Of a stretch of DNA of 64,000 nt, positions 1 through 64,000 are shown piece after piece. A program made the translations under genes and the position numbers. Position 1 is the first letter of the stretch. The number at the start of each line of letters is the position of its first letter. Where the stretch lies: IMG/VR virus record IMGVR_UViG_3300008997_002311, positions 62,001-126,000 of that record; one strand, given 5' to 3'. A model generated the notes under the pieces. It was not told the origin of the DNA. It did no database searches and saw only the letters and a program-made list of their open reading frames with translations. The stretch comes from a virus.

Positions 1-1567
1 AAACACTTTTATAAAGCACCGCGCGACTAAAAGAAAAGAAATTTTAGCTAGTTTTTTAGATTTGAATATATTCGAAACTATTTTGAACAACGCAAAAGAA
101 GACTCTATTCATATTAAGGCTTTACTAGACAAATCTCCTGAAAGAGAGTGGAACACTCTTATATTAGAAAAGGGCTTGATTTTAAAAAGTCTAAAAGAAG
201 AGAGGCTGAAAATCGATTCTGATTTAGCTTCTGCAAATTCTAAAATTCAAGAAATAAAAGTTGAATCAGCATCTTCTTTTTCTGAAATCATAACAGAAGC
301 TGATTTAACTAAATCAGAAAGCGAGATATCTGAAAATAGAGAACGAATTTCTGAGCTAAATTCAGCTGTAGAAACTAACCAGATAACTCTGGACAATCTC
401 GATGCAAAATTAACTAAAATAGATCAACTAAAGAACCAGTTCCCAATTGATCAATTAAAAGAAAAATATGGAGCTCAACTTGAGCTAGAAAAGACTTTAT
501 TGGTTTTGGAGGGTAGTCTAGATCAAGAAAAATCTACTTTAAAAAATAAGAGAGACTCTATCTCGCTTTTAGACCAAGTTCCCTGTGGAGATAAGTTTCC
601 AACATGCAAATTTATTAAAAGATCTCATCTCGACAAAAGTCTAATTGAAGAACAAGTTAATTTAGTAGAAAATATAGAGAAGCAAATCCAATCAGCGAAA
701 AAAGCTTTTTCTATATTGCTTGACGAAGATTTAAAGTCTAAAATTGATAAATACCAAAACCTTTTAGAAAAAGAGAGTAATTTCAAAATAGAAAGATCTA
801 CGTTAGAAGCTAAATCTAGAGAGGCAGAATCTGCAAAAGATAGAATTTCTTTGCTTATATTAGAATTAGAAAAAGAGTATGAAAGTCTAAAATCTAGAGT
901 GGATATGTCAGATAAATCTGAGAGGATTAATTCTATAAAAATAGAGCTTATGAAACTCGAAAAAACAGCTAGAGATTTAGACGCTCAAAGAATAAGTACA
1001 AGTGAATCTATCGGACTAACGACTTCAGAGCTAGCTAAGCTAAAAGAAGAAAAAACTAGCTATGAAAATCTATTGATGGAGTGGAGGATATACGAAATTT
1101 TGATGAATGGCGTGAACAAAAAGGGCATACCACTTCATATTTTGACAATGCAGCTTCCTAAAATCAATAAAGAAATTGCAAAGATACTACATGGAGTTGT
1201 AGAGTTTACTGTTGAGCTTGAAGCTGACTTAAAATCAAATTCTATGGATGTTTTTATAAATTATGGAGACTCAAAGAGAATTATTGAATGCGCTTCAGGC
1301 ATGGAGAAAATGATATCCTCTATAGCTATTAGAGTGGCGTTAGTAAATGTTTCTTCTTTACCAAAGTGCGACACGTTTATAATTGATGAAGGATTCGGAG
1401 CTTTAGATGAAACTAACGTCGAAGCTTGTAATAGACTTCTTCAATCATTGAAAAAATGGTTTAAGAATATTTTAGTTATTTCTCACGTAGATGCTGTGAA
1501 AGATAGCGTAGATACTATTTTAGATATATTTTCAAAAGGTATTGATTCGCAGGTGATTCATGAATAA
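1..1567 (+). CDS. Recombination/repair ATPase large subunit, gp46/SbcC/Rad50-like (5' partial)
   Basis: SMC-like ATPase that with a gp47/SbcD nuclease would process DNA ends for recombination-dependent replication. The reading frame is open from base 2, upstream of a possible TTG at 62, and the leading residues (KRKEILASFLDL) look like the conserved SbcC segment before the coiled coil, so the gene starts outside the window and the Walker A domain is missing. Counting from 62, a long coiled coil (about 15-340) is interrupted by a hook-like cysteine pair C175/C182 (PCGDKFPTC). The C-terminal lobe has an ABC signature (ASGMEKM), Walker B (TFIIDEGFGALD) and an H-loop (ISHVD). The hook has six residues between the cysteines, not the usual CxxC. 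The 3' end overlaps the next gene by 8 nt. Confidence 0.9.
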   Translation, partial: NTFIKHRATKRKEILASFLDLNIFETILNNAKEDSIHIKALLDKSPEREWNTLILEKGLILKSLKEERLKIDSDLASANSKIQEIKVESASSFSEIITEADLTKSESEISENRERISELNSAVETNQITLDNLDAKLTKIDQLKNQFPIDQLKEKYGAQLELEKTLLVLEGSLDQEKSTLKNKRDSISLLDQVPCGDKFPTCKFIKRSHLDKSLIEEQVNLVENIEKQIQSAKKAFSILLDEDLKSKIDKYQNLLEKESNFKIERSTLEAKSREAESAKDRISLLILELEKEYESLKSRVDMSDKSERINSIKIELMKLEKTARDLDAQRISTSESIGLTTSELAKLKEEKTSYENLLMEWRIYEILMNGVNKKGIPLHILTMQLPKINKEIAKILHGVVEFTVELEADLKSNSMDVFINYGDSKRIIECASGMEKMISSIAIRVALVNVSSLPKCDTFIIDEGFGALDETNVEACNRLLQSLKKWFKNILVISHVDAVKDSVDTILDIFSKGIDSQVIHE

Positions 1568-1823
1568 ATTTGAATTTTTAAACATAGTAGACAAAACAAA
1601 CAAAGAAAATTTTATTCCTTTCGATTGTCCGGTTTGTCTTACTTTAATGAGAGATAATCATGATTGCTCTACGATTAATAAATATGGATGTTGCTCTCTT
1701 TGCGTAGACGAAGTAGTGTGGCCAAATAAGAAGCGCTGGGATCGAAATTGGAGGCCTGGCAAAAGAAAGAAGGCACAGATGAGAAAAAAACGATTAGAGT
1801 TGCCTAGTTATTATGTGAAGTAG
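1560..1823 (+). CDS. Small cysteine-rich, probable zinc-binding protein
   Basis: An 87-residue protein of unknown function. The middle holds CPVC, a following cysteine, a CC pair and a CVDE segment, the spacing of a small zinc finger or ribbon. The C-terminus is very basic (WRPGKRKKAQMRKKR), which suggests nucleic-acid binding. ATG overlaps the end of the gp46-like gene by 8 nt, so translational coupling is likely. A zinc site and DNA or RNA binding are inferences from composition; I do not recognise the family. Confidence 0.7.
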   Translation: MNKFEFLNIVDKTNKENFIPFDCPVCLTLMRDNHDCSTINKYGCCSLCVDEVVWPNKKRWDRNWRPGKRKKAQMRKKRLELPSYYVK

Positions 1824-1834
1824 AGGATTACAAA

Positions 1835-2206
1835 ATGCTTTCAATTCAACAAACCAATGTACTCGGACAGATTTTAGAAACTTCTTGGGGTAAGAGTAGC
1901 CAAACTTATAGCTGTAAAGCTAATTTAGTTGGAGAAAATACTCTTAGAGTAATGTTTAGCACGATAGTGTATTTAGCATCAGAGCGAGGAATGGAAGTTC
2001 AAATTCCAAGAGTTGCCGAAGAAGCAAATGAACGAATCGCGGGACTCATATCAAACTGTAAACAACAGTATAAAGATATTTCAGGCGAAGCTTTAGGACT
2101 AAAAGAAGAATCTCAAAGAGACAGTGTAGAGCTAGTTCAAGCATCTTCAGTAAATCCCCGTCGAGTAGCGCTCTATAGAAAATTTGTAGATTTTTCCATA
2201 AGCTAA
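1835..2206 (+). CDS. Hypothetical phage protein before terminase
   Basis: A 123-residue mixed alpha/beta protein with no motif I recognise. It starts at ATG with an upstream GAGG (agaggattacaaaATG), 11 nt after the previous stop, and ends 16 nt before the terminase start, so it is probably co-transcribed with it. The N-terminal half (residues 20-60) looks like beta strands and the C-terminal half is helical and charged. Small proteins next to TerL are sometimes small terminase subunits, but nothing here shows a DNA-binding fold, so that role is not assigned. Confidence 0.65.
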   Translation: MLSIQQTNVLGQILETSWGKSSQTYSCKANLVGENTLRVMFSTIVYLASERGMEVQIPRVAEEANERIAGLISNCKQQYKDISGEALGLKEESQRDSVELVQASSVNPRRVALYRKFVDFSIS

Positions 2207-2222
2207 CTAACGATGGGTAGAG

Positions 2223-3818
2223 ATGGCTCCGCAAAATAAAAAAAGACAAGTTAAAGAAATAATAAAGTGCGGAAAAGACCCTCTTTACTTCATTAACACT
2301 TATGTCAAAATTCAGCATCCTTTGCGAGGGACTATAGATTTTAAAACGTACCCTTTTCAAAATGATTGCGTTAATGATTTTGTTGAACACAGGTTCAACG
2401 TTGTTTTAAAGTCTAGACAGCTCGGCTTATCTACTCTTGCGGCAGCTTACGCCGCTTGGTTAGCTTTATTCTATAAAGATAAAAATGTCTTAATTATTGC
2501 GACAAAATTAAGCGTGGCTATGAACTTTATTAAAAAAGTTAAAACAGCTATGCGGGGATTACCTCCATGGTTAGTTTTGCCAGAGATAACTGGAAACAAT
2601 AAGCAGAGCGTAGAATTTAGTAATGGCTCACAAATAAAAGCTGTTCCAACTTCCGAAGACGCTGGTAGATCTGAAGCGTTATCACTGCTTATCGTAGATG
2701 AGGCTGCATTTGTTAGAAATTTTGATGAGCTTTGGATGGGGCTATATCCCACTTTGTCCACTGGCGGTAGAGCAATAATACTTTCGACACCAAATGGCGT
2801 GGGAGGACAATATTATGATCTTTATATTAAGGCCGAATCTAAAGAGAATGAATTTAACCCTATAAAACTTCAATGGGACGTGCATCCGGAAAGAGACGAT
2901 GCATGGTTTGAAGAAGAGTGCAAAAACCTTTCCGACAAACAAGTCGCTCAAGAGCTGTTGTGTGATTTTGCTGCTTCTGGAGAAACATTTTTAAAAGCAG
3001 AAGATGTAGAATATCTTCGATACATGGTAAAATCGCCCATGGAAAGATGGGGTCCTGAAATGGCTTGTTGGCAATGGAAATATTCTCTTACTGATCACGA
3101 TTATATCATTTCCGCAGATGTTTCTAGGGGAGACTCTAAAGACTATTCAGCTTTTCATGTTATAGACACTAATGAATCTGAAATAGTTTGCGAATTTAAA
3201 GGAAAAATCCCGCCAGACCAATTTGGAATATTGTTAGTTGAAGCTGGAAAAAGATTTAACAACGCCGTGATCTGTCCAGAGTCTAATACATACGGTTATG
3301 CAGTTTTAGTTAAATTAAAAGAACTTGGATACACCAACATATATTTTGCAAAAGAGAAAGAAAAATATGACGTCTTATATGGAAATGGAAGCATCGGCAA
3401 AGCTGGTTTTTCTACCCAGGGTAATAACCGTGGAAAAATTCTTACTCGTCTAGAAGAAGTTTTAAGAAACAAGCAGATAAAAATATATTCTTCCAGATTT
3501 TATGAAGAGATGAAAACTTTTATTTGGAAAAACAATAAAGCGCAAGCTATGCGTGATAAAAACGATGATCTAGTTATGGCTTTAGCTATAGGGTTATGGC
3601 TTTATGACACCAGTGAAGCCTTCAACAAACAGAGTGTCGATCTCAACCAAGCAATGCTTCAAGCTATGGGCGTGATGAGTAATGCTCCAAAGGGCATTTT
3701 AGATCCTAAGCTTAAAACAGTCAATCAAATCAATCCATTTAAGCCAGTCATTTTAGATGAAGCTGATATGGAAGATGACGAAAAAAAGCCATATAGTTTT
3801 GGCTGGCTGTTGAAATAG
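2223..3818 (+). CDS. Terminase large subunit, gp17-like
   Basis: ATP-driven DNA packaging motor and headful nuclease (531 aa). The ATPase domain shows a Walker A-type loop at 64-71 (SRQLGLST), Walker B at 155-160 (LLIVDE) and the coupling motif ILSTPNG near 186-192. The RNase H-like nuclease domain shows its first acidic residue at D299 (SADVSRGD), E353 in CPESNTYGY and D448/D449 in KNDDLVMA. Length and motif order fit T4 gp17-type terminases. No small terminase subunit is recognisable nearby. A 16-bp palindrome and a late-promoter-like motif separate it from the portal gene. Confidence 0.95.
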   Translation: MAPQNKKRQVKEIIKCGKDPLYFINTYVKIQHPLRGTIDFKTYPFQNDCVNDFVEHRFNVVLKSRQLGLSTLAAAYAAWLALFYKDKNVLIIATKLSVAMNFIKKVKTAMRGLPPWLVLPEITGNNKQSVEFSNGSQIKAVPTSEDAGRSEALSLLIVDEAAFVRNFDELWMGLYPTLSTGGRAIILSTPNGVGGQYYDLYIKAESKENEFNPIKLQWDVHPERDDAWFEEECKNLSDKQVAQELLCDFAASGETFLKAEDVEYLRYMVKSPMERWGPEMACWQWKYSLTDHDYIISADVSRGDSKDYSAFHVIDTNESEIVCEFKGKIPPDQFGILLVEAGKRFNNAVICPESNTYGYAVLVKLKELGYTNIYFAKEKEKYDVLYGNGSIGKAGFSTQGNNRGKILTRLEEVLRNKQIKIYSSRFYEEMKTFIWKNNKAQAMRDKNDDLVMALAIGLWLYDTSEAFNKQSVDLNQAMLQAMGVMSNAPKGILDPKLKTVNQINPFKPVILDEADMEDDEKKPYSFGWLLK

Positions 3819-3834
3819 TTTATTCTAGAATAAA
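3819..3834. other. 16-bp perfect palindrome between terminase and portal genes
   Basis: TTTATTCTAGAATAAA is a perfect inverted repeat lying just after the terminase stop and 6 nt before the TATTTAT motif of the portal gene. It could be a protein-binding site or a weak hairpin. It has no T tract of terminator quality. Confidence 0.4.
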
Positions 3835-3840
3835 AATGAA

Positions 3841-3847
3841 TATTTAT
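3841..3847 (+). promoter_or_regulatory. Putative late promoter motif (portal)
   Basis: TATTTAT preceded by ATGAA, 25 nt before the portal ATG. The 14-nt string AAATGAATATTTAT is identical before the first sheath gene. T4 late promoters are a single TATAAATA box at -10; assignment here rests on recurrence, not on a known sigma factor. Confidence 0.5.
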
Positions 3848-3872
3848 TGTAAGAACAAGAGTGATATAGAAA

Positions 3873-5873
3873 ATGGCTGATAACTCACCAAGTTTATTTA
3901 GAAGATTAACTGCTCTTTTTAGAGCTGGTCCGTCTATTAAAAGAAGAATAAAGTCTTTTGATGGTAAAAATCCTGGACCCGCGAGTTCTTTACAGCAGTT
4001 TAGGAAATCACATAGCGACATATACACAAATACAATGTCCGCATATGGGTCTTTTGACAGGATGGCAAGATATTCTGATTTTTCAGAAATGGAAGCCACT
4101 CCAGAGATTTCTTCTGCTTTAGACATATATTCAGAAGAAACTGCATCAGTAGACGATAAAGGGAATGTACTCCACATATATTCTGAAAATAGAAAAATAA
4201 GAGAGCTATTGTTTACTCTTTTTTATGATACTCTGAATTTAGATTTTAATCTTCCAATGTGGGTTAGAAATTTATGTAAGTACGGAGATTTTTTCTTGTT
4301 TAACGATGTTTCTCCTGAGTTTGGTGTAATAGCTTGCTATCCAATTCCAATCTCTGAAATAGAAAGAGAAGAAGGTTACGATCCTGAAAATCCAGGAGCG
4401 GTTAGGTTTCGCTGGATGACGCAAGGAAATCAGATTCTTGAAAATTGGCAAATCACCCACTTTCGCTTACTTGGCAACGACGCGTTTCTTCCATACGGCT
4501 CTAGCGTATTAGAGTCAGCTCGAAGAATTTGGAGACAGTTGATTCTCATCGAAGATGCGATGTTAGTTTATCGTATCATACGCGCACCTGAGCGCCGTGT
4601 ATTTAAAATTGACGTAGGAAATGTTCCACCGGAAAATGTGGCCGAATATCTTGAGCAAGCTAAAACTTCTCTTAAGAGAGAGCCAGTTGTTAATAAATCG
4701 GATGGCAGAGTAGATCTCAGATATAACCCTCTTTCCGTGGATGAGGATTACTTCATCCCGGTTCGCGGAGGTGACTCAGGGACCGATATATCTTCTCTGG
4801 CTGGAGGACAAAACACGTCAGCTATTGAAGATGTAGAGTATATTCAAAAGAAATTATTTGCAGCTCTTAAAATTCCAAAAGCATATCTTGGATATGACGA
4901 AGAAATAGGGTCAAAAGCAACGTTGGCTCAAGAAGATATAAGATTTAGTAGGACAATTCAAAGAATTCAAAAAACGGTTATATCAGAGTTGAATAAGCTT
5001 GCAATGATTCATCTTTATTCTCATGGATTTACTGGCGATGATTTGGTAGATTTTGACTTAAAACTCTCTAACCCCTCAAGCATAGCCCAGCAACAGAAAC
5101 TAGAACTAATTTCTCAAAAATTCGACATTGCTGGAAAAGTGCCAGAAGGAATGTTGGATAAAGATTGGGTTAGAAAAAATGTTTTAGGTCTTACTAATGA
5201 AGAAATAGCATTAGTGGAAGAGGGAAGAGCAAATGACAAAAAGAGAGACGCAGAACTTGAAGCTTCGGGTGGAGAGGGCGGTGGTGACGACGCTGGTGGC
5301 GGAGATGAAGGCGGAGATGAAGGTGGCTTATTCGCAGCTGATCAAGTAGTTGGTGATGTACTAGATGGTAACGTCCTCCCAATAGGAGTTTCTCCACTTC
5401 CAGAAGCAGATTCAATAAATGAAGATGACGATGAAGATGACGATGAAGATGACGATGAAATTATAAAGTTTTCTTTAGATGATGAATCAGGACCAGCTCG
5501 TGTAGACAACATGGTTAAAAATATATGGAATGAACCTATAAAAAAATCTAGATCTTCTAAATCGCAAAGATTGCATTCTCCAGATTTTAAATCTATGACC
5601 GGAGTAGGGTCTTCTACAAGGAAGAGGGATTCTATGAACAGCCCTTACGATTCTGAATTTTTTAAAAATCCTTTTGGCGAAAACATGAATTCAGAAGTAT
5701 CGACACTTTTAGATCATAGCGTAAATGCGCCGAGAATGGATGCTTCTATGAAAGATGTTATAAGTAACCTTTCAAATATTATAGATAATCATAGTAGGGG
5801 TCTTCTTTCTGAACAAGATGACTCTGCTTTAGAATTTGATCTAGAAGATTTAAACGAAATGGATGAAGGATAA
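3873..5873 (+). CDS. Portal protein, gp20-like
   Basis: Forms the dodecameric head vertex ring through which DNA passes; docks terminase and later the neck. The 666-residue protein has the N-terminal segment typical of T4-type portals (residues about 55-85, YSDFSEMEATPEISSALDIY), followed by the wing/stem/crown region. The C-terminal part is unusual: a Gly/Asp/Glu-rich stretch near 464-484 and an aspartate/glutamate run at about 517-530 encoded by a 12-nt tandem repeat, both presumably disordered. T4 gp20 is 524 residues, so about 140 residues of extra C-terminal tail are present. Confidence 0.93.
   Translation: MADNSPSLFRRLTALFRAGPSIKRRIKSFDGKNPGPASSLQQFRKSHSDIYTNTMSAYGSFDRMARYSDFSEMEATPEISSALDIYSEETASVDDKGNVLHIYSENRKIRELLFTLFYDTLNLDFNLPMWVRNLCKYGDFFLFNDVSPEFGVIACYPIPISEIEREEGYDPENPGAVRFRWMTQGNQILENWQITHFRLLGNDAFLPYGSSVLESARRIWRQLILIEDAMLVYRIIRAPERRVFKIDVGNVPPENVAEYLEQAKTSLKREPVVNKSDGRVDLRYNPLSVDEDYFIPVRGGDSGTDISSLAGGQNTSAIEDVEYIQKKLFAALKIPKAYLGYDEEIGSKATLAQEDIRFSRTIQRIQKTVISELNKLAMIHLYSHGFTGDDLVDFDLKLSNPSSIAQQQKLELISQKFDIAGKVPEGMLDKDWVRKNVLGLTNEEIALVEEGRANDKKRDAELEASGGEGGGDDAGGGDEGGDEGGLFAADQVVGDVLDGNVLPIGVSPLPEADSINEDDDEDDDEDDDEIIKFSLDDESGPARVDNMVKNIWNEPIKKSRSSKSQRLHSPDFKSMTGVGSSTRKRDSMNSPYDSEFFKNPFGENMNSEVSTLLDHSVNAPRMDASMKDVISNLSNIIDNHSRGLLSEQDDSALEFDLEDLNEMDEG
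5421..5459 (+). repeat. 12-nt tandem repeat (3 copies) in portal gene
   Basis: The unit GAAGATGACGAT is repeated three times from 5421, encoding an EDDD acidic run. It is an in-frame low-complexity expansion in the portal tail and not a mobile element. Confidence 0.85.
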
Positions 5874-5874
5874 A

Positions 5875-6714
5875 ATGCCGAAGCATAATAAAAAAAGAAA
5901 TGTTGGAATTATCTATGAACAACTACTTTCTTCTCTATCACGCGCTTTAGTAGAGGGCAAAAATGGAGAAGTTAAAATAGTAAAAGGAATCATTGATAAA
6001 CACTTCAAGCCTGGAACAGAGCTCTATAAAGAGTTTAGGCTTTTTCAAGCTATGGTTAAAACAAAGGTGCCTCGAGAGTCTTTAGCTATTAAAATATTAG
6101 GAGAGGCAAAAACAGCTTCTGTTAATAGAAATGCAAAAAAACTCCAAAGAGAAAAATCTATGTTGATAAAAGACATAAATTACAAAATGGGCAATTCTAA
6201 TTTTTATAACCAGAGAGTCCAAGAATATAAAGAATACGCAACCGTTCAAAATCTTTTAAACTTGTGGGAAAAAGGTGAGGCGGGATCGCTACAAGAAGCC
6301 ATCAGATATGAATCTTTAGTGCAGGACATGCTTCTAAGAGAAGAAGACCAGCATAATTTCGAAGATGAAAAAACTGAAGATGTAAATAAGCTAACTGTGA
6401 AAATAATGTTAGAAAAATTTAATAAAAAATATGATTCTAGCTTAAATCAAATGCAAACAAAAATAATTAAAGAATACGTTTTTTGTTCTGGAGAAAATTC
6501 TTTAAAGAGTTTATTAAACGAAGTAAAAATTGCTGCCATGCACGAAATATCCCAAGTTCCAAATTCGCATAGCAATAAGGTCATTTGTGAAAAAGTTAAC
6601 AAAGTTAAAAATAACATTTCTAGATTAGACGAAAATATTCATGATGACGAAAATATTTCTAGATTCTTGTTGCTTTCTAAACTTTCAGAAGAACTTAAGG
6701 AGGATTCAGTATGA
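5875..6714 (+). CDS. Conserved head-cluster protein of unknown function
   Basis: A 279-residue, lysine-rich, mostly helical protein between portal and prohead protease. The reading frame also allows ATG at 5863 inside the portal gene, but the ATG at 5875 has AAGGA four nt upstream and is preferred. It begins MPKHNKKRNVGIIYEQLLSSLSR, a positively charged end followed by amphipathic helices. It ends in an ATGA overlap with the protease gene. Position suggests a role in prohead assembly, comparable to the small core genes between 20 and 21 in T4, but sequence does not prove it. Confidence 0.75.
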   Translation: MPKHNKKRNVGIIYEQLLSSLSRALVEGKNGEVKIVKGIIDKHFKPGTELYKEFRLFQAMVKTKVPRESLAIKILGEAKTASVNRNAKKLQREKSMLIKDINYKMGNSNFYNQRVQEYKEYATVQNLLNLWEKGEAGSLQEAIRYESLVQDMLLREEDQHNFEDEKTEDVNKLTVKIMLEKFNKKYDSSLNQMQTKIIKEYVFCSGENSLKSLLNEVKIAAMHEISQVPNSHSNKVICEKVNKVKNNISRLDENIHDDENISRFLLLSKLSEELKEDSV

Positions 6715-7322
6715 GCGATTCTAAATTACATTTGCTCACGAGTTGGACTCCGTTTGAATATACTGTAGATCAAATTAAAGAATCTAGAGAAAATAACGGC
6801 GGAAAAATTTTAATGCGAGGCGTACTTCAAAAGTCTGATACGCTTAATCAAAACGGCAGAGTCTATCCTCGCGTTATCTTAGATAGAGAAGTTAGAAACT
6901 ATCAAAAATTCATAGCAGAAAATCGAGCGCTTGGAGAGTGCGATCATCCCGACTCTTCAGTTGTCGAACTTAAAAACGTGTCTCACATAGTAAGAGAAGC
7001 TTATATGGACGGAGATATATGCTATGGAACTGTAGAGCTTTTAGATACTCCAGCTGGAAAAATACTCCAGAGTTTAGTCGAATCTGGAGTGACTTTAGGT
7101 ATATCATCTCGAGGAGTTGGATCTACTAAAAATGAGGGAGATCACCAAGTAGTTCAAGACGATTTTCAATTAATTTGCTGGGATTTCGTTAGTGAGCCTT
7201 CGACTCCAGGAGCTTTTATGATGCGTGAAGGTGTAGAAGTTAGAAGGTCTGATTTAAATAAGCATTTTAATAAAACAGATAGAATTGATAGAATATTTAA
7301 CGATATTTTAGATTGGGAGTAA
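6711..7322 (+). CDS. Prohead core protease, gp21-like (U9/S78 family)
   Basis: Serine protease that matures the prohead by cutting scaffold, capsid and internal proteins, in T4 after (I/L)xE. The 203-residue protein has the family start (GRVYPRVILDREV near 50-61), a probable catalytic His79 in ECDHPDSS and Ser132 in the GISSRGVGS loop. T4 gp21 is 212 residues, so the length agrees. It starts in an ATGA overlap with the preceding gene and is followed 3 nt later by the next. Candidate substrates in this window are the capsid proteins (LRE61/A62) and the short helical N-termini of several small proteins. Confidence 0.9.
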   Translation: MSDSKLHLLTSWTPFEYTVDQIKESRENNGGKILMRGVLQKSDTLNQNGRVYPRVILDREVRNYQKFIAENRALGECDHPDSSVVELKNVSHIVREAYMDGDICYGTVELLDTPAGKILQSLVESGVTLGISSRGVGSTKNEGDHQVVQDDFQLICWDFVSEPSTPGAFMMREGVEVRRSDLNKHFNKTDRIDRIFNDILDWE

Positions 7323-7325
7323 AAA

Positions 7326-7781
7326 ATGTCAAATTATAGAACTGGCCCCGGTTGGAACTTTGCGCCGGAATACCAGTGTTCTGGCACGCCTTTTGTAACA
7401 TCAAGCAATTATGATGAAATCAGCAGTAGTGGTGTGGTAAGTGTTAAGTTTCCAACTGTTACAAGATGGGTCCAAATTAGAAATATCGGCGCTAAAGAAT
7501 TAAGAGTTGGTTTTACCGAAAATGGAGTTGATGGAAGAGGCGGGTCTGTTTCAGGCTCAGCCGTTGAAGCACAGGGTAATAGCCGCAATTATTATATAAT
7601 ACCAACCGGCTCACTTGACGGAACTTCCACTGTTTTGTGGGAGCTTCGTTGCGATAAATTGTTTTTTACATCGGGTGAATCTGGCGGAACTGGATTTTCA
7701 TTGGTAGCTGGGCTTACTAATATTAGACCTTCAGAATTCTTTAAACTCACAGGATCCCTTGGTTTCCGAGGAGTTGGATAA
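7326..7781 (+). CDS. Beta-rich probable virion protein
   Basis: A 151-residue Gly/Ser/Thr-rich protein with alternating hydrophobic strands (for example VTRWVQIRNIGAKELRVGF at 44-62) and few charged residues, the profile of a beta-sandwich surface or decoration protein. It lies between protease and small head genes with 3 nt and 1 nt spacing, which suggests late expression and a head role. No family was recognised; decoration is an inference from composition and place. Confidence 0.65.
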   Translation: MSNYRTGPGWNFAPEYQCSGTPFVTSSNYDEISSSGVVSVKFPTVTRWVQIRNIGAKELRVGFTENGVDGRGGSVSGSAVEAQGNSRNYYIIPTGSLDGTSTVLWELRCDKLFFTSGESGGTGFSLVAGLTNIRPSEFFKLTGSLGFRGVG

Positions 7782-8212
7782 TGGCAAAAATTTCAAAATC
7801 TATGTTGAAGGGCATCGTAAAAGAGTGCTTGGTAGAAATTCTTGCAGAGGGCCTTCTTGCAGACAGCCCTGCTTCAAGTCTAAAAGAGTCTAGATCTAAA
7901 ACAAGAACCAAAGCCGGCTCTAAAAAATCAACCCCCACTACTCGAAGGCCCGCATTAGATCATATTAAAATGCAGAAAAGAGAAGAATCTATCAATCCGA
8001 TAGTACCAGATGTAAAAGATCCCATAATGGCGAGTATTTTTGCAGATACTGCTGCTAATACATTTCAAACACAAGTATTAGCTGAGACAAAAAATTCTAC
8101 CGCCCAAAGGATGACCCACGGCGATGCTGCAACTAAAGCAATGGCCCAAAATGACCCAATGGACATCTTTGACGGTGCAGATAATTGGGCAAAATTAGCG
8201 TTTGATAAGTAA
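7781..8212 (+). CDS. Probable internal head protein with capsid-targeting-like N-terminus
   Basis: A 143-residue basic protein starting in a TAATG overlap with the previous gene. Residues 8-21 (MLKGIVKECLVEIL) form an amphipathic helix followed by AE, giving LAE|G, an (I/L)xE site of the T4 prohead protease type. The remainder is disordered-looking: Ser/Lys/Thr-rich to about 60, then Ala/Asn/Asp-rich helices. The same N-terminal pattern occurs at 8270, 40657 and 56559. In T4, internal proteins are sent into the prohead by such a short cleaved N-terminus; this role is inferred here. Confidence 0.6.
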   Translation: MAKISKSMLKGIVKECLVEILAEGLLADSPASSLKESRSKTRTKAGSKKSTPTTRRPALDHIKMQKREESINPIVPDVKDPIMASIFADTAANTFQTQVLAETKNSTAQRMTHGDAATKAMAQNDPMDIFDGADNWAKLAFDK

Positions 8213-8269
8213 AAAAAACGCGGGAAGATGATAAGTAATAAGGAACAACCCCGTTCTAGGAGTTTTAAA

Positions 8270-8560
8270 ATGTCGAAAAGAAGAAGCACAAAGAAATTAA
8301 CACCATCCCTTTTAAGAAGATTGGTATTGCAAGAAAGAAAGAAAATGGTAGAGACTTCTGACCCAGTTGCGTCAGGAGTTGAAGATCCATCTTATGTTCA
8401 CGCTGAAGAAGTAGATGCCGACGAACTTGCAGGTAGTTTAGAGAAAGATTTAGACCATCTCAAAGCTCTTAAAATTAAGGAAGGCAAACTTAGACGCGAA
8501 CTTACTAAAGTTCACGAAGCAAGAAAGCGCCTTGGTCGAAGAGTACTTAAAGCACTTTAA
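8270..8560 (+). CDS. Small head-cluster protein with helical N-terminal tag
   Basis: A 96-residue, highly charged protein. An in-frame ATG at 8228 exists, but the ATG at 8270 has AGGAG seven nt upstream and is preferred. N-terminal LTPSLLRRLVLQERKKM resembles the tags at 7781, 40657 and 56559 and contains LQE|R. The second half (about 50-96) is a predicted basic coiled coil (LEKDLDHLKALKIKEGKLRR). Scaffold-associated or internal head protein is the likely role from position; not proven. Confidence 0.6.
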   Translation: MSKRRSTKKLTPSLLRRLVLQERKKMVETSDPVASGVEDPSYVHAEEVDADELAGSLEKDLDHLKALKIKEGKLRRELTKVHEARKRLGRRVLKAL

Positions 8561-8581
8561 TATTTTTTCAGGAGAAAACAA

Positions 8582-9106
8582 ATGCCCACCCACAAACAAG
8601 GAACCGTTACTCCAATTCCGGGAACCGGATACGGAACAGGAACCGCAAGATCTAAAGGATCCGCTAATCATGGAGAAATTATAGCTAGTTTCCCTGGTTC
8701 GCCATTGAATAATGCTGACCAACTCTTAGATGATGGAAGCGGTTCTCCATCGACAATGGCTGCATGGTATACTGCAAATGTACTCCAAGCGACTATCAAC
8801 GATGGTGGGCATACTTTCGGCGAGCAGCCGATGGATTGGGGATTAAATATTCCAGCTGGAGATATTTCTAATGATGGTGGAGGAGCTCCAGCAAACCAAT
8901 GGGTGCCCAACACTGTATCTCCGGGCGAAGGCAGCTCAAACCCAGCAGATCAGCCTGCTGCTCCAGACAGCTTAGCTAACATGGAGCCAAGCGATCCGCC
9001 TGGCGTTGGAGTTGGTTCTGGCTTGAGCATTACTGATTCTTCCACGGCACAAAATACATCTGCTATCGGAGAACTCGCGTTTGGTAGTTCACCTTACGGA
9101 ACTTGA
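8582..9106 (+). CDS. Gly/Pro/Ser-rich head-cluster protein
   Basis: A 174-residue low-complexity protein rich in Gly, Ser, Pro, Asn and Asp with few hydrophobic segments, so probably extended or disordered. It has AGGAG upstream (tcaggagaaaacaaATG) and 16 nt separate it from the next gene. Composition is like that of some virion linker or decoration proteins. No motif or family was recognised. Confidence 0.6.
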   Translation: MPTHKQGTVTPIPGTGYGTGTARSKGSANHGEIIASFPGSPLNNADQLLDDGSGSPSTMAAWYTANVLQATINDGGHTFGEQPMDWGLNIPAGDISNDGGGAPANQWVPNTVSPGEGSSNPADQPAAPDSLANMEPSDPPGVGVGSGLSITDSSTAQNTSAIGELAFGSSPYGT

Positions 9107-9122
9107 CGAGTTAGAGTGAGTA

Positions 9123-9707
9123 ATGCCACTAAAAAATCATGGCCTCGGTCACCCCGCACCTTATGATCCACGGGATGACCTGGGCTATGGTCGTCTAAAA
9201 AGAAAGTTTGATTTATCGCGATCTTTTGTTCAGTATCCAGAAAAAGACGAAGAGGATATAGAAGCTGAAGAGTTTATAGATGATGATACTTACGAATCTA
9301 TACTGACTAAAGCTTTAGGCTATGAGCCTTCTGATCCATACGCCAAATATGGAAATGATCCGTTTCATTTTGTTGATGGAGCTACAAAAATGTCAGAAAA
9401 TTCGACATCTAAAGGAATGGTTCCTTTTCCAAAAATGTATAGAGGAAGGACTGGCTCTGGAACTGGCGGGTCGGGTGCTGCTTTACCACACCCCGGTCCA
9501 ACTAATACTTTTAGAACAGTTTCTAGACCAACGGGCACAAAAAAAGGTTATTCTTCTGCACCAGAGCCAATTGAAATTTTACAAGACTTAAATGGCCCCA
9601 ACTATTCTTTAGAAGATATTATTTTTGGAGATGAAGACTTGGCGCACATAGAAAGACTTCAAAATCAAACTGAAAAAATTCATCAAATTCAAAAATATGG
9701 GAAATAA
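9123..9707 (+). CDS. Head-cluster protein of unknown function
   Basis: A 194-residue protein. Residues 1-35 are Pro/Arg-rich (HPAPYDPRDDLGYGRLKRKF), 40-60 are strongly acidic, 100-150 are Gly/Pro/Thr-rich, and 155-194 is helical with a Gln-rich end (LQNQTEKIHQIQKYGK). Such a patchwork suggests a flexible structural protein. It lies just before the scaffold gene and is separated from it by a late-promoter-like motif. No homologue is recalled. Confidence 0.6.
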   Translation: MPLKNHGLGHPAPYDPRDDLGYGRLKRKFDLSRSFVQYPEKDEEDIEAEEFIDDDTYESILTKALGYEPSDPYAKYGNDPFHFVDGATKMSENSTSKGMVPFPKMYRGRTGSGTGGSGAALPHPGPTNTFRTVSRPTGTKKGYSSAPEPIEILQDLNGPNYSLEDIIFGDEDLAHIERLQNQTEKIHQIQKYGK

Positions 9708-9744
9708 TTTGGCTTATAGAATTAAATCTTCGCTTTTAGATGAA

Positions 9745-9751
9745 TATTTAC
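9745..9751 (+). promoter_or_regulatory. Putative late promoter motif (scaffold)
   Basis: TATTTAC in the context ATGAATATTTA, 41 nt before the scaffold ATG; one base differs from the TATTTAT seen elsewhere. Confidence 0.4.
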
Positions 9752-9792
9752 GAATACATAGTGATATTAGTTTCTTCTAAAGAGAGAGGGAA

Positions 9793-11481
9793 ATGAGCAA
9801 AAATCTTTATAACGAAGCCATCGCAGAAGCAAAACAACTGCGTGACATGGCTGAACAAAACGCAAAAAATAAAATTATTGAAGCCGTTACTCCTAGAATC
9901 AGAAGTCTTATTGAACAGCAGCTTATTGATGATGTTGAAGAAGAATCAGATTTAGTAATAGGGGATGAAGCAGAAGAATCTGCAGAAGAAATGGTAGATT
10001 TAGCAATTGAAGAATTGCCAATGGCTGCGCCGGCAGAAGAGCCACCCCCCGCTGCTCCCACTGTATCGATTACTGTTCAGGGTGATCTAGATATGGATCT
10101 TGGCGAGGGTGATGATGACGAAGAAGAAGATCTTATTTTAAGTCAAGAGTCTTTTTTGCGTTTAGAGAATTTTTTGCATAATGTGTCAAAAACAAAGAAT
10201 ATTTCTGGCCGTGTTGTTTCTTTATCTAGAAAATTCAACATGCTAAGAGAAGCGATTGATGGAGTAAATCTTAATAGATGTAGCTCTGTTGAAAAACAAA
10301 CAGCGATTATATTTTATGGTCGTCTGTTAGAAGAAGTTATTACTTTATCTAATAATTTAATACTTATGAAAGAGTCCATTGACAATAGACTCGAATTACA
10401 ATTAACTCAACTAATAAAGGAGATGAGCAAAATGTCTAGAAGACGTGACGCAGCAGCTTTCAGGAGACTCTTTGAAGAGTTAACAAAGGATGAGAGTCTT
10501 GAGGAAGTGGGCATGTTTGAACAAGAAGAAGAAGAAGTTGACCTCGATGTAGATGTCGAGGAAGACGTAGAAGTCGCAGCTGAACCCGATGTGGAAGCAG
10601 CTGAAGACGCAATATTAGATCTTGGGGCCGCACTCGGTCTCGACGTTGAAGTCGCACCAGCCGAAGAAGAGGTTGAAGTCGAGGAAGATGTCGAAGAAGA
10701 AGAAGAAATTACTTTAGAAAGTGATGATTCTGACGACGGGGACGGAGAAGATCTTGACGAAGTTTACGAAATTGATGAAGCTGCGCTACGTCGTGAGCTC
10801 TTTAAAATGAGAAGACTTCGTGAGCAAGAAGAGGGAAGAGCTGCCGCAGCCGATCCTGCACTTGCACATGGTGGAGAAGATGAAGGTGACGTTATTGTCG
10901 ATGTCGACGAAGACGCTCTTCTTAACGCTCTCGCTGATGAACTAGGTGATCCTGGAGTTCCTGCACCGCAGGTTGAAGCTTTTATTCGCCGTAGACTCCG
11001 CAGAGCAAGCCGCCAGTTAGCTGAATCACAGCGACGTAATCGTAGAACTCGTGGAACTCGTAGAAACAGAAGAATTTCAGAGTCACGTCGCACCAGAAGA
11101 GCTGCTCCAGCCCGTAACACTAAAAGAGCCGTCATGGCTGAAAGAACTGTTACTAAATTAAAGAAGCAGCTTGCAGAAATGAATCTTTTTAACGCTAAGC
11201 TTCTGTTTGCTAATAAGCTCATGCAAAATCGTGGGCTTTCAACAAAGCAGCAGCGTGTAGTAGTCGAAGCACTCGACAAAGCACGCACAATCAGAGAAGC
11301 CAAACTCCTTTATAAGAGTTTGAGTGCATCTCTAAATCGGGGTTCCGGTAAGACTCTATCTGAGAGTCGCTCCCGATTGCTCGCATCTTCATCCAAATCA
11401 ACCCGGTCAGGCGCGCCTGCCAGCAATGGGAATGAGGTAGATCGTTGGGCTTTACTCGCCGGGTTAACGTCAGACAAATAG
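9793..11481 (+). CDS. Prohead core scaffold, gp22-position protein
   Basis: Probable internal scaffold around which the capsid assembles, from its position directly before the capsid gene (gp22 in T4) and its composition. In 562 residues it has a helical N-terminus with SLIEQQL (about 36-42), a long acidic region rich in Glu/Asp to about 350, a strongly Arg-rich block at about 395-450 (RRRLRRASRQLAESQRRNRR), and a helical C-terminal domain (about 455-515, AEMNLFNAKLLFANKLMQNR) similar to the terminal domain of other large-phage core proteins. T4 gp22 is 269 residues, so this is about twice as long. Several (I/L)xE sites suggest cleavage to peptides during maturation. Confidence 0.75.
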   Translation: MSKNLYNEAIAEAKQLRDMAEQNAKNKIIEAVTPRIRSLIEQQLIDDVEEESDLVIGDEAEESAEEMVDLAIEELPMAAPAEEPPPAAPTVSITVQGDLDMDLGEGDDDEEEDLILSQESFLRLENFLHNVSKTKNISGRVVSLSRKFNMLREAIDGVNLNRCSSVEKQTAIIFYGRLLEEVITLSNNLILMKESIDNRLELQLTQLIKEMSKMSRRRDAAAFRRLFEELTKDESLEEVGMFEQEEEEVDLDVDVEEDVEVAAEPDVEAAEDAILDLGAALGLDVEVAPAEEEVEVEEDVEEEEEITLESDDSDDGDGEDLDEVYEIDEAALRRELFKMRRLREQEEGRAAAADPALAHGGEDEGDVIVDVDEDALLNALADELGDPGVPAPQVEAFIRRRLRRASRQLAESQRRNRRTRGTRRNRRISESRRTRRAAPARNTKRAVMAERTVTKLKKQLAEMNLFNAKLLFANKLMQNRGLSTKQQRVVVEALDKARTIREAKLLYKSLSASLNRGSGKTLSESRSRLLASSSKSTRSGAPASNGNEVDRWALLAGLTSDK

Positions 11482-11505
11482 AATAAACATAAAGGAGAAA
11501 TTCAA

Positions 11506-13404
11506 ATGTCTAAGAAATTTACACTGAATCAGTTAACCGAGGGTATTCGTCAACGTAATGTTGGAACGGGTAACAGAAGGTTAATTGAAAAGTGGTCCCG
11601 CACTGGTCTCCTTAGAGGCCTTGAGGGCACCACTCGCGAAAATATGGCTACGCTGCTTGAAAATCAGGCATCACAGGTCTTACGCGAGGCTAACTCAATT
11701 TCCACCGGTGGTGGAAACTTAACTAGTTCTGGAGACCTCCGCGGTTTTCAAAACATTGCATTCCCAATCGTTCGTAGAGTTTTCGGCGGCCTGGTTGCTA
11801 ATGAGCTTGTATCTGTACAGCCCATGAGCCTTCCATCTGGCCTCCTTTTCTATCTTGATTACACCTACGGAACCAACGTTGGTGGTCGCGACGACTCAGG
11901 TATCGATGCATCTTACCCATCTGGAAGTTCAATTTACAATTCTCCAGTCGGTAAAGGCATACGTTCTGGTTCTCTTGGAATCGGCGGTCAGTATAATCTT
12001 GCTGGCTCTGGTTATTCAAGAGTACATAAGATTGCTTCGAGCGTAACGCTCCTTGCATCTGGCGCCTATATGGGGAATACAACATTCTCAGCTGACGCTA
12101 TCGATGAAGTAAGACGTATGGTCGCTACTGGTTCTGATGGCAAGCTTCTACAGTTCGATGAGCAGATTTGTAGAATTATTGAAGATAACCCCAACGATGC
12201 AGGCCTCGGCGTATTCAAGGCTTACTTTGTTGACTTTAGTTCAGGCAAGTTTAGTAATGCAGACGCCACTATGGTAAAAGACTTTGCTCTTATACCACCT
12301 GATGGCACTGCGCCGACTATTCTTTCACCAACCTTGAAATCTCAGGATATTCAAGCAAGTGGCGATAGAGTGCTTAATGTTCGTAGGCTTAATCAGCTTG
12401 GTAAGTGGGATGGAACTTCGTTCACCGCAGATCCGCTAGTTAGAGCTGGTGATGCTAACGCAGCTATTCTAATGATCGTTTCTGGTACTAAGGGCAGCAC
12501 GGCCGAGCAGACTTATAGCGTTGACTATGTTCTCAGCCCAAGTCTTGATGCAGGGTCAGATGGTGATGCTCTTACTATTCCAACCTTTGAGTCTAACTTC
12601 GCTACTTCGCCTTCACCAGAGATCCCAGAGATCGACATTAAGGTAGAGTCAATCGCAGTTACTGCAGTAACCCGTAAGCTCCGCGCTCGCTGGTCACCAG
12701 AACTCGCACAGGACTTGAATGCTTATCACAGTCTTGACGCTGAAGTTGAGCTTACTCAGATCCTTTCCGAGCAGATTGCTCTTGAGCTTGATAGAGAGAT
12801 CCTTAATGATCTACTCACTCAGGCTAAGACGAACTTCTACTGGTCACGTTCACCAGGCAAGTTCATGAACAAGAGAAATGGTAACCTTGTCACTCCTGGT
12901 GGAGCTGGTTCTATTGGTCCAAGCTTCACAGGCACCGTCCGCGAATGGTATGAGACTCTGGTCGAGACCATTATTGATGTTGCTAATGAGATCCACAGAC
13001 TTACTCTAAGAGGATCAGCTAACTTCATCGTAGTGTCACCCGACATCGCGACTATTCTTGAAGCGTCTGTTCTTTACCGTCCAAGCTACAGCTTAGATGG
13101 TGATGGCCAGGTTGGTACTCCAATGAGCATTGGTGCAGAGAAGATGGGAACCCTTAGTAACCGTTTCACGGTATACAAAGATCCTTACTTCCCACGCAAC
13201 AAAGTTCTCGTAGGATTCAAGGGCGGAAGCTATCTTGAGACCGGTTATGTATACGCTCCATACGTACCACTTATTGTCACTCCAACAATCTTCGCTCCAG
13301 AGGACTTCACCCCACGTAAGGGTGTTATGACTCGCTATGGTAAGAAGATGGTTCGTTCTGACTTCTATGGTACTGTTACAGTTGCAGATCTTAACGTAAT
13401 CTAA
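11506..13404 (+). CDS. Major capsid protein, gp23-like, copy 1
   Basis: Main shell protein (632 aa) of HK97 fold, T4 gp23 type by position after protease and scaffold. The N-terminus contains SQVLRE61|ANSIS, matching the (I/L)xE|A site where T4 gp23 is cut after residue 65. Residues 1-123 are identical in the second copy, 124-366 differ clearly, and 367-632 are almost identical. A strong AAGGAG ribosome-binding site lies upstream, and codons such as ctt/gct/aag are used more than in flanking genes, as expected for a very highly expressed protein. Confidence 0.95.
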   Translation: MSKKFTLNQLTEGIRQRNVGTGNRRLIEKWSRTGLLRGLEGTTRENMATLLENQASQVLREANSISTGGGNLTSSGDLRGFQNIAFPIVRRVFGGLVANELVSVQPMSLPSGLLFYLDYTYGTNVGGRDDSGIDASYPSGSSIYNSPVGKGIRSGSLGIGGQYNLAGSGYSRVHKIASSVTLLASGAYMGNTTFSADAIDEVRRMVATGSDGKLLQFDEQICRIIEDNPNDAGLGVFKAYFVDFSSGKFSNADATMVKDFALIPPDGTAPTILSPTLKSQDIQASGDRVLNVRRLNQLGKWDGTSFTADPLVRAGDANAAILMIVSGTKGSTAEQTYSVDYVLSPSLDAGSDGDALTIPTFESNFATSPSPEIPEIDIKVESIAVTAVTRKLRARWSPELAQDLNAYHSLDAEVELTQILSEQIALELDREILNDLLTQAKTNFYWSRSPGKFMNKRNGNLVTPGGAGSIGPSFTGTVREWYETLVETIIDVANEIHRLTLRGSANFIVVSPDIATILEASVLYRPSYSLDGDGQVGTPMSIGAEKMGTLSNRFTVYKDPYFPRNKVLVGFKGGSYLETGYVYAPYVPLIVTPTIFAPEDFTPRKGVMTRYGKKMVRSDFYGTVTVADLNVI

Positions 13405-13424
13405 TAATGTTTGATTAATCGAAT

Positions 13425-13458
13425 GGCGGCGTCCTGCGCATAGCGTCGGGGCGCCGTC
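13425..13458 (+). terminator. GC-rich hairpin between the two capsid genes
   Basis: GGCGGCGTCC (13425-13434) pairs with GGGCGCCGTC (13449-13458) with two G-U pairs and a 14-nt loop. The hairpin is followed by no clean T tract, so it could be a partial terminator, a processing site or an mRNA stabiliser that sets the ratio of the two capsid proteins. Confidence 0.5.
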
Positions 13459-13497
13459 TCAGATTAAAAAGCATCCATTTAAAAGGAATAAAACAAA

Positions 13498-15387
13498 ATG
13501 TCAAAAAAATTTACACTGAATCAGTTAACTGAAGGTATTCGCCAACGCAACGTTGGAACGGGTAACAGAAGGTTAATTGAAAAGTGGTCCCGCACTGGTC
13601 TCCTTAGGGGATTGGAAGGTACCACTCGCGAAAATATGGCGACCTTACTTGAAAACCAAGCATCGCAAGTACTTCGTGAAGCCAACTCAATTTCCACCGG
13701 TGGTGGAAACTTAACTTCGTCTGGAGATCTTCGTGGTTTTCAGAATATCGCATTTCCAATTGTTCGCAGAGTTTTCGGCGGACTAGTTGCTAATGAATTA
13801 GTGTCAGTTCAGCCAATGAGCCTTCCGTCTGGATTGCTTTTTTATCTAGACTACACATATGGAACCTCTGTAGGTGGCCAGTCTGATGGTGATTCTGCTA
13901 CGTACCCTTCAGGAAGCTCTATTTATAATGCTCCTACGGGTAAAGGCGTACGTTCTGGTTCTCTTGGAATCGGTGGCCAGTACAATCTTGCTGGCTCTGG
14001 TTATTCAAGAGTCCACCAGTTAGCTAACACTATTACTCTACTTGCTTCTGGAGCATACCAGGGAACTACTACGTTCTCGGGCGGTGGCACTAGCTATAAA
14101 CGCATGACCGCTACCGGTTCTGATGGTAAGCTTCTCCAGTTTGACGAACAGATTTGTAGGCTGATCGAAGATCATCCAAACAGCGAAGGCTTAGGCGTTT
14201 TCACTGCTGTTTTTGTAGACCTGAACTCTACTCAGTTTAGTAATGGTGATCTTTCAATGGTTAAGGATTTCGCTCTTATACCATCGGCATCCGCTATTAA
14301 CTTTGCAGGTCCCTCGCAGACTCTTAAAGATCAAGACGTTCAAATTTCAGGAAACAAGGTTATTAACGTTAGACGACTTAACCAGATTGGTAAATGGGAT
14401 GGAACTTCATTCACTCACGATCCGTTAACTAAGGCGGGTGATTCAAACGCTGCAATATTGATGATTATCTCAGGTACAGATTCTTTCTCTGAGGGAATGG
14501 ATATTGATTATATTTTATCACCAAGCTTAAATGTCGGCAGTGATGGAGACGCGCTAACGATTCCAACCTTTGAGTCTAACTTCGGTACTACACCTTCACC
14601 AGAGATTCCAGAGATTGATATTAAAGTTGAATCTATTGCGGTTACTGCAGTTACTAGAAAGCTCCGCGCTCGCTGGTCACCAGAGCTTGCTCAAGATCTT
14701 AACGCGTATCACTCTTTAGACGCAGAAGTTGAGCTTACTCAGATCCTTTCTGAACAAATTGCTCTTGAGTTGGATCGTGAAATTCTTAATGATCTACTCA
14801 CTCAGGCTAAGACGAACTTCTACTGGTCGCGCTCACCAGGTAAGTTCATGAACAAGCGGAGTGGCGCTCTAGTTACTCCAGGCGGAGCAGGGAACATTGG
14901 TCCAAGCTTCACCGGTACAGTTCGTGAATGGTATGAGACTCTAGTTGAGACCATTATTGATGTTGCTAATGAGATTCATAGGCTTACATTACGCGGATCA
15001 GCTAACTTCATCGTAGTTTCTCCAGATATTGCAACTATCCTCGAAGCTTCAGTTCTGTATAGACCTACTTATAGCTTGGACGGAGACGGCCAAGTCGGAA
15101 CTCCAATGAGTATTGGAGCCGAACAGGTTGGAACCCTTAGTAACCGTTTCACGGTATACAAAGATCCTTACTTCCCAAGAAATAAGGTTCTCGTAGGATT
15201 CAAGGGCGGAAGCTATCTTGAGACCGGTTATGTATACGCACCTTATGTGCCTCTAATCGTTACTCCAACAATCTTCGCTCCAGAGGACTTCACGCCGCGT
15301 AAGGGCGTTATGACTCGCTATGGCAAGAAGATGGTTAGAAGCGATTTTTATGGTACTGTTACGGTTGCAGATCTTAACGTAATCTGA
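13498..15387 (+). CDS. Major capsid protein paralogue, copy 2
   Basis: A 629-residue second capsid protein. The first 123 residues are identical to copy 1, including the LRE61|A62 site, and the last 265 differ at only a few positions (for example GALVT for GNLVT, AEQVG for AEKMG). The middle, about 124-366, is divergent with small insertions and deletions. T4 carries a vertex paralogue gp24, but far more diverged than this. A second hexon variant, a pentamer protein or an alternative surface are all possible. Own ribosome-binding site (AAAAGGAA) and a strong terminator after it. Confidence 0.93.
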   Translation: MSKKFTLNQLTEGIRQRNVGTGNRRLIEKWSRTGLLRGLEGTTRENMATLLENQASQVLREANSISTGGGNLTSSGDLRGFQNIAFPIVRRVFGGLVANELVSVQPMSLPSGLLFYLDYTYGTSVGGQSDGDSATYPSGSSIYNAPTGKGVRSGSLGIGGQYNLAGSGYSRVHQLANTITLLASGAYQGTTTFSGGGTSYKRMTATGSDGKLLQFDEQICRLIEDHPNSEGLGVFTAVFVDLNSTQFSNGDLSMVKDFALIPSASAINFAGPSQTLKDQDVQISGNKVINVRRLNQIGKWDGTSFTHDPLTKAGDSNAAILMIISGTDSFSEGMDIDYILSPSLNVGSDGDALTIPTFESNFGTTPSPEIPEIDIKVESIAVTAVTRKLRARWSPELAQDLNAYHSLDAEVELTQILSEQIALELDREILNDLLTQAKTNFYWSRSPGKFMNKRSGALVTPGGAGNIGPSFTGTVREWYETLVETIIDVANEIHRLTLRGSANFIVVSPDIATILEASVLYRPTYSLDGDGQVGTPMSIGAEQVGTLSNRFTVYKDPYFPRNKVLVGFKGGSYLETGYVYAPYVPLIVTPTIFAPEDFTPRKGVMTRYGKKMVRSDFYGTVTVADLNVI

Positions 15388-15407
15388 TAACTGTTTAGAT
15401 AATAGTT

Positions 15408-15442
15408 GGGGCGGCACTTAATGTGCCGCCCCTTTTGTTTTT
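15408..15442 (+). terminator. Rho-independent terminator after capsid genes
   Basis: GGGGCGGCAC (15408-15417), 5-nt loop, GTGCCGCCCC (15423-15432), then TTTTGTTTTT. A perfect 10-bp GC-rich stem with a T tract ends the head operon. Confidence 0.95.
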
Positions 15443-15497
15443 ATTAAACGTTTCTGAGAAAAAAATATAATCTAATCTGAATTTGGAGATTCTTATC

Positions 15498-15776
15498 ATG
15501 CCTGAAACTACTAAAACTACGAAACCTCGCACAACTAGAAAAACAACTGCAAAAAAAGAAACCAACACTGATCTTGATGCAGTAAAAAATGCGTTGGCTC
15601 GACTTCAACTTCGCGTTGATACCCTTGAAGCTAAGTGTGCTAAGTTGGAAAAGGCTAAACCAGTAGCTAATTCAGGCGGCGGACTTTCTGAAGAGAGATG
15701 GAGTTCACTTAAGCTATTCTTAGAAAAAAAGTTTGGAAGAGAGCTCTTGAAAAGCAGTGGTATTTGGTTTAAATAA
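15498..15776 (+). CDS. Small coiled-coil protein
   Basis: A 92-residue protein between two terminators, so probably its own short transcription unit. A TTG at 15483 is in frame, but the ATG at 15498 with GGAG upstream is preferred. Residues 1-25 are Lys/Thr-rich (KTTKPRTTRKTTAKKE), 30-58 form a heptad coiled coil (LARLQLRVDTLEAKCAKLEK) with a cysteine, and the last 30 residues are a basic helical end (LKLFLEKKFGRELLKSSGIW). A DNA- or capsid-associated role is possible; family unknown. Confidence 0.65.
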   Translation: MPETTKTTKPRTTRKTTAKKETNTDLDAVKNALARLQLRVDTLEAKCAKLEKAKPVANSGGGLSEERWSSLKLFLEKKFGRELLKSSGIWFK

Positions 15777-15811
15777 GTTTTTTTGAAAAAAATATAGTCT
15801 TAATGAATGAG

Positions 15812-15818
15812 TATTTAT
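15812..15818 (+). promoter_or_regulatory. Putative late promoter motif before hairpin RNA region
   Basis: TATTTAT in the context ATGAGTATTTAT. It lies about 100 nt before the neck gene and upstream of a terminator, so a transcript starting just downstream would be about 85-90 nt long if terminated. Confidence 0.45.
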
Positions 15819-15825
15819 GTGATTA

Positions 15826-15914
15826 ATTACACGTAGAAATTTGTTAGGGCAACAATCTAGCTCGGTAATTATGAACTTTAACTTAATAGTTAGTCATAGT
15901 TGCCGAGTTTTTTT
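15826..15914 (+). ncRNA. Candidate small structured RNA or attenuator leader
   Basis: Between the TATTTAT motif and the neck gene lies a possible RNA with two hairpins: TTGTT-AGGGC-AACAA (15841-15855), and a terminator hairpin ending in seven Ts. There is no open reading frame of note. It could be a free small RNA or a 5' leader with attenuation for the neck operon. The 5' end is inferred from the promoter-like motif only. Confidence 0.35.
15861..15914 (+). terminator. Rho-independent terminator abutting the neck gene start
   Basis: CTCGGTAA (15861-15868) pairs with TTGCCGAG (15900-15907), an inner TATGA/TCATA pair extends the stem, and TTTTTTT follows at 15908-15914. The ATG of the next gene is the very next base, with no Shine-Dalgarno sequence between, an unusual arrangement. 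Confidence 0.75.
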
Positions 15915-17102
15915 ATGTCAAAATTTTTTCAAACATTAAATCCAACGCCTTTTGGCTTTTTTGACGACGATTTAGATTTTCAAAAAGAAGCTGATTCTAT
16001 GATCACGTATGTTAAAAGAAAGCTAGGCGACGATATTTTAAGTGTAGAGTTAACTAAAAAACAAATATGGGCGTGTTTGGAAGAATCAACATTAGAGTAT
16101 GGCTCTTTAGTAAACGAATTTCAAACTAAATCGCAGCTTAGTAACGTTTTAGGGGCTTCTACAGGTTCTAATATTCAGGGTAAATATGCTCATGAAACTC
16201 TTGATTTCATCCTTAGATTAGCTGAGCCTTATGCTCAAGATGCAGGGATTGGAGGGTCTTATAATACGCTGTCTGGATCTATTAAATTGGAATCTGGACG
16301 TCAAGATTATGATATTTACAGCGAACTAAAAGACGATTCAGGAAATTTAATTTTTTCTTCTAGTTTGAACAATAATGGTTCTGGAAAAATGAAAATACTA
16401 GAAGTTTTCCACTTCAGTCCCCAAGCAGCCTATAGATTCTTTGATACAACTTCAGCAATAAATTATCTCAATAACGAATTTTCTTTTGAGTCATTTACTC
16501 CAGAGACAGTGTTTTATGTTCTTCCAGTTTTCGAAGACGTCCTCCGCGGAGGTCAAATGAGCTTATCTAATCGAGTAAGAAGATCTAACTACTCTTTCAG
16601 GACTCAGGGAACGAAAATAAGAATTTTTCCATCTCCAACTTTTAATGATGGAAATAGTGTGGCTGAAAAAAATAGAAAGCTTTGGATAAGAGTTGGGTTT
16701 GGGAGCGATCCATTTAACCCAGCTTATAATGACGGAACCATAAATGGTGTAAGCGATTTTTCTAACATTCCATACGATAATATAAAATTTGAAAATATTA
16801 ACAGTATGGGTCGACAGTGGATTAGAGAGTTTTGTTTAGCTTCTTCTAAAGAGCTGCTTGGTTTAGTTCGCAGTAAATTCTCTTCAGTTCCTATACCAGG
16901 TGGAGATTTGCAATTAGATGGGTCTAATTTAGTCTCTCAGGGCAGGGAAGACCAAGAGAAACTAAGAACCTCAATGAAAGAACTGCTAGATAGTCTGACT
17001 TACGATAAGATGCTAGAGGGCGAAGCTGGAAAAGCTGGAAACTTACAAACTGTCTTAAAGACAATACCCATCCCTATGGGTAAATGCATTATAATTGGAT
17101 GA
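15915..17102 (+). CDS. Neck protein, gp13-like
   Basis: Head-completion protein that seals the portal after packaging and forms the tail-docking site, by family resemblance and order before gp14/gp15-like genes. The 395-residue product begins MSKFFQTLNPTPFGFFDDDL, then a helical region (residues 28-70: MITYVKRKLGDDILSVELTK) typical of gp13-like proteins of large myophages. T4 gp13 is 309 residues. The frame is open upstream to a TTG at 15900 within the terminator stem, so ATG 15915 is preferred although it lacks an evident ribosome-binding site. Confidence 0.72.
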   Translation: MSKFFQTLNPTPFGFFDDDLDFQKEADSMITYVKRKLGDDILSVELTKKQIWACLEESTLEYGSLVNEFQTKSQLSNVLGASTGSNIQGKYAHETLDFILRLAEPYAQDAGIGGSYNTLSGSIKLESGRQDYDIYSELKDDSGNLIFSSSLNNNGSGKMKILEVFHFSPQAAYRFFDTTSAINYLNNEFSFESFTPETVFYVLPVFEDVLRGGQMSLSNRVRRSNYSFRTQGTKIRIFPSPTFNDGNSVAEKNRKLWIRVGFGSDPFNPAYNDGTINGVSDFSNIPYDNIKFENINSMGRQWIREFCLASSKELLGLVRSKFSSVPIPGGDLQLDGSNLVSQGREDQEKLRTSMKELLDSLTYDKMLEGEAGKAGNLQTVLKTIPIPMGKCIIIG

Positions 17103-17111
17103 ATTAAATAA

Positions 17112-17780
17112 ATGGCTAGACTTTTTATTACCCCCAGAGAAATAGATCTAATTTCCGATATTAATAAGGAGATTGTCAAAGACGTCATTGGGCAAAAAGT
17201 TTATTATTATAAAGTCCGTGAAGATTTATCTGAAGTTCATGACGTTTATGAAGAATCACACCAAAAAATATTCGATCCGCCAATAGATTTAGATGCGAGA
17301 ATTGAATGGAATCAAGCAGAAATACGAACCAATCAATTCGGCTCAGAAGAATATAGCACTATAACGGTTTACGTACAATATAGAGACGTGCTAGATAAAG
17401 AAATAGACGTTCAAGAAGGTGATTATGTAAGTTACGGAGATACTTTTTTTGAAATAGTTACATCGGTTATTGATAGTACTATTTTCGGCGAAATAGAATA
17501 TTCTACTGGCTATAAAATGACTTGTAAGCAAGCTAGAAAGGGTCTTATAGATAAAATTCCGCTCGGTCCTACTGACGAAGCATATTCAGACGCTGATGCA
17601 GTTGAGAAAACATTTGTTCAGCAGAGAGGGTTTAAAGAAAATAAAAATGGACCAACTGGTGACGTGAGAGTCCTTCAACAACAGGGAAAACTTCAAAAAG
17701 CTCCCGATGGTCCAGTAGAAGTTTCTCCAAAGGGAGATGAAGAAGGTATTTCTTCTTCGTTTTATGGAGATGATTGTTAA
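17112..17780 (+). CDS. Neck protein, gp14-like
   Basis: A 222-residue protein in the position of T4 gp14 (256 aa), which forms a ring below gp13 and connects head to tail. The core (about 55-140) is beta-rich with EGDYVSYGDTFFEIVTSV, a segment typical of head-tail joining folds; the C-terminal 60 residues are Gly/Pro/Lys-rich and probably extended. The last base of its stop is the first base of the next ATG (TAATG). Family assignment rests on order and this core, not on a unique motif. Confidence 0.65.
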   Translation: MARLFITPREIDLISDINKEIVKDVIGQKVYYYKVREDLSEVHDVYEESHQKIFDPPIDLDARIEWNQAEIRTNQFGSEEYSTITVYVQYRDVLDKEIDVQEGDYVSYGDTFFEIVTSVIDSTIFGEIEYSTGYKMTCKQARKGLIDKIPLGPTDEAYSDADAVEKTFVQQRGFKENKNGPTGDVRVLQQQGKLQKAPDGPVEVSPKGDEEGISSSFYGDDC

Positions 17781-19054
17781 TGTCTACTAGAAAAGAAACT
17801 TCTCCAAACTTTATGCCAATGGGCTCGAGTATAGATCCTGATTTTAATCTTCCTTCTTGCACCGTAGAAGATGTAGATAGGGCTCTGTTTAATTTGTTTG
17901 ACAAAGATTTAAATTTAATTTTTGAGCAAAAGAAAACTACTAAAAAAGTTCCGATAATTTTTGCCACCGGAGAAAGATTTGCGGTTTTGAGAAGAAAGCA
18001 ACCACTTAGAGACAAAGCTGGCGCTATAATTTTGCCGCTTATATCTATTCAAAGAACTGGAATAGAGCAATCTCCAACAAAGGGCAACGCTACAAATCAA
18101 ACATCTCCTATAACAATTAAGAAAAAGCTTTCTCCTGGAGATTCTACATATCAACAAATTTTAAACAAAGAAAGATTACAAAACTCAGATGAGAGAGCTA
18201 CCCCTAACCACGAATTAACGACTAGCGAAACCAAAGGCGGCCAAGGCCGCGGCGCTTCTCCTGGCACCGTTGCGACTCGAAGAAAAGCTCCTAATAAAAA
18301 GCAGAAATTCTCTGAGGGAAAACTAATTTCTGATAGTTTATCAAATAATATTTACGAAATTTACACGCTTCAACCGCCGAAGTATTTTGTCGCTCAATAT
18401 GAAATAACTGTTTGGGCACAATATACTCAGCAAATGAATAATCTTTTAACTGCCATTATGACTTCTTATCACTCTTATGGGCAAAGAACTTTTAGAATAG
18501 AGACTGAAAAAGGTTATTATTTTGTTGCTTATTTTGGAGCATCTATTGGAACTGATAATAATTTTGATGATTTTACGGATAGCGAAAGAATAGTTAGAAA
18601 CACGTTCACGGTAGAAGTTCCGGGATATATAGTCAATCCAGAGTATCCCGGGTCTATGCCGACCCACCGCCGGTATATATCGGCTCCATCGATTTCATTT
18701 GATATGACACAAGTAAACGCAATACCGAATAAGATAATGGTAGAGGGAATTCCAAGTGGAAATCCAAACGACTATATTTTGCAAGATATTTCTTCTATAG
18801 AAGATCCGTCTATTTCAAGCTTAGTTGGTGGAAAAGGCGTGGTTCCAGGAAAATATTTTAAAAATACCAGCGTTGGTGGTTCACAAGCTGGTAATGTGCC
18901 CTTAACAGTAAAAAGAATAGAAATTGACCCTGTTACCGGGCAAACAATTAAAAAACAACTCACAGTGAGAACTAGAAACCAAAGAAAAGGTGAAACAGTT
19001 TATAAAGAATTGCTAACTTATGACTTGGGAGATCTAGTAATTGAACCAGAATGA
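17780..19054 (+). CDS. Tail completion/sheath stabiliser, gp15-like
   Basis: Probable terminator ring at the head-proximal end of the sheath. The 424-residue protein has an N-terminal domain to about 90, a Lys/Thr/Gly-rich linker (about 95-175), and a C-terminal domain with PPKYFVAQYEITVWAQYTQ (about 196-214) and TFTVEVPGYIVNPEY, matching the gp15 type where a strand-helix unit reads tail-tube ends. T4 gp15 is 272 residues, so the linker is extra. ATG overlaps the previous stop by one base; a TTG two codons upstream is less likely. Confidence 0.7.
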   Translation: MSTRKETSPNFMPMGSSIDPDFNLPSCTVEDVDRALFNLFDKDLNLIFEQKKTTKKVPIIFATGERFAVLRRKQPLRDKAGAIILPLISIQRTGIEQSPTKGNATNQTSPITIKKKLSPGDSTYQQILNKERLQNSDERATPNHELTTSETKGGQGRGASPGTVATRRKAPNKKQKFSEGKLISDSLSNNIYEIYTLQPPKYFVAQYEITVWAQYTQQMNNLLTAIMTSYHSYGQRTFRIETEKGYYFVAYFGASIGTDNNFDDFTDSERIVRNTFTVEVPGYIVNPEYPGSMPTHRRYISAPSISFDMTQVNAIPNKIMVEGIPSGNPNDYILQDISSIEDPSISSLVGGKGVVPGKYFKNTSVGGSQAGNVPLTVKRIEIDPVTGQTIKKQLTVRTRNQRKGETVYKELLTYDLGDLVIEPE

Positions 19055-19075
19055 GATTTTTGGGTTTGAAATGAA

Positions 19076-19082
19076 TATTTAT
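19076..19082 (+). promoter_or_regulatory. Putative late promoter motif (sheath 1)
   Basis: TATTTAT in AAATGAATATTTAT, identical over 14 nt to the portal copy, 34 nt before the first sheath gene. Confidence 0.5.
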
Positions 19083-19116
19083 GAAAGACAGCAAATATGC
19101 TTGAGGAGAGATTTAA

Positions 19117-22100
19117 ATGGCTGAACAGACCTTCCGTTCTCCAGGGTTTTTTGAACAAGAGATAGATCTTTCACAGAGAGAGAAAGCTCCTGTAGGTACT
19201 CCTGCGGGTATTATTGGAACCTCACAAAAGGGTCCAGCTTTCGTACCTGTGATTGTCGGTTCTTTTGCAGATTTCGAAACGCGATTTGGTACATTAGATT
19301 CAAACCGTTTTGGTCCCTATGCAGTTAGAGAATACTTAAAAAACAAAGATGCAATAACTTATCTAAGAGTACTTGGTGCAGGATCTAACGACACCAGTTC
19401 TGAAATAAGCAACACACAAAATTATGGAATCGTTTCCAAAGCTGGATTCGTTGTTTCCGGGTCTCGGGTAGTTGGCTCTACCGGAGCGGGCAGTGGAGAT
19501 CAGCGACATCGCGGATGCGTGCAGTTCTTATGCGCTCGCCACTACCTTTCAGCTTCTGAAGGCTCAGTTGGATATCCAATTTTCGACGATAACGATTCCT
19601 TTCCGGGGCTGTCTTCTGTTAGTACCCGTGGAACTATCAACGTTATCAACTTAGTTCGTGGAATGATAATTCCAGCATCAGGAACTAGAGTTATGTTAGC
19701 TAATTGGGATGAATCTATTGGGGGGTCTTCATATTCGCCTCCAACTGAAGATATTGCTACTAGAAACGATAATCCAACCGCTGAAGCTTATAATACTTTT
19801 AAAATTATTATTTCTTCTTCGGCAGGTACAGGTTTTGCAAATGATGATGCTGTAGCTGGCTTTAGAATTTATTCAGCCTCTTTAGATCCGAATAATGACA
19901 ATTATATTTCTAAAGTCTTAAATACAGATCCGTGGAAGTTTGGAGAAGAGCAACATATCTTATGGGCTGATTTCCCTGTAGAAAATGAATTGGCTCCAGT
20001 ATCCGAGGGCGCAGGCGCCATTGGGATTCTTTCCGGTACAAACGCTACAAATGGGATTGGATTAAGCGAGAATTGGAGAGATTCTTTCGGTAGATTTGAT
20101 ACTAGATACACGGCACCACGAACACCATCTCTTATATCACAGCCTTTCGGTGGCACAGAATATGATCTGTTCCACTTTGAGTCTCTTTCTGATGGTTCCT
20201 ATGCAAACTCGAAGCATAAGGTCTCTATTGCCAATCTCCGGGCTTCTACAGACGAAAATTACCCATATGGTACTTTCGAAGTTCAGCTAAGAAAATTTGA
20301 TGATAACGACCTTTCAAAAGAAGTGATTGAGGTTTATCCAGAGTGTACTCTTGATCCTAAGAGTGATAGATTTATTGGACTTCAGATTGGTGATAAAAAA
20401 GTATTTTATGATTTTGACTCTGAAGATCCAGAAGAGCGTAGACTAGTAGTCGAAGGGAAATATCCTAATCGCTCTCCAAATATTAGAGTGGTAGTTAATA
20501 ACGCTGTATATAACGGAGAAGTTCCGAAAGCTTCCTTGCCTTTCGGTTTCCGCGGTATTCCAGTACTTAAAACCACTGATACATTTACTGATATTCCAAG
20601 CAGTACAATTACTGGCTGGGAAGGAGGCTGGGGTTCGACCGGCACAAGGGTTTGCGGAGTTTTGAACCGGGACACAGCTTCTGGACTTTCTGGTTCTATT
20701 TTACCTCCACTACCATATAGATTTAAGTGCACAAGAGGTCAAGTGGATTCATCTCCGGCATTTGCTGGTGATCCAGGCAAAAACGAGAGAGCAGATTCAA
20801 GACTTTATTGGGGAACAATGCCCACGCGTTTACCTCTCACAGCTTCAGTAACTCACGCTACTTATGATGCTAATATCGGAAGCTTAACCAACAACTTGGT
20901 TAAGGGATATACAACATTCCAGGGGATTGTGAAACTAGACAACTTAGTTACTGGCTCTGGTGCAGATGCGTTTAATAATAACAAGTTTACTCTTGCTAGA
21001 GTAGCTCTTTATAACACTGAGACAAACTTGAGCAAAATTACTGGCTCTGCCAATGAGCACATGCTCGATGCTGCGTATATTAGAAACGGAATTTATAGTT
21101 CTACTGATTATACACTTAGTGATGGCGTCAGGTCTGGAAGACTTACTTTGGCGACTTTAATAAATTCTAGTTCTATTAAGTTTAACCGGTTCCAAGATTA
21201 CGCGAAGTTTACTCTTCCGTTCTATGGCGGTTTTGATGGACTAAACGTTTTAAATAAAGCTAACGCGCTTATGAATGATAGAGCAGCCTCTACAGATCCA
21301 AAAGGTCTTGCTGGGGATGATCCACCGGGCGGTGGACTCGGTCTTGGCGGAACAGCTGGAAACGGATCAATGTCTGGGCTGGGACGCCAAAACAACGTAG
21401 TTTTCTCTTACAGAAAAGCTGTAGAGATTATGACTGATCCAATGATAGTCAACACTAATCTTCTTGCGGTACCAGGCATAAGAGATCCATTCATTACTGA
21501 TCTTGCTGCTGATAGAACTAGAGATTATTCAATGGCTATGTATGTTATGGACATTCAGCAGTACGACGAAGATGAAAATAGACTGTTTGATTCTGACACT
21601 GCGAAGCGAGATGTAAGAGAAACTGCCGAGCAGTTTGAAGGCCGTAGAGTTAATAACAACTATGCTGCGACTTACTTCCCCGACGTATATATCGATGACC
21701 CAGTTAATAATAAGAGTGTTTTAGTTCCTTCATCTGTAGTTGCTATGGGGGCTTTGGGTTATAACGACACTGTAGCATATCCTTGGTTCGCGCCTGCTGG
21801 ATTTAACCGCGGATCATTAGACAACGTTAGAAATACTGCGGTGAGATTAACTGCTGGAGATAGAGATGAGCTATATGATGCTAGAGTTAATCCTATAGCT
21901 AATTTTCCAAATGGCGGATTCGTCATCTTCGGCCAAAAGACCCTGCAGATCAACAAGAGTGCGCTTGACAGGGTAAACGTTCGAAGAATGTTACTTGAAG
22001 TCAAGAGATTAGTGGTTCAAGTAGCAGATAGACTGTTATTCGAACCAAACACACCGGCAACAAGATCGAGATTTATTTCTCAAGTTGCACCAATTTTAGC

Positions 22101-22281
22101 ACTAGTTCAATCACAGGCAGGTATAGAGAAGTTTTCTGTGGTCATGGACGACACAAACAATTCGCCACAAGATGTAGAGCAAAATAAACTGAATGGTAGA
22201 ATAGTGGTTGTTCCCACTCGTTCTGTTGAATTCATTGCTATTGACTTTATTATCACAAATAGTGGCGTATTGTTCATGTAA
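19117..22281 (+). CDS. Tail sheath protein, gp18-like, copy 1
   Basis: Contractile sheath subunit (1054 aa). The N-terminus FRSPGFFEQEIDLS and the following GTPAGIIGTSQKGPAFVPV (residues about 28-46) are typical of myophage sheath proteins, and the C-terminal domain (RMLLEVKRLVVQVADRLLFEPN, then VVVPTRSVEFIAIDFIITN) is the conserved polymerising domain. T4 gp18 is 659 residues, so about 400 residues are inserted in the central, surface-exposed domains. A ribosome-binding site GAGGAG lies upstream. A diverged paralogue follows directly. Confidence 0.95.
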   Translation: MAEQTFRSPGFFEQEIDLSQREKAPVGTPAGIIGTSQKGPAFVPVIVGSFADFETRFGTLDSNRFGPYAVREYLKNKDAITYLRVLGAGSNDTSSEISNTQNYGIVSKAGFVVSGSRVVGSTGAGSGDQRHRGCVQFLCARHYLSASEGSVGYPIFDDNDSFPGLSSVSTRGTINVINLVRGMIIPASGTRVMLANWDESIGGSSYSPPTEDIATRNDNPTAEAYNTFKIIISSSAGTGFANDDAVAGFRIYSASLDPNNDNYISKVLNTDPWKFGEEQHILWADFPVENELAPVSEGAGAIGILSGTNATNGIGLSENWRDSFGRFDTRYTAPRTPSLISQPFGGTEYDLFHFESLSDGSYANSKHKVSIANLRASTDENYPYGTFEVQLRKFDDNDLSKEVIEVYPECTLDPKSDRFIGLQIGDKKVFYDFDSEDPEERRLVVEGKYPNRSPNIRVVVNNAVYNGEVPKASLPFGFRGIPVLKTTDTFTDIPSSTITGWEGGWGSTGTRVCGVLNRDTASGLSGSILPPLPYRFKCTRGQVDSSPAFAGDPGKNERADSRLYWGTMPTRLPLTASVTHATYDANIGSLTNNLVKGYTTFQGIVKLDNLVTGSGADAFNNNKFTLARVALYNTETNLSKITGSANEHMLDAAYIRNGIYSSTDYTLSDGVRSGRLTLATLINSSSIKFNRFQDYAKFTLPFYGGFDGLNVLNKANALMNDRAASTDPKGLAGDDPPGGGLGLGGTAGNGSMSGLGRQNNVVFSYRKAVEIMTDPMIVNTNLLAVPGIRDPFITDLAADRTRDYSMAMYVMDIQQYDEDENRLFDSDTAKRDVRETAEQFEGRRVNNNYAATYFPDVYIDDPVNNKSVLVPSSVVAMGALGYNDTVAYPWFAPAGFNRGSLDNVRNTAVRLTAGDRDELYDARVNPIANFPNGGFVIFGQKTLQINKSALDRVNVRRMLLEVKRLVVQVADRLLFEPNTPATRSRFISQVAPILALVQSQAGIEKFSVVMDDTNNSPQDVEQNKLNGRIVVVPTRSVEFIAIDFIITNSGVLFM

Positions 22282-22322
22282 TGAATAGTTACTTGTAAGA
22301 GAAATTTTAGGAGCACAAATAA

Positions 22323-25300
22323 ATGGCTGAATTAACTTTTAAAAGTCCGGGAGTTGCAACAAGGGAGATTGACCTTTCAGGTCCGACTAGTGTTGCCCCT
22401 CAAGGTACCCCAGCTGGAATAATCGCTACGGCAAATCAAGGTCGAGCTTTTGTTCCAGTGACAGTTGCTACTTACCAAGATTTCATCGCAACATTCGGAG
22501 CTTCCGATGGCGAGAAATTTGGACCGTTAGCTATGAACGAATGGATGAGAAATGCAAAGGCGGGTACTTATCTAAGAGTTCTCGGCGTTGGCGATGGAAA
22601 AAAGAGAATTACATCGCAAACAACAGATGCTGGTGGTTACGACATTTATCCTGGAGCAGTAAAAAATGCAGGATTTATTGTAGGGACCAAACAATTAAAC
22701 GATAAAGGATACCTCAACACTAACGTTTATGCTTACGACTATGGTGTAGCTGGCGGAACATATATGTTTGGCGCACTAATGTCTGAATCTGCAGGAAGTA
22801 CAATATTTTCCGATGCGGGTTTGCAGAGCAAAAATTATTCGTGGATTGGATATGGCGCAAAAGCAGTTCCAATTTTAAGAGCTGTTTTAATGGTTGCATC
22901 TGGTGTTACTTTAGGACTTTCTGGCAACTTAGTTAAAGGGCCGGGCGCTGGAGTTGTAACAGCTTCTGCCACAGGAACAAAGGGAATATTAAGCTCTGCG
23001 TTTGACGGCGGTGCAAGTTGGGGAGAGCTAGATCTTACCTCGGCAAACCACTACAACTTTACAATGCTGTTAAACGGGCACAAGAACACCTCGGCTTATC
23101 CAAATACAATTACAGCTTCTATGTCTCCTTGGAGCCCTTCATATTTTACAAATGTATTCAACACAGATCCAACTAAACTACAGCAAGCTGGATATTATAT
23201 GTACACGCATTATGATATTGCTCCAACTCTTGCGGTTGTTACTGGTACCGGAGTAGTTTCAGTCAATGCTTGGACCGGATCTTATGCAGCTTCGAACTAT
23301 GAGCCCTGCTTATTCGTTCTAACAGCTTCTGATGGAGTTAACCAAGGAACGACTACTAAACCTAATTACGAAAACTTCTCTGACAGGTTCCGAACAGCTT
23401 TCTCTCCTTGGGCAATATCTCAGAAATTCGGTGGAAAATATAAAAACTTGTTTAGATTCCACTGCTTAGATGACGGCCAATATCCAAACACTTTAACAAA
23501 AGTTTCTATTAGTAATTTTAAAAAGGGTGCCACTGAAGAAAATTATGGAACTTTCGATGTAGAAATTAGGGCTTTCGGAGACACCGACGCTGAAAAACAA
23601 GTTTTAGAATCCTACCTTGGAGTTAATTTAGATCCAACTTCTGATGATTACATTGCAAGAAGAATTGGAAATGTCCACCAATACTTTGATTTTGACCACA
23701 AGGTCGCAAGTCAAAAATTGGTAATTGAAGGCATTCATCCAAACATGAGTAAATACGTTAGGGTAGAAGTGCACAACGAAGTAGATGTTCAAAATACTCC
23801 GGTCACTTCCTTACCGATAGGATATCGTGGTCCTTATCACTTAGTTACATCTGGTTCAGACATATTCTCAGATCCAGGTTATCCTGCAATGAATACTATT
23901 ACAGGCTCAGCTGCTGACGCTGACGGTAGTGGGGTCATGGCCCAAGGAACTGTAATCGCGCAATCAACTTGGGGCGAAAGAATGGTAGAACCCCCTATCC
24001 CTTATAGACTTTGTATCTCAAACAACACAGGAGATAAAAGAACGGCTAATAGCTCTTATTATTGGGGTGTCCAGTTTACTAAGCAAGATAGGATTTATGA
24101 AAAAGGCCCTAACGCTAGTAACGTTTTGGAAGAGTCATTAGCTTCTTATACTAAATACTTTCCTCGGTTCGCCACCGGCCAACGACACGTTTCAGTCGGG
24201 AATAACGCCGGAGCTTTAGACGCTAGTGGAACCGTATTAGACTCAGATAAATTTAATAACAATATCTTCACGCTCGAAAGAGTTCAAGTTCACACTAAAT
24301 CTTCAGAAGACAAAGTAGATTCTAAAGAGTGGGCATTCTCAGTCTATAGAAGATCAGGGGTGTTAAGTTCTTCACTTCTAAAGAGCGATGGAACTTATTC
24401 AACTGGTCGCTTCTTAAATGTCGATAAAGACTTTGGAGATGTAGCTTCTCGCAAATACATGAAATTTACGATGTTTATGCAGGGAGGATTTGACGGCGTT
24501 AATATCTTCGATGAAGATAAAGCTAAGCTTAATAATGCTGCTGCATCCCGCGAGATGGATGATGAGAACCAAGGCTACGCGCAAGGTCCAACAGTTGCAA
24601 CTTACATGAAAGCTATCGATGTAATGTCTGAAAAATCAGATGCTGATATTATGCTCTTAGCTATTCCTGGAATCCGCGAGACAAAAATTACTGATCACGC
24701 ACTAGACAGAACTGAAGAGCGTTTCGATGCTATGTACGTCATGGATATTGAAGAAAGAGACACTCAGAATAATGTAGTAACTGGATCTCTAGAGATAATT
24801 GGTGTTAATAACACTGTTACTAATTTTAAATCTAGAAATCTTGATAGCTCATTTGGAGCTGCTTACTTCCCAGACACCTATATTACTGATCCAGCGACTG
24901 GAACCAATGTAAGGTGTCCACCATCAGTTTCAGTTTTAGGAGCTATGTCGTTAAACGATGCAGTTGCATATCCATGGTATGCTCCAGCAGGATTTACTCG
25001 AGGCGCTCTGTCTACTACTCTTTGGGCTCACGTCCAGTTGAGTCGAGCTAATTTAGACACACTTTATGATGCTGATATTAACCCAATAACAAACTTCCCA
25101 ACTTCTAACGGGGTCGTAGTATTCGGTCAAAAGACAATACTCCGGTCTGCTAGCGCTTTGGATAGAGTAAACGTTAGAAGGCTTCTTATCGATATTCGTA
25201 GAAAAGTTAGAAAAATTGCAGATACTTTCCTCTTTGAGCCTAACCGAGAAGATACTCTTGCTAGATTCTCTGCTTCAGTAACGCCTGTTCTTACAAGAAT

Positions 25301-25472
25301 TCAGCAACAGCAGGGTCTCGATAGGTTCAAGGTCTTAATTGACACCACAACCACCACCCAGGCTGATGTAGAAAATAATACTATTAGAGGAAAAATATTC
25401 TTGCAGCCCACTCGCTCTGTCGAGTTCATATCTCTTGATTTCGTTGTTACAAATAATGGGACAGAGATTTAG
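22323..25472 (+). CDS. Tail sheath protein paralogue, copy 2
   Basis: A 1049-residue second sheath protein. N-terminal LTFKSPGVATREIDLS and GTPAGIIATANQGRAFVPV, and the C-terminal RLLIDIRRKVRKIADTFLFEPN, align with copy 1, while the middle (about 100-750) has diverged strongly. Both copies keep the ends needed for the sheath mesh, so both could polymerise. It has its own AGGAG site 41 nt after copy 1 and is followed by the tail tube gene. Possible roles are alternating sheath layers, a specialised ring, or functional divergence of the surface. Confidence 0.93.
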   Translation: MAELTFKSPGVATREIDLSGPTSVAPQGTPAGIIATANQGRAFVPVTVATYQDFIATFGASDGEKFGPLAMNEWMRNAKAGTYLRVLGVGDGKKRITSQTTDAGGYDIYPGAVKNAGFIVGTKQLNDKGYLNTNVYAYDYGVAGGTYMFGALMSESAGSTIFSDAGLQSKNYSWIGYGAKAVPILRAVLMVASGVTLGLSGNLVKGPGAGVVTASATGTKGILSSAFDGGASWGELDLTSANHYNFTMLLNGHKNTSAYPNTITASMSPWSPSYFTNVFNTDPTKLQQAGYYMYTHYDIAPTLAVVTGTGVVSVNAWTGSYAASNYEPCLFVLTASDGVNQGTTTKPNYENFSDRFRTAFSPWAISQKFGGKYKNLFRFHCLDDGQYPNTLTKVSISNFKKGATEENYGTFDVEIRAFGDTDAEKQVLESYLGVNLDPTSDDYIARRIGNVHQYFDFDHKVASQKLVIEGIHPNMSKYVRVEVHNEVDVQNTPVTSLPIGYRGPYHLVTSGSDIFSDPGYPAMNTITGSAADADGSGVMAQGTVIAQSTWGERMVEPPIPYRLCISNNTGDKRTANSSYYWGVQFTKQDRIYEKGPNASNVLEESLASYTKYFPRFATGQRHVSVGNNAGALDASGTVLDSDKFNNNIFTLERVQVHTKSSEDKVDSKEWAFSVYRRSGVLSSSLLKSDGTYSTGRFLNVDKDFGDVASRKYMKFTMFMQGGFDGVNIFDEDKAKLNNAAASREMDDENQGYAQGPTVATYMKAIDVMSEKSDADIMLLAIPGIRETKITDHALDRTEERFDAMYVMDIEERDTQNNVVTGSLEIIGVNNTVTNFKSRNLDSSFGAAYFPDTYITDPATGTNVRCPPSVSVLGAMSLNDAVAYPWYAPAGFTRGALSTTLWAHVQLSRANLDTLYDADINPITNFPTSNGVVVFGQKTILRSASALDRVNVRRLLIDIRRKVRKIADTFLFEPNREDTLARFSASVTPVLTRIQQQQGLDRFKVLIDTTTTTQADVENNTIRGKIFLQPTRSVEFISLDFVVTNNGTEI

Positions 25473-25512
25473 TTTGCGTAATACTTAGTTTATACCATAG
25501 GAGAAAAAGAAA

Positions 25513-26001
25513 ATGGCCGAAACTCTCGCAGTTCAAGACATGCTTCCAAATAAATTTGAGCCAAAAAGAAAATTTAGATGGATATTTGCTATCGAAGGAA
25601 TCGATGCTTTCTTAATGAAGGCAGCGGCTCGCCCCAACGTTACAATTTCTGAACAGGAATTGCACTTCATTAATTCACGGAGATACCTTGCTGGTAAGAT
25701 GAATTATGATCCAATCAGTGTTACCCTTTATGATCCAATTGCTCCATCTGGAGCTCAACAGGTCATGGAGTGGGTTCGTACACATTCAGAATCTGTTTCT
25801 GGTAGATCTGGTTATGCTGATTTCTATAAAAGAGATTGCCAGCTTAAAATGCTAGATCCAGTAGGAACAGTAGTGGAGCTCTGGGATCTTAAGGGATGCT
25901 TTTTAACTAATGCTAACTTTAACGATCTAGATTATACAGCTGAAGATCCAACCGAAATTGCTTTGACGATTAGATTCGACAATTGCGTACTTCAATACTG
26001 A
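25513..26001 (+). CDS. Tail tube protein, gp19-like
   Basis: Inner tube subunit (162 aa; T4 gp19 is 163). The N-terminal KFRWIFAIEGIDAFLMKAAARP, the PISVTLYDPIAPSGAQQVMEW segment (about 61-82) and the C-terminal LTIRFDNCVLQY are typical of gp19-type tubes. Located directly after the sheath genes, as in other contractile phages, with AGGAG upstream and a strong terminator downstream, consistent with high expression. Confidence 0.94.
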   Translation: MAETLAVQDMLPNKFEPKRKFRWIFAIEGIDAFLMKAAARPNVTISEQELHFINSRRYLAGKMNYDPISVTLYDPIAPSGAQQVMEWVRTHSESVSGRSGYADFYKRDCQLKMLDPVGTVVELWDLKGCFLTNANFNDLDYTAEDPTEIALTIRFDNCVLQY

Positions 26002-26039
26002 TATTTTCTCCATTTTCTTTTTAGTTTTGAACTGCTTAG

Positions 26040-26072
26040 CAGCTCCGTTTAACGACGGAGCTGTTTTATTTT
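26040..26072 (+). terminator. Rho-independent terminator after tail tube gene
   Basis: CAGCTCCGT (26040-26048), 6-nt loop, ACGGAGCTG (26055-26063), followed by TTTTATTTT. Confidence 0.92.
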
Positions 26073-26125
26073 ACATTTGCTGAAATTGGTAAAAATTACA
26101 GTAAGATCTTTATTTAGGAGATTAA

Positions 26126-26992
26126 ATGTCTGATAACAGTGATAGAGCAAAAAGAAACGAAGTTTTCGGATCTGGCAACGGACCTACTGGTCACGCTCCC
26201 GGCATGCCGACTAGAAATGTAATGAAAGACGATTTTGGCTTGGATATTCCAGTCGACATCGTTCCATTGCCTTCGAAGGGGGTAGTCTACCCAGTAGATT
26301 CTGCGATGTATGGAAAGGAAACAGTTTCCATCAGAGCAATGACAGCTAGAGAAGAAGATATTTTAACTTCTAGAGCTCTTATTAAAAATGGAACGGTTAT
26401 TTCCGAGCTTCTAAAGTCCTGTATTGTTGACGAAGGCTTCGAGCCTATGAATATGTTAACTGGCGACCGGAATGCCCTGATGACAGCTCTGAGGATCACG
26501 GGCTATGGTGCTGAGTATAGTGTGGAAGTTAATTGTCCAGCATGTAGTGAAAGATCTAAACAAGATTTTAATCTTGCAGAACTTCCAGTCAAAAGATTAG
26601 AAATAAATCCAGTTTCCGATGGCGCTAATTTGTTCGAAGTTGATTTACCGGTAACTAAGAAAACAGCACGGTTTAAGTTTTTAATAGGCTCTGATGAGCA
26701 AGAAATATCTACTGTTTCTGAAAGAAGAAAGAAGGCGGGTCAGAGAACTGATAATTTAGTTACGACAAGACTTCAATATTCTCTAGTTTCTATTGGCGGT
26801 ATTACCGATAAATCTAAGCTTAATATTTTTATTAGAAGCATGCCAGCTAAAGACTCTCTTTTCTTGAGAAGATATATTGATGCTAACGAACCAGGAATAG
26901 AAATGAAGGCTTGGATGGAATGCCCATCTTGTTTTGAGTCTTCGGAGGTAAAAATGCCGCTTGGCGCAAGCTTTTTTTGGCCTGAATCCTGA
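26126..26992 (+). CDS. Baseplate/tail assembly chaperone, gp26-like
   Basis: A 288-residue protein resembling the T4 gp26-type baseplate hub assembly family: MTAREEDILTSRALIKNGTV (about 72-91), GDRNALMTALRITGYG (about 113-128), two cysteine pairs CPAC and CPSC that would bind one zinc, and the terminal GASFFWPE. It lies between tube and tape measure genes, the place of tail assembly chaperones in many phages. Its last codons pass through a run of seven Ts (26972-26978), where the frame of the next gene can be entered by a -2 or +1 slip, so a fused longer product may be made. Confidence 0.78.
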   Translation: MSDNSDRAKRNEVFGSGNGPTGHAPGMPTRNVMKDDFGLDIPVDIVPLPSKGVVYPVDSAMYGKETVSIRAMTAREEDILTSRALIKNGTVISELLKSCIVDEGFEPMNMLTGDRNALMTALRITGYGAEYSVEVNCPACSERSKQDFNLAELPVKRLEINPVSDGANLFEVDLPVTKKTARFKFLIGSDEQEISTVSERRKKAGQRTDNLVTTRLQYSLVSIGGITDKSKLNIFIRSMPAKDSLFLRRYIDANEPGIEMKAWMECPSCFESSEVKMPLGASFFWPES

Positions 26993-27230
26993 AGATAAAA
27001 AAGTGTTTTTAGAACACACTTTCTTGCTTATGTATTATAGCGGTTTTTCTTACATTGAGTGCTATAATATGCCGATATGGCAGAGGGTGTGGTTTATTAA
27101 TCGAATTAATGAAGAAATAAAGAAATCGCAAGGTCAGTCTCACGCCGCGCATCACAACGATCCTCAAACAAGAGCCATGATGAATCGAGCTCGATCAAAT
27201 GTGCCCAGTAAATTAAGAAGATTTACTTGA
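26961..27230 (+). CDS. Downstream partner of gp26-like gene, probably expressed by frameshift
   Basis: An 89-residue frame with no ATG near its beginning; the open frame starts at a TTG at 26961, 31 nt inside the previous gene. GGAGG at 26944 could serve that TTG at a long spacing, but the 7-T run shared by both frames allows the ribosome to slip from the gp26-like frame (-2 or +1), as in tail chaperones of Mu- and lambda-like phages. The protein is helical with aromatic residues (FLLMYYSGFSYIECYNMPIW) and a basic end. Probably a C-terminal extension that recruits the tape measure protein; inferred from position. Confidence 0.65.
   Translation: MAQAFFGLNPEDKKVFLEHTFLLMYYSGFSYIECYNMPIWQRVWFINRINEEIKKSQGQSHAAHHNDPQTRAMMNRARSNVPSKLRRFT
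26972..26978 (+). promoter_or_regulatory. Candidate programmed frameshift site (T7 run)
   Basis: In the zero frame the codons are agc-ttt-ttt-tgg; in the downstream frame gct-ttt-ttt-ggc. A tRNA-Phe on the second TTT re-pairs perfectly after a slip of either -2 or +1, and the zero-frame stop (TGA, 26990) follows four codons after that TTT. Confidence 0.55.
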
Positions 27231-27259
27231 TGGGTAATAGTTATATTGAGAGGCGCAAA

Positions 27260-27520
27260 ATGTCAAAGAAAAACAATGCTGGTGAGAAAAAATTATTCGC
27301 AGCTTCAGCTGCTTATATTTTGGGTTTGGGTCCCGTTCAAACGATACGTGGAACCCCAGTCCAAGTAGAAGCTTATAAAAAAACAATAGCAGCCTCTAGA
27401 AATCTTTACGAAGCTTTAGAGATAAGTGAAGACTCAAGTGCAGTTTTGGCTTTAATTGAAGAAAAGAATAAGAAAGCAAGAGACTTATATAACAAAACGG
27501 GCATTCGCTGGCCATTTTAG
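27260..27520 (+). CDS. Small hypothetical protein before tape measure
   Basis: An 86-residue helical, basic protein. TTG 27227 and ATG 27230 are in frame and adjacent to the previous stop, but ATG 27260 with GAGAGG six nt upstream is preferred. It ends with the motif NKTGIRWPF. No family recognised. Its place between the chaperone locus and the tape measure suggests tail assembly. Confidence 0.6.
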   Translation: MSKKNNAGEKKLFAASAAYILGLGPVQTIRGTPVQVEAYKKTIAASRNLYEALEISEDSSAVLALIEEKNKKARDLYNKTGIRWPF

Positions 27521-27564
27521 TTTACTACAGCTTCAGATTTAACACCATAAATTTCTGGAGAAGA

Positions 27565-27571
27565 TATTTAT
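27565..27571 (+). promoter_or_regulatory. Putative late promoter motif (tape measure)
   Basis: TATTTAT in AAGATATTTATTA, 35 nt before the tape measure ATG. Confidence 0.5.
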
Positions 27572-27606
27572 TACATAAGTCGTAAAATTGCATGTAGAGA
27601 ATATTA

Positions 27607-30600
27607 ATGGCCAATGACGATCAGCACCAGTTAGACATCCAATCACAGATAAATAAAGTTATCGAAGCTCGTGCTGCGCTAATGAAAAATGTGACTTCTG
27701 AAATAAGCGCGCAAGTTTCAATGGCCCAGGAATTATGCAAGGCTTTAGATTGCGAAGATCTCGAAGGCATGCAAGAGAGGATGGATGGTTTCCACGAAGC
27801 TCTTAATAGAGCGGGAGATTCTGCTAGGGATATGGATTCAACCCTAGTTGACATCGGCGAAGCCGCGGAGGATTCTGCCAGCTCAGCGAATAATTTAGTT
27901 AGTGAATTAGCAGATATTGCTCCAAAAGCCACGGGCGCCGTTGGGGCGATGAATGCGTTTAAGGGCGTAAAAACTTCTCTCCATGGCCTTTGGGATACTG
28001 TTAGTGGATTAGGCAGTTCTTTGATGAATATTGGCGGCGCTATAATGGGCGCTGTTTCTGCTGGAATAGGTTTTTTAGCTGATAAAGCTATGCAGGCTGG
28101 AAATGCTAATGTTGGCTTTGCTAACGCAATGAACAAACTAAATGCCGCGTTTGGGGAATCTTCAGCGCAAGCAAAAAATGTGCGCGGAGCTTTTGATAAT
28201 ATAAAATCTGGCTCCAACGCAATGGGAGAGGCTGGAGTTTCTCTCACGGCCATTTATGGCCGAGGCCCAGATGGTATGGCTGCAGCCTTAGAAGATATAA
28301 CTGAACTAGCTAAAGAGATGGGAACTGAGTTCAACAAGCTAGGCGACGACTTTGAAAAAAATGCTGGCCAGTATATGCTTGCTTATAAGGGCTTGGGACT
28401 CTCGGCCGAAGCTTTAGCAAATATAAACAAAGAAGCCATGGCTGGTGGAAAAAAGACTTCCGATGTTTTAAAGATGCAGGCAAAGATGGTGGGTCATCTC
28501 TCTAAAGAGTATGGCGTATCCGTCAAGCAGATGGGAAAGAATTTGTCCGAAATGGCAGAGGCACATGAGACATTCGGAGGAATGTCTCAAAAGCAGTTAA
28601 CTGCGACTGCAGCTTTTGCTGCGAAGCTTGGTGTTGAGATTAAATCCCTGGCAAGCGTTACTAAAAAATGGGACGATTTTGCCAGTGCGGCGGAAGGAGC
28701 TTCTGAATTGGCAGCCAGCTTTGGCATGGCTATTGACACTATGGATATGATGAATGCGGATCCAGCTGAGAAAATAGGGATGCTCAGAGACAGTTTCCAC
28801 GCAGCAGGAAAATCTTTCGCAGATATGTCCAGGCAAGAAAAGGCCAGGTTGGCAGAGCTTTCAGGCGGACTCTCAACTAAAGAACTCGAGACAATGTTAG
28901 ATCCAGCTAATGCTGGTTTATCTTTTGATGAGCTCGAAGCCGCAGCTCAAGATGCTGCCGATGGAGCAATCACTCAAGAAGAAGCCAATGTGATGTTAGC
29001 TAAATCTATTGAAAAGCTTACGGAAGCTTTTGGTGGAATGACAAACGTTGGCGGACCGCTAGATGCGTTTTTGCAGGGTGTAACTCAGGGAATAATGAAG
29101 TCTCCACAAATGAGAGAGATTTTAAATAATTTCCGAGAAGTCTTAATGACTATCTACAACGCTGGAAAAGAAGTCGGTAAAATGTTCATGGAGCTCTTTC
29201 CCGGAATGGAACAGTTTGCGGGTGGTTTTGCTGAGCTTCTTAATCCTGAACAATGGAAAGCCATGATGGGAGATGTCGTTGAAGCTTTTAGAGAGTTCTT
29301 TATTCTGTTAGAGACAGATCCAGAAGCTGCAATGGATAACTTGATAGAAAAAATTAAAACTATTTTTACTGACTTTTTTGCTGGTAACGAAGGCTCTAGC
29401 ATGATGCAAGAAGGTCTACAAAAAATGTGGGGGGCTATCCAGGGTATTGTTGGTTGGCTAGCCAAAAAATTAGCTGAATTTATGGCGCAAATATTTGATG
29501 CTCTTATGAAGAGCGCGCTGTTTAAGAAAGCTGCAACTGCTCTTGGTATGTTTGTCGGCGCCAGATTTGCTCTTGGTTTAGCAATGGCTGCTGGGCAAGC
29601 AATGTTTGTCGAGTGGTTAAAGAATAAGTTTTTTCCAAAAGGTGCGGCTGATAAGATTGCTAAGACAGCTGGTAAAGGTGTTGGCGGCGCAGTCGGTGAA
29701 GGCGCAGAAGACGGAGTCAGGTCTAATAAAGGAATAATAGAAGCTCTAAAGGAAATTACTGAGAAAGACATCAAAAAAGCTTTTAAAATTGGAATGTATT
29801 TAGTCGCGTTCGTTTCTATAGCTATGGTAGCGTTGGCTGGAGCTTTCTTTTTGGTATCTAAAATATTAGGTGCTCTTTCAGTAGAAGAAATGGTGAAGGG
29901 CATAGTAGGATTAGCTTCGGCATTAGGTGCAACTTGGGTAATGATTCAATTTGCTAAAATGATGAAGAAAGCTGATATCATGAAAGCTTCTATGGGTATG
30001 TTGGCCGCGGCGGGAATGTTTTTGGTATCTGGTTATTTATATGCTACAGGCTTAAAACTTATGCACGGTGTTCTCGAGGGCATTCCGTTGTTGCGAATGG
30101 TAGAGGTTATGGCTATGCTTGGTATGGCTCTGCTAGCAACTTGGGGTATGATCCTTTTGGGTTCTTTGCTGGTAGCCGATGGTGGAGTCATGATGGCCAT
30201 GACAGCTCTCGGAATGCTCGCTGCTGGATTATTGTTCTTGATTACTGCTCCAATATTCGGTGCTGGCTTAGTGGCTTTACACGATACCATGGCCGGTATT
30301 GATCTCATGAGAATGATCGAAGTCATGGCGATGTTGGGAATGGCACTATTAGCAACTTGGGGGATGGTTATGGTTGGAGCTACATTAGGCTCTTCTCTCG
30401 TAGCCATCGGCCTTGCATTAATTGGTAGTTTGGCTGCTGGCGCTTTGTTTGTAGTCATGTCAACAGTTCTAGGCGCTGCGATGATAGAGTTTTATAATGC
30501 AATGTCTGGTATAGACGCAACAAGAATGATTCTTCTTTTATCAGCAATGGGTCAAGTTCTGCTAATGGTTACTTTGTTCATGCCAATTGCCGCTGCTTTA

Positions 30601-32364
30601 GGCTTGGTAGCCATGGCTTCTTTTGGAATGGGGATCGCTGTTGTGAAAAAAGGATTTAAAGTTATTGGAGAACTTGCTTCCTCGATGGCTGAATCGTTAG
30701 TTCCAGCTATAGAAACAATAGGCGCCATGCGAATCGGAGATCCAACCGCTTTTGAGAAAAAGATGGATGCTATTTTTCAAATTATTGAAGCTACTGAAAA
30801 ATTCGGAGATATGGCAATAAAAATTGCTGTATTAGATACCATAGCAACGGCCGAAGGCGGCGAAGCTGGAGCGATACTAGAGGGAGCAGCTTCGTTTATA
30901 GATTCAATGCTTGGCGGTATGGTCGATCTAATAGATGCCATGGTGTTGATGACAAACTTAATAGGCGAAGATGATATAGGAAAACTTGGTGCAATGGGCA
31001 GTCTTATAGCCTCAATATCGACTTTAATGACATCACTTCAGCCTCCACCCGCTTTACTTGAAGCTATGAAACCATCATATAGTGTTGGAATGCTTGGAGT
31101 GTCAAGGCAAGCTCCAGACGTGGCGGGAATTATGGGAGCCTATGGTGGCGCAGTAGTACGAATCATGAAGACTATGACAAAGCACTTACCGCCAATGCTT
31201 AAATCTATTATGGAGCTTGATCTAGGCGAAGACCCCTGTAAAGCAATACAAAAAATGCAAGCCATCGCTATTGCAATAGACGCAATAGGCAAGATGGCAG
31301 CTACTATGGGTGGTATGGCAGCTGAAATGATGTGCATCCATGAAAATCAGCGCCATTGGTATAGTAATGATGCTAGTATGACTGATACTATGAAAACTTA
31401 TAATGGCGCGATTGTATCTATTATGAAATCCATGAAACAGCACATTCCAGAAATGCTAGAAGTAGTTATCGAAGCTGCTAAAAAGATAGACAATCCAGAA
31501 AAAGCATTGAAAAGCATGGAAGTTGTATCTAAAGCTCTTACTGCTGTTGGGTCTTTTGCTTCAGGGATAGGATCAATCGCTTCTTTAATACCAGAAGATG
31601 ATTCTTGGAACCCATTCGCCGATGATCCAGATAGGGCGGCTCAGTTGACCAACGATATAAGAGACATAGTTGATGCTGTTAAAGACGCCATACCTGGATT
31701 AGTTGAGGCTTTATTAAGTGTAGAGATTGGAAATCCCCAAGCTGCAATGGGCAAATTAGAAGTAGTAAGTGCTGTCTTAGAAAGAGTGGCTCAGTTTGGA
31801 AGAGTTATAAAAGGCATCGGTGGAGATATGGGCGATGCAGGAGGAGCATTAGCTTTTGCCGCTGATGCAACTAACGCATTTGATATAGTGACAACCATTA
31901 TTACAGGCCACGGAAAGTCTATGGAAGGCAAGTCTAGCATGCGGGATCTGGTGACAGCTATTAATGATCTTCCAATTAGTAGAAGTACGGGCACAAACTT
32001 AGAAATCGCTGGTCAAATGATTGAACACGTTGCGCAATTTATAAATCACTCAACAGCGATAATGGAGACAATTAGTGGCACATCATCTTTGGCAATTGGC
32101 ACTGCTGTTGGCACCGCAGTAGATGCTTATAATGCAGTTTCTCAAGAACTAACAAGAATAGACCCCATAAACATTGACGCTATTATGTCTGCAGTTGAAA
32201 CAGGGCTGCAAGTCAACAGAGATCAGATTACAGTCCAAGATAATGGGCTTACAATTCAGTTAAGCCTTAACGTTACTATGGAAGCTGACGACTTAGCAGA
32301 AGTGCTAGTTGAAAAGAAACTTGTTGTAGCCGGAACAGGCATGGAAAATCAAAACCCAAACTAG
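27607..32364 (+). CDS. Tape measure protein
   Basis: Sets tail length and is carried inside the tube. At 1585 residues it is the largest protein here; at about 1.5 angstrom per residue it would fit a tail of roughly 240 nm. It has helical coiled coils (1-130), a Gly/Ala-rich segment (130-190), a mixed domain to about 600, and a long stretch of hydrophobic segments (about 660-1020, with repeats of the type MVEVMAMLGMALLATWGMI) that may insert into the host membrane on ejection, then helical repeats to the end. The hydrophobic segments at about 825-845 and 900-920 are near-duplicates (LLATWGM), suggesting internal repetition. Confidence 0.9.
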   Translation: MANDDQHQLDIQSQINKVIEARAALMKNVTSEISAQVSMAQELCKALDCEDLEGMQERMDGFHEALNRAGDSARDMDSTLVDIGEAAEDSASSANNLVSELADIAPKATGAVGAMNAFKGVKTSLHGLWDTVSGLGSSLMNIGGAIMGAVSAGIGFLADKAMQAGNANVGFANAMNKLNAAFGESSAQAKNVRGAFDNIKSGSNAMGEAGVSLTAIYGRGPDGMAAALEDITELAKEMGTEFNKLGDDFEKNAGQYMLAYKGLGLSAEALANINKEAMAGGKKTSDVLKMQAKMVGHLSKEYGVSVKQMGKNLSEMAEAHETFGGMSQKQLTATAAFAAKLGVEIKSLASVTKKWDDFASAAEGASELAASFGMAIDTMDMMNADPAEKIGMLRDSFHAAGKSFADMSRQEKARLAELSGGLSTKELETMLDPANAGLSFDELEAAAQDAADGAITQEEANVMLAKSIEKLTEAFGGMTNVGGPLDAFLQGVTQGIMKSPQMREILNNFREVLMTIYNAGKEVGKMFMELFPGMEQFAGGFAELLNPEQWKAMMGDVVEAFREFFILLETDPEAAMDNLIEKIKTIFTDFFAGNEGSSMMQEGLQKMWGAIQGIVGWLAKKLAEFMAQIFDALMKSALFKKAATALGMFVGARFALGLAMAAGQAMFVEWLKNKFFPKGAADKIAKTAGKGVGGAVGEGAEDGVRSNKGIIEALKEITEKDIKKAFKIGMYLVAFVSIAMVALAGAFFLVSKILGALSVEEMVKGIVGLASALGATWVMIQFAKMMKKADIMKASMGMLAAAGMFLVSGYLYATGLKLMHGVLEGIPLLRMVEVMAMLGMALLATWGMILLGSLLVADGGVMMAMTALGMLAAGLLFLITAPIFGAGLVALHDTMAGIDLMRMIEVMAMLGMALLATWGMVMVGATLGSSLVAIGLALIGSLAAGALFVVMSTVLGAAMIEFYNAMSGIDATRMILLLSAMGQVLLMVTLFMPIAAALGLVAMASFGMGIAVVKKGFKVIGELASSMAESLVPAIETIGAMRIGDPTAFEKKMDAIFQIIEATEKFGDMAIKIAVLDTIATAEGGEAGAILEGAASFIDSMLGGMVDLIDAMVLMTNLIGEDDIGKLGAMGSLIASISTLMTSLQPPPALLEAMKPSYSVGMLGVSRQAPDVAGIMGAYGGAVVRIMKTMTKHLPPMLKSIMELDLGEDPCKAIQKMQAIAIAIDAIGKMAATMGGMAAEMMCIHENQRHWYSNDASMTDTMKTYNGAIVSIMKSMKQHIPEMLEVVIEAAKKIDNPEKALKSMEVVSKALTAVGSFASGIGSIASLIPEDDSWNPFADDPDRAAQLTNDIRDIVDAVKDAIPGLVEALLSVEIGNPQAAMGKLEVVSAVLERVAQFGRVIKGIGGDMGDAGGALAFAADATNAFDIVTTIITGHGKSMEGKSSMRDLVTAINDLPISRSTGTNLEIAGQMIEHVAQFINHSTAIMETISGTSSLAIGTAVGTAVDAYNAVSQELTRIDPINIDAIMSAVETGLQVNRDQITVQDNGLTIQLSLNVTMEADDLAEVLVEKKLVVAGTGMENQNPN

Positions 32365-32375
32365 AGAGGAAATAA

Positions 32376-32675
32376 GTGAGTAAAGACGATAAAAAAGAAG
32401 ATGCATTTACGGAAGAGCAGTTAAAAGACGTAAATCAAAAATTGAATGACAGCGCCATTCCAGAATTTGATGTGAAGGGCACCTTGGAGTCCCTAGAAGC
32501 ATATTCTCACTTTTTAGATCAGTGCCCAGAAGAACAAAAAGAAAAAGTTTTAGAAGATGTCCAAAAGCAAACAGATGCTTGGCAAAAAGTGTTTGATGGT
32601 TTTAAAGAAGCGTTAAAAGATCCAGAGTCGAAACAGCGTTTAAGAAAAATGATAATAGATGGCTGGAAAAAATAA
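32376..32675 (+). CDS. Small acidic helical protein after tape measure
   Basis: A 99-residue, Lys/Glu/Asp-rich protein starting at GTG (AGAGAGGAAATAAGTG gives a good ribosome-binding site), 11 nt after the tape measure stop. It is predicted all-helical (LEDVQKQTDAWQKVFDGFKE). No family recognised; probably a tail assembly factor because it is coupled to the tape measure gene. Confidence 0.65.
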   Translation: MSKDDKKEDAFTEEQLKDVNQKLNDSAIPEFDVKGTLESLEAYSHFLDQCPEEQKEKVLEDVQKQTDAWQKVFDGFKEALKDPESKQRLRKMIIDGWKK

Positions 32676-32683
32676 AGCCTTGC

Positions 32684-32690
32684 TATTTAT
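32684..32690 (+). promoter_or_regulatory. Putative late promoter motif (large tail gene)
   Basis: TATTTAT, 32 nt before the next gene, embedded in the small inverted repeat GCTATT-TATG-AATAGC (32683-32698). Confidence 0.45.
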
Positions 32691-32722
32691 GAATAGCGGT
32701 AAATAAATTAAAAGGAGATAAA

Positions 32723-35700
32723 ATGAGTGAAATAAAAGATTCTGATTTTGCTCCTGAGCCGTCTAATGCTGACGGGACAGTTAATATTGATTTACCCGAT
32801 GAGATCCAAGGTATCACTAGCGCTGATCCCCCTAAGCAAACTTTGGGAGATTGGCTTGCAGACACAACTTCAAAAAATACATACGGCCCAGCAAGCGGGT
32901 TAGAGAGAAATCCAGCATTCCAAGGGCAAATAGAAAGACCTCCAATTGTAACTGGGGGAGAAAGTTCTAGTGCAAGGGTATTTTTTGATGATGTGTTAGA
33001 TCAAGCTTCTTCTTATTTTGAAAACATTACCGCTGGTGGTACACCTGACACCCGCGAGGGCGGAACTTTTACACCAACTCAATTAGCTACTTTATTAGAA
33101 AAAAATAACCCACAATCTGCAGATGAAGCAAAAACGGGAAACACACTATTGTCTAGCGTCGAAGGAGACCCCTTTAATACAGCTGGCACTACAAACTATG
33201 GAGATAGTTCTAAAACTGCTTTGCAGGGAAGGATAAACGGAGTCTTAAGATATAATAGATTTAGCCCTGGAGGAGAGTCTCCGTATATCCAAGACAGAGA
33301 GTACTCAAGAGGAATTTGGGCTAATCAAACAAAGTTTGGCGAGTTCGATGAAAATGGAAAAACTCCTTCTTTGGAAGATTTAGCAAAAGTTGGTCTATCC
33401 CTTATGTTAAGAGCAACAGGAGATAATTCTGATCCAGATAGTCAAGGCACTGGTGGCGCGATGTTAACTGGAATATTACCTCAGCTAGCAATGAAAAAAG
33501 TGGATGTGGTAGATTTAGATGCTGCTGCCACCCTAGATTCAGTTGCAGGAATCACCACTGAAGGATCTACTTTTAACTATATTGATGAGAAAGGTATACG
33601 CAGAAAGGGTTCTGCTACAGAGCCTCTAGATGCTGAAAGCAAAAAATCATTCGGGCAACTAAACAGTTATCTCGAGCCTTTTGGAGGACCACTCCCAACT
33701 TCAATGATTTTATTGGCTGTTTTATCTGCGTTAGCAACTTTAGTTGCTGGAGTCATCATCGGCCTATTTTTAGATTTAATAATCTTAATATTTCCAAATG
33801 TAGACGCTACTCAACCTGGGCAAATATATCCATTGGGAGCTGCATCTGGAACTCCCGCATATGGAAGAGGTGGCACTGGCCAAAGTATTAAAAAGTTTTT
33901 AAACATGCCAGTTCTTAGATCTGGAGAGCCATTCTGGAAATGTATGTCCTTGGGCGCAGTTCAGTTTTACTCTAAGCTTTTGGGAGTGAGCGCCGGATAT
34001 TATACTATAGTGTCTAGAGCCGCAATTCGAGATGTAGAGCAAATAGCTGACGCTTTTTCAAATATGCCATCAATTACAGATCCGATAGGCTTTATCGCAG
34101 GCTTGTTTATGATAATGGAGGCATTTGCAACTTCTACAACGTTTAATTTTTTAAACACTATAGCCAAAATAGGCGATATTGGTTATCTCACTGGCGGGTG
34201 GGGCGGCAAAGGTCCATGGACTCAAAGCCCTTATCCAGATGGAATTCCGCCTGAACAAATTAAGCCAACGCTTGCTGTTGCACACACAAAGTCTAGAACA
34301 CTGGTTGCTGGGCAAACAGATGATTCTACTTCTTTATCATGGAGATTTGGATCTACTCCGTCTATGCATTTACTTCCTGCTGGTTTTGATACTTACGTGA
34401 AAAGAAAAAATTGGCCAGGATTATCTCTAAAAAATGCTTTTACTTCTGAGGCAGATTCTACTGATAATCCAAACGGATATGAAAAAATACAACGTATGCC
34501 AGCTGGTAAATTTAGAATAGACCAAGAGGAAGTAGATAGGATAGAAAACATTTTAGATACTTCTTATATGCCATTTTATTTACATGATGTAAGAACTAAT
34601 GAAATTCTTTCTTTCCATGCGTTTTTTGAAGCGATCACAGATAGTTTCGCGCCAAAATGGAAAGAAGAAGAAGGCTTTGGTCGAATGGACCCAGTCCAAA
34701 TATACCAAAACACTCAGCGAAAAATGGGGATAAACTTTTATATAGCTGCAACTAATCCAGATGATCATGATGAAATGTGGTATTCTATAAACAGATTGGT
34801 CGCAATGGTGTATCCACAGTGGTCTAAAGGAATTCAGCGGCAAGACGCTGAAGGTAATAAGTTTATTCAGCCATTTTCGCAAATTCCAACTGCTTCACCA
34901 TTAGTCAGGTTGAGGGTAGGAGAATTATTTAAAACAAATTATTCTGATTTAAATCTTGAAAGGCTTTTTGGAATTGTGACCAATGCTTTTGGCTTAGTTG
35001 TAGACGATGCAGAAAAATCACAAGAGATTCAAGAAAAAATTGAAGCTGCCAGCGCTAATGCTCGTGCTTTATTAGAAAAAGCAAATCTCGGCCCTCCTCC
35101 GTATGGTGATGTCCTTGGCCTCATAACTACTCTTTCTTTAGGCCTGCCGGTCATGCCAGCCCAGGGCTTTGCTCCAGATATGCCCGTTGAAGTAACAGCC
35201 AACAAGTTCCCGCGGGCAAAATCTGGCTTAGTTCCTGGAACTTTCGAAATCGATTCAGCTGCTGGAGAGATACAATTAACAGAAGCGCAAAATAGAGAAG
35301 GTGTCGTGAAGGGCTGGATTGCCACACCCATGATCACTTTGGGAATGTCGGAAGATGATGTTTCTAAAGCTGGCCAAGAAGCGGAGCAACCGCCAGAAGT
35401 CAAATATATTGTTGAACTACCTTCTTTGGGGGACGATCCAGTAGTTGTTATAGCGAATCAAGCAAATGTGTCAACAGAAAAATCAAACATTCAACAGCGG
35501 TACATAAACGCTTTTATAGCCGAAGCTTTTGCAGCTGGTGGAGCCGCAATACCGCCAGCTGGTATGCCAGGAGCTGCTGGTGATACTAGTGGCAGGGCTG
35601 GAATAGCAAACGACGCAGAGTGGTTTTATGCAGAAGAAGTGAGAAAATTCTTTTCTGCTGAAGAAAATGCAGTTGTTCGGTCATTTAAGTCTGCGGGTGG

Positions 35701-36022
35701 ACAAGGAATAGCTGGGGTAATAAACGCGCTAGATTTTGATTATATGATAGACAAGGTTGGTTGGGAAACTGCTCCTGGAAGCAGAGCTCCACAAATGGTT
35801 AAAGTTTCTATTGGATTTTCTCCAATACATGATATTCCTCTTGGCTTGGCGCACGACGGTTCAATGAGGGCAGTTTCACATCCAGTTGGAAGTAAAGTTA
35901 GGGGCTTGTATGGAGCTCCAAACGCAGGATATGGAGACGAAGCGTACTTCAGGGCCCTCGAAGTGTTTAAGTCAATGACTACTCCGCCACCTCCGCCCAC
36001 TACTACACCGGAACTGGAATAA
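32723..36022 (+). CDS. Large tail/baseplate structural protein with membrane-like segment
   Basis: A 1099-residue protein in the tail module, after the tape measure and before the LysM protein. Residues 1-320 are polar and Gly/Ser/Asp-rich; about 327-357 is a strongly hydrophobic stretch (MILLAVLSALATLVAGVIIG, continuing FLDLIILIF), unusual for a virion protein; a second hydrophobic region is near 455-480. The C-terminal third has VEVTANKFPRAKSGLVPGTF and a long Ala/Gly/Pro-rich segment ending in PPPPPTTTPELE. Position suggests a baseplate or hub component. I do not recognise the family. Confidence 0.7.
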   Translation: MSEIKDSDFAPEPSNADGTVNIDLPDEIQGITSADPPKQTLGDWLADTTSKNTYGPASGLERNPAFQGQIERPPIVTGGESSSARVFFDDVLDQASSYFENITAGGTPDTREGGTFTPTQLATLLEKNNPQSADEAKTGNTLLSSVEGDPFNTAGTTNYGDSSKTALQGRINGVLRYNRFSPGGESPYIQDREYSRGIWANQTKFGEFDENGKTPSLEDLAKVGLSLMLRATGDNSDPDSQGTGGAMLTGILPQLAMKKVDVVDLDAAATLDSVAGITTEGSTFNYIDEKGIRRKGSATEPLDAESKKSFGQLNSYLEPFGGPLPTSMILLAVLSALATLVAGVIIGLFLDLIILIFPNVDATQPGQIYPLGAASGTPAYGRGGTGQSIKKFLNMPVLRSGEPFWKCMSLGAVQFYSKLLGVSAGYYTIVSRAAIRDVEQIADAFSNMPSITDPIGFIAGLFMIMEAFATSTTFNFLNTIAKIGDIGYLTGGWGGKGPWTQSPYPDGIPPEQIKPTLAVAHTKSRTLVAGQTDDSTSLSWRFGSTPSMHLLPAGFDTYVKRKNWPGLSLKNAFTSEADSTDNPNGYEKIQRMPAGKFRIDQEEVDRIENILDTSYMPFYLHDVRTNEILSFHAFFEAITDSFAPKWKEEEGFGRMDPVQIYQNTQRKMGINFYIAATNPDDHDEMWYSINRLVAMVYPQWSKGIQRQDAEGNKFIQPFSQIPTASPLVRLRVGELFKTNYSDLNLERLFGIVTNAFGLVVDDAEKSQEIQEKIEAASANARALLEKANLGPPPYGDVLGLITTLSLGLPVMPAQGFAPDMPVEVTANKFPRAKSGLVPGTFEIDSAAGEIQLTEAQNREGVVKGWIATPMITLGMSEDDVSKAGQEAEQPPEVKYIVELPSLGDDPVVVIANQANVSTEKSNIQQRYINAFIAEAFAAGGAAIPPAGMPGAAGDTSGRAGIANDAEWFYAEEVRKFFSAEENAVVRSFKSAGGQGIAGVINALDFDYMIDKVGWETAPGSRAPQMVKVSIGFSPIHDIPLGLAHDGSMRAVSHPVGSKVRGLYGAPNAGYGDEAYFRALEVFKSMTTPPPPPTTTPELE

Positions 36023-36025
36023 AAA

Positions 36026-36319
36026 ATGAGCGTTTCTAGATATGGAAGAACACAAATTGTAAAAGGTGGTACTCAGTATGGCACTTCTAAAGGTTCCACA
36101 GCCATTTATTATGCTGTTAAGCGCGGCCAAATTAGTTACTACAGAAGAGTATCCAAAGAGGGCGAGCGCTTAGACACTATCGCTGGAGAAGTTTGGGGCA
36201 ACGCGTCCCTGTGGTGGATCATAGCCGCAGCTTCTGGTATCGGGTGGGGAACTCAAGTTCCGCCAGGCGTAGTTTTAAGAATACCTTCTAATTTAGAAGA
36301 TATAGCGATGTTTGTTTAA
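36026..36319 (+). CDS. LysM-like baseplate protein, gp53/gpX-like
   Basis: A 97-residue protein. The second half has the LysM pattern ERLDTIAGEVWGNASLWWII (about 47-66) followed by PPGVVLRIPSNLED, as in the small LysM tail proteins of myophages (T4 gp53, P2 gpX). These bind other baseplate parts rather than cell wall in the virion. It starts 3 nt after the previous stop; its stop is inside the ribosome-binding region of the next gene. Confidence 0.8.
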   Translation: MSVSRYGRTQIVKGGTQYGTSKGSTAIYYAVKRGQISYYRRVSKEGERLDTIAGEVWGNASLWWIIAAASGIGWGTQVPPGVVLRIPSNLEDIAMFV

Positions 36320-36329
36320 GGGGGCCACT

Positions 36330-39300
36330 ATGGGAAAAGCAGAAATGCTAGAACAGGCTTGCCAATCCCTTGGTGGGTATTTTGGTGCCAACACAAAAGA
36401 TCGCTTTATGGACAAAGTTTTAGAAACTAATCCAGAGTTTGTGGAACAACCAGATGGGTCTGTGATGATCGTCTATTATAAAGTAGACGATGAGCTAGCT
36501 AAAGAAGTAGTATCTATAGTTGATGGCGGAAAATATTCGTATGAACTTTTGTCATCTAGCAAATTTGATGGAATAGACGCAGAATCTAAATCTGCGCTTC
36601 AAAATGCTTTTATTTTTGTCTGTAAAGATGATGTTGGAGACCCAGCTGGCTTACGGCACGAAGCAGTAACGATGGCTGATATGTTGGGAGCTACAGCAGC
36701 AGGAGTAAACCAAAATCAGCCTTACATGAGATCTCAACCCGCGCTTTCCACTATCCAGGTTTTACCAGTTAAGCTTAACTTTTCTAATAGAGATACTGGT
36801 GCCCTTCAAATTTTTCTTAATGCTATTCCTACAATTGAGTGGTCCAGAGCGGTTCCTTATCTATCAGCCGAAGTAATAAGTCCAGGCAATGTAATTCAGG
36901 GTGGATTCATTCAAAAAATGGGTTTAATGAGATTTTTAATGGGCACTGCATTCGTCCAAAGTGATTCTGGTGGCTCTCCCGATGAAATAATGGCAAATGC
37001 AGTCTCTGCCGACGTTGCAGGAATGAATGCTGCCGCTATAATAGATGCAGCCATAGAAGAAAATAGACAGGCAGATTTACCCGAAGAGCTCCAGAGTGAC
37101 GAAGAGGCTGCTCCAGCAACATATTCTTCTGCCGGGATGGAAATTTTTACTGCTCCCCAGACACTAATAAATGCAGACGAACAATATAGATCTTTTGAAG
37201 GGATTGCTTATAGTCATATAGAGGGTGGAATCGCAGATATAGGAGCTGCCATGTCGGCAGAAGAAAGAGCTAATAACCAAGAATTCTTTTTTCCCGGAGA
37301 GCCAGGATCTACGCGGCCCGCCCCCATTTTAGATCGGATGCGGCCATTTATGAGCATCAACGATGTAAATATTAGCGTCAAGCCAACTAACGGAATGATG
37401 TCTCATAAATCTGCAAAAATGAAGCTTACTCTTCATGATAGATCTAGATTGGCTGAAATAGCTGAATTCGTAAAACCTTCTAGTTTTGGCCAAACGGAAA
37501 TCTTGCTAGAGTACGGCTGGAGTCATCCCGATTGGGCTACAAATGAATACGGAAAATTTATAAATTGTTTAAGAGTTAAAGAGAAATTTGGTGTCTACAA
37601 TACAGCTTACAGCTTTGATGACGCGGGCCAGGTTAAAATTACGCTAGATATGGTAACTAAAGGTACTGCCCATATGAATATTACTGACATCGGCATGAGC
37701 AGTGAAGTTCAAGCTAAGTGGTATTTCATGGAAAAGCTGATCGAAAAAATCCGTCAAGTAAGAAGACAAGTTCTTTCTGATGAGGGTATGAGAGATGTAA
37801 TTGGAATGAGTGTAATTTCTTCTTTAAGCCCTAGCAACATTGGAGACGCTTTTGATGGAGAAAAACTTCAAGAGCTTAATGCCTTTATTTCAAATAGTCT
37901 TAATAGTGAAAATGAAGATATGGCTGATCTTGCCACATATATGAATGACTTAAAGAGTAGTGTAGAAAGTTTTAATACTACGATTGGTGATGTGATCGCT
38001 GCTAAAATAACTCAAGCAAAAGCTGTGGGAGACCCTTTTTTAGTTAAAAGAAATGGAGATCCTTTAATAACTCCATGGATTCAACCTTCTTGGCAGGGGA
38101 GGGGAAGCGCTACTATATCTCCAGAAGACAATGCGAACTACTGTTCATTAGCAAAAATAATGAACTTATTTTTAGGTTTGCCTATTGCAGAGAGCGGAAG
38201 ATTTGAAGAAGTTCAAATGATATTTTATTGCTTTAATGATAGAGCAAGCCATATGGCTAAATACAATATAGGCTCTTATCCAGTTAGAATAGATGGGGAT
38301 AATGGATTTGATAAACTTTTCACAGCATATCAAGAAGAGAAAATTCAAGTTTCTCCTGCTAGATTTATAAATTTTATGAATACTAACTTTTTAAGCAATC
38401 AGGCCGCAGAAGCATATGGATTCTCTAAACTATACACAAGAAATGACGACGGAAAAGTTGAAGTCACCGAAACTTCAAACAACAATCCTGGAGACACTAA
38501 GACGTTTAAGGATGCGGTCCTTGAAGAGGCTTACGGTACAACAGAAGGCTTAGTATTTAAACTTCCAAGAGTACAAATGTATGTTGAAGCCGTTCCTCAT
38601 ACCGCAGATGTAGATCCAAGCGAAGCAGGTGAACCTTGGAGACCCGGCCACGGAAACACAATACTTCGGCTACATTTCTTTGATGCTGTTGCAACAAAAT
38701 ATGCTGGGGAAGCAGATTTAATTAAAGCGTCAAGAAATAGCGATATAGGATCTATAGCTTCTGTTTTAAGAGATGTTATATCGACAGAAGATGGAGATCA
38801 AAGCCAGCACGGCATTCAGTTCAAACAAACTATGGAATCAGCTGTAGAGCACGGACTGCTAGAAAAAGTTGTCGCTAGTGCAGCAGCTGGAGGTGGAGAA
38901 TTCTGGCGTCCTGTTGGTGGAGTACCAAGACTTAAACACTTTGTCAAAATGTCAATGCCAACAATAAATTATGGGAGCCAAAACTGTTCTGTGAAATCAA
39001 TATCTGCAGATTCTATGCATAACTCTAAAGATACTACTATTCATATGCAAAGAGCTCAAAGAAATGCGTCTTCAGACGCTAATGCTCCCGGAGAACAAGA
39101 CCGTGGCCTTCCGTTAAGAATGATGCCAATGAAAATAAAAATCAAGTCTTTGGGTTGTCCTTTAGTTTCTCACGGTCAGCAAATGTTTGTAGACTTCTTT
39201 ACAGGAACTTCGGTTGACAACACTTATGCAGTAAATGGCTTAACTCACGACCTTTCTCCTGGCACTTTTGAAACAAGTTTTGATATGGTTCCATTTGGAG

Positions 39301-39383
39301 ATGCTTATGGAGCTTACGAATCTTTAGACACCATGATTCAAAAAGCTTCTGGTATAGTTGAAAGAGCTCAAGAAGGCGAATAA
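36330..39383 (+). CDS. Large baseplate hub-like structural protein
   Basis: A 1017-residue protein. An in-frame TTG at 36312 exists, but ATG 36330 has AAGGGGG five nt upstream and is preferred. Residues about 350-425 (KSAKMKLTLHDRSRLAEIAE, then TEILLEYGWSHPD) resemble the beta-barrel domain of hub proteins of large myophages, in which a YGWSHP segment is common. The C-terminal part (about 930-1010) reads LRMMPMKIKIKSLGCPLVSH, then GLTHDLSPGTFETSFDMVPF, a lectin- or hub-like beta domain. Position after the LysM gene supports a hub or wedge role, but gp27 or gp5 identity is not established. Confidence 0.7.
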   Translation: MGKAEMLEQACQSLGGYFGANTKDRFMDKVLETNPEFVEQPDGSVMIVYYKVDDELAKEVVSIVDGGKYSYELLSSSKFDGIDAESKSALQNAFIFVCKDDVGDPAGLRHEAVTMADMLGATAAGVNQNQPYMRSQPALSTIQVLPVKLNFSNRDTGALQIFLNAIPTIEWSRAVPYLSAEVISPGNVIQGGFIQKMGLMRFLMGTAFVQSDSGGSPDEIMANAVSADVAGMNAAAIIDAAIEENRQADLPEELQSDEEAAPATYSSAGMEIFTAPQTLINADEQYRSFEGIAYSHIEGGIADIGAAMSAEERANNQEFFFPGEPGSTRPAPILDRMRPFMSINDVNISVKPTNGMMSHKSAKMKLTLHDRSRLAEIAEFVKPSSFGQTEILLEYGWSHPDWATNEYGKFINCLRVKEKFGVYNTAYSFDDAGQVKITLDMVTKGTAHMNITDIGMSSEVQAKWYFMEKLIEKIRQVRRQVLSDEGMRDVIGMSVISSLSPSNIGDAFDGEKLQELNAFISNSLNSENEDMADLATYMNDLKSSVESFNTTIGDVIAAKITQAKAVGDPFLVKRNGDPLITPWIQPSWQGRGSATISPEDNANYCSLAKIMNLFLGLPIAESGRFEEVQMIFYCFNDRASHMAKYNIGSYPVRIDGDNGFDKLFTAYQEEKIQVSPARFINFMNTNFLSNQAAEAYGFSKLYTRNDDGKVEVTETSNNNPGDTKTFKDAVLEEAYGTTEGLVFKLPRVQMYVEAVPHTADVDPSEAGEPWRPGHGNTILRLHFFDAVATKYAGEADLIKASRNSDIGSIASVLRDVISTEDGDQSQHGIQFKQTMESAVEHGLLEKVVASAAAGGGEFWRPVGGVPRLKHFVKMSMPTINYGSQNCSVKSISADSMHNSKDTTIHMQRAQRNASSDANAPGEQDRGLPLRMMPMKIKIKSLGCPLVSHGQQMFVDFFTGTSVDNTYAVNGLTHDLSPGTFETSFDMVPFGDAYGAYESLDTMIQKASGIVERAQEGE

Positions 39384-39427
39384 TTTATAGCTAACCATTT
39401 ATGGTTTCGTGGTTATTTTATAATATC

Positions 39428-40633
39428 ATGAAACTATTGATAGCGTCATCTAATTTTGGAAAAGATAAGCATTTAGCTTATGATGGCGAAAATTATTCTT
39501 GGGTTTCGTCAATTGACAATGATTCTTTAATTTTGTGTGGTGATCCGCACAAGAGTTACGCTATAGATCATCTTTGTTCTTTGCTTAAGCTAGAAAAACC
39601 TTCACTTCTTGATGAAGCTCAAAAAAAATCTTTTGAAGAACTTGGAGTGTCTACATCAGAAATTCCAACTATGTGGATTTACCCTTCAGAAAAATTTAAA
39701 AAGCGCTTAGAAAAAATCACAGAATGGGCTTCTGATATATACGAAAATTTAGATGGGTATTCCTATATAAAGACGTTCCAAGAAGAACTAGAGTTACTTC
39801 AGGGTATGGAAGCGGCTATGTTTGACACAACCTCATTTAATCGGTGGTGCTTGGGTAAAAGTATAGACAAAAAAGTTAAAAAATCTTTTGCCACAAATCG
39901 CTTTGGGTATCTAGAAAGAGTCTCTTACAACAATTATTCTACAAGGACTGGAAGGATAGTAACACAGTCTGGACCGCAACTTTTGACGGCTAACAAAGAA
40001 ATTAGAAAATTTTTAAAATCTAGATACAAAAATGGAAAGATAATTCAGTTAGATTTCGTATCTCTCGAGCCAAGAGTGGCTTTGTATGCTGCTGAAAATG
40101 ATTTTGTTCAAGATGTTTACAAGATGTTTAATGAAGTTTATTTTGCTAATTCTTTAGAGCGCTCTCAAATTAAAAAGCTCGTGCTGTGCGCTCTGTACGG
40201 AGCAGGTACAAGAACTTTAAAGAAAATATTGCCAGAAAACATTTCTCCTTCTAAGGCGGTGAAAAATGTTAGAGAAGCAATGAATTTTTCTAATTTAGTA
40301 GAAACCAAGAAAAAAGAACTTCAAGAAGATTCTGAGATGACTAATTTTTTTGGAAGAAAAATAATTCCTTCATCTGATCGAGATTCTATCATTTTCAATA
40401 ATTGGGTTCAATCTTCAGCGGTTGATGTCTCTTTACTTGGGTTTAGAAAATTGATAAAGAGGTTCAGAGACTTCAATATAAAATTTAATCCTCTCTTTTT
40501 AATTCACGACGCTTTAATAATTGACGCGTCTCCAGAAATGATCGAAAAATTAGAACCTGAGAGCGATATTAATGTTTTTATAGACGCTTTGGGCAATTTT
40601 CCACTTTCGTTGGAATACCTATCCGAAAAGTGA
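39428..40633 (+). CDS. Stand-alone family A DNA polymerase domain
   Basis: A 401-residue PolA palm/fingers domain without 5' nuclease or 3'-5' exonuclease. Motif A is LDFVSLEPRV with catalytic D209; the O-helix R245xxxK249...Y257G (RSQIKKLVLCALYGAG) has Leu at the usual Phe position; motif C is IHDALIID with D361, Ala replacing the usual Glu. Both metal-binding aspartates are kept, so activity is plausible. The in-frame ATG at 39401 is less likely than ATG 39428, which gives the natural start MKLLIASSNFG; neither has a good ribosome-binding site. It sits between baseplate genes and SSB, and a DnaE-type polymerase is encoded further on, so it may act in repair, recombination or lesion bypass. 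Confidence 0.85.
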   Translation: MKLLIASSNFGKDKHLAYDGENYSWVSSIDNDSLILCGDPHKSYAIDHLCSLLKLEKPSLLDEAQKKSFEELGVSTSEIPTMWIYPSEKFKKRLEKITEWASDIYENLDGYSYIKTFQEELELLQGMEAAMFDTTSFNRWCLGKSIDKKVKKSFATNRFGYLERVSYNNYSTRTGRIVTQSGPQLLTANKEIRKFLKSRYKNGKIIQLDFVSLEPRVALYAAENDFVQDVYKMFNEVYFANSLERSQIKKLVLCALYGAGTRTLKKILPENISPSKAVKNVREAMNFSNLVETKKKELQEDSEMTNFFGRKIIPSSDRDSIIFNNWVQSSAVDVSLLGFRKLIKRFRDFNIKFNPLFLIHDALIIDASPEMIEKLEPESDINVFIDALGNFPLSLEYLSEK

Positions 40634-40640
40634 TATTTAT
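40634..40640 (+). promoter_or_regulatory. Putative late promoter motif (lysine-rich protein)
   Basis: TATTTAT in GTGATATTTATAT, overlapping the stop of the polymerase gene and 16 nt before the next ATG; spacing is short compared with other copies. Confidence 0.35.
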
Positions 40641-40656
40641 ATCAAAGGTGTTGAAA

Positions 40657-41439
40657 ATGAGAGAAGCTCAACTTAGAAAATATATTCAGAAAATTATAAA
40701 AGAGCAAGCTAAAAAAGAACCTCAAGAAACTGAGAAGCTTAAAGGTGGTAGATACAAGAAGGAAATTGAATCCTTGAAACTTGTTCCCCCTGGCGAACTA
40801 ATGAAACGCTTAAAAGCAAAGAAAGCATCGGGTGATTCGACCGGACAAAAGCTTGCTTCTTTTCTTGGTTCCGCTGCTGGTGGCGTAGAAGAAATGAGGC
40901 TAGTTTATGGTAAACCCATAAGAAAAGAAGACAAGGCCGGGCACCAGGGAGTATCAATCCCGCTCAATTCTATCAAGGGCGGAGCTGGAACAATTCCGCC
41001 AAGAGACGGAAGAAGATATATACAGCATACAGTAACTGCGGGTTTAGAATCTGGATATTTACCGCTCCCTAAAAAAGAAGTCCAAATAGAGATTTTTGGT
41101 AAGGGAGTTTTGGTATATGTGGCTAAAAAGAAATATTCGTGGGGCAAAGGAGAAAAGAAAAAAGAAGAAAAACCAAAAGATGAATCTCATCACGGAGTAG
41201 ATGAAGAGCTTTTGGGTGAGCCAGATCTTTCGCAAGAAGATGAAAGGCAGGACGATGAAACAAAAGACGAATATAGTGTTTCAGCTAACGTAGCCGGAGT
41301 TGTAACGCCTCTTGGGACTGGACCTGACGGCGGAAAAGGAAAAAAGAAGAAAAATTCTCCAAGAAAAAGAGCGATAGACGCTAATAAAAGAGCTTTCGGA
41401 GGCGGAGAGATATACAAGCCCGCAAAGAAAAATAAATAA
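40657..41439 (+). CDS. Lysine-rich probable internal head protein with N-terminal tag
   Basis: A 260-residue protein, basic at both ends with an acidic stretch at about 180-205. ATG 40657 has AAGG upstream; the in-frame GTG at 40630 lies in the previous gene. The N-terminus LRKYIQKIIKEQ resembles the tags at 7781, 8270 and 56559, with IKE|Q as a candidate prohead-protease site. A Gly-rich middle and a Lys-rich end (GKGKKKKNSPRKRAIDANKR) suggest DNA binding. Capsid entry is inferred from the tag; it lies outside the head cluster but carries a late-promoter-like motif. Confidence 0.6.
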   Translation: MREAQLRKYIQKIIKEQAKKEPQETEKLKGGRYKKEIESLKLVPPGELMKRLKAKKASGDSTGQKLASFLGSAAGGVEEMRLVYGKPIRKEDKAGHQGVSIPLNSIKGGAGTIPPRDGRRYIQHTVTAGLESGYLPLPKKEVQIEIFGKGVLVYVAKKKYSWGKGEKKKEEKPKDESHHGVDEELLGEPDLSQEDERQDDETKDEYSVSANVAGVVTPLGTGPDGGKGKKKKNSPRKRAIDANKRAFGGGEIYKPAKKNK

Positions 41440-41453
41440 ATCGCTCTCGAAAT

Positions 41454-41473
41454 CTTATATCTAATAATATAAG
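41454..41473 (+). promoter_or_regulatory. Hairpin overlapping a ribosome-binding site
   Basis: CTTATAT (41454-41460), loop CTAATA, ATATAAG (41467-41473). The AAGG ribosome-binding site of the gene at 41482 starts at 41471 in the 3' arm, so folding would limit its translation. Confidence 0.45.
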
Positions 41474-41481
41474 GTTCCAAC

Positions 41482-41922
41482 ATGAAAAAAACGAAACCAC
41501 AATTCAACGTGGGCGATTTGATAGCAGTCTTTGGTGGAGAGATAAAACAAGAGACAGAAAGTGCCGACAAAGTTTATTTCTGTGAAATAATATCAGTCGG
41601 CCAAAGTGATCTAATGGTAGAAGAAAAGTCTGATTCTTATTCCGTTAGAAAGCTTTTTTATATAGTCCCTAAAGATATATGCGTTAAGATCGAAATTGAT
41701 CCGACCGTTGTGGTCAAAGCGCGATGCTTGGAACCGAAGATTGGAGATTTAGTCCTTTCTTATATAAGAGAAGCGTTCAAAAAAGAAGAACCTGTTGAAA
41801 TAACTGGAATATTGTATAAAATAGTTTATAAGTTCGGCCGGCCATCAAAAGCAACAATAATTCATGACAATGAAATGAAAGAAGTACCCTTTTCAAGTTT
41901 AATGGTTTTGCAAAGAAATTAA
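41482..41922 (+). CDS. Hypothetical SH3/KOW-like small protein
   Basis: A 146-residue, beta-rich protein. Two similar halves start with QFNVGDLIAVFGGE (about 7-20) and EPKIGDLVLSYIRE (about 82-95), each followed by strands, a pattern like tandem SH3 or KOW barrels. It lies between a lysine-rich gene and SSB. The barrel is inferred from strand pattern; function unknown. Confidence 0.65.
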   Translation: MKKTKPQFNVGDLIAVFGGEIKQETESADKVYFCEIISVGQSDLMVEEKSDSYSVRKLFYIVPKDICVKIEIDPTVVVKARCLEPKIGDLVLSYIREAFKKEEPVEITGILYKIVYKFGRPSKATIIHDNEMKEVPFSSLMVLQRN

Positions 41923-41923
41923 A

Positions 41924-41950
41924 TTGAACAATTCACTATAAAGTTATAGA
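41924..41950 (+). promoter_or_regulatory. Possible sigma-70-like promoter for SSB
   Basis: TTGAAC (41924-41929) and TATAGA (41945-41950) with a 15-nt spacer. The spacing is short and both boxes are partial matches, so this is a weak call. The leader it would make contains the hairpin at 41958-41974. Confidence 0.25.
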
Positions 41951-41957
41951 TTTATTA

Positions 41958-41974
41958 TGTGGTTATCTACCACA
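41958..41974 (+). promoter_or_regulatory. Hairpin in SSB leader
   Basis: TGTGGT-TATCT-ACCACA forms a perfect 6-bp hairpin 45 nt before the SSB ATG, with an A/T-rich, mostly unpaired stretch up to the AAGGAG ribosome-binding site. T4 gp32 represses its own mRNA by binding a structured, then unstructured leader; this leader has a similar plan, which is an inference. Confidence 0.35.
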
Positions 41975-42019
41975 CTTCAAACTAAAAATCTGCACATTTA
42001 AACATTTAAGGAGTTAAAA

Positions 42020-42829
42020 ATGGCAATCGATCTAGATGCAATCCGCAAGAAGCTAAATCAGCTTTCTGGCAACAATTCAAAGCGTAATTCGATGTGGCGT
42101 CCCCAAGAGGGAGAAGATCACACAGTTCGAATTCTAGCTTTTTCTGATAACGACGGACAACCCTTTAAGGAGCGTTGGTTCTATTATAATATTGGCAACA
42201 ATCCAGGCCTCCTTGCGCCTCACCAGTTTGGTCAACCAGATCCTATTCAAGATCTGATCAACACTCTTAGGAATGATGGAACTAAGGAGTCTTATGAGCT
42301 AGCTAAGAAGCTTTATCCAAAAATGCGAGCTTACGCTCCAGTGATTGTTCGAGGAGAAGAATCGCAAGGAGTTCGTCTCTGGTCTTTTGGAAAGACGGTG
42401 TATCAGTCACTTCTCAACTTGATGCTTGATGATGAAGTGGGCGATATTACAGATCCAACAACCGGCCGCGACATTAAAGTAACTTGCACGAAACCCCCCG
42501 GCCGGATGTGGGCCACGACTGAAGTTCGTCCTCGTATGAGTACTTCGGATCTAGCAGAGAGCGCAAAGCAAGCTAAGCAGTGGCTCTCAGAAATTCCAGA
42601 TTTGGATGATTTGTACCAATGCAAAACTTATGAAGAGTTGGAAACTATTGTTAACGCATGGCTCAACGGAGATACTGAAGAAAATTCTAACGACTATGGC
42701 TCCACTCGTGGAGGAAACACGACAACTCAGCCGAAAACGCCTCAAACAACCGAGGCAGATAATTCTAAAATGGCTGAGAAGTATGCAAGTCTCGATGACG
42801 CTTTCGCTGATATCGAAAAAGATTTCTAA
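42020..42829 (+). CDS. Single-stranded DNA-binding protein, gp32-like
   Basis: Coats ssDNA during replication and recombination. The 269-residue protein begins MAIDLDAIRKKLNQLSGNNS, a basic helical end of the type used for cooperativity, has an OB-fold core (about 25-200, HTVRILAFSDNDGQPF, YAPVIVRGEE, GVRLWSFGKTVYQSL) as in gp32-like proteins, and ends in a disordered tail with the acidic tip ASLDDAFADIEKDF that binds partner proteins. T4 gp32 is 301 residues. A zinc-ligand set like gp32's is not obvious. Strong AAGGAG site and own terminator indicate high independent expression. Confidence 0.85.
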   Translation: MAIDLDAIRKKLNQLSGNNSKRNSMWRPQEGEDHTVRILAFSDNDGQPFKERWFYYNIGNNPGLLAPHQFGQPDPIQDLINTLRNDGTKESYELAKKLYPKMRAYAPVIVRGEESQGVRLWSFGKTVYQSLLNLMLDDEVGDITDPTTGRDIKVTCTKPPGRMWATTEVRPRMSTSDLAESAKQAKQWLSEIPDLDDLYQCKTYEELETIVNAWLNGDTEENSNDYGSTRGGNTTTQPKTPQTTEADNSKMAEKYASLDDAFADIEKDF

Positions 42830-42860
42830 GATATAGATTAAAGCATCATCTTAATTTCGG

Positions 42861-42902
42861 GGCGCCGGCTTTCTTTAAAAGAGTTTAGCCGGCGCCTTTT
42901 TT
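42861..42902 (+). terminator. Rho-independent terminator after SSB
   Basis: GGCGCCGGCT (42861-42870) pairs perfectly with AGCCGGCGCC (42887-42896) across a 16-nt loop and is followed by TTTTTT. Confidence 0.93.
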
Positions 42903-42951
42903 GATGAACATCGAAGACTCTTTTTTTATATTACAATAGGAGAATTAATTT

Positions 42952-44145
42952 ATGGCAAAAAAGAAAAAAGAAAAAACTCAAGCTGATGATTTTACTAGCG
43001 ATTTAATAAAGCAGCTCAACAAGGAACACGGCTCTAAAGTTGCCTACAATTTAGAAAATGATGAATCTCCTACGCATATCAAACGCTGGATAAGCACGGG
43101 CTGCAAACAACTAGACTATATTGTTTCTAATCGTCCGAATGGTGGATTGCCAGAGGGAAGAATTATTGAAATATTCGGTCCTCCATCTATTGGGAAATCT
43201 CACATTGCTATTCAAATTGCACGCACAACTCAAAAAATGGGAGGAATTGTAGTTTATATCGATACTGAAAATGCTACCTCAGTTGAAAACTTGGGCAATT
43301 TAGGCGTTAACATTTCTAAACGTTTTGTGTACGTCGACACTCATTGCACCGAAGAAGTGTTATCAATAGCAGAGTCAACGATTCTAAAAGCAAGAGCGAT
43401 GGAGAAGGATGTCCCAATTACTATTATTTGGGATTCTGTAGCGGCTTCTTCTCCGAAGGCTGAACTAAATGGTACTTATGAGCAAAACTCTATCGGACTT
43501 CAGGCGAGAGCTATTTCCAAAGGAATGCGTAAAATAACTGGCGTCATCGGTCAAACGAATGCTTTGTTCGTGATTCTTAATCAAATTAGAACTAAGATTG
43601 GCGTAATGTATGGAGATCCAACTACGACCCCTGGCGGGAAAGCAATTCCATTCCACTCTTCTGTTAGAATTAAGCTTGGAGCTGGCCAGCAGATCCAAAA
43701 CAAAGACAAAGAAGTCATTGGTATCAACGTGTCTGCAAAGACTATCAAGAATAAAGTTGCGCCACCATTTCGGACTGCTAATTTTGAGATACATTTTGGC
43801 AAAGGTGTATATGAACACGAGCAAGTCTTTGATTTATTGAGAAAGCATGGTCCAGAAATCGTAGATGGAAACGAAATTAACATATCTGGTACAGGAGCTT
43901 GGAAAAATCTCGCAGTCGTAAATGTAGAAACGGGTGAAATTTTAGTAGAGAAGAAATTTTATAAAGCTGACTTTGGAGAAGTTTGGAAAAACCCTGAATA
44001 TGAGCCGTATATTGAGAAGCTGCTTAATTGTTGTTTAGTAAAAACTTTAAAAGATCCCGAAAGCATGGATTTAGACATTGAATCATTTGAAGAAGTAAGA
44101 TCTCTAGCAATGGAAGCAGATTTGTTATTAGAGTCTAATGAATAA
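42952..44145 (+). CDS. RecA/UvsX-like recombinase
   Basis: Strand-exchange ATPase for recombination-dependent replication and repair. In 397 residues it has Walker A at 76-84 (GPPSIGKSH), a catalytic-Glu region (VVYIDTENA), Walker B (ITIIWDSVAA), an L2-like segment (FVILNQIRTKIGVMYGDPTT, then PGGKAIPFHSSVRIKL) as in bacterial RecA, and a C-terminal domain. It is closer to RecA than to T4 UvsX in these motifs. A basic N-terminus (MAKKKKEKTQ) precedes the core. AGGAG upstream; the stop overlaps the 5' nuclease gene by 8 nt. Confidence 0.92.
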   Translation: MAKKKKEKTQADDFTSDLIKQLNKEHGSKVAYNLENDESPTHIKRWISTGCKQLDYIVSNRPNGGLPEGRIIEIFGPPSIGKSHIAIQIARTTQKMGGIVVYIDTENATSVENLGNLGVNISKRFVYVDTHCTEEVLSIAESTILKARAMEKDVPITIIWDSVAASSPKAELNGTYEQNSIGLQARAISKGMRKITGVIGQTNALFVILNQIRTKIGVMYGDPTTTPGGKAIPFHSSVRIKLGAGQQIQNKDKEVIGINVSAKTIKNKVAPPFRTANFEIHFGKGVYEHEQVFDLLRKHGPEIVDGNEINISGTGAWKNLAVVNVETGEILVEKKFYKADFGEVWKNPEYEPYIEKLLNCCLVKTLKDPESMDLDIESFEEVRSLAMEADLLLESNE

Positions 44146-45100
44146 AAAAGAAAGACCAATAGTTTTTATCGATGCTTTGAATTTTTTTATGCGTCATTTC
44201 ACAGTAAACCCTTCAGTTGGTGTGAATGGCCAGCATGTAGGCGGAGCTTTAGGGTTCTTAAGGGGCTTGGGATATTTAGCCGATTTATTAAACCCAGAGT
44301 GTGTATATGTGGTCTGGGAAGGGGGCGGCTCGCCTCGAAGAAGAAACATATTTCCCGAATACAAGAAAAACAAACGACCAGTAAAGCTTAATAGGTTTTA
44401 CGAGGGAGATATTCCAAACACGATAGAAAATCGAAACTATCAAGTTAATCTTATAGTCAACCTTTTAAAAAGGTCAGGCATAAAACAAATATACACCTCG
44501 GATTGCGAAGCAGATGATGTTATAGGCTACGTTTGCAAAAGAGAATTTAAAGAAAACCAAAAAGTGATAGTTTCGTCAGACAAAGATTATTATCAACTTT
44601 TAGAAGATGAAAAAATAAGAGTCTGGTCTCCAGGCCAGAAAGATTTCGTAACTTCTGAAAAAATTTTAAAAAAATTTGGTGTCACTGCTGCCAATTATTG
44701 CCTATGTCGATGCTTTACTGGCGATGGTTCTGACGGCATTCCGGGAATAAAAGGTGTTGGTTTTCGATCATTAGTGAAACGATTTCCAGATTTAGCTTCT
44801 TCTGGATCGATGAATGTAGAAGAAATAGTTAGTTTAAGTAGATCCAAAGCGGTGAACAGCAAACTTCAGATCTATCAAAATATCATCAAAGATGATGAAA
44901 TAGTCAGGAGAAATTGGAAATTGATGTACTTAGATACTTCCAATCTCTCGTTTAACCAAATACAAAAAATAAAAAGTCAACTGGAATCCGAGATTCCAAA
45001 AATGAATAAAATGGATTTTATGAGGATTATTCTAAGAGAAGGAATTCAAGATTTCGATGTAGAAAAATTCTTCATGAGCATGAAAGCAATGAGCTATTAG
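44138..45100 (+). CDS. 5'-3' exonuclease / RNase H, FEN-like
   Basis: Structure-specific 5' nuclease that removes RNA primers or flaps (320 aa; T4 Rnh is 305). Metal-binding motifs are visible: VFIDALNFF at the start, SDCEADDVIGY (about 123-133), SSDKDYYQLL (about 147-156) and the helix-hairpin-helix GDGSDGIPGIKGVGF (about 196-210). The RRRNIFPEYKKNKRP segment is the usual helical arch. It begins inside the recombinase gene (8-nt overlap) and is followed 8 nt later by the helicase, a replication operon. Confidence 0.9.
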   Translation: MNKKERPIVFIDALNFFMRHFTVNPSVGVNGQHVGGALGFLRGLGYLADLLNPECVYVVWEGGGSPRRRNIFPEYKKNKRPVKLNRFYEGDIPNTIENRNYQVNLIVNLLKRSGIKQIYTSDCEADDVIGYVCKREFKENQKVIVSSDKDYYQLLEDEKIRVWSPGQKDFVTSEKILKKFGVTAANYCLCRCFTGDGSDGIPGIKGVGFRSLVKRFPDLASSGSMNVEEIVSLSRSKAVNSKLQIYQNIIKDDEIVRRNWKLMYLDTSNLSFNQIQKIKSQLESEIPKMNKMDFMRIILREGIQDFDVEKFFMSMKAMSY

Positions 45101-45108
45101 GAGTAATT

Positions 45109-46521
45109 GTGCTATCAGAAAATTATGACGTGTCTCCCAGCTCGGGAGTTTCATATTTCTCTAAATATGGAAAGCATTTTCAAGAAAAAATATTTCAGGG
45201 TCTATTGACAGACCATCGATGGGCTGCCCAAATAATGGAGGTAATGCATCCTGATTTTTTTGAACTTAAATACTTGACATATCTTTCAGAAAAATACTTT
45301 TCTTATTTTGAAAAATATAATACGTTTCCCACTCCACAGTTGTTGATCTCTATAGTAAAGGAAGATTTATCTGATACTGGCGACATTCTTCTTAAAGAGC
45401 AAGTTGTAGAATTTCTTCATAGGCTCAAATCAAATCCAGATTTGGGAGACCAAAGCTATGTCAAAGACAAGGCTTTAGATTTCTGCAAATGCCAAGTTTT
45501 CAAAGAAGCTTTAGACAAGGCTGTAGATCTTATTTCTACTGAAAAATTTGATTCTGTTGTCGGGCTCATGAAAGAAGCAGTTTCTGTTGGTATGCCAAGT
45601 AGTTTGGGTCACGATTTTTTCGAAGATATGGACTCTAGATTTGTTAAGAATACTAGAATCGTAATCCCTACGGGTCTTGCTAGATTAGATGCACACGACA
45701 TTTTGCGCGGAGGCCTTGGCAGGGGAGAAATTGGCGTCATAACCGCAAATACTGGCGTGGGAAAATCTCATTGGCTTGTGGAGATGGGCGCTAATGCAAT
45801 GCGTGCTGGCAAAAATGTTGTTCATTACACTTTCGAGCTTTCTGAAGAAGCCGTTGGCCTCAGGTATGATTCAAATCTTTGTGATATTGCAAATAATGAT
45901 ATCGTAAATCACAAAGAGAGCGTAGTTGATCACTATAAAGACAACGAGATGGGTAAATTAATAATCAAAGAGTACCCAACAGGGTCAGCTAGCGTTTTAA
46001 CTTTAAAGAACCATTTAGACAAATTACTTTTGAAAAATTTCAAGCCGCACATTATCATTGTAGATTATGCTGATATTATGAGATCAACAAGGTCTTTTGA
46101 TTCTTTGAGGCATGAATTGAAATTAGTTTACGAAGAATTAAGAAATTTAGCTATGGAACTTAGCATTCCAGTGTGGACGGCATCTCAAGCTAATAGAGAT
46201 TCAGCAAATTCTGATATTGTCGGACTCGAAAATATGTCAGAAGCTTATGGCAAGGCAATGGTTGCTGATTTGGTGGTTTCTATATCGAGAAAAGCTACTG
46301 AAAAAGCTTCTGGAAAAGGTAGACTTTTTATTGCAAAAAATCGAGCTGGGCGAGACGGCCTTCTTTTTCCACTCTCAATCGACACCGCGAAATCTAAATT
46401 CGAGATTTTAGATGAAAATCACCTTACACTAAACGAAGCAGTAAAACAAGATAATAATGAAATGAAAGATCAGCTTCGCCTTCGATGGCAAGAAGTGAGA
46501 GGAATACAGAGAAATGGCTAA
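45109..46521 (+). CDS. Replicative DNA helicase, DnaB/gp41-like
   Basis: Hexameric fork helicase (470 aa; T4 gp41 is 475). GTG start with GGAG upstream. The N-terminal part (1-170) is a helical primase-binding region; Walker A is at 213-221 (ANTGVGKSH), Walker B about IIIVDYADIM, followed by an EELRNLAMELSIPVWTASQAN segment with the sensor Gln and a GRDGLLFPL end as in RecA-fold DnaB helicases. The last 8 nt overlap the RNR gene. No primase is recognisable in the window. Confidence 0.92.
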   Translation: MLSENYDVSPSSGVSYFSKYGKHFQEKIFQGLLTDHRWAAQIMEVMHPDFFELKYLTYLSEKYFSYFEKYNTFPTPQLLISIVKEDLSDTGDILLKEQVVEFLHRLKSNPDLGDQSYVKDKALDFCKCQVFKEALDKAVDLISTEKFDSVVGLMKEAVSVGMPSSLGHDFFEDMDSRFVKNTRIVIPTGLARLDAHDILRGGLGRGEIGVITANTGVGKSHWLVEMGANAMRAGKNVVHYTFELSEEAVGLRYDSNLCDIANNDIVNHKESVVDHYKDNEMGKLIIKEYPTGSASVLTLKNHLDKLLLKNFKPHIIIVDYADIMRSTRSFDSLRHELKLVYEELRNLAMELSIPVWTASQANRDSANSDIVGLENMSEAYGKAMVADLVVSISRKATEKASGKGRLFIAKNRAGRDGLLFPLSIDTAKSKFEILDENHLTLNEAVKQDNNEMKDQLRLRWQEVRGIQRNG

Positions 46522-48955
46522 AATCTATCAAAAGGAAGAGGTAATAAAAGAAACTAATCTATATTTTGGTGGAGATGAATTAGCAACTAGCGCTATAGTA
46601 AACAAATACTTGCTTAGAGACGCTGAGGGAAATTGGTTAGAAAAAAATCCAGACCAAATGCATAAAAGGTTATCTAAAGAGTTTGCTAGAATAGAAAAAA
46701 AGTATAACGGATCTAGAGCTCTTGACGAAAATCAAATTTATGATTTGTTAAAGAATTTCAAGCAAATTATTCCCCAGGGTTCTCCCATGTTCGGGATTGG
46801 AAATGATTATGCCATCGCAAGTCTTTCAAATTGTGTAGTTGTTGATTCGCCAGCAGATGATATAAGTTCTATTTTAAATCGGGGTAAAGATTTAGCGAAT
46901 TTGTTTAAAAGAAGGTGCGGGGTTGGAATTGATATATCGACGCTCCGGCCAGAAGGGACTTTTGTTTCAAATTCTGCAAGAACAACAACTGGTGCTTGGA
47001 GCTTTGCAGATTTTTATAGTTACGTTTGTCGTATGATAGGTCAAAATGGTCGCCGTGGTGCTTTAATGATCACTCTCGACGTTCGTCATCCCGACATCGA
47101 AAATTTTGTAACTATGAAGCATGATCTCAAGAAAGTTACTGGCGCTAATGTTTCTGTAAAAATAAACGATGAATTCATGAGAGCTGTGGAAAATAAACAG
47201 CCATTTACTCTGCAGTTTCCAATAGACTCAGATAATCCAACTATAGTTAAAGAAATAGACGCGCAATCTTTATGGAGCGTTATTATAGATAGCGCTACGA
47301 AAACAGCAGAGCCCGGATTAATGATGTGGGATAATATCCTCGAAGATCTCCCGGCAGAATCTTATAGTAGCGATGGATTTAAAACGATTACCACGAACCC
47401 TTGCGGAGAAATTCCTTTAAGCGCTTACGATTCTTGCAGATTAATAGCCATTAATTTAACTAGTTTCGTAAACAATCCATTTGAAGCGAGCGCCGCTTTT
47501 GATTTTGAAAAATTCAAAATGATCTCAAGATACGCGATGAGATTAAGCGATGATCTTATTGATTTAGAAGCAGAAAAATTAAAAACTATATTGGAAAAAG
47601 TAGATACGGAAGATGAAAAAATTTTATGGACAAAACTTTTAAAAGCTTGCTTAAACGGTAGGAGAACCGGTTTAGGAACTCTTGGTTTGGGTGATGTATT
47701 AGCCTCTCTTGGTTTGGTTTATGGTTCTGAAGAATCTATTTTTCTTATAGAAAAGATATACGAAAGCTTAAAAATATCAGCTTATACAGAAAGCGTTATT
47801 CTTTCTGAAGAAAGGGGCCCTTTTAAAGTTTGGGATTGGGAAAAAGAAAAAGACAACTCTTTTATTAAGCGGCTCCCTGAAAGTCTCAAGTCTGCTATTA
47901 AAAAACACGGCCGCCGAAACATAGCTTGTTTAACAAACGCCCCTACTGGCACGTGTTCAATTGCAGCTCAAACTTCAAGCGGAATTGAGCCTATTTTTAG
48001 GTTAAGCTACACAAGAAGAAAAAAAATAAATCCAGACGAAAATGAAAAACCAGATTTCGTTGATAGCCTTGGAGATAAATGGAAAGAGTTTGAAATATAT
48101 CATCATTCCGTAAAACAATACATGGAGATTAACAAAAAAAATAAAGATAATCTTCCAAACTATTTTATTACTTCTGAAGAAATTGACTGGTCTAAAAGAA
48201 TCGAAGTTCAAGCTGCCATCCAGCGCCACATCGATCACTCCATAAGCAGTACTATTAATTTACCCGCCAACACTAAACCAGAAGTTGTCGACACCCTTTA
48301 CAGAAAAGCTTGGAAGCATGGTTTGAAAGGGGTGACAGTTTACGTTGACGGATCTAGAGCTGGAGTGCTAATCACTAAAAAAGAAAAGAAGTCCAAACTA
48401 CAGTACCACTCTGCTCCAAAAAGAGAAGAAATGTTGAGTTGTGAGATACATAGAGCTTCTATAACAGGAGATGATTGGACTATTTTAGTTGGGTTGTACG
48501 ATGGAAAGCCATACGAAATTTTCGGAGGTCTTTCAGAATATGTAGAGATCCCTAGAAAGCATACTAGCGGAAAAATTAGAAAAAGGTCTAGAAAAACAGT
48601 AGAATCAAAATATGATCTAATTTTAGGTGAAGGAGAAGACGAATTAACTATAAAAGATGTAGTAAGCGTTTTTAGAAACCCTAACCATACAGCTTTTACA
48701 AGGACTATTTCACTGTCGATGCGCCACGGAGTGCCAGTCCAGTATTTAGTAGAGCAGCTTCAAAAAGATAAAGAAGCTGATTTATTTTCTTTCAGTAAAG
48801 TTATAGCTAGAGTGCTAAAAAAATATATTAAAGACGGAACAAAAGTAAGCAACGGAATCATAGATTGTAATTGTGAAAATAGAGAGCATTCTAAAGTGGT
48901 GTATCAAGAAGGGTGCGCTACTTGTCTGACTTGCGGACATGCTAAGTGTGGATAA
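46514..48955 (+). CDS. nrdJ: Class II (B12-dependent) ribonucleotide reductase
   Basis: Reduces ribonucleotides to deoxyribonucleotides with adenosylcobalamin as radical source, so no beta subunit is needed; none is seen nearby. The 813-residue protein has SLSNCVVVDS with the first redox Cys near 108, the active-site NPCGEI (N295, C297 thiyl, E299) and C308 in AYDSCRLIAINL. The C-terminus has CNC and CATCLTCGHAKCG, the cysteine-rich tail that returns electrons from thioredoxin in NrdJ. The C-terminal 200 residues (YHSAPKREEMLSCEIHRASI onwards) match the usual NrdJ extra domain. Overlaps the helicase by 8 nt. Confidence 0.9.
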   Translation: MAKIYQKEEVIKETNLYFGGDELATSAIVNKYLLRDAEGNWLEKNPDQMHKRLSKEFARIEKKYNGSRALDENQIYDLLKNFKQIIPQGSPMFGIGNDYAIASLSNCVVVDSPADDISSILNRGKDLANLFKRRCGVGIDISTLRPEGTFVSNSARTTTGAWSFADFYSYVCRMIGQNGRRGALMITLDVRHPDIENFVTMKHDLKKVTGANVSVKINDEFMRAVENKQPFTLQFPIDSDNPTIVKEIDAQSLWSVIIDSATKTAEPGLMMWDNILEDLPAESYSSDGFKTITTNPCGEIPLSAYDSCRLIAINLTSFVNNPFEASAAFDFEKFKMISRYAMRLSDDLIDLEAEKLKTILEKVDTEDEKILWTKLLKACLNGRRTGLGTLGLGDVLASLGLVYGSEESIFLIEKIYESLKISAYTESVILSEERGPFKVWDWEKEKDNSFIKRLPESLKSAIKKHGRRNIACLTNAPTGTCSIAAQTSSGIEPIFRLSYTRRKKINPDENEKPDFVDSLGDKWKEFEIYHHSVKQYMEINKKNKDNLPNYFITSEEIDWSKRIEVQAAIQRHIDHSISSTINLPANTKPEVVDTLYRKAWKHGLKGVTVYVDGSRAGVLITKKEKKSKLQYHSAPKREEMLSCEIHRASITGDDWTILVGLYDGKPYEIFGGLSEYVEIPRKHTSGKIRKRSRKTVESKYDLILGEGEDELTIKDVVSVFRNPNHTAFTRTISLSMRHGVPVQYLVEQLQKDKEADLFSFSKVIARVLKKYIKDGTKVSNGIIDCNCENREHSKVVYQEGCATCLTCGHAKCG

Positions 48956-48994
48956 ATCTGTAACGGATAAAATTTATAAAAGTAGAGAAGAGAA

Positions 48995-49597
48995 ATGAAG
49001 TGGATTACGAAAATATCTCCATTAGTTAAAGAATTTGAATTGAGAAAAAACCCGATTATTATTCGAGTAAATAAGTTCGATGAAGAAGCAGCTAAAAAGT
49101 TTAGTCAGGAAGTAGCGCAAGCTCATAACACTGGCCAAAAAGTTATTCCAGTAGTAATAGATTCTTACGGAGGGCAAGTATATAGTTTAATGTCTATGAT
49201 TAGCGCTATTAAAAACTCTGAGCTTCCTGTAGCCACAATAGTTGAGGGCAAGGCTATGTCGTGCGGTGCTATATTGTTTTCTTTCGGTACAGCCGGCTAT
49301 AGGTTTATGGATGCTGATGCAACAGTAATGATTCATGACGTTTCTTCTATGGATATGGGTAAGGTTGAAGAATTAAAAGCTGGAGCAATGGAAGCAGATC
49401 GATTAAATCAAATTGTGTATAAAATGATGGCACAAAACTGTGGTAAAAAAGACGATTATTTCATGAAGCTTGTAGACAAGAAAAAGCACGCCGATTGGTT
49501 CTTAGACGCTAATGAAGCTAAAAAGCACGGGCTAGCAAATCACGTCAGAGTTCCGGTTTTACACGTTAAAGTAAATGTAGACTTAGATTTTGAGTAG
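48995..49597 (+). CDS. ClpP-like serine protease
   Basis: A 200-residue ClpP/SppA-fold protease. The triad can be placed as S89 (GKAMSCGA), H114 (TVMIHDVS) and D167 (HADWFLDANEA), with spacings near those of E. coli ClpP (S97, H122, D171). DSYGGQVYSLMSM matches the oxyanion-side motif. No Clp ATPase gene is seen in the window. In a phage it could join the host ClpX or ClpA or act alone as a small-protein protease; it does not adjoin the portal, so a head protease is unlikely. The gp21-like protease is separate. Confidence 0.88.
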   Translation: MKWITKISPLVKEFELRKNPIIIRVNKFDEEAAKKFSQEVAQAHNTGQKVIPVVIDSYGGQVYSLMSMISAIKNSELPVATIVEGKAMSCGAILFSFGTAGYRFMDADATVMIHDVSSMDMGKVEELKAGAMEADRLNQIVYKMMAQNCGKKDDYFMKLVDKKKHADWFLDANEAKKHGLANHVRVPVLHVKVNVDLDFE

Positions 49598-49611
49598 ATA
49601 GGAGCTACAAA

Positions 49612-50547
49612 ATGGCTATAGACAAAGTTTTTTATAACAAGAGCTCAGCAGATTCTTTGGGTTGGAAACCAGATTGGTTCAACGCGAAATATCATGATGA
49701 AGATCTAGTTAAAGCAATTCGAGCTTGGCAAAAAGAAAGGGGCTTAACAGCCGACGGGCTTTGTGGACCAGCGACGTATAGAAGAATCTGGACAGAAAGA
49801 GACGCTGAAATAGGAAACTATATACCTTATCATCATAAAGCAAAAGATCGTAATTTTATCATTCACAACAGTAAGCCAATCCACATAGAGTGGGATAAAG
49901 TCGTGTTATGGTCTGATGAGGGTGGATTAAAAATGAAGCCAGGTACATATTACGATTATGGTGGCAAACCAGATAGAAATCCCTCACATTTCGTGAATCA
50001 TTGGGATGTATGCCTTTCTTCTGAGTCGTGCGTAAAAGTTCTTAACAAAAGAGGGGTTTCCGTACATTTTTGCATTGATAACGATGGAACAATATACCAA
50101 ATTTTGGACACTCAACACGGAGCTTGGCACGCTGGAAACGTTTATGGAAACAAACAAGGGATTGGCGTAGAGATAAGCAATGCTTATTACACAAAATACC
50201 AAAACTGGTATGTTAAAAATGGATTCGGAGAAAGACCAATTCAAGAACACGGTTACGTACACGGCAGAACTCTAGACCCGTTCACCGATTTTTATCCAGT
50301 TCAACTCGAAGCGCTTAAAGCTCTGTGGAAAGCTGTTCACCTTGGACTTGGTGTTCCTCTAGAATATCCAAAAAATTCTGATGGATATATTGAAACTGGG
50401 GTCCACAAAGATGTTTCAAAGGGTAAGTTCGCTGGTTTTTGTAATCATTATAATTTTACTAGAAACAAAATAGACTGCGCTGGCTTAGACCTTCCCTCTC
50501 TTCTTCAAGATGTTATAAATTCTCCAAAGTATTGTTTGGACGACTAA
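49612..50547 (+). CDS. Endolysin: N-acetylmuramoyl-L-alanine amidase with N-terminal peptidoglycan-binding domain
   Basis: Cleaves the amide bond of peptidoglycan at lysis. Residues about 28-60 (LVKAIRAWQKERGLTADGLC) form a PG_binding_1 repeat; about 125-300 is an Amidase_2 (T7 lysozyme type) fold with zinc ligands H130 (FVNHWDV), a later His (GFCNHYNF) and Cys (KIDCAGLDL). The 311-residue size, with a binding domain in front, is typical of lysins of large phages. No signal peptide, so a holin is needed; the coiled-coil membrane protein at 52407 is a candidate. Confidence 0.92.
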   Translation: MAIDKVFYNKSSADSLGWKPDWFNAKYHDEDLVKAIRAWQKERGLTADGLCGPATYRRIWTERDAEIGNYIPYHHKAKDRNFIIHNSKPIHIEWDKVVLWSDEGGLKMKPGTYYDYGGKPDRNPSHFVNHWDVCLSSESCVKVLNKRGVSVHFCIDNDGTIYQILDTQHGAWHAGNVYGNKQGIGVEISNAYYTKYQNWYVKNGFGERPIQEHGYVHGRTLDPFTDFYPVQLEALKALWKAVHLGLGVPLEYPKNSDGYIETGVHKDVSKGKFAGFCNHYNFTRNKIDCAGLDLPSLLQDVINSPKYCLDD

Positions 50548-50548
50548 A

Positions 50549-50995
50549 ATGGCAAACATAAAAAATCGCTGGAGAACGATGAGTTTAGTTTCTACGCATC
50601 TGTGTAAAACTAGCGACGTTGGATTTCATGGAAATCTTTTTGGAGGTAAGCTTTTAGCTTGGCTCGACGAAGCAGGAGCTGCTTTATCGGCTGAGTTTAC
50701 AGAGACGGGAAAAATTGTTACGAAACATATTTCAGAAGTAAACTTTCAAAGCCCTGTCAGGCCAGGCCAGCTTATTAAGATTTATGGAAAGATTTTAAAA
50801 GTTGGAAAAACGTCTTTGACGATAGAAGTAGAAGCTAGGAGACACAGTATTTATAACGGAACGCAAAAACCAGTTTGTAAATGTCAGATGGTTTTTGTTA
50901 GAATCGATGGTGATGGAGAGGCTGTGCCTATCCCTCCCCATATTCACCAAAAATTCGCTCGGCCCATTGAAAGAGGAAATAAAGATGGAAAATAA
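50549..50995 (+). CDS. Acyl-CoA thioesterase, hotdog fold, YciA-like
   Basis: Probable hydrolase of acyl-CoA thioesters (148 aa). The hotdog signature is GFHGNLFGGKLLAWLDEAG (about 25-43), matching the (H/N)GxxFGGxLLxxxDxxG pattern of YciA/ACOT-type enzymes, followed by VNFQSPVRPGQLIKIYGKIL. One intact domain, length as in bacterial YciA. It is not usual in phages; it lies between the lysin and thyX genes, overlapping thyX by 11 nt, so it is in the same operon. The substrate is unknown. Confidence 0.85.
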   Translation: MANIKNRWRTMSLVSTHLCKTSDVGFHGNLFGGKLLAWLDEAGAALSAEFTETGKIVTKHISEVNFQSPVRPGQLIKIYGKILKVGKTSLTIEVEARRHSIYNGTQKPVCKCQMVFVRIDGDGEAVPIPPHIHQKFARPIERGNKDGK

Positions 50996-51701
50996 ATCAA
51001 TAGAGCTTTATGGAGACGGCATTGGCTCTGTAGATTATGTCGACCACATGGGTTCCGATCTTACTATTGTCAACAGCGCTCGCGTATCATTTGGCAAGCA
51101 AAAAATGACAATGGATAAAAGAGATGAAAAACTTATTAAGTACCTTATGGAACACAAGCACACCTCAACGATGGAACACAATATTGTTACGTTTCGTTTT
51201 ACTGTTCCTCTTTACGTTAGGTCTCAGCATCATCGTCATAGAACTTGGTCCTATAATGAGATCTCTCGCAGATACACGGATGTAGATATTAGATTTTATG
51301 AACCAAAATCTTTTAGAACTCAGCATGAATCAAATCGACAAGCGTCTAATACAAAAGAATTAATCAATCCAGAGTTAAATTTGGGCGGCGGCAAATATAA
51401 GATGACAGCTGCGGAGGCATCAGTCGGACTTCGAAATACTTCACTAGAACTTTTTAATTTATTGATTGAATCTGGTGTTTGCCGAGAACAAGCCAGAGGA
51501 ATACTCCCGCAAAACATGTACACAGAATACTATGGTACTGTCGATCTAAATAATTTGCTTAAATTTGTTGAGCTTAGAACGCATGATGGTGCTCAGTGGG
51601 AAATTCAAAAAGTCGCTGAAGCTTGTTTAGATATTGCTGAAACTCTGTGGCCAATTACTATTAATTGTTACAGAGAAACTAGGGGCAAAACTCATGAATG
51701 A
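50985..51701 (+). CDS. thyX: Flavin-dependent thymidylate synthase
   Basis: Methylates dUMP to dTMP using FAD, NADPH and methylene-tetrahydrofolate. The 238-residue product has the ThyX signature RHRxxSxNExSxRY intact at residues 84-97 (RHRTWSYNEISRRY), a preceding STMEHNIVTFRF segment, and the C-terminal RTHDGAQWEIQKVA helix with substrate-binding Arg. ATG 50985 is chosen because of the AGAGG site and the 11-nt overlap with the thioesterase stop; a longer frame upstream is inside that gene. Confidence 0.95.
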   Translation: MENKSIELYGDGIGSVDYVDHMGSDLTIVNSARVSFGKQKMTMDKRDEKLIKYLMEHKHTSTMEHNIVTFRFTVPLYVRSQHHRHRTWSYNEISRRYTDVDIRFYEPKSFRTQHESNRQASNTKELINPELNLGGGKYKMTAAEASVGLRNTSLELFNLLIESGVCREQARGILPQNMYTEYYGTVDLNNLLKFVELRTHDGAQWEIQKVAEACLDIAETLWPITINCYRETRGKTHE

Positions 51702-51912
51702 AAATGACAGATCTACCCTTAATGACAAGCAAATGCTTTTCACGCTTATTACAGCTTTGGTTAAGCGTGAGGGTGGAGAAATACGAATTTCTGAAGAAGA
51801 GATGGATTCCGTTATAAAACAAGACATCATGATGATGTATTATGATAAAAAATTAGCTGAAATAATTTTAACAGTAAAGCTTTTGGGGTCTGAAATATCT
51901 GGAGAACAATGA
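51694..51912 (+). CDS. Small hypothetical protein after thyX
   Basis: A 72-residue acidic helical protein (MNENDRSTLNDKQMLFTLIT) whose ATG overlaps the thyX stop by 8 nt. It contains EIRISEEEMDSVIKQDIMMM and has no recognised family. Conserved place in the operon suggests co-expression with thyX only. Confidence 0.6.
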   Translation: MNENDRSTLNDKQMLFTLITALVKREGGEIRISEEEMDSVIKQDIMMMYYDKKLAEIILTVKLLGSEISGEQ

Positions 51913-51918
51913 TTAAAT

Positions 51919-51936
51919 CTTCTATACTTATAGAAG
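51919..51936 (+). promoter_or_regulatory. Hairpin before a small gene
   Basis: CTTCTATA-CT-TATAGAAG is an 18-nt near-perfect inverted repeat, 11 nt before the ATG at 51947. The AGAAG ribosome-binding sequence is in the 3' arm, and TATACT (51923-51928) resembles a -10 box. Confidence 0.4.
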
Positions 51937-51946
51937 TGGTGAAGAG

Positions 51947-52129
51947 ATGTTTTTTCTAAAAATTTGGAATTTTTTAAAAATAAAATTTAAAAAAAAAGAT
52001 CCTATTGCTGATGAGCTCCCAGAAACCATAATTTATTTTAATGAGTACTCGCATTATAGACTAAAGTTTAATGCTGATAAAAACATGTATCAAAAAGTTC
52101 TCGAATATCAAGAAGAGAACATAGATTAA
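51947..52129 (+). CDS. Small hypothetical protein
   Basis: A 60-residue protein starting with an aromatic/basic amphipathic segment (MFFLKIWNFLKIKFKKKD) that could attach to a membrane, followed by a short acidic and tyrosine-rich part. No family recognised. Weak ribosome-binding site, in part within the preceding hairpin. Confidence 0.5.
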   Translation: MFFLKIWNFLKIKFKKKDPIADELPETIIYFNEYSHYRLKFNADKNMYQKVLEYQEENID

Positions 52130-52144
52130 TAGAAGAACGTATTA

Positions 52145-52151
52145 TATTTAT
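52145..52151 (+). promoter_or_regulatory. Putative late promoter motif (small genes)
   Basis: TATTTAT in ATTATATTTATAG, 24 nt before ATG 52175. Confidence 0.4.
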
Positions 52152-52174
52152 AGACGTTAACCCAGTGAGCGTTT

Positions 52175-52414
52175 ATGTCTAGTTCTAATAAGTGCATTGA
52201 AGTCTCTGAATCGATATTAAAGTTAAGAACTTTAAGAGAAAAGCTCTGTAAAAATGACGATGAATGGAAAAAAGCTTTTGAAGTAAGAGACTATGTTATA
52301 AGTGGATTGCAAGAACTTCAAGACATGCTTGACGATGAAACAACAGCTAAAAAAGATTGTTCTTTAAAATTGAGAGAAATATTACATTACTTCAAGGAAA
52401 ACAACAATGTCTGA
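52175..52414 (+). CDS. Small helical hypothetical protein
   Basis: A 79-residue charged protein predicted all-helical (VSESILKLRTLREKLCKNDD, VRDYVISGLQELQDMLDDET). It is overlapped by the next gene by 8 nt, so the two are likely translated together. Family unknown. Confidence 0.55.
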   Translation: MSSSNKCIEVSESILKLRTLREKLCKNDDEWKKAFEVRDYVISGLQELQDMLDDETTAKKDCSLKLREILHYFKENNNV

Positions 52415-52727
52415 TCAAGATGGCTGGAGCGAATATTCTCGTTTAGTTCTTAAAGAGCTTGAAACCTTAGCGTCAAGCATACAATCTTTAAATTCTGAAA
52501 TTCAAGAGCTCAAACAAGAGATTGCTAGAATGAGAGAACGCGAAGACCGAGTTGACGAGCTTCGAGCGTGGAAAGAAAAAGTCGATGAAGTTGCTTCCCC
52601 ATCTCAATTACAAACTGTACTCAAAGAAGTAGATGATCTCAAACAGTTTAAAACGAAAGCAGTTACAATCTTTGCGGTTGTGCAGTTTGGCATGGCGTTT
52701 TTCGCTTGGGCAATGAAATTTATGTAA
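52407..52727 (+). CDS. Coiled-coil protein with C-terminal membrane segment; candidate holin-like protein
   Basis: A 106-residue protein: a long heptad coiled coil (about 12-50: SRLVLKELETLASSIQSLNS, then ELKQEIARMREREDRVDELR) and one C-terminal membrane helix (about 86-104, VTIFAVVQFGMAFFAWAMKF). This topology is found in XhlA-type accessory lysis proteins and some phage holin-like proteins. It lies 1.9 kb after the lysin. Lysis function is a topology-based guess. Confidence 0.5.
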   Translation: MSDQDGWSEYSRLVLKELETLASSIQSLNSEIQELKQEIARMREREDRVDELRAWKEKVDEVASPSQLQTVLKEVDDLKQFKTKAVTIFAVVQFGMAFFAWAMKFM

Positions 52728-52729
52728 AG

Positions 52730-52758
52730 ATTATTTGATTGTGTTATAATCAAATAAT
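52730..52758 (+). promoter_or_regulatory. Perfect hairpin with embedded extended -10 promoter at the sulfotransferase start
   Basis: ATTATTTGATT (52730-52740) pairs perfectly over 11 bp with AATCAAATAAT (52748-52758), 7-nt loop. The ATG (52757) is in the 3' arm, so read-through mRNA would hide the start. TGTTATAAT at 52742-52750 is an extended -10 element; a start 7 nt downstream would be exactly at the ATG, giving a leaderless mRNA. Confidence 0.5.
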
Positions 52759-53566
52759 GACGAATGAAGAATTCCAGCGCTTACTTGGAAAAGGTTTATG
52801 GTGGGACCAAGTAATTAATCCAAAGACAAGATCGTGCTACGATGATCTTAAAAATCTGCCGAATGTATTTGAGTGTTTCTGCCAGGCTCATCCCCTTCCA
52901 ATACGCCCAGCTTTACCATATTACGATGGCGATAAAAAAATCACAACTTTGCTAGCAGGAATTCCAAGATCGGGAAACACTGTTACCTGGCAGATTTTAA
53001 ACTCTTTAACCGATGGCCATGTTGTTAGAACCCACGGGTTTGCGGATAGCTGCCCTCTTTTATATGATTTTAGCGAAATTATTATAACTGTTAGGCACCC
53101 TTATGATGTAGCACATTCTATGAAAAGGCTGGGGTGGTATTCTAAAGAAAAAAATAAAGAAATTTGGAGCGATTTAAAAAACTTTACAAAGGTCAGTCAG
53201 TTTCAAAACTTAGGTTATCGCGCTGATTTAAAAATAACGTATTTAAAATACGAAGAAGTCTGGAATAAGCCAGAGCAAAGAATAAGATATTTGAGCGACT
53301 TTTTAAATAAAAAACTGACAAATCAAGAGTTCAAAAATGTTCTTTACGATACATCGATAGAAAAAAATATAAAAAGATCTAAAGCTCAAAGAATTCTATC
53401 TTTTAAAGCTGGGAAAAAGATTCAAGATAAAAATAAAATTAATCCAAACCATATCGGCCCAAGAAAGGGTGCTCCCGGCGAAGGCCAAAATCTAAATAGA
53501 GATACGAAGATGGAAGTTTTTCAAACTTGCAGTTGGGCTTTTAATTGTTTTGGATATGAAAGATAG
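52757..53566 (+). CDS. P-loop sulfotransferase-like protein
   Basis: A 269-residue protein with the PAPS 5'-phosphosulfate loop GIPRSGNT (68-75), the 3'-phosphate strand-helix VRHPYDVAHS (112-121) and a late RKGAPGEGQ loop (about 235-245) like the RKGxxGDW nucleotide-binding loop of cytosolic and bacterial sulfotransferases. It would transfer sulfate from PAPS to a hydroxyl or amine of a glycan, lipid or small molecule; the acceptor cannot be told. ATG 52757 is preferred over an upstream TTG at 52739. A PAPS pathway is not encoded here, so PAPS would come from the host. Confidence 0.82.
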   Translation: MTNEEFQRLLGKGLWWDQVINPKTRSCYDDLKNLPNVFECFCQAHPLPIRPALPYYDGDKKITTLLAGIPRSGNTVTWQILNSLTDGHVVRTHGFADSCPLLYDFSEIIITVRHPYDVAHSMKRLGWYSKEKNKEIWSDLKNFTKVSQFQNLGYRADLKITYLKYEEVWNKPEQRIRYLSDFLNKKLTNQEFKNVLYDTSIEKNIKRSKAQRILSFKAGKKIQDKNKINPNHIGPRKGAPGEGQNLNRDTKMEVFQTCSWAFNCFGYER

Positions 53567-53574
53567 GAGAAGAT

Positions 53575-54381
53575 ATGCCTGAAGGGCCAGAATGTAAAAG
53601 GATTGGGGAGTCTCTCGCTCGAGAAGTCTCTAATAAGACCATCGTGGGTATCGATATTTTAGGAGGCAGATATACTAAGAAAGAGCCTTCCGGTTTATCA
53701 GATTTAATTTCTGAATTGCCAGTAGGCGTCGTTGGAGTGGGCGTGCATGGAAAATTTATTTATTGGATCTTGCTCAAAGAATACTCTCTTTGGAACACGT
53801 TGGGAATGAGTGGATTTTGGTCTGGTGAAAAACAAAAGCATTCTAGAATAAGATTTAGCTTTTTAGATGGCTCTCAAGTTTATTTTAACGACACTAGAAA
53901 TTTTGGAACTGTTAAGTTAGTAAAGGGAAAATCTGAGCTAGTAAAAAAACTACAGTCTCTTGGACCAGACATGCTTTCAGAAGACGTAGAAGACTCAACT
54001 TTTATTTCAGCTTTAAGAAAAAAGAATAAGCACAACATTTGCAAAGTTATCATGGATCAAAGCGTAATAGCTGGTGTCGGAAATTATGTAAAAGCAGAAT
54101 CTCTTTGGCTTGCTAAAATTAATCCAGCTAACGCAGTATCAGAGTTAAATGATGAAAAGCTTGTTTCGCTTAACACTTCTATAAAAAATGTTCTTAGAGC
54201 TTCTTACCAAAGCGGAGGAGCAACAATTAAATCATATCAAAATTTTAACGGTGAAATTGGAGATTACTCTTCGAAGTTTTTAGTATATAATCAGAAAACT
54301 GATCCTCACGGAAACAAAGTAATCAAATATCGAACTCCAGACGGAAGAACGACGCACTGGGTACCAGAAATTCAAATTTAG
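53575..54381 (+). CDS. Fpg/Nei-type DNA glycosylase, zinc-less finger
   Basis: Base-excision glycosylase/AP lyase for oxidised bases (268 aa; E. coli Fpg 269). The N-terminus MPEGPECKRI gives catalytic Pro2 and Glu3 after Met removal; helix-two-turn-helix at about 160-185 (KVIMDQSVIAGVGNYVKAES). In the C-terminus the usual four zinc cysteines are absent: NQKTDPHGNKVIKYRTPDGR ends in TTHWVPE, a beta-hairpin with a conserved Arg as in NEIL1 and some viral and plant Fpg. The gene is 8 nt after the sulfotransferase gene with AGGAG before the start. Confidence 0.93.
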   Translation: MPEGPECKRIGESLAREVSNKTIVGIDILGGRYTKKEPSGLSDLISELPVGVVGVGVHGKFIYWILLKEYSLWNTLGMSGFWSGEKQKHSRIRFSFLDGSQVYFNDTRNFGTVKLVKGKSELVKKLQSLGPDMLSEDVEDSTFISALRKKNKHNICKVIMDQSVIAGVGNYVKAESLWLAKINPANAVSELNDEKLVSLNTSIKNVLRASYQSGGATIKSYQNFNGEIGDYSSKFLVYNQKTDPHGNKVIKYRTPDGRTTHWVPEIQI

Positions 54382-54390
54382 GAGAATAAA

Positions 54391-54669
54391 ATGGCAGAAA
54401 ATAATTATAAAATGACAGATCACGCAATCGCGCACGTTGCTAAGCTCGTTCAGGTTGCTATGCTTACTGGCACAGATATTGTCGACCACTTGAGATCTCT
54501 AGAGTTTTCTTTAGATGAGTCTGGAAATCTTGTACCGGCAGAAAAGTCTTTATCTTCTTTAGGCATGGAAATTGAATCTATGTTTACTGAAATTGAAAAT
54601 TCGCAACCCCAAGAAGAAGAAAACAATTTTCAATTAGATTCTCGAAACGTCTCTATTTTTGAAGCTTAA
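54391..54669 (+). CDS. Small hypothetical protein after glycosylase
   Basis: A 92-residue acidic protein with a helical N-terminus (MTDHAIAHVAKLVQVAMLTG), then a short extended and Gln/Glu-rich C-terminus. The segment TGTDIVDHLRSLEFSLDESG is like the IxLxDFLxxLEFxxxE segment near the start of the J-domain gene next to it (IELSDFLQQLEFAVGE), so the two may share a domain. Family unknown. Confidence 0.6.
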   Translation: MAENNYKMTDHAIAHVAKLVQVAMLTGTDIVDHLRSLEFSLDESGNLVPAEKSLSSLGMEIESMFTEIENSQPQEEENNFQLDSRNVSIFEA

Positions 54670-54679
54670 AGCGAAAATG

Positions 54680-54704
54680 TGATACTTAGCATTAGCAAGT
54701 GTCA
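54680..54704 (+). promoter_or_regulatory. Hairpin before J-domain gene
   Basis: TGATACTT pairs with AAGTGTCA (one G-U) around a 9-nt loop, ending 4 nt before the ATG at 54709. No Shine-Dalgarno sequence is present, so folding may influence initiation. Confidence 0.35.
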
Positions 54705-54708
54705 TACA

Positions 54709-55518
54709 ATGAAAGCATCAAACAAAAGAGAAAAAATAAAGCTTAGCCAAAAATATTCAGAAATGAATTTTTGGAAGAGCTCTCTTGAAGATATAAAAGA
54801 TTTATTTCATGCTTATGATATAGAATTATCTGATTTTTTGCAACAACTAGAATTTGCGGTCGGGGAATCTGTTAAATCTCCAACAGAAGAAACTTCAATA
54901 ATAAACCGAGAAGAAAAAGAAGATCCTCAAGCTAAGCTTGAAAACCCCCAATCTTGCAAAGAGTCTTTTGAAGAAAAAGAAAGAGAAGTTTACAATAATT
55001 CTGCTCCTTCGTGGATGAAAAAAGCTTTTAAAGCTATTGCGATAAAAACGCATCCAGACAAAGTTTTATTTAGAGACGACTTATCTGAATCGCAAAAAGA
55101 AGATTTAGTAAAAAAATATGCTGCAGCTGCTGATGCAATAGCGTCATCAAGCGGAATTGCTCTGTTGGAGATATCGAAATCTTTAGATATTGAATTAGAT
55201 CTTTCGCCTAAAGAGCAGATTGATATGCTAGAAAACAAAATAAAAAAAATAAAATCTGAAATCCATGATCATAAAGCAATGGTTTCTTGGTCTTGGGGAG
55301 AATCTGAAGGAGATTTAAGCACTAGGACTAATTTAATAGTTTACGTTAGAAGCTATTTGAAAAAACCAGTTTTAAATGCTAGCACAATAAAAACTCTTAT
55401 AGAGAAATACGAAAATGGAGAAACTCTTTTTGAAAAAAACAATAAAAGAGATAAAATATTAAAAAGAAAAGTAGGAACGCACCCACATCCAAGCATCGGG
55501 AAAATGAGAAAAAAATGA
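54709..55518 (+). CDS. J-domain-like protein
   Basis: A 269-residue protein. Residues about 100-150 contain APSWMKKAFKAIAIKTHPDK, with the HPD loop that in DnaJ stimulates Hsp70 ATPase, followed by helix III residues (EDLVKKYAAAADAIAS). The N-terminal 50 residues (DIELSDFLQQLEFAVGE) resemble the small protein upstream. A charged C-terminus (KIKKIKSEIHDHKAMVSWSW) follows, with no Gly/Phe or zinc region, so it is a type III-like J-protein. Start is uncertain: ATG 54709 is chosen, GTG 54679 is in frame; neither has a ribosome-binding site. It may recruit host DnaK for capsid assembly or replication. Confidence 0.75.
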   Translation: MKASNKREKIKLSQKYSEMNFWKSSLEDIKDLFHAYDIELSDFLQQLEFAVGESVKSPTEETSIINREEKEDPQAKLENPQSCKESFEEKEREVYNNSAPSWMKKAFKAIAIKTHPDKVLFRDDLSESQKEDLVKKYAAAADAIASSSGIALLEISKSLDIELDLSPKEQIDMLENKIKKIKSEIHDHKAMVSWSWGESEGDLSTRTNLIVYVRSYLKKPVLNASTIKTLIEKYENGETLFEKNNKRDKILKRKVGTHPHPSIGKMRKK

Positions 55519-55775
55519 AAGAAGGATCTCTTATTGTTTTTGAGCAATCAGCCCACGGTCAAGCTTTAGCAGACTACAAACTAAAAAATGTAGAAAATCA
55601 AATGGAGCTTTTTACATACCATTCAGCTCTAATAGAGCCTGGTGATTATGGAGTAATATGTAAATTACAAAAATTTGACTCTTTTAACCATGTGCTTTTA
55701 GCTGATGTTTTGATTGGAGATACTTTAATTTTCGATGTAGATCTAAGCGTTACTGAAATTTCTATAGTAAATTAG
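55515..55775 (+). CDS. Small beta-rich hypothetical protein
   Basis: An 86-residue protein with alternating hydrophobic strands (GSLIVFEQ, GVICKLQKF, ADVLIGDTLIFDVD). ATG overlaps the J-domain stop by 4 nt; its stop overlaps the end of the reverse-strand gene by 4 nt. No family recognised. Confidence 0.6.
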   Translation: MKEGSLIVFEQSAHGQALADYKLKNVENQMELFTYHSALIEPGDYGVICKLQKFDSFNHVLLADVLIGDTLIFDVDLSVTEISIVN

Positions 55776-56506
55776 AAACATTCTCTAGCTAAAGATACGC
55801 TGCCACCTTCACCAACTATAAAAGTTTTGATTTTGACGTGAGGAAAATAATCTTTGCAAAGGTCGGCAATAGCATTGACGTTTCCTGAGCTGTCATCATA
55901 GAAATAAACTTCTTCTGGGTTATACTGATCTATGTAAGATCTCATTATTTTAGCTTTTGCTCCTGGTCCACCGCCACTGTCTCCCGCGGTGTTGATGTCA
56001 GAGCTAGATATGCTTAGTCCTTGATCAGATAAAAATTGAGCTATGTCTTTTTGATTAGTTGGGGTTATATTTTTTCCAGCTAGCGATTGAAGGTTTGAAG
56101 TTCCAGACCTAGCAGTAATGATTACTAGCATAGATCCGGGCATACCTTGCGCGCTTTTCGCGATAGACAAAACATTGTCTATGGGAGAAACTGTATCTAA
56201 ATCAATGCTTGCTGTTTTAGAAAAATCAAACTTGTCTTCTAGTTCGTTGGCTGTTAAGAAATTTAGGTCTTTTCTTGCTTTTTCTTCGTATTTAGCAAAA
56301 TCTTCTGAAGAGAACCAAACAACTTCACTCGAAGTTTCTCGATCATCAACAGCTTCAAAGTCTAAATTGTTATCGATAATCCAGTCCATAAATTGCGGAT
56401 CTGATTCGTTGTTAGAATTAATTCTTTGTACTCCGATTATACTGTTGGTGATAGCCAACGTATCATCAAAATCAAAAGCGAACAATTTTTTGATATTTTG
56501 AGGCAT
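55772..56506 (-). CDS. HAD-superfamily phosphatase-like protein
   Basis: The only clear reverse-strand gene. The 244-residue protein has HAD motif I (FDFDDTLA, nucleophile D12, acid D14), motif II (VIITARSG, about 131-138), a Lys in KAKIMRSY and motif IV (VYFYDDSSGN, about 207-216). Such proteins in phages include polynucleotide 5'- or 3'-phosphatases and nucleotidases; no partner kinase domain is present, so the substrate is open. A TATTTAT motif lies 24 nt upstream on this strand (56536-56530), with AAGGA at the start. It converges with the small gene at 55515. Confidence 0.82.
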   Translation of the reverse strand: MPQNIKKLFAFDFDDTLAITNSIIGVQRINSNNESDPQFMDWIIDNNLDFEAVDDRETSSEVVWFSSEDFAKYEEKARKDLNFLTANELEDKFDFSKTASIDLDTVSPIDNVLSIAKSAQGMPGSMLVIITARSGTSNLQSLAGKNITPTNQKDIAQFLSDQGLSISSSDINTAGDSGGGPGAKAKIMRSYIDQYNPEEVYFYDDSSGNVNAIADLCKDYFPHVKIKTFIVGEGGSVSLARECF

Positions 56507-56529
56507 TTTTTAGTTTCCTTTTATAAAAT

Positions 56530-56536
56530 ATAAATA
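56530..56536 (-). promoter_or_regulatory. Putative late promoter motif (HAD gene, reverse strand)
   Basis: TATTTAT on the - strand, in the context TTAATATTTATAT, about 24 nt before the HAD start. It is the only copy on this strand and lies before the only gene on this strand, which supports the motif being directional. Confidence 0.5.
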
Positions 56537-56558
56537 TTAATGATAAAGTGAGATACTA

Positions 56559-56849
56559 ATGAATTCTTTACGTCTGTTAATTAGAGAGATTCTAAGAGAG
56601 CAAGTTGTTGGCTATACGCCGCCGTCTAAAGATGACGATGACAATAGCGGTTATATAGAGTTTGGCGATTTGTCGGCACCTTCGAAAGAAAAAACTTCTG
56701 AAACAGAAGATCCAGAAGATCAAGAACAGCTAAGCGCGCAAGAGCAACAATTAACTCAGCAGCGCCAGCAAGACATAGACAAAAAAGACGCTAATGCTGT
56801 AAACTACGACGGAAGGGAACTACAAAGATTAAGAAATTCAACAGGATAA
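56559..56849 (+). CDS. Small acidic protein with capsid-targeting-like N-terminus
   Basis: A 96-residue protein. The N-terminus MNSLRLLIREILREQVVGY is an amphipathic helix ending in ILRE|Q, very like LRKYIQKIIKEQ at 40657 and the tags at 7781 and 8270. The rest is acidic and Gln/Ser-rich, predicted disordered (PPSKDDDDNSGYIEFGDL, EDPEDQEQLSAQEQQLTQQR). Internal head protein or a small regulator; the tag favours capsid entry. No clear ribosome-binding site. Confidence 0.55.
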   Translation: MNSLRLLIREILREQVVGYTPPSKDDDDNSGYIEFGDLSAPSKEKTSETEDPEDQEQLSAQEQQLTQQRQQDIDKKDANAVNYDGRELQRLRNSTG

Positions 56850-56853
56850 AGTG

Positions 56854-56900
56854 AAAAACCTCTCGTTATTTGATATAATGGATTATCAATAGAGGTTTTT
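56854..56900 (+). promoter_or_regulatory. Hairpin with internal extended -10 promoter before the DnaE gene
   Basis: AAAAACCTCT (56854-56863) pairs perfectly over 10 bp with AGAGGTTTTT (56891-56900). The AGAGG is the ribosome-binding site for the GTG at 56903, so the fold would hide it. In the 27-nt loop lies TGATATAAT (56871-56879), an extended -10 element; a transcript starting near 56886 lacks the 5' arm and leaves the site free. The same stem followed by Ts could act as a terminator for upstream transcripts. Confidence 0.6.
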
Positions 56901-56902
56901 AA

Positions 56903-59900
56903 GTGAAGGTTCCTAGTAAGTTTTTTGGTTTGCATTCCCATTCTGGTTTTTCTATTTTTGATGGTCTTGGATACCCCCAAGAGCATATTGACTTTTGCCG
57001 CGAAAATGGATTAGATGGTTGGTCTTTGACCGATCATGGTCATATGAACGGTTTTGCGCATGCTTATCTCCATACAGAAAAATTAAATAAAGCTGGAGGC
57101 AACTTTAAGCTTATTCCGGGTTGTGAAATGTATGTCCACCCAGATTTAGACGTGTGGAAGCTAGATTATGAAATAAACAAAATGGCTAAAAAAGGCGACA
57201 AAGAAGCTTTGGATATTCTAAAAAAGCAAAGAGAAGCAATTCAAACTCCGCTTTTAGCTTTTGTAGATGAACACGATGAAACTTTAGATGTCGGTTTAGA
57301 GGGTGCCTCTTTAACTGTTGAAAACGAGGAAGAAACGAAATCAGGAAAATTTTACGATCCAATCAAACGTCGACACCATTTAGTAGTTTTACCGAAAACG
57401 TCTGAAGGTCTACAAAGGTTGTTTCATTTGATTTCTAGAGGGTACACAGAAGGATTCTATAGGTTTCCAAGAGTGGACTATAAGATGCTTAAAGAGGCAG
57501 CCAAGGGAGGCCATCTAATGGTTTCGACAGCTTGTATTGGCGGCCCTTTAGCTTATGACGTATTTCAACCACTACAAGAAACTAACTTTGAAGATCTTAT
57601 TCCTTCGCTTTTTGATGACGAATCTTTGAGAAATAAAATTCTTTCTAAGTTTGAATATTCTTATGACCAGCTCGCAGACGCTGTTGGCGAAGAAAACGTT
57701 ATGCTAGAACTTCAATTCAACAAGCTTCCAGCTCAGCACTTAGTGAATAGAGCAATATTAGAATTTGCAAGAACACGGTCTTTAACCGACCAACTTGTCG
57801 TTACTTGCGATTCTCATTATGCTTCTCCAGAGCACTGGAAAGAAAGAGAACTCTATAAAAAGTTGGGCTGGCTAAATTATAAAAGCTTTAATCCAGACAA
57901 TCTTCCAAAATCTAAAGACGATCTTAAGTGTGAGCTTTATCCTAAAAATGCTCAACAGGTGTGGGAATCTTATCTTGAAACTTCTGCTGAGCATGATTTT
58001 TATAATAGCGATGAAATATTTGAAGCTATCGAAAGAACTCACGATGTAGCTCACGAAATGATTGGCGAGATACACCCAGACCGCAAAATGAAACTTCCGT
58101 CGTATGTCGTTCCAGAAGGGGTGACAGCAAATAAAGCTCTTTTAGAAGCTTCTAAAGAGGGGTTGGTCAAGCGAGGGCTAGCAAATAAGCCAGAATATGT
58201 GGAGCGGATGAAAACCGAGCTAAAAGTTATTTTTGATAAAAACTTTTCTGAGTATTTTCTTACAATGAAAGCAATTATTGATTTAGCTCGAGAAAAAATG
58301 TTAGCTGGCCCAGGTCGAGGCTCTGGTGCGGGATCTTTAGTAAACTATGCACTGTATATTACGGATATCGATCCTGTAGAATATGGGCTTTTGTTTGAGC
58401 GTTTTATGTCTCCAGAGCGTACTGAAATGCCAGATATCGATACAGATATTGCGGATAGAGATGAGCTCATCAAGATTCTTAGAAGTAATTTTGGAAATAA
58501 AAACGTAATTCCAATTTCAAATTACAATACTTTTAAAATCAAGAGTCTTCTTAAAGATGTATCTAGGTTTTACGGCATTGAGTTTTCTGAAGTAAACAAA
58601 ACTTTAGCTTCATTAGAAAGAGAAGTAGCCCAAGGAAGAAAAGCTGACGGCGTAGATGCAGCTTTTGATATTAGTTTTGAAGAAGCTAAAAAGTATTCTA
58701 CGAAAGTCAGAGATTATCTAGAAAAATACCCGCAAATTGCTGATCCTATAAACGTGTTATATAAGCAAAACAAGGCTCTCGGCCGACACGCTGGTGGAGT
58801 AATTGTATCTGAAAAGATCGAAGAAAGAATGCCGTTGATTGTTGCTAGGGGAGAAATGCAAACTCCTTGGGTAGAAGGCATGAACTATAAACATCTAGAA
58901 GAATTTGGGTGGATCAAATTTGATTTACTTGGATTGGAAACACTTAGAATTATTGAGAGGACTATTTCTCTTGTTTTAGAAAAGTCTGGAATAGAAAATC
59001 CTTCTTTCGAGCAAATTGTTGAATGGTACAATTCTCATATTGCTCCAAATGTGATAGATTTCAACGACCAAAAAGTTTATGAAAATGTTTATCACTCTGG
59101 AAGATGGGCTGGAATTTTTCAGTGTACTCAGCGAGGAGCTCAAGCGCTTTTCAAAAGAGCTAAGCCGGTAGGGTTAGTTGATTTGGCTACTTTGACTTCT
59201 ATTTACCGACCAGGTCCACTGTCTGCCAAAGTAGACAAACTTTATATTAAGGCTAAAAACAATCCAGAAAATGTTTTTTATGGTCATCCATTGATTGAAC
59301 AAGTTCTTAATTCAACTTATGGAATGATTATTTTTCAAGAGCAAGTAATGGAGCTTTGCCACGTGGTTGCTGGATTCCCTAAAGCTGAATGTAACAAACT
59401 TAGAAAAATGATGAAGCCAGTTGGTTCTGGTAATGAAAACATAAAGAAAGCTGCCGCCCTTAAGAATAAGTTTGTAGAAGGCGCATCAAAAAATGGTGTA
59501 GAGAAAAATATTGCTAGCGAGCTTTATGATAGGATTCTGTATTTCTCTGGGTACGGATTTAATAAGTCTCACGCGGTTTCTTATGCTGTGAACTCATATC
59601 ATTGTGCATGGTTCATGACCTATTTTGAACAAGAGTGGATTCAAGCTTACTTAGAAGCATGTTCAGGAAATCCTAAAAAGCTTTCAAAGGCTTTAAGCGA
59701 AGTAAAGGCGCTTGGCTATAAAATAGTCCCAATTGACATTAATAAAGCTGGTAAAGCTTGGACTTGCATAGACGATAATTCTTTGATGCCCTCATTTTTG
59801 TCTTGCAAAGGTGTGGGCGCAGCAGCGGTTGAAGAAATTTTGGAAAAACGCCCTTACAAATCGCTTGAAGATATGTTTTGGAGTGAAGATGGAACTTGGA

Positions 59901-60502
59901 AGCATGCTAAATTCAACAAGAGAGCTATAGAGTCCTTGATAAAAATTAGAGCTTTTGACTCCCTAGAGTGCGTCGGCCCAGACAAAGATTTTAAGAGTTA
60001 TGCGCATATGCACTCTGTTGTTATAGAAAACTTTAACGAGCTTAGAAAACGTACTAAGAAAGATCCTTATCGTGGAAAAAATAATTTCTTTAAAATTCTT
60101 GTAGAGAGCTCTGAAATTTCTGAGTGGTCTTTCGACGCAATGATGAATTTTGAACAAGAGCTTTTGGGAACCATTAATGTAGAAGCTCTTTTACCAGAAA
60201 AATTTGTAAAAAGAATGAATGACAAAAATATTCTTTCTTTAGATGAACATTGTGGTAGAGAGTTTTACTGGTTTGTTTTAACAAAAGCAATCCCCAAACT
60301 CACAAAAAACAAGAAGCCATATTTGCTCTTGAACGGCATAGCTTCAACAGGAAAATCTCATAGAATGTTTTGCTGGGGAGTGCCTAAAGATGCTGATTTA
60401 GATCCTTTTACTTTTTGCATCGCAGAAGTAGATAAAAATGATTTCGGAATGTCTACGAAGTGGAACAGGATCAAAAAATTTAGCTTTAATGATCTTTCTT
60501 AA
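56903..60502 (+). CDS. dnaE: DNA polymerase III alpha subunit-like, family C (DnaE)
   Basis: Probable main replicative polymerase (1199 aa; E. coli DnaE 1160). An N-terminal PHP domain starts FFGLHSHSGFSIFDGLGY and GWSLTDHGHMNGFAHAY with most metal-binding His/Asp positions kept; an insert of about 70 polar residues follows (85-155). The palm has GRGSGAGSLVNYALYITDID and PDIDTD with D511/D513, and D674 in KFDLLGLETL. C-terminal fingers and a domain ending near 1100 are intact. GTG start. Phages usually carry family A or B enzymes, so a family C gene in a T4-like virion is notable; a second polymerase of family A is at 39428. Confidence 0.93.
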   Translation: MKVPSKFFGLHSHSGFSIFDGLGYPQEHIDFCRENGLDGWSLTDHGHMNGFAHAYLHTEKLNKAGGNFKLIPGCEMYVHPDLDVWKLDYEINKMAKKGDKEALDILKKQREAIQTPLLAFVDEHDETLDVGLEGASLTVENEEETKSGKFYDPIKRRHHLVVLPKTSEGLQRLFHLISRGYTEGFYRFPRVDYKMLKEAAKGGHLMVSTACIGGPLAYDVFQPLQETNFEDLIPSLFDDESLRNKILSKFEYSYDQLADAVGEENVMLELQFNKLPAQHLVNRAILEFARTRSLTDQLVVTCDSHYASPEHWKERELYKKLGWLNYKSFNPDNLPKSKDDLKCELYPKNAQQVWESYLETSAEHDFYNSDEIFEAIERTHDVAHEMIGEIHPDRKMKLPSYVVPEGVTANKALLEASKEGLVKRGLANKPEYVERMKTELKVIFDKNFSEYFLTMKAIIDLAREKMLAGPGRGSGAGSLVNYALYITDIDPVEYGLLFERFMSPERTEMPDIDTDIADRDELIKILRSNFGNKNVIPISNYNTFKIKSLLKDVSRFYGIEFSEVNKTLASLEREVAQGRKADGVDAAFDISFEEAKKYSTKVRDYLEKYPQIADPINVLYKQNKALGRHAGGVIVSEKIEERMPLIVARGEMQTPWVEGMNYKHLEEFGWIKFDLLGLETLRIIERTISLVLEKSGIENPSFEQIVEWYNSHIAPNVIDFNDQKVYENVYHSGRWAGIFQCTQRGAQALFKRAKPVGLVDLATLTSIYRPGPLSAKVDKLYIKAKNNPENVFYGHPLIEQVLNSTYGMIIFQEQVMELCHVVAGFPKAECNKLRKMMKPVGSGNENIKKAAALKNKFVEGASKNGVEKNIASELYDRILYFSGYGFNKSHAVSYAVNSYHCAWFMTYFEQEWIQAYLEACSGNPKKLSKALSEVKALGYKIVPIDINKAGKAWTCIDDNSLMPSFLSCKGVGAAAVEEILEKRPYKSLEDMFWSEDGTWKHAKFNKRAIESLIKIRAFDSLECVGPDKDFKSYAHMHSVVIENFNELRKRTKKDPYRGKNNFFKILVESSEISEWSFDAMMNFEQELLGTINVEALLPEKFVKRMNDKNILSLDEHCGREFYWFVLTKAIPKLTKNKKPYLLLNGIASTGKSHRMFCWGVPKDADLDPFTFCIAEVDKNDFGMSTKWNRIKKFSFNDLS

Positions 60503-60537
60503 TTGTAAAAATCACAAACTCGGAGTAGAATAATCTT

Positions 60538-61383
60538 ATGGTTGAAAACTATATAAATTTAAATCAAGCGTTTGTTGAAGAATTAGTAGACCTCAAATTT
60601 AACGGTGAAGAAGTTAAGTCGAGAGGATTCACGCAAAAAGAAAAATTGTTTTGCTCTTTCATTATAAAAGATCCAACAGATCTAAAGATCAAAGTGCCCG
60701 CCCGCAAGTTTAATGAAGATTACGCTGTTTTAGAGTGGCTTTGGTATCTTACTTCCAATTGCGAAGTAAGCAATATTGGGAAGTTTGCTGATATATGGAA
60801 TAAAATAGCTGATGAAGATAATTTAGTTGAATCAAATTATGGAAGTTATATAAAGCCTGCTTGGTATGATTTAGTAAACGAGCTTCTTAACGATAGAGAT
60901 ACAAGAAGAGCTACTTGCGTAATTAACCAACCTCACCATCGATGGAAAAATCCTAACGACTACCCCTGCACTCATTATATTCATTTTTTTATTAGAGGAG
61001 ATGCTCTTCACTTGGGAGTTTACATGAGATCTAACGATGCAGTTTTTGGTTTTTGCAATGACGTTTTTACTTTTGCGTTGTTTCAACAGCTTATGTTAAA
61101 CGAACTAAATTCTCGTGGTGCTAATTTAAAGCTAGGCAATTATTACCATTCAGCTGGAAGCTTTCATGTTTATGATCGACATTACGAAATGCTAGAAAAA
61201 ATCTCAAAAAACTACTTTAAGAAAGCTAGAAAAGAAGGGTATCCCACATTTGAAAAAATGACTTTAAATCCAGATTTAACTTGGCCAAAAATGGAAAAAT
61301 TTATATCTTTTTTTGAAGAAAACCTAGACAAAGACGAAATATCGAGTAAGATTAAAGAGATTAGGGAGATTATCTTTCAATGA
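60538..61383 (+). CDS. ThyA-fold dNMP (hydroxy)methylase, probably dCMP-specific
   Basis: A 281-residue thymidylate-synthase-fold protein. Aligned with E. coli ThyA, C144 is the nucleophile (DYPCTHYIHFF), R164-S165-x-D167 the phosphate/folate motif (MRSNDAVFGF), R123/R124 the partner-subunit arginines, and H210/Y212 (SFHVYD) are kept. The residue that fixes uracil in ThyA (N177, 11 after the Arg) is Asp here (D175, in FCNDVF). The same Asn-to-Asp change marks T4 dCMP hydroxymethylase (Asp179). With thyX elsewhere covering dTMP, this gene probably makes hydroxymethyl-dCMP. Methyl-dCMP synthesis is an alternative. Confidence 0.8.
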   Translation: MVENYINLNQAFVEELVDLKFNGEEVKSRGFTQKEKLFCSFIIKDPTDLKIKVPARKFNEDYAVLEWLWYLTSNCEVSNIGKFADIWNKIADEDNLVESNYGSYIKPAWYDLVNELLNDRDTRRATCVINQPHHRWKNPNDYPCTHYIHFFIRGDALHLGVYMRSNDAVFGFCNDVFTFALFQQLMLNELNSRGANLKLGNYYHSAGSFHVYDRHYEMLEKISKNYFKKARKEGYPTFEKMTLNPDLTWPKMEKFISFFEENLDKDEISSKIKEIREIIFQ

Positions 61384-61661
61384 ATATTCTTGACGAAGCT
61401 AACAAAATTATTAACGAAAGATCTGAAGAAAAAGAAAGACAATATGGCCCGATGGGCGAAGGCTTAGAGCGCGCTGCAATGATTGCTTCTGGGATGACTG
61501 GAAAAGATTTTACTGCCGACGATATTTTTGCTGCTTTAGTAGCTCTTAAGTTTTCGAGGCACTCATACAATTATAAAGAAGATAATTTTTTAGATGCCGC
61601 AGCTTATCTGGGCGCGTGGAATAACTACATTCAAAAGGGTTTGAAAAATGAAAATAAGTAA
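61380..61661 (+). CDS. DUF6378/MazG-like small helical protein
   Basis: A 93-residue protein: LDEANKIINERSEEKERQYG at the start, then TADDIFAALVALKFSRHSYN and DNFLDAAAYLGAWNNYI. This pattern of a helical bundle with acidic residues occurs in phage proteins named DUF6378, compared with nucleotide pyrophosphohydrolases (MazG). It lies between a hydroxymethylase-like gene and dUTPase, where dNTP housekeeping makes sense. Starts in an ATGA overlap; metal-binding residues are not proven. Confidence 0.65.
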   Translation: MNILDEANKIINERSEEKERQYGPMGEGLERAAMIASGMTGKDFTADDIFAALVALKFSRHSYNYKEDNFLDAAAYLGAWNNYIQKGLKNENK

Positions 61662-62082
61662 AGTAAGAAGTGTTAAAACTCCAACTCGAGGAACTCCTGA
61701 ATCTGCAGGCATAGATTTTTATGTTCCGCAAGGAATGGTTGTTAGCTTACCTCCGGGTTATTCTTGTTTGATGCCAAGCGGAATAAAGGCTAATGTTCCA
61801 GCAGGCCATGCTTTAATTGCATTTAACAAGAGTGGCGTAGCTGTAAAAAAGAATCTCCACGTCGGCGCATGCGTTGTTGATGAAGATTATCAAGGAGAGA
61901 TCCATATTAACTTGATCAATGTTGGCAGAGAAACAGTGAAAATTTCTTCTGGAGAAAAAATTATACAATTTGTTTTACTTCCAGTATTTTATGACACAAT
62001 TGAAGAAGTAGAACTAGAAAATCTTTATGAACAACAAACCCAGCGCGGCGAAGGCGGATTTGGAAGTACGGGAGTTGAGTGA
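61648..62082 (+). CDS. dut: dUTP diphosphatase
   Basis: Hydrolyses dUTP to dUMP, keeping uracil out of DNA and feeding ThyX. The 144-residue trimeric-type dUTPase shows the five motifs: ESAGIDFYVP (I), NKSGVAVKK (II), VGACVVDEDYQGEIHINLIN (III), GEKIIQFVLLP (IV) and the C-terminal RGEGGFGSTG (V). It overlaps the preceding gene by 14 nt, and its TGA overlaps the next ATG by one base. Confidence 0.95.
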   Translation: MKISKVRSVKTPTRGTPESAGIDFYVPQGMVVSLPPGYSCLMPSGIKANVPAGHALIAFNKSGVAVKKNLHVGACVVDEDYQGEIHINLINVGRETVKISSGEKIIQFVLLPVFYDTIEEVELENLYEQQTQRGEGGFGSTGVE

Positions 62083-63137
62083 TGAATTATTTTGTAGATT
62101 ATGAATTACCAAAAAGTTGCAAAATCGGTATTGATGGATTAGAGCGCAATATTCCAACTCGTAAACATAGTCACAACGCGGCTTGGGTTCATTTGTATAA
62201 AAACATGCTTCAATCTGCCGGCTGGGAAGACGTTCACGTCTTGGGAAATCATGATACTTACGAAGGCTATGAAGCCATGATTTTTTATCCTGGAATTGCT
62301 TATTCGGGAGCCATTAATTTCTTTTTTGGAGTGGATGATAATGTCGTTAGAAGATTTTCTAGAGTTCAAGACTTTGAAGGCCCGACATTTATTTTAAATC
62401 ATGAAATGCCCCTTATCGGAAACACGATCAAAGGAAGACTTCATAATAAATCTACTAGTAGTCGAGTTGGAAACCTTAAGCTAGACTTGTTAGACGATAT
62501 CTGCAAGTCTACTCGTAGAATCGACTATGTAGAAAGATCGAAAAAACTTTGTTTTGGAGACAGCCACTGCTTCTCAACTTATGCCCCCGGGTATTCTGTT
62601 TGTCGAAACGATGGTCTTACACTTTTTTCTACTTTACGAAATGGAGTGAAGCAAACCATTGAAGAAAAATCGGGTATGATGACTAAAGATTTAACTCATC
62701 TTACGTTTTATATGGGTAATATTGATATTCGACATCACCTCATGAGACAAGAAAACCCTTTTGAAAAAGCCCATGCAATGGGAATAGAATTGGGATACCA
62801 GCTTAAATCTTTAGGCATTCCAAACATAGAAATTGTTCACGTTCTTCCAATTGAAAATATTTCTCGAAAACTTCCAAAAACTGGCTACTATAAGAAGACT
62901 CCATATTTTGGAACTTGGGAAGAAAGAACCAAACTAGTCAATACATTTAACAACGCTGTGGATAAAATTTGTATAGAAAACAAATGGAATACTTTCCATT
63001 GGCCCGAAGAGTTTTTAAATGATTCTAAAGAGTTGGATTTTGAATATATGGAGCGTCCAAAAAGTGTTCATTTAAGCCCAGTTTCTTATAGGTGGGATCT
63101 TTTTGAAAATAAATTAAATAGCTTGCATAGTAGCTAA
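62082..63137 (+). CDS. SGNH-hydrolase-like protein of unknown substrate
   Basis: A 351-residue protein. Three blocks recall SGNH/GDSL hydrolases in order: GDSHCFSTY (Ser block), YMGNIDIRHHLMR (GxxD/N block) and SVHLSPVSYRWD with a late His. The Asp two or three residues before that His is not evident. An N-terminal segment (1-150) has AAWVHLYKNMLQSAGWEDVH and DFEGPTFILNHEMP and no known motif. Acting on a glycan or small ester is possible. Starts one base before the dUTPase stop ends; a GTG three bases upstream is in frame. Confidence 0.6.
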   Translation: MNYFVDYELPKSCKIGIDGLERNIPTRKHSHNAAWVHLYKNMLQSAGWEDVHVLGNHDTYEGYEAMIFYPGIAYSGAINFFFGVDDNVVRRFSRVQDFEGPTFILNHEMPLIGNTIKGRLHNKSTSSRVGNLKLDLLDDICKSTRRIDYVERSKKLCFGDSHCFSTYAPGYSVCRNDGLTLFSTLRNGVKQTIEEKSGMMTKDLTHLTFYMGNIDIRHHLMRQENPFEKAHAMGIELGYQLKSLGIPNIEIVHVLPIENISRKLPKTGYYKKTPYFGTWEERTKLVNTFNNAVDKICIENKWNTFHWPEEFLNDSKELDFEYMERPKSVHLSPVSYRWDLFENKLNSLHSS

Positions 63138-63151
63138 AAATGGAGAAAAAT

Positions 63152-64000
63152 ATGCCAAAAAATAAATCAATTCGAGTTGCAATTGTCGGTGTCGGAAATT
63201 GCGCTAATTCTTTCTATCAAGGATTAACATATTATGCTGGATACACCGAAGGCCAAGAGCGCGACGGCGTTATGAAGAGCCGAATCGGAGGATATTCAGT
63301 AGCTGACCTCGATGTTGTAGCTGCGTTTGATATAGACAAAAGAAAAGTCGGCAAGTGTTTTAGAGAAGCTATGTGGGCTAAACCAAACTGTACTCCAGAA
63401 TATGAACCTAATGTTCCCGATGGTCCAATAGTTCAGATGGGCCCAGTGTTAGATGGGGTACCGTCTTTGATGAAATCTTATCCAGACGATGAAGCTTTTA
63501 GACCAGCTGATTTAGAGCCCGTAGATGTGGCTCAGATATTAACAGACTTAAAGGTGGATATTCTAATCAACTATCTACCAGTGGGTTCTCAGAAGGCTAC
63601 TGAGTGGTATGCAGAACAGTGTCTAAAGACGGGAGTTTCTCTTCTTAACTGTATTCCAGTCTTTATTGCTTCTAATCCAATTTGGGAACAGAAGTTTATT
63701 GATGCTGGAATTCCTTTGGTTGGGGACGATATGAAATCTCAGTTTGGGGCGTCTATTTTATCTCAAATGCTGCAAGAATTAGCTTTCGCCCGAGGACTAA
63801 ATGTGAATGCTCATATTCAGCGTAATGTTGGTGGAAATACTGATTTCTTGAATATGGTCGATCAATCTAGGTTAAAGTATAAAAAGGTTTCTAAGGAAAA
63901 TGTAATTCGATCTCAGCATGTTATCAGGGGAGTTGATCCAGAAGAATCATTCTTACATGCTGGCCCTTCAGAATATATTCGTTTTTATGGAGATAACAAG
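63152..64000 (+). CDS. myo-Inositol-1-phosphate synthase (3' partial)
   Basis: NAD-dependent enzyme that turns glucose 6-phosphate into inositol 1-phosphate. The frame is open from ATG 63152 to the window end (283 residues; bacterial and archaeal enzymes are about 360-390, so roughly three quarters are visible). The Rossmann motif VAIVGVGNCANSF is at 9-21, INYLPVGS at 139-146, GDDMKSQFGAS at 191-201, and the catalytic NVGGNTDFLNM at 225-235 followed by KVSKENVI, all typical of the actinobacterial/archaeal type. AGGAG-like TGGAG precedes the start. It is an auxiliary metabolic gene. Confidence 0.9.
   Translation, partial: MPKNKSIRVAIVGVGNCANSFYQGLTYYAGYTEGQERDGVMKSRIGGYSVADLDVVAAFDIDKRKVGKCFREAMWAKPNCTPEYEPNVPDGPIVQMGPVLDGVPSLMKSYPDDEAFRPADLEPVDVAQILTDLKVDILINYLPVGSQKATEWYAEQCLKTGVSLLNCIPVFIASNPIWEQKFIDAGIPLVGDDMKSQFGASILSQMLQELAFARGLNVNAHIQRNVGGNTDFLNMVDQSRLKYKKVSKENVIRSQHVIRGVDPEESFLHAGPSEYIRFYGDNK

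What the first reader, a model, noticed from the sequence alone, without database searches (positions are those of the whole stretch)
7781..8560. Shared N-terminal helix ending in (I/L)xE on four scattered proteins: a candidate capsid-targeting system
Seen: the proteins at 7781, 8270, 40657 and 56559 begin with helices MLKGIVKECLVEIL-AE, LLRRLV-LQE, LRKYIQKII-KE and LRLLIREI-LRE, each ending in an (I/L)xE. Known: T4 internal proteins enter the prohead through a short N-terminal sequence cut by gp21 after (I/L)xE; the capsid here has LRE61|A62. Inference: these small, charged, otherwise unrelated proteins are packed in the head and injected with the DNA, so they may be host-takeover or anti-defence effectors. 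Two are far from the head cluster, as expected for cargo and not for scaffold.
Basis: partly seen in the sequence, partly recalled or inferred. Interest (0 to 1): 0.78.

Follow-up and report, generated by a model that had tools for sequence, protein, structure and literature searches.

The report
Likely packaging tag on phage proteins
Many unrelated proteins of a large group of uncultured T4-like viruses of bacteria begin with the same short helix, which very probably loads them into the virus head and is then cut off, so the tag could be used to predict which viral proteins are injected into the host.

Summary
The four window proteins carry an N-terminal helix ending in (I/L)xE. A motif trained only on another contig (G005) picks exactly these four of 97 genes in this 127-kb record at score 10 (0.21 expected). 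The tag is a family-wide module, roughly K-[IL]-T-E-S-x-L-R-x-[IL]-[IV]-R-E-x-L-x-E. It occurs in 51 of 1181 genes of 13 held-out relatives (5.1 expected) and, with G000 and G005, on 46 body clusters; it is not enriched in T4-like cyanophage loci. A strict DNA pattern hits 96 stretches of viral contigs; a codon-scrambled version hits none. The window encodes the S77 (gp21-type) protease, and the capsid site is L-[RK]-E in 83 of 83 aligned sequences, like the tag ends. Strongest hint: one protein family carries this tag in one phage group but a T4-type capsid-targeting N-terminus in another phage. Best reading: a capsid-targeting, protease-removed tag, working like T4's CTS with a different sequence. 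7781 and 8270 are conserved head-cluster proteins; 40657 and 56559 look like cargo. Cleavage, packaging and injection are inferred, not shown. New variant of a known kind.

The parts
6711..7322 (+). gp21-type prohead protease (Peptidase_S77), the presumed tag-cutting enzyme
   Evidence: Pfam PF03420 E 5.3e-24; PHROG 207 head maturation protease 1.1e-48
7781..8212 (+). Tagged head-cluster protein (143 aa), conserved N-terminal tag and C-terminus, variable middle with further candidate sites (LKE|S, LAE|T)
   Evidence: 32 sequences aligned: L9 K10 E15 E19 E23 G24 invariant; AF2 helix 6-27; candidate sites
7781..7849 (+). Tag of 7781 (residues 1-23, ...EILAE|G)
   Evidence: matrix score 11.2; E23-G24 invariant in 32 of 32 aligned
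8270..8560 (+). Tagged small basic head-cluster protein (96 aa from ATG 8270)
   Evidence: AGGAG upstream of 8270; nine sequences aligned, E of LQE invariant
8270..8335 (+). Tag of 8270 (residues 1-22, ...LVLQE|R); cut uncertain
   Evidence: matrix score 11.2; residue after E is K or R in all nine aligned
9793..11481 (+). Putative scaffold (gp22-like by position and acidity), 16 candidate [ILVM]xE[ASGTQRK] sites
   Evidence: position between protease and capsid; motif list and charge; no Pfam or PHROG hit
11506..13404 (+). Major capsid protein (gp23-type), propeptide ends LRE61|A62
   Evidence: PF07068 7.8e-75; site column L-[RK]-E in 83 of 83 aligned
13498..15387 (+). Second major capsid protein copy, same propeptide
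   Evidence: identical first 123 residues; two blastn pieces of 78% and 84% identity to the first copy
40657..41439 (+). Tagged remote protein (260 aa), candidate packaged cargo
   Evidence: matrix score 17.5; body homolog in G008 (E 1e-4), also tagged
40657..40704 (+). Tag of 40657 (residues 1-16, ...IIKE|Q)
   Evidence: sequence; Q follows E at the clade's capsid site in 21 of 83
56559..56849 (+). Tagged small acidic protein (96 aa), candidate packaged cargo
   Evidence: matrix score 13.0; only the self hit by tblastn in the loci held
56559..56600 (+). Tag of 56559 (residues 1-14, ...ILRE|Q)
   Evidence: sequence; same L-R-E as the capsid site

Best explanation
The tag is an N-terminal capsid-targeting propeptide of this group of T4-like (Far-T4-type) phages. 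Shown: a short helix module enriched at N-termini, on dozens of unrelated proteins, usually ending like the clade's prohead-protease site, in phages that encode the S77 protease and gp23-type capsid. Inferred: during head assembly the helix docks the protein onto the scaffold core. The conserved head-cluster protein 7781 bears the same helix, so cargo may use the same docking surface. When the head closes, the S77 protease (6711) cuts after (I/L)xE; the tag leaves and the body stays with the DNA and is injected. 7781 and 8270 are probably core components (7781 has further internal sites and may be shredded like T4 gp67/gp68). 40657 and 56559 are probably true internal, ejected proteins. This works like the T4 CTS but uses a different sequence.
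For: Held-out matrix test: 4 of 97 genes in G000 against 0.21 expected; 51 of 1181 in 13 other contigs against 5.1 (sums mine), 11 of the 51 being the 7781 family. Specificity: 66 of 922 genes in capsid-centred loci of relatives against 4.0 expected (35 are the 7781 family, 14 the 8270 family, 17 others including a few scaffold-like false hits); 2 of 993 in cyanophage-T4 loci against 4.3. Strict DNA pattern: 96 viral stretches (88 contigs by my count) against 0 for the codon-scrambled control, and 2 in the bacterial and archaeal genome collection. 46 body clusters; the alignment of 78 tagged proteins has a run of consensus only at the N-terminus. Site: [ILVMF]xE follows the helix core in 169 of 273 non-redundant N-terminal hits against 59 of 228 internal hits of a matrix blind to those columns, p 3e-16; capsid site L-[RK]-E in 83 of 83 aligned (49 distinct around the site), followed by A 37, Q 21, S 13, V 9, T 2, Y 1; E23|G24 invariant in 32 of 32 of the 7781 family. 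Tag swap: one protein family has this tag in G005, L430 and L432 but MLTFRKFLVE/MITFRKFLVE in L433, whose contig has its own S77 protease (8.2e-29); before the body only L-x-E is invariant between the two kinds of N-terminus. T4 ipIII begins MKTYQEFIAEA. T4's CTS and gp21 cleavage: passages of PMC3012670, PMC5694885 and PMC9958956.
Against: No virion proteomics; cleavage and packaging are untested. Podovirus control loci also exceed expectation: 15 of 1004 genes against 0.87, though by eye these are three sequence types repeated in near-identical contigs. Enrichment of A/G/S after the E is weak against the helix-matched control (74 of 169 against 18 of 59, p 0.05). The residue after E is Q in 40657 and 56559, R in 8270, and E in the G005 members of the swapped family. 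16% (biased towards the E) to 38% of N-terminal hits lack a recognisable [ILVMF]xE. Some hits are false (a DNA ligase in G005). The T4-type N-terminus is recognised only by likeness to T4 ipIII. The related isolate immuto has no hit at score 10 and one at 9.6 in the 150 of 160 kb examined. Of 22 large tag-seeded contigs only 8 showed PF03420 and 9 gp23; the others may be fragments.
Confidence: 0.76

Rival explanations
1. The helix is a real shared module but an address to something other than the prohead: a common phage or host partner such as the polymerase, a membrane or a chaperone, with the (I/L)xE ending a by-product of helix composition.
For: No experimental link to the head; many tagged genes lie far from head genes; the preference for a small residue after E is weak against the helix-matched control.
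Against: The best conserved tagged protein (7781) is in the head cluster in relatives; E|G invariant; tag exchanged for a T4-type N-terminus on a homologous body; [ILVMF]xE excess p 3e-16 against internal helices.
Confidence: 0.14
2. The tag targets proteins to the head core but is not always cut; it is an assembly helix common to scaffold, core and internal proteins.
For: The 8270 family has K or R after the invariant E in all nine aligned; a sixth to a third of N-terminal hits lack the xE motif.
Against: Capsid-like L-R-E and I-K-E ends in the two remote window tags; invariant E-G pair in the 7781 family.
Confidence: 0.07
3. Chance: short amphipathic helices are common at N-termini and the reader picked four.
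For: Weak matrix hits exist at internal positions too; podovirus loci gave 15 N-terminal hits against 0.87 expected.
Against: Held-out enrichment, scrambled pattern 0 against 96, no enrichment in cyanophage loci.
Confidence: 0.03

Closest known systems
T4 capsid-targeting sequence (CTS) of internal proteins IPII/IPIII, cut by gp21
   Same: Short N-terminal segment ending in an (I/L)xE-like site, on unrelated proteins, in a phage with an S77 protease and gp23-type capsid (passages of PMC3012670, PMC5694885, PMC9958956).
   Different: Different sequence: T4 ipIII (MKTYQEFIAEA) scores -7.2 on the tag matrix. [quoted passage not shown] Up to 38 matrix hits in one 257-kb contig, 2.3 expected.
Propeptides of packaged ejection proteins in phiKZ-like phages (SPN3US)
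   Same: N-terminal propeptides cut by a prohead protease; targeting role suggested (passages of PMC5694885).
   Different: Several are over 100 residues there (one of 20); here about 14-23 residues.
T4 Alt and other packaged host-modifying enzymes ('polyvalent proteins')
   Same: Candidate cargo in relatives includes enzyme-like bodies: a zeta-toxin/AAA kinase, a cytidylyltransferase-like domain, a GNAT, and repeat proteins with a PARP-like YHGT...YGKGLY motif (the motif reading is recalled). T4 Alt is packaged and injected (passages of PMC5512222).
   Different: No Pfam, PDB-profile or AF2 support for ADP-ribosyltransferase; T4 Alt itself begins differently.

Membership tests
T4-type CTS | Short N-terminal segment shared by otherwise unrelated proteins | tested here: met
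T4-type CTS | Ends in the prohead-protease site (I/L)xE | tested here: met
   motif level only: 158 of 189 non-redundant tags have [ILVMF]xE (biased); 169 of 273 against 59 of 228 internal hits
T4-type CTS | Sequence like MKTYQEFIAEA | tested here: not met
   T4 ipIII, ipI and alt score -7.2, -1.3, -2.4 on the tag matrix; a T4-type pattern occurs in 1 of 922 genes of capsid-centred loci of relatives, 4 of 1616 in G000-G014, 5 of 993 in cyanophage loci, 1 of 1004 in podovirus loci and 3 of 17 in L433
T4-type CTS | gp21-type protease in the same genome | tested here: met
   window PF03420; 16 of 20 capsid-selected contigs; 8 of 22 tag-selected contigs, which are fragments of unknown completeness
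T4-type CTS | Directs a protein into the prohead and is removed there | not testable with these tools
   needs virion proteomics or a fusion experiment
T4-type CTS | Interchangeable on cargo | tested here: inconclusive
   one natural swap on one protein family, a single case; 17-kb contig in which no gp23 was found
Peptidase_S77 (gp21) | Pfam profile above cut-off | tested here: met
   85.2 bits against cut-off 27
phiKZ/SPN3US ejection-protein propeptides | Long propeptide (several over 100 residues) | tested here: not met
   predicted tags end at residues 14-23 in the window proteins
ADP-ribosyltransferase (for the G005 repeat-protein cargo) | ART profile or fold match | tested here: inconclusive
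   no ART match in Pfam or PDB profile search; AF2 domain mostly below pLDDT 50

The most novel reading that the evidence does not exclude
A clade of uncultured T4-like phages uses one transferable helix of some 15-20 residues as a common boarding pass to the head. It is shared by a core protein and by large, fast-changing sets of injected effectors (over 30 in one 257-kb phage, including tandem ART-like/LRR proteins, a zeta-type kinase and an acetyltransferase). Injected effectors of very many uncultured phages could then be read straight from their first 25 residues.
Probability: 0.6. Interest if true: 0.87.

Novelty: new variant of a known kind. Interest (0 to 1): 0.74.

Why it matters
Which phage proteins enter the cell with the DNA is normally learnt by virion proteomics, which is hard for uncultured phages. 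If the tag is a packaging signal, it turns that question into a sequence search. It also exposes arrays of candidate effectors of unknown function for takeover and anti-defence screens, and offers a second, independent cargo tag for phage-head delivery. I found no description of it: the searches were 'LRKIIREE' and four variants (0 papers) and six other listings; the terms I looked for inside the Far-T4 genome paper (PMC4360716) and the jumbo-phage survey (PMC7824862) gave no such passage. The library lacks most subscription journals.

Tried and rejected
ADP-ribosyltransferase identity of the tagged repeat proteins: the motif YHGT...YGKGLY looks PARP-like (recalled), but Pfam, a PDB profile search and AF2 gave no support, so it is kept as a suggestion. 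DNA ligase as cargo: rejected; the G005 ligase only matched the matrix by chance. Superoxide dismutase bodies (L094:18296 and L128:4850, E 8.3e-18 and 2.7e-18) have only weak tag-like starts (13.1 and 10.6), so they are undecided. Cut after MVE instead of LQE in 8270: considered; LQE's E is the invariant one, but neither is convincing. Tag search in named phages by tblastn of the first 25 residues of 7781: no match. Foldseek search with the 7781 model: no match. The G005 repeat proteins in named phages: only the repeats match, in Edwardsiella phage Edno5 and, for one query, EBPR podovirus 1. HK97-type protease in the 22 tag-seeded contigs: 0 of 22, controls rang. T4 portal in 14 of those contigs: 0 of 14, but nothing rang in that call's controls either (the family did ring in G000).

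A simple exclusive link of tag and protease was not shown: 14 of 22 large tag-seeded contigs lack PF03420. These 22 were chosen by me, as contigs of 50 kb or more, from the 80 of 96 stretches that one search listed (contigs already held left out); eight further contigs of that size among the 16 unlisted stretches were not checked. Of the 13 without gp23 I examined four (G021, G027, G031, G040): 55 of 110, 40 of 137, 55 of 118 and 51 of 115 genes have homologs in G000-G014, so these four are related to the group; the other nine were not examined.

Biases: the matrix includes the columns of the E, so the xE count is partly selection; repeat it with those columns left out, at a looser cut-off where about a fifth of the N-terminal hits may be chance. 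Gene calls are longest-ORF, greedy, at least 50 aa, and loci are partly redundant. Control sets are capsid-centred stretches, not whole genomes. In one search, 92 of 93 hits entered the clustering (one body too short). In one search, 78 of 93 were aligned: 2 crossed piece borders, and I left out 13, namely 9 of the 7781 family, one of the 8270 family and 3 doubtful hits. The count of 83 capsid N-termini keeps near-identical rows.

Full report
WHAT WAS CHECKED. The window is bases 62001-126000 of a 127,284-base IMG/VR virus record. It encodes a T4-type portal (PF07230), a gp21-type protease (PF03420, window 6711), two gp23-type capsid genes (PF07068 for the first) and, between protease and capsid, five small genes and a large acidic scaffold-like protein. 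Ribosome-like sites, judged by eye, favour ATG 8270 and ATG 40657 as starts. Among the best-scoring named phages by capsid are Microcystis phage Mel-JY01, the Flavobacterium immuto phages and Rhodothermus phage RM378, at 37-47% identity over part of the protein. A passage of PMC4360716 places RM378 in the Far-T4 group; no tree was made here.

IS IT MORE THAN CHANCE. Capsid-related loci (80) showed at once that the first residues of 7781 are a strongly conserved part of that protein. I pulled 14 further contigs, trained a 16-column matrix on 15 non-redundant tags from one contig (G005, 257 kb) and applied it to all. Thirteen other held-out contigs have 51 of 1181 against 5.1 (my sums); 11 of the 51 are the 7781 family, so 40 remain. 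G005 itself has 38 of 338 against 2.3 (training set). In capsid-centred loci the count is 66 of 922 against 4.0: 35 of the 7781 family, 14 of the 8270 family and 17 others, a few of them scaffold-like false hits. Controls: 2 of 993 genes in cyanophage T4-like loci (4.3 expected); 15 of 1004 in podovirus loci (0.87 expected), which by eye are three sequence types repeated in near-identical contigs. A strict DNA pattern for M-x-I-T-E-[ST]-x-L-R-x-[ILV]-[IV]-R (as a degenerate codon pattern) has 96 matching stretches in viral contigs (88 contigs by my count) and none with codons scrambled, and 2 in the bacterial and archaeal genome collection.

WHAT THE TAG IS. From 189 non-redundant tags: about [KR]-[IL]-T-E-S-x-L-R-x-[IL]-[IV]-R-E-x-[LI]-L-E, with the E most often ten residues after the L (75 of 158). 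Of the 93 hits in G000-G014, 92 fall in 46 clusters of bodies unrelated by blastp at 1e-3, including some false hits. An alignment of 78 of the 93 has a consensus M......LR..IRE.L.......E at the N-terminus and only scattered single columns after it. Tagged bodies in relatives include a zeta-toxin/AAA kinase (4.6e-12), a cytidylyltransferase-like protein (2.2e-7), a GNAT (9.9e-7) and tandem arrays of leucine-rich-repeat proteins. At E 0.001, Pfam names 11 families over the 78 members, which I read as six proteins, one of them the false ligase hit; the rest have no known family at that level. Tagged genes of G005 lie mainly in clusters at 0-2, 180-187, 198-202, 227-234 and 250-257 kb.

THE CUT SITE. 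[ILVMF]xE follows the helix core in 169 of 273 non-redundant N-terminal hits of a truncated matrix blind to those columns, against 59 of 228 internal hits (p 3e-16). Against random N-terminal windows p is below 1e-13. A small residue (A, G, S) after E is commoner in tags (72 of 158 against 24.0% of 517 elsewhere in the same proteins), but against the helix-matched control only marginally (74 of 169 against 18 of 59, p 0.05). The clade's capsid site, read from 83 aligned capsid N-termini (49 distinct around the site), is L-[RK]-E in all, followed by A 37, Q 21, S 13, V 9, T 2, Y 1. So LRE|Q (56559) and IKE|Q (40657) fit the clade's own pattern, and LAE|G in 7781 has an invariant E-G pair in 32 of 32 aligned. 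For 8270 the residue after the invariant E is K or R in all nine aligned, so a cut there is doubtful.

THE TAG SWAP. A relative search with one G005 repeat protein found the same family in contigs L430 and L432, with a variant of the tag (MRLTRKQLKMLVESLLLEE), and in L433, where two adjacent homologs (25 and 27% identity in the alignment; best tblastn E 2e-19) begin MLTFRKFLVEK and MITFRKFLVEK. L433 has its own S77 protease (8.2e-29). A third gene beside them starts MIKFKEFILRE. T4 ipIII, from the T4 record, begins MKTYQEFIAEA. Across the ten aligned proteins the only invariant residues before the body are L and E of L-x-E. One natural swap between this tag and a T4-CTS-like N-terminus on one body is the strongest single hint that both do the same job. 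It is one case, and the T4-type call rests on likeness.

HOW IT LIKELY WORKS. In T4, a CTS of about ten residues conserved in IPII and IPIII places proteins in the scaffolding core, and gp21 removes small N-terminal peptides there (passages of PMC3012670, PMC5694885, PMC9958956). Here the same helix is on a head-cluster protein (7781) found in 13 of 15 contigs and on variable proteins elsewhere. I infer docking on the core, cutting by the 6711 protease, retention of the body and injection. Steps shown: module, position, motif, presence of protease. Steps inferred: docking, cutting, packaging, injection.

WHICH OF THE FOUR ARE CARGO. 7781 and 8270 are conserved neighbours close to the protease; 7781 has further candidate sites (LKE|S, LAE|T), and I take them for core parts. 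40657 (260 aa, basic; a homolog in G008 with E 1e-4 that is also tagged) and 56559 (96 aa, acidic; only itself found in the loci held) fit cargo. None has a recognisable function.

LIMITS. No experiment. The related isolate immuto shows no hit at score 10 and one at 9.6 in 150 of its 160 kb, so the system may not hold in the wider group. The link to the protease could be tested only on contigs of unknown completeness (8 of 22 tag-seeded contigs; PF07068 in 9 of 22). The enzyme-like nature of the most numerous cargo (ART-like) is a motif reading without profile or structural support.

Noticed in passing
L098 (G005) contig 88364-90076 and L158 (G006) contig 52204-53874: The prohead protease genes of two relatives are 570 and 556 aa long: an intein-like insert (starts C-V.., ends W-T-G-N before C) interrupts the conserved GE|CDHP stretch, which I recall as the active-site region.
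   Followed up: partly
window 11506-13404 and 13498-15387: Two major capsid genes in tandem, identical over the first 123 residues, with two blastn pieces of 78% and 84% DNA identity.
   Followed up: partly
window 19117-22281 and 22323-25472: Two adjacent large genes with similar starts (MAEQTFRSPGFFEQEIDLS, MAELTFKSPGVATREIDLS), likely duplicated tail sheath genes (recalled, not searched).
   Followed up: no
L428:2158-8991, L429:704-4091, L431:5986-7994: Tandem arrays of tagged repeat proteins with two kinds of N-terminal domain (VYHGT...YGKGLY and a second, unnamed kind) in one phage; the repeats match solved LRR proteins and Edwardsiella phage Edno5.
   Followed up: partly
L161:992-1393: The 8270 homolog of G007 carries two successive copies of the helix (TSKTLKKIILEEKKRLEEE and TPGKLRQIVLSEKRRIEEA).
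   Followed up: no
L169:23578-24660 and 25241-25468 (Flavobacterium phage immuto): Genes beside the protease begin with other segments ending near (I/L)xE-like sites (HFIAEA, KFLKES), so this isolate may use yet another targeting N-terminus.
   Followed up: no
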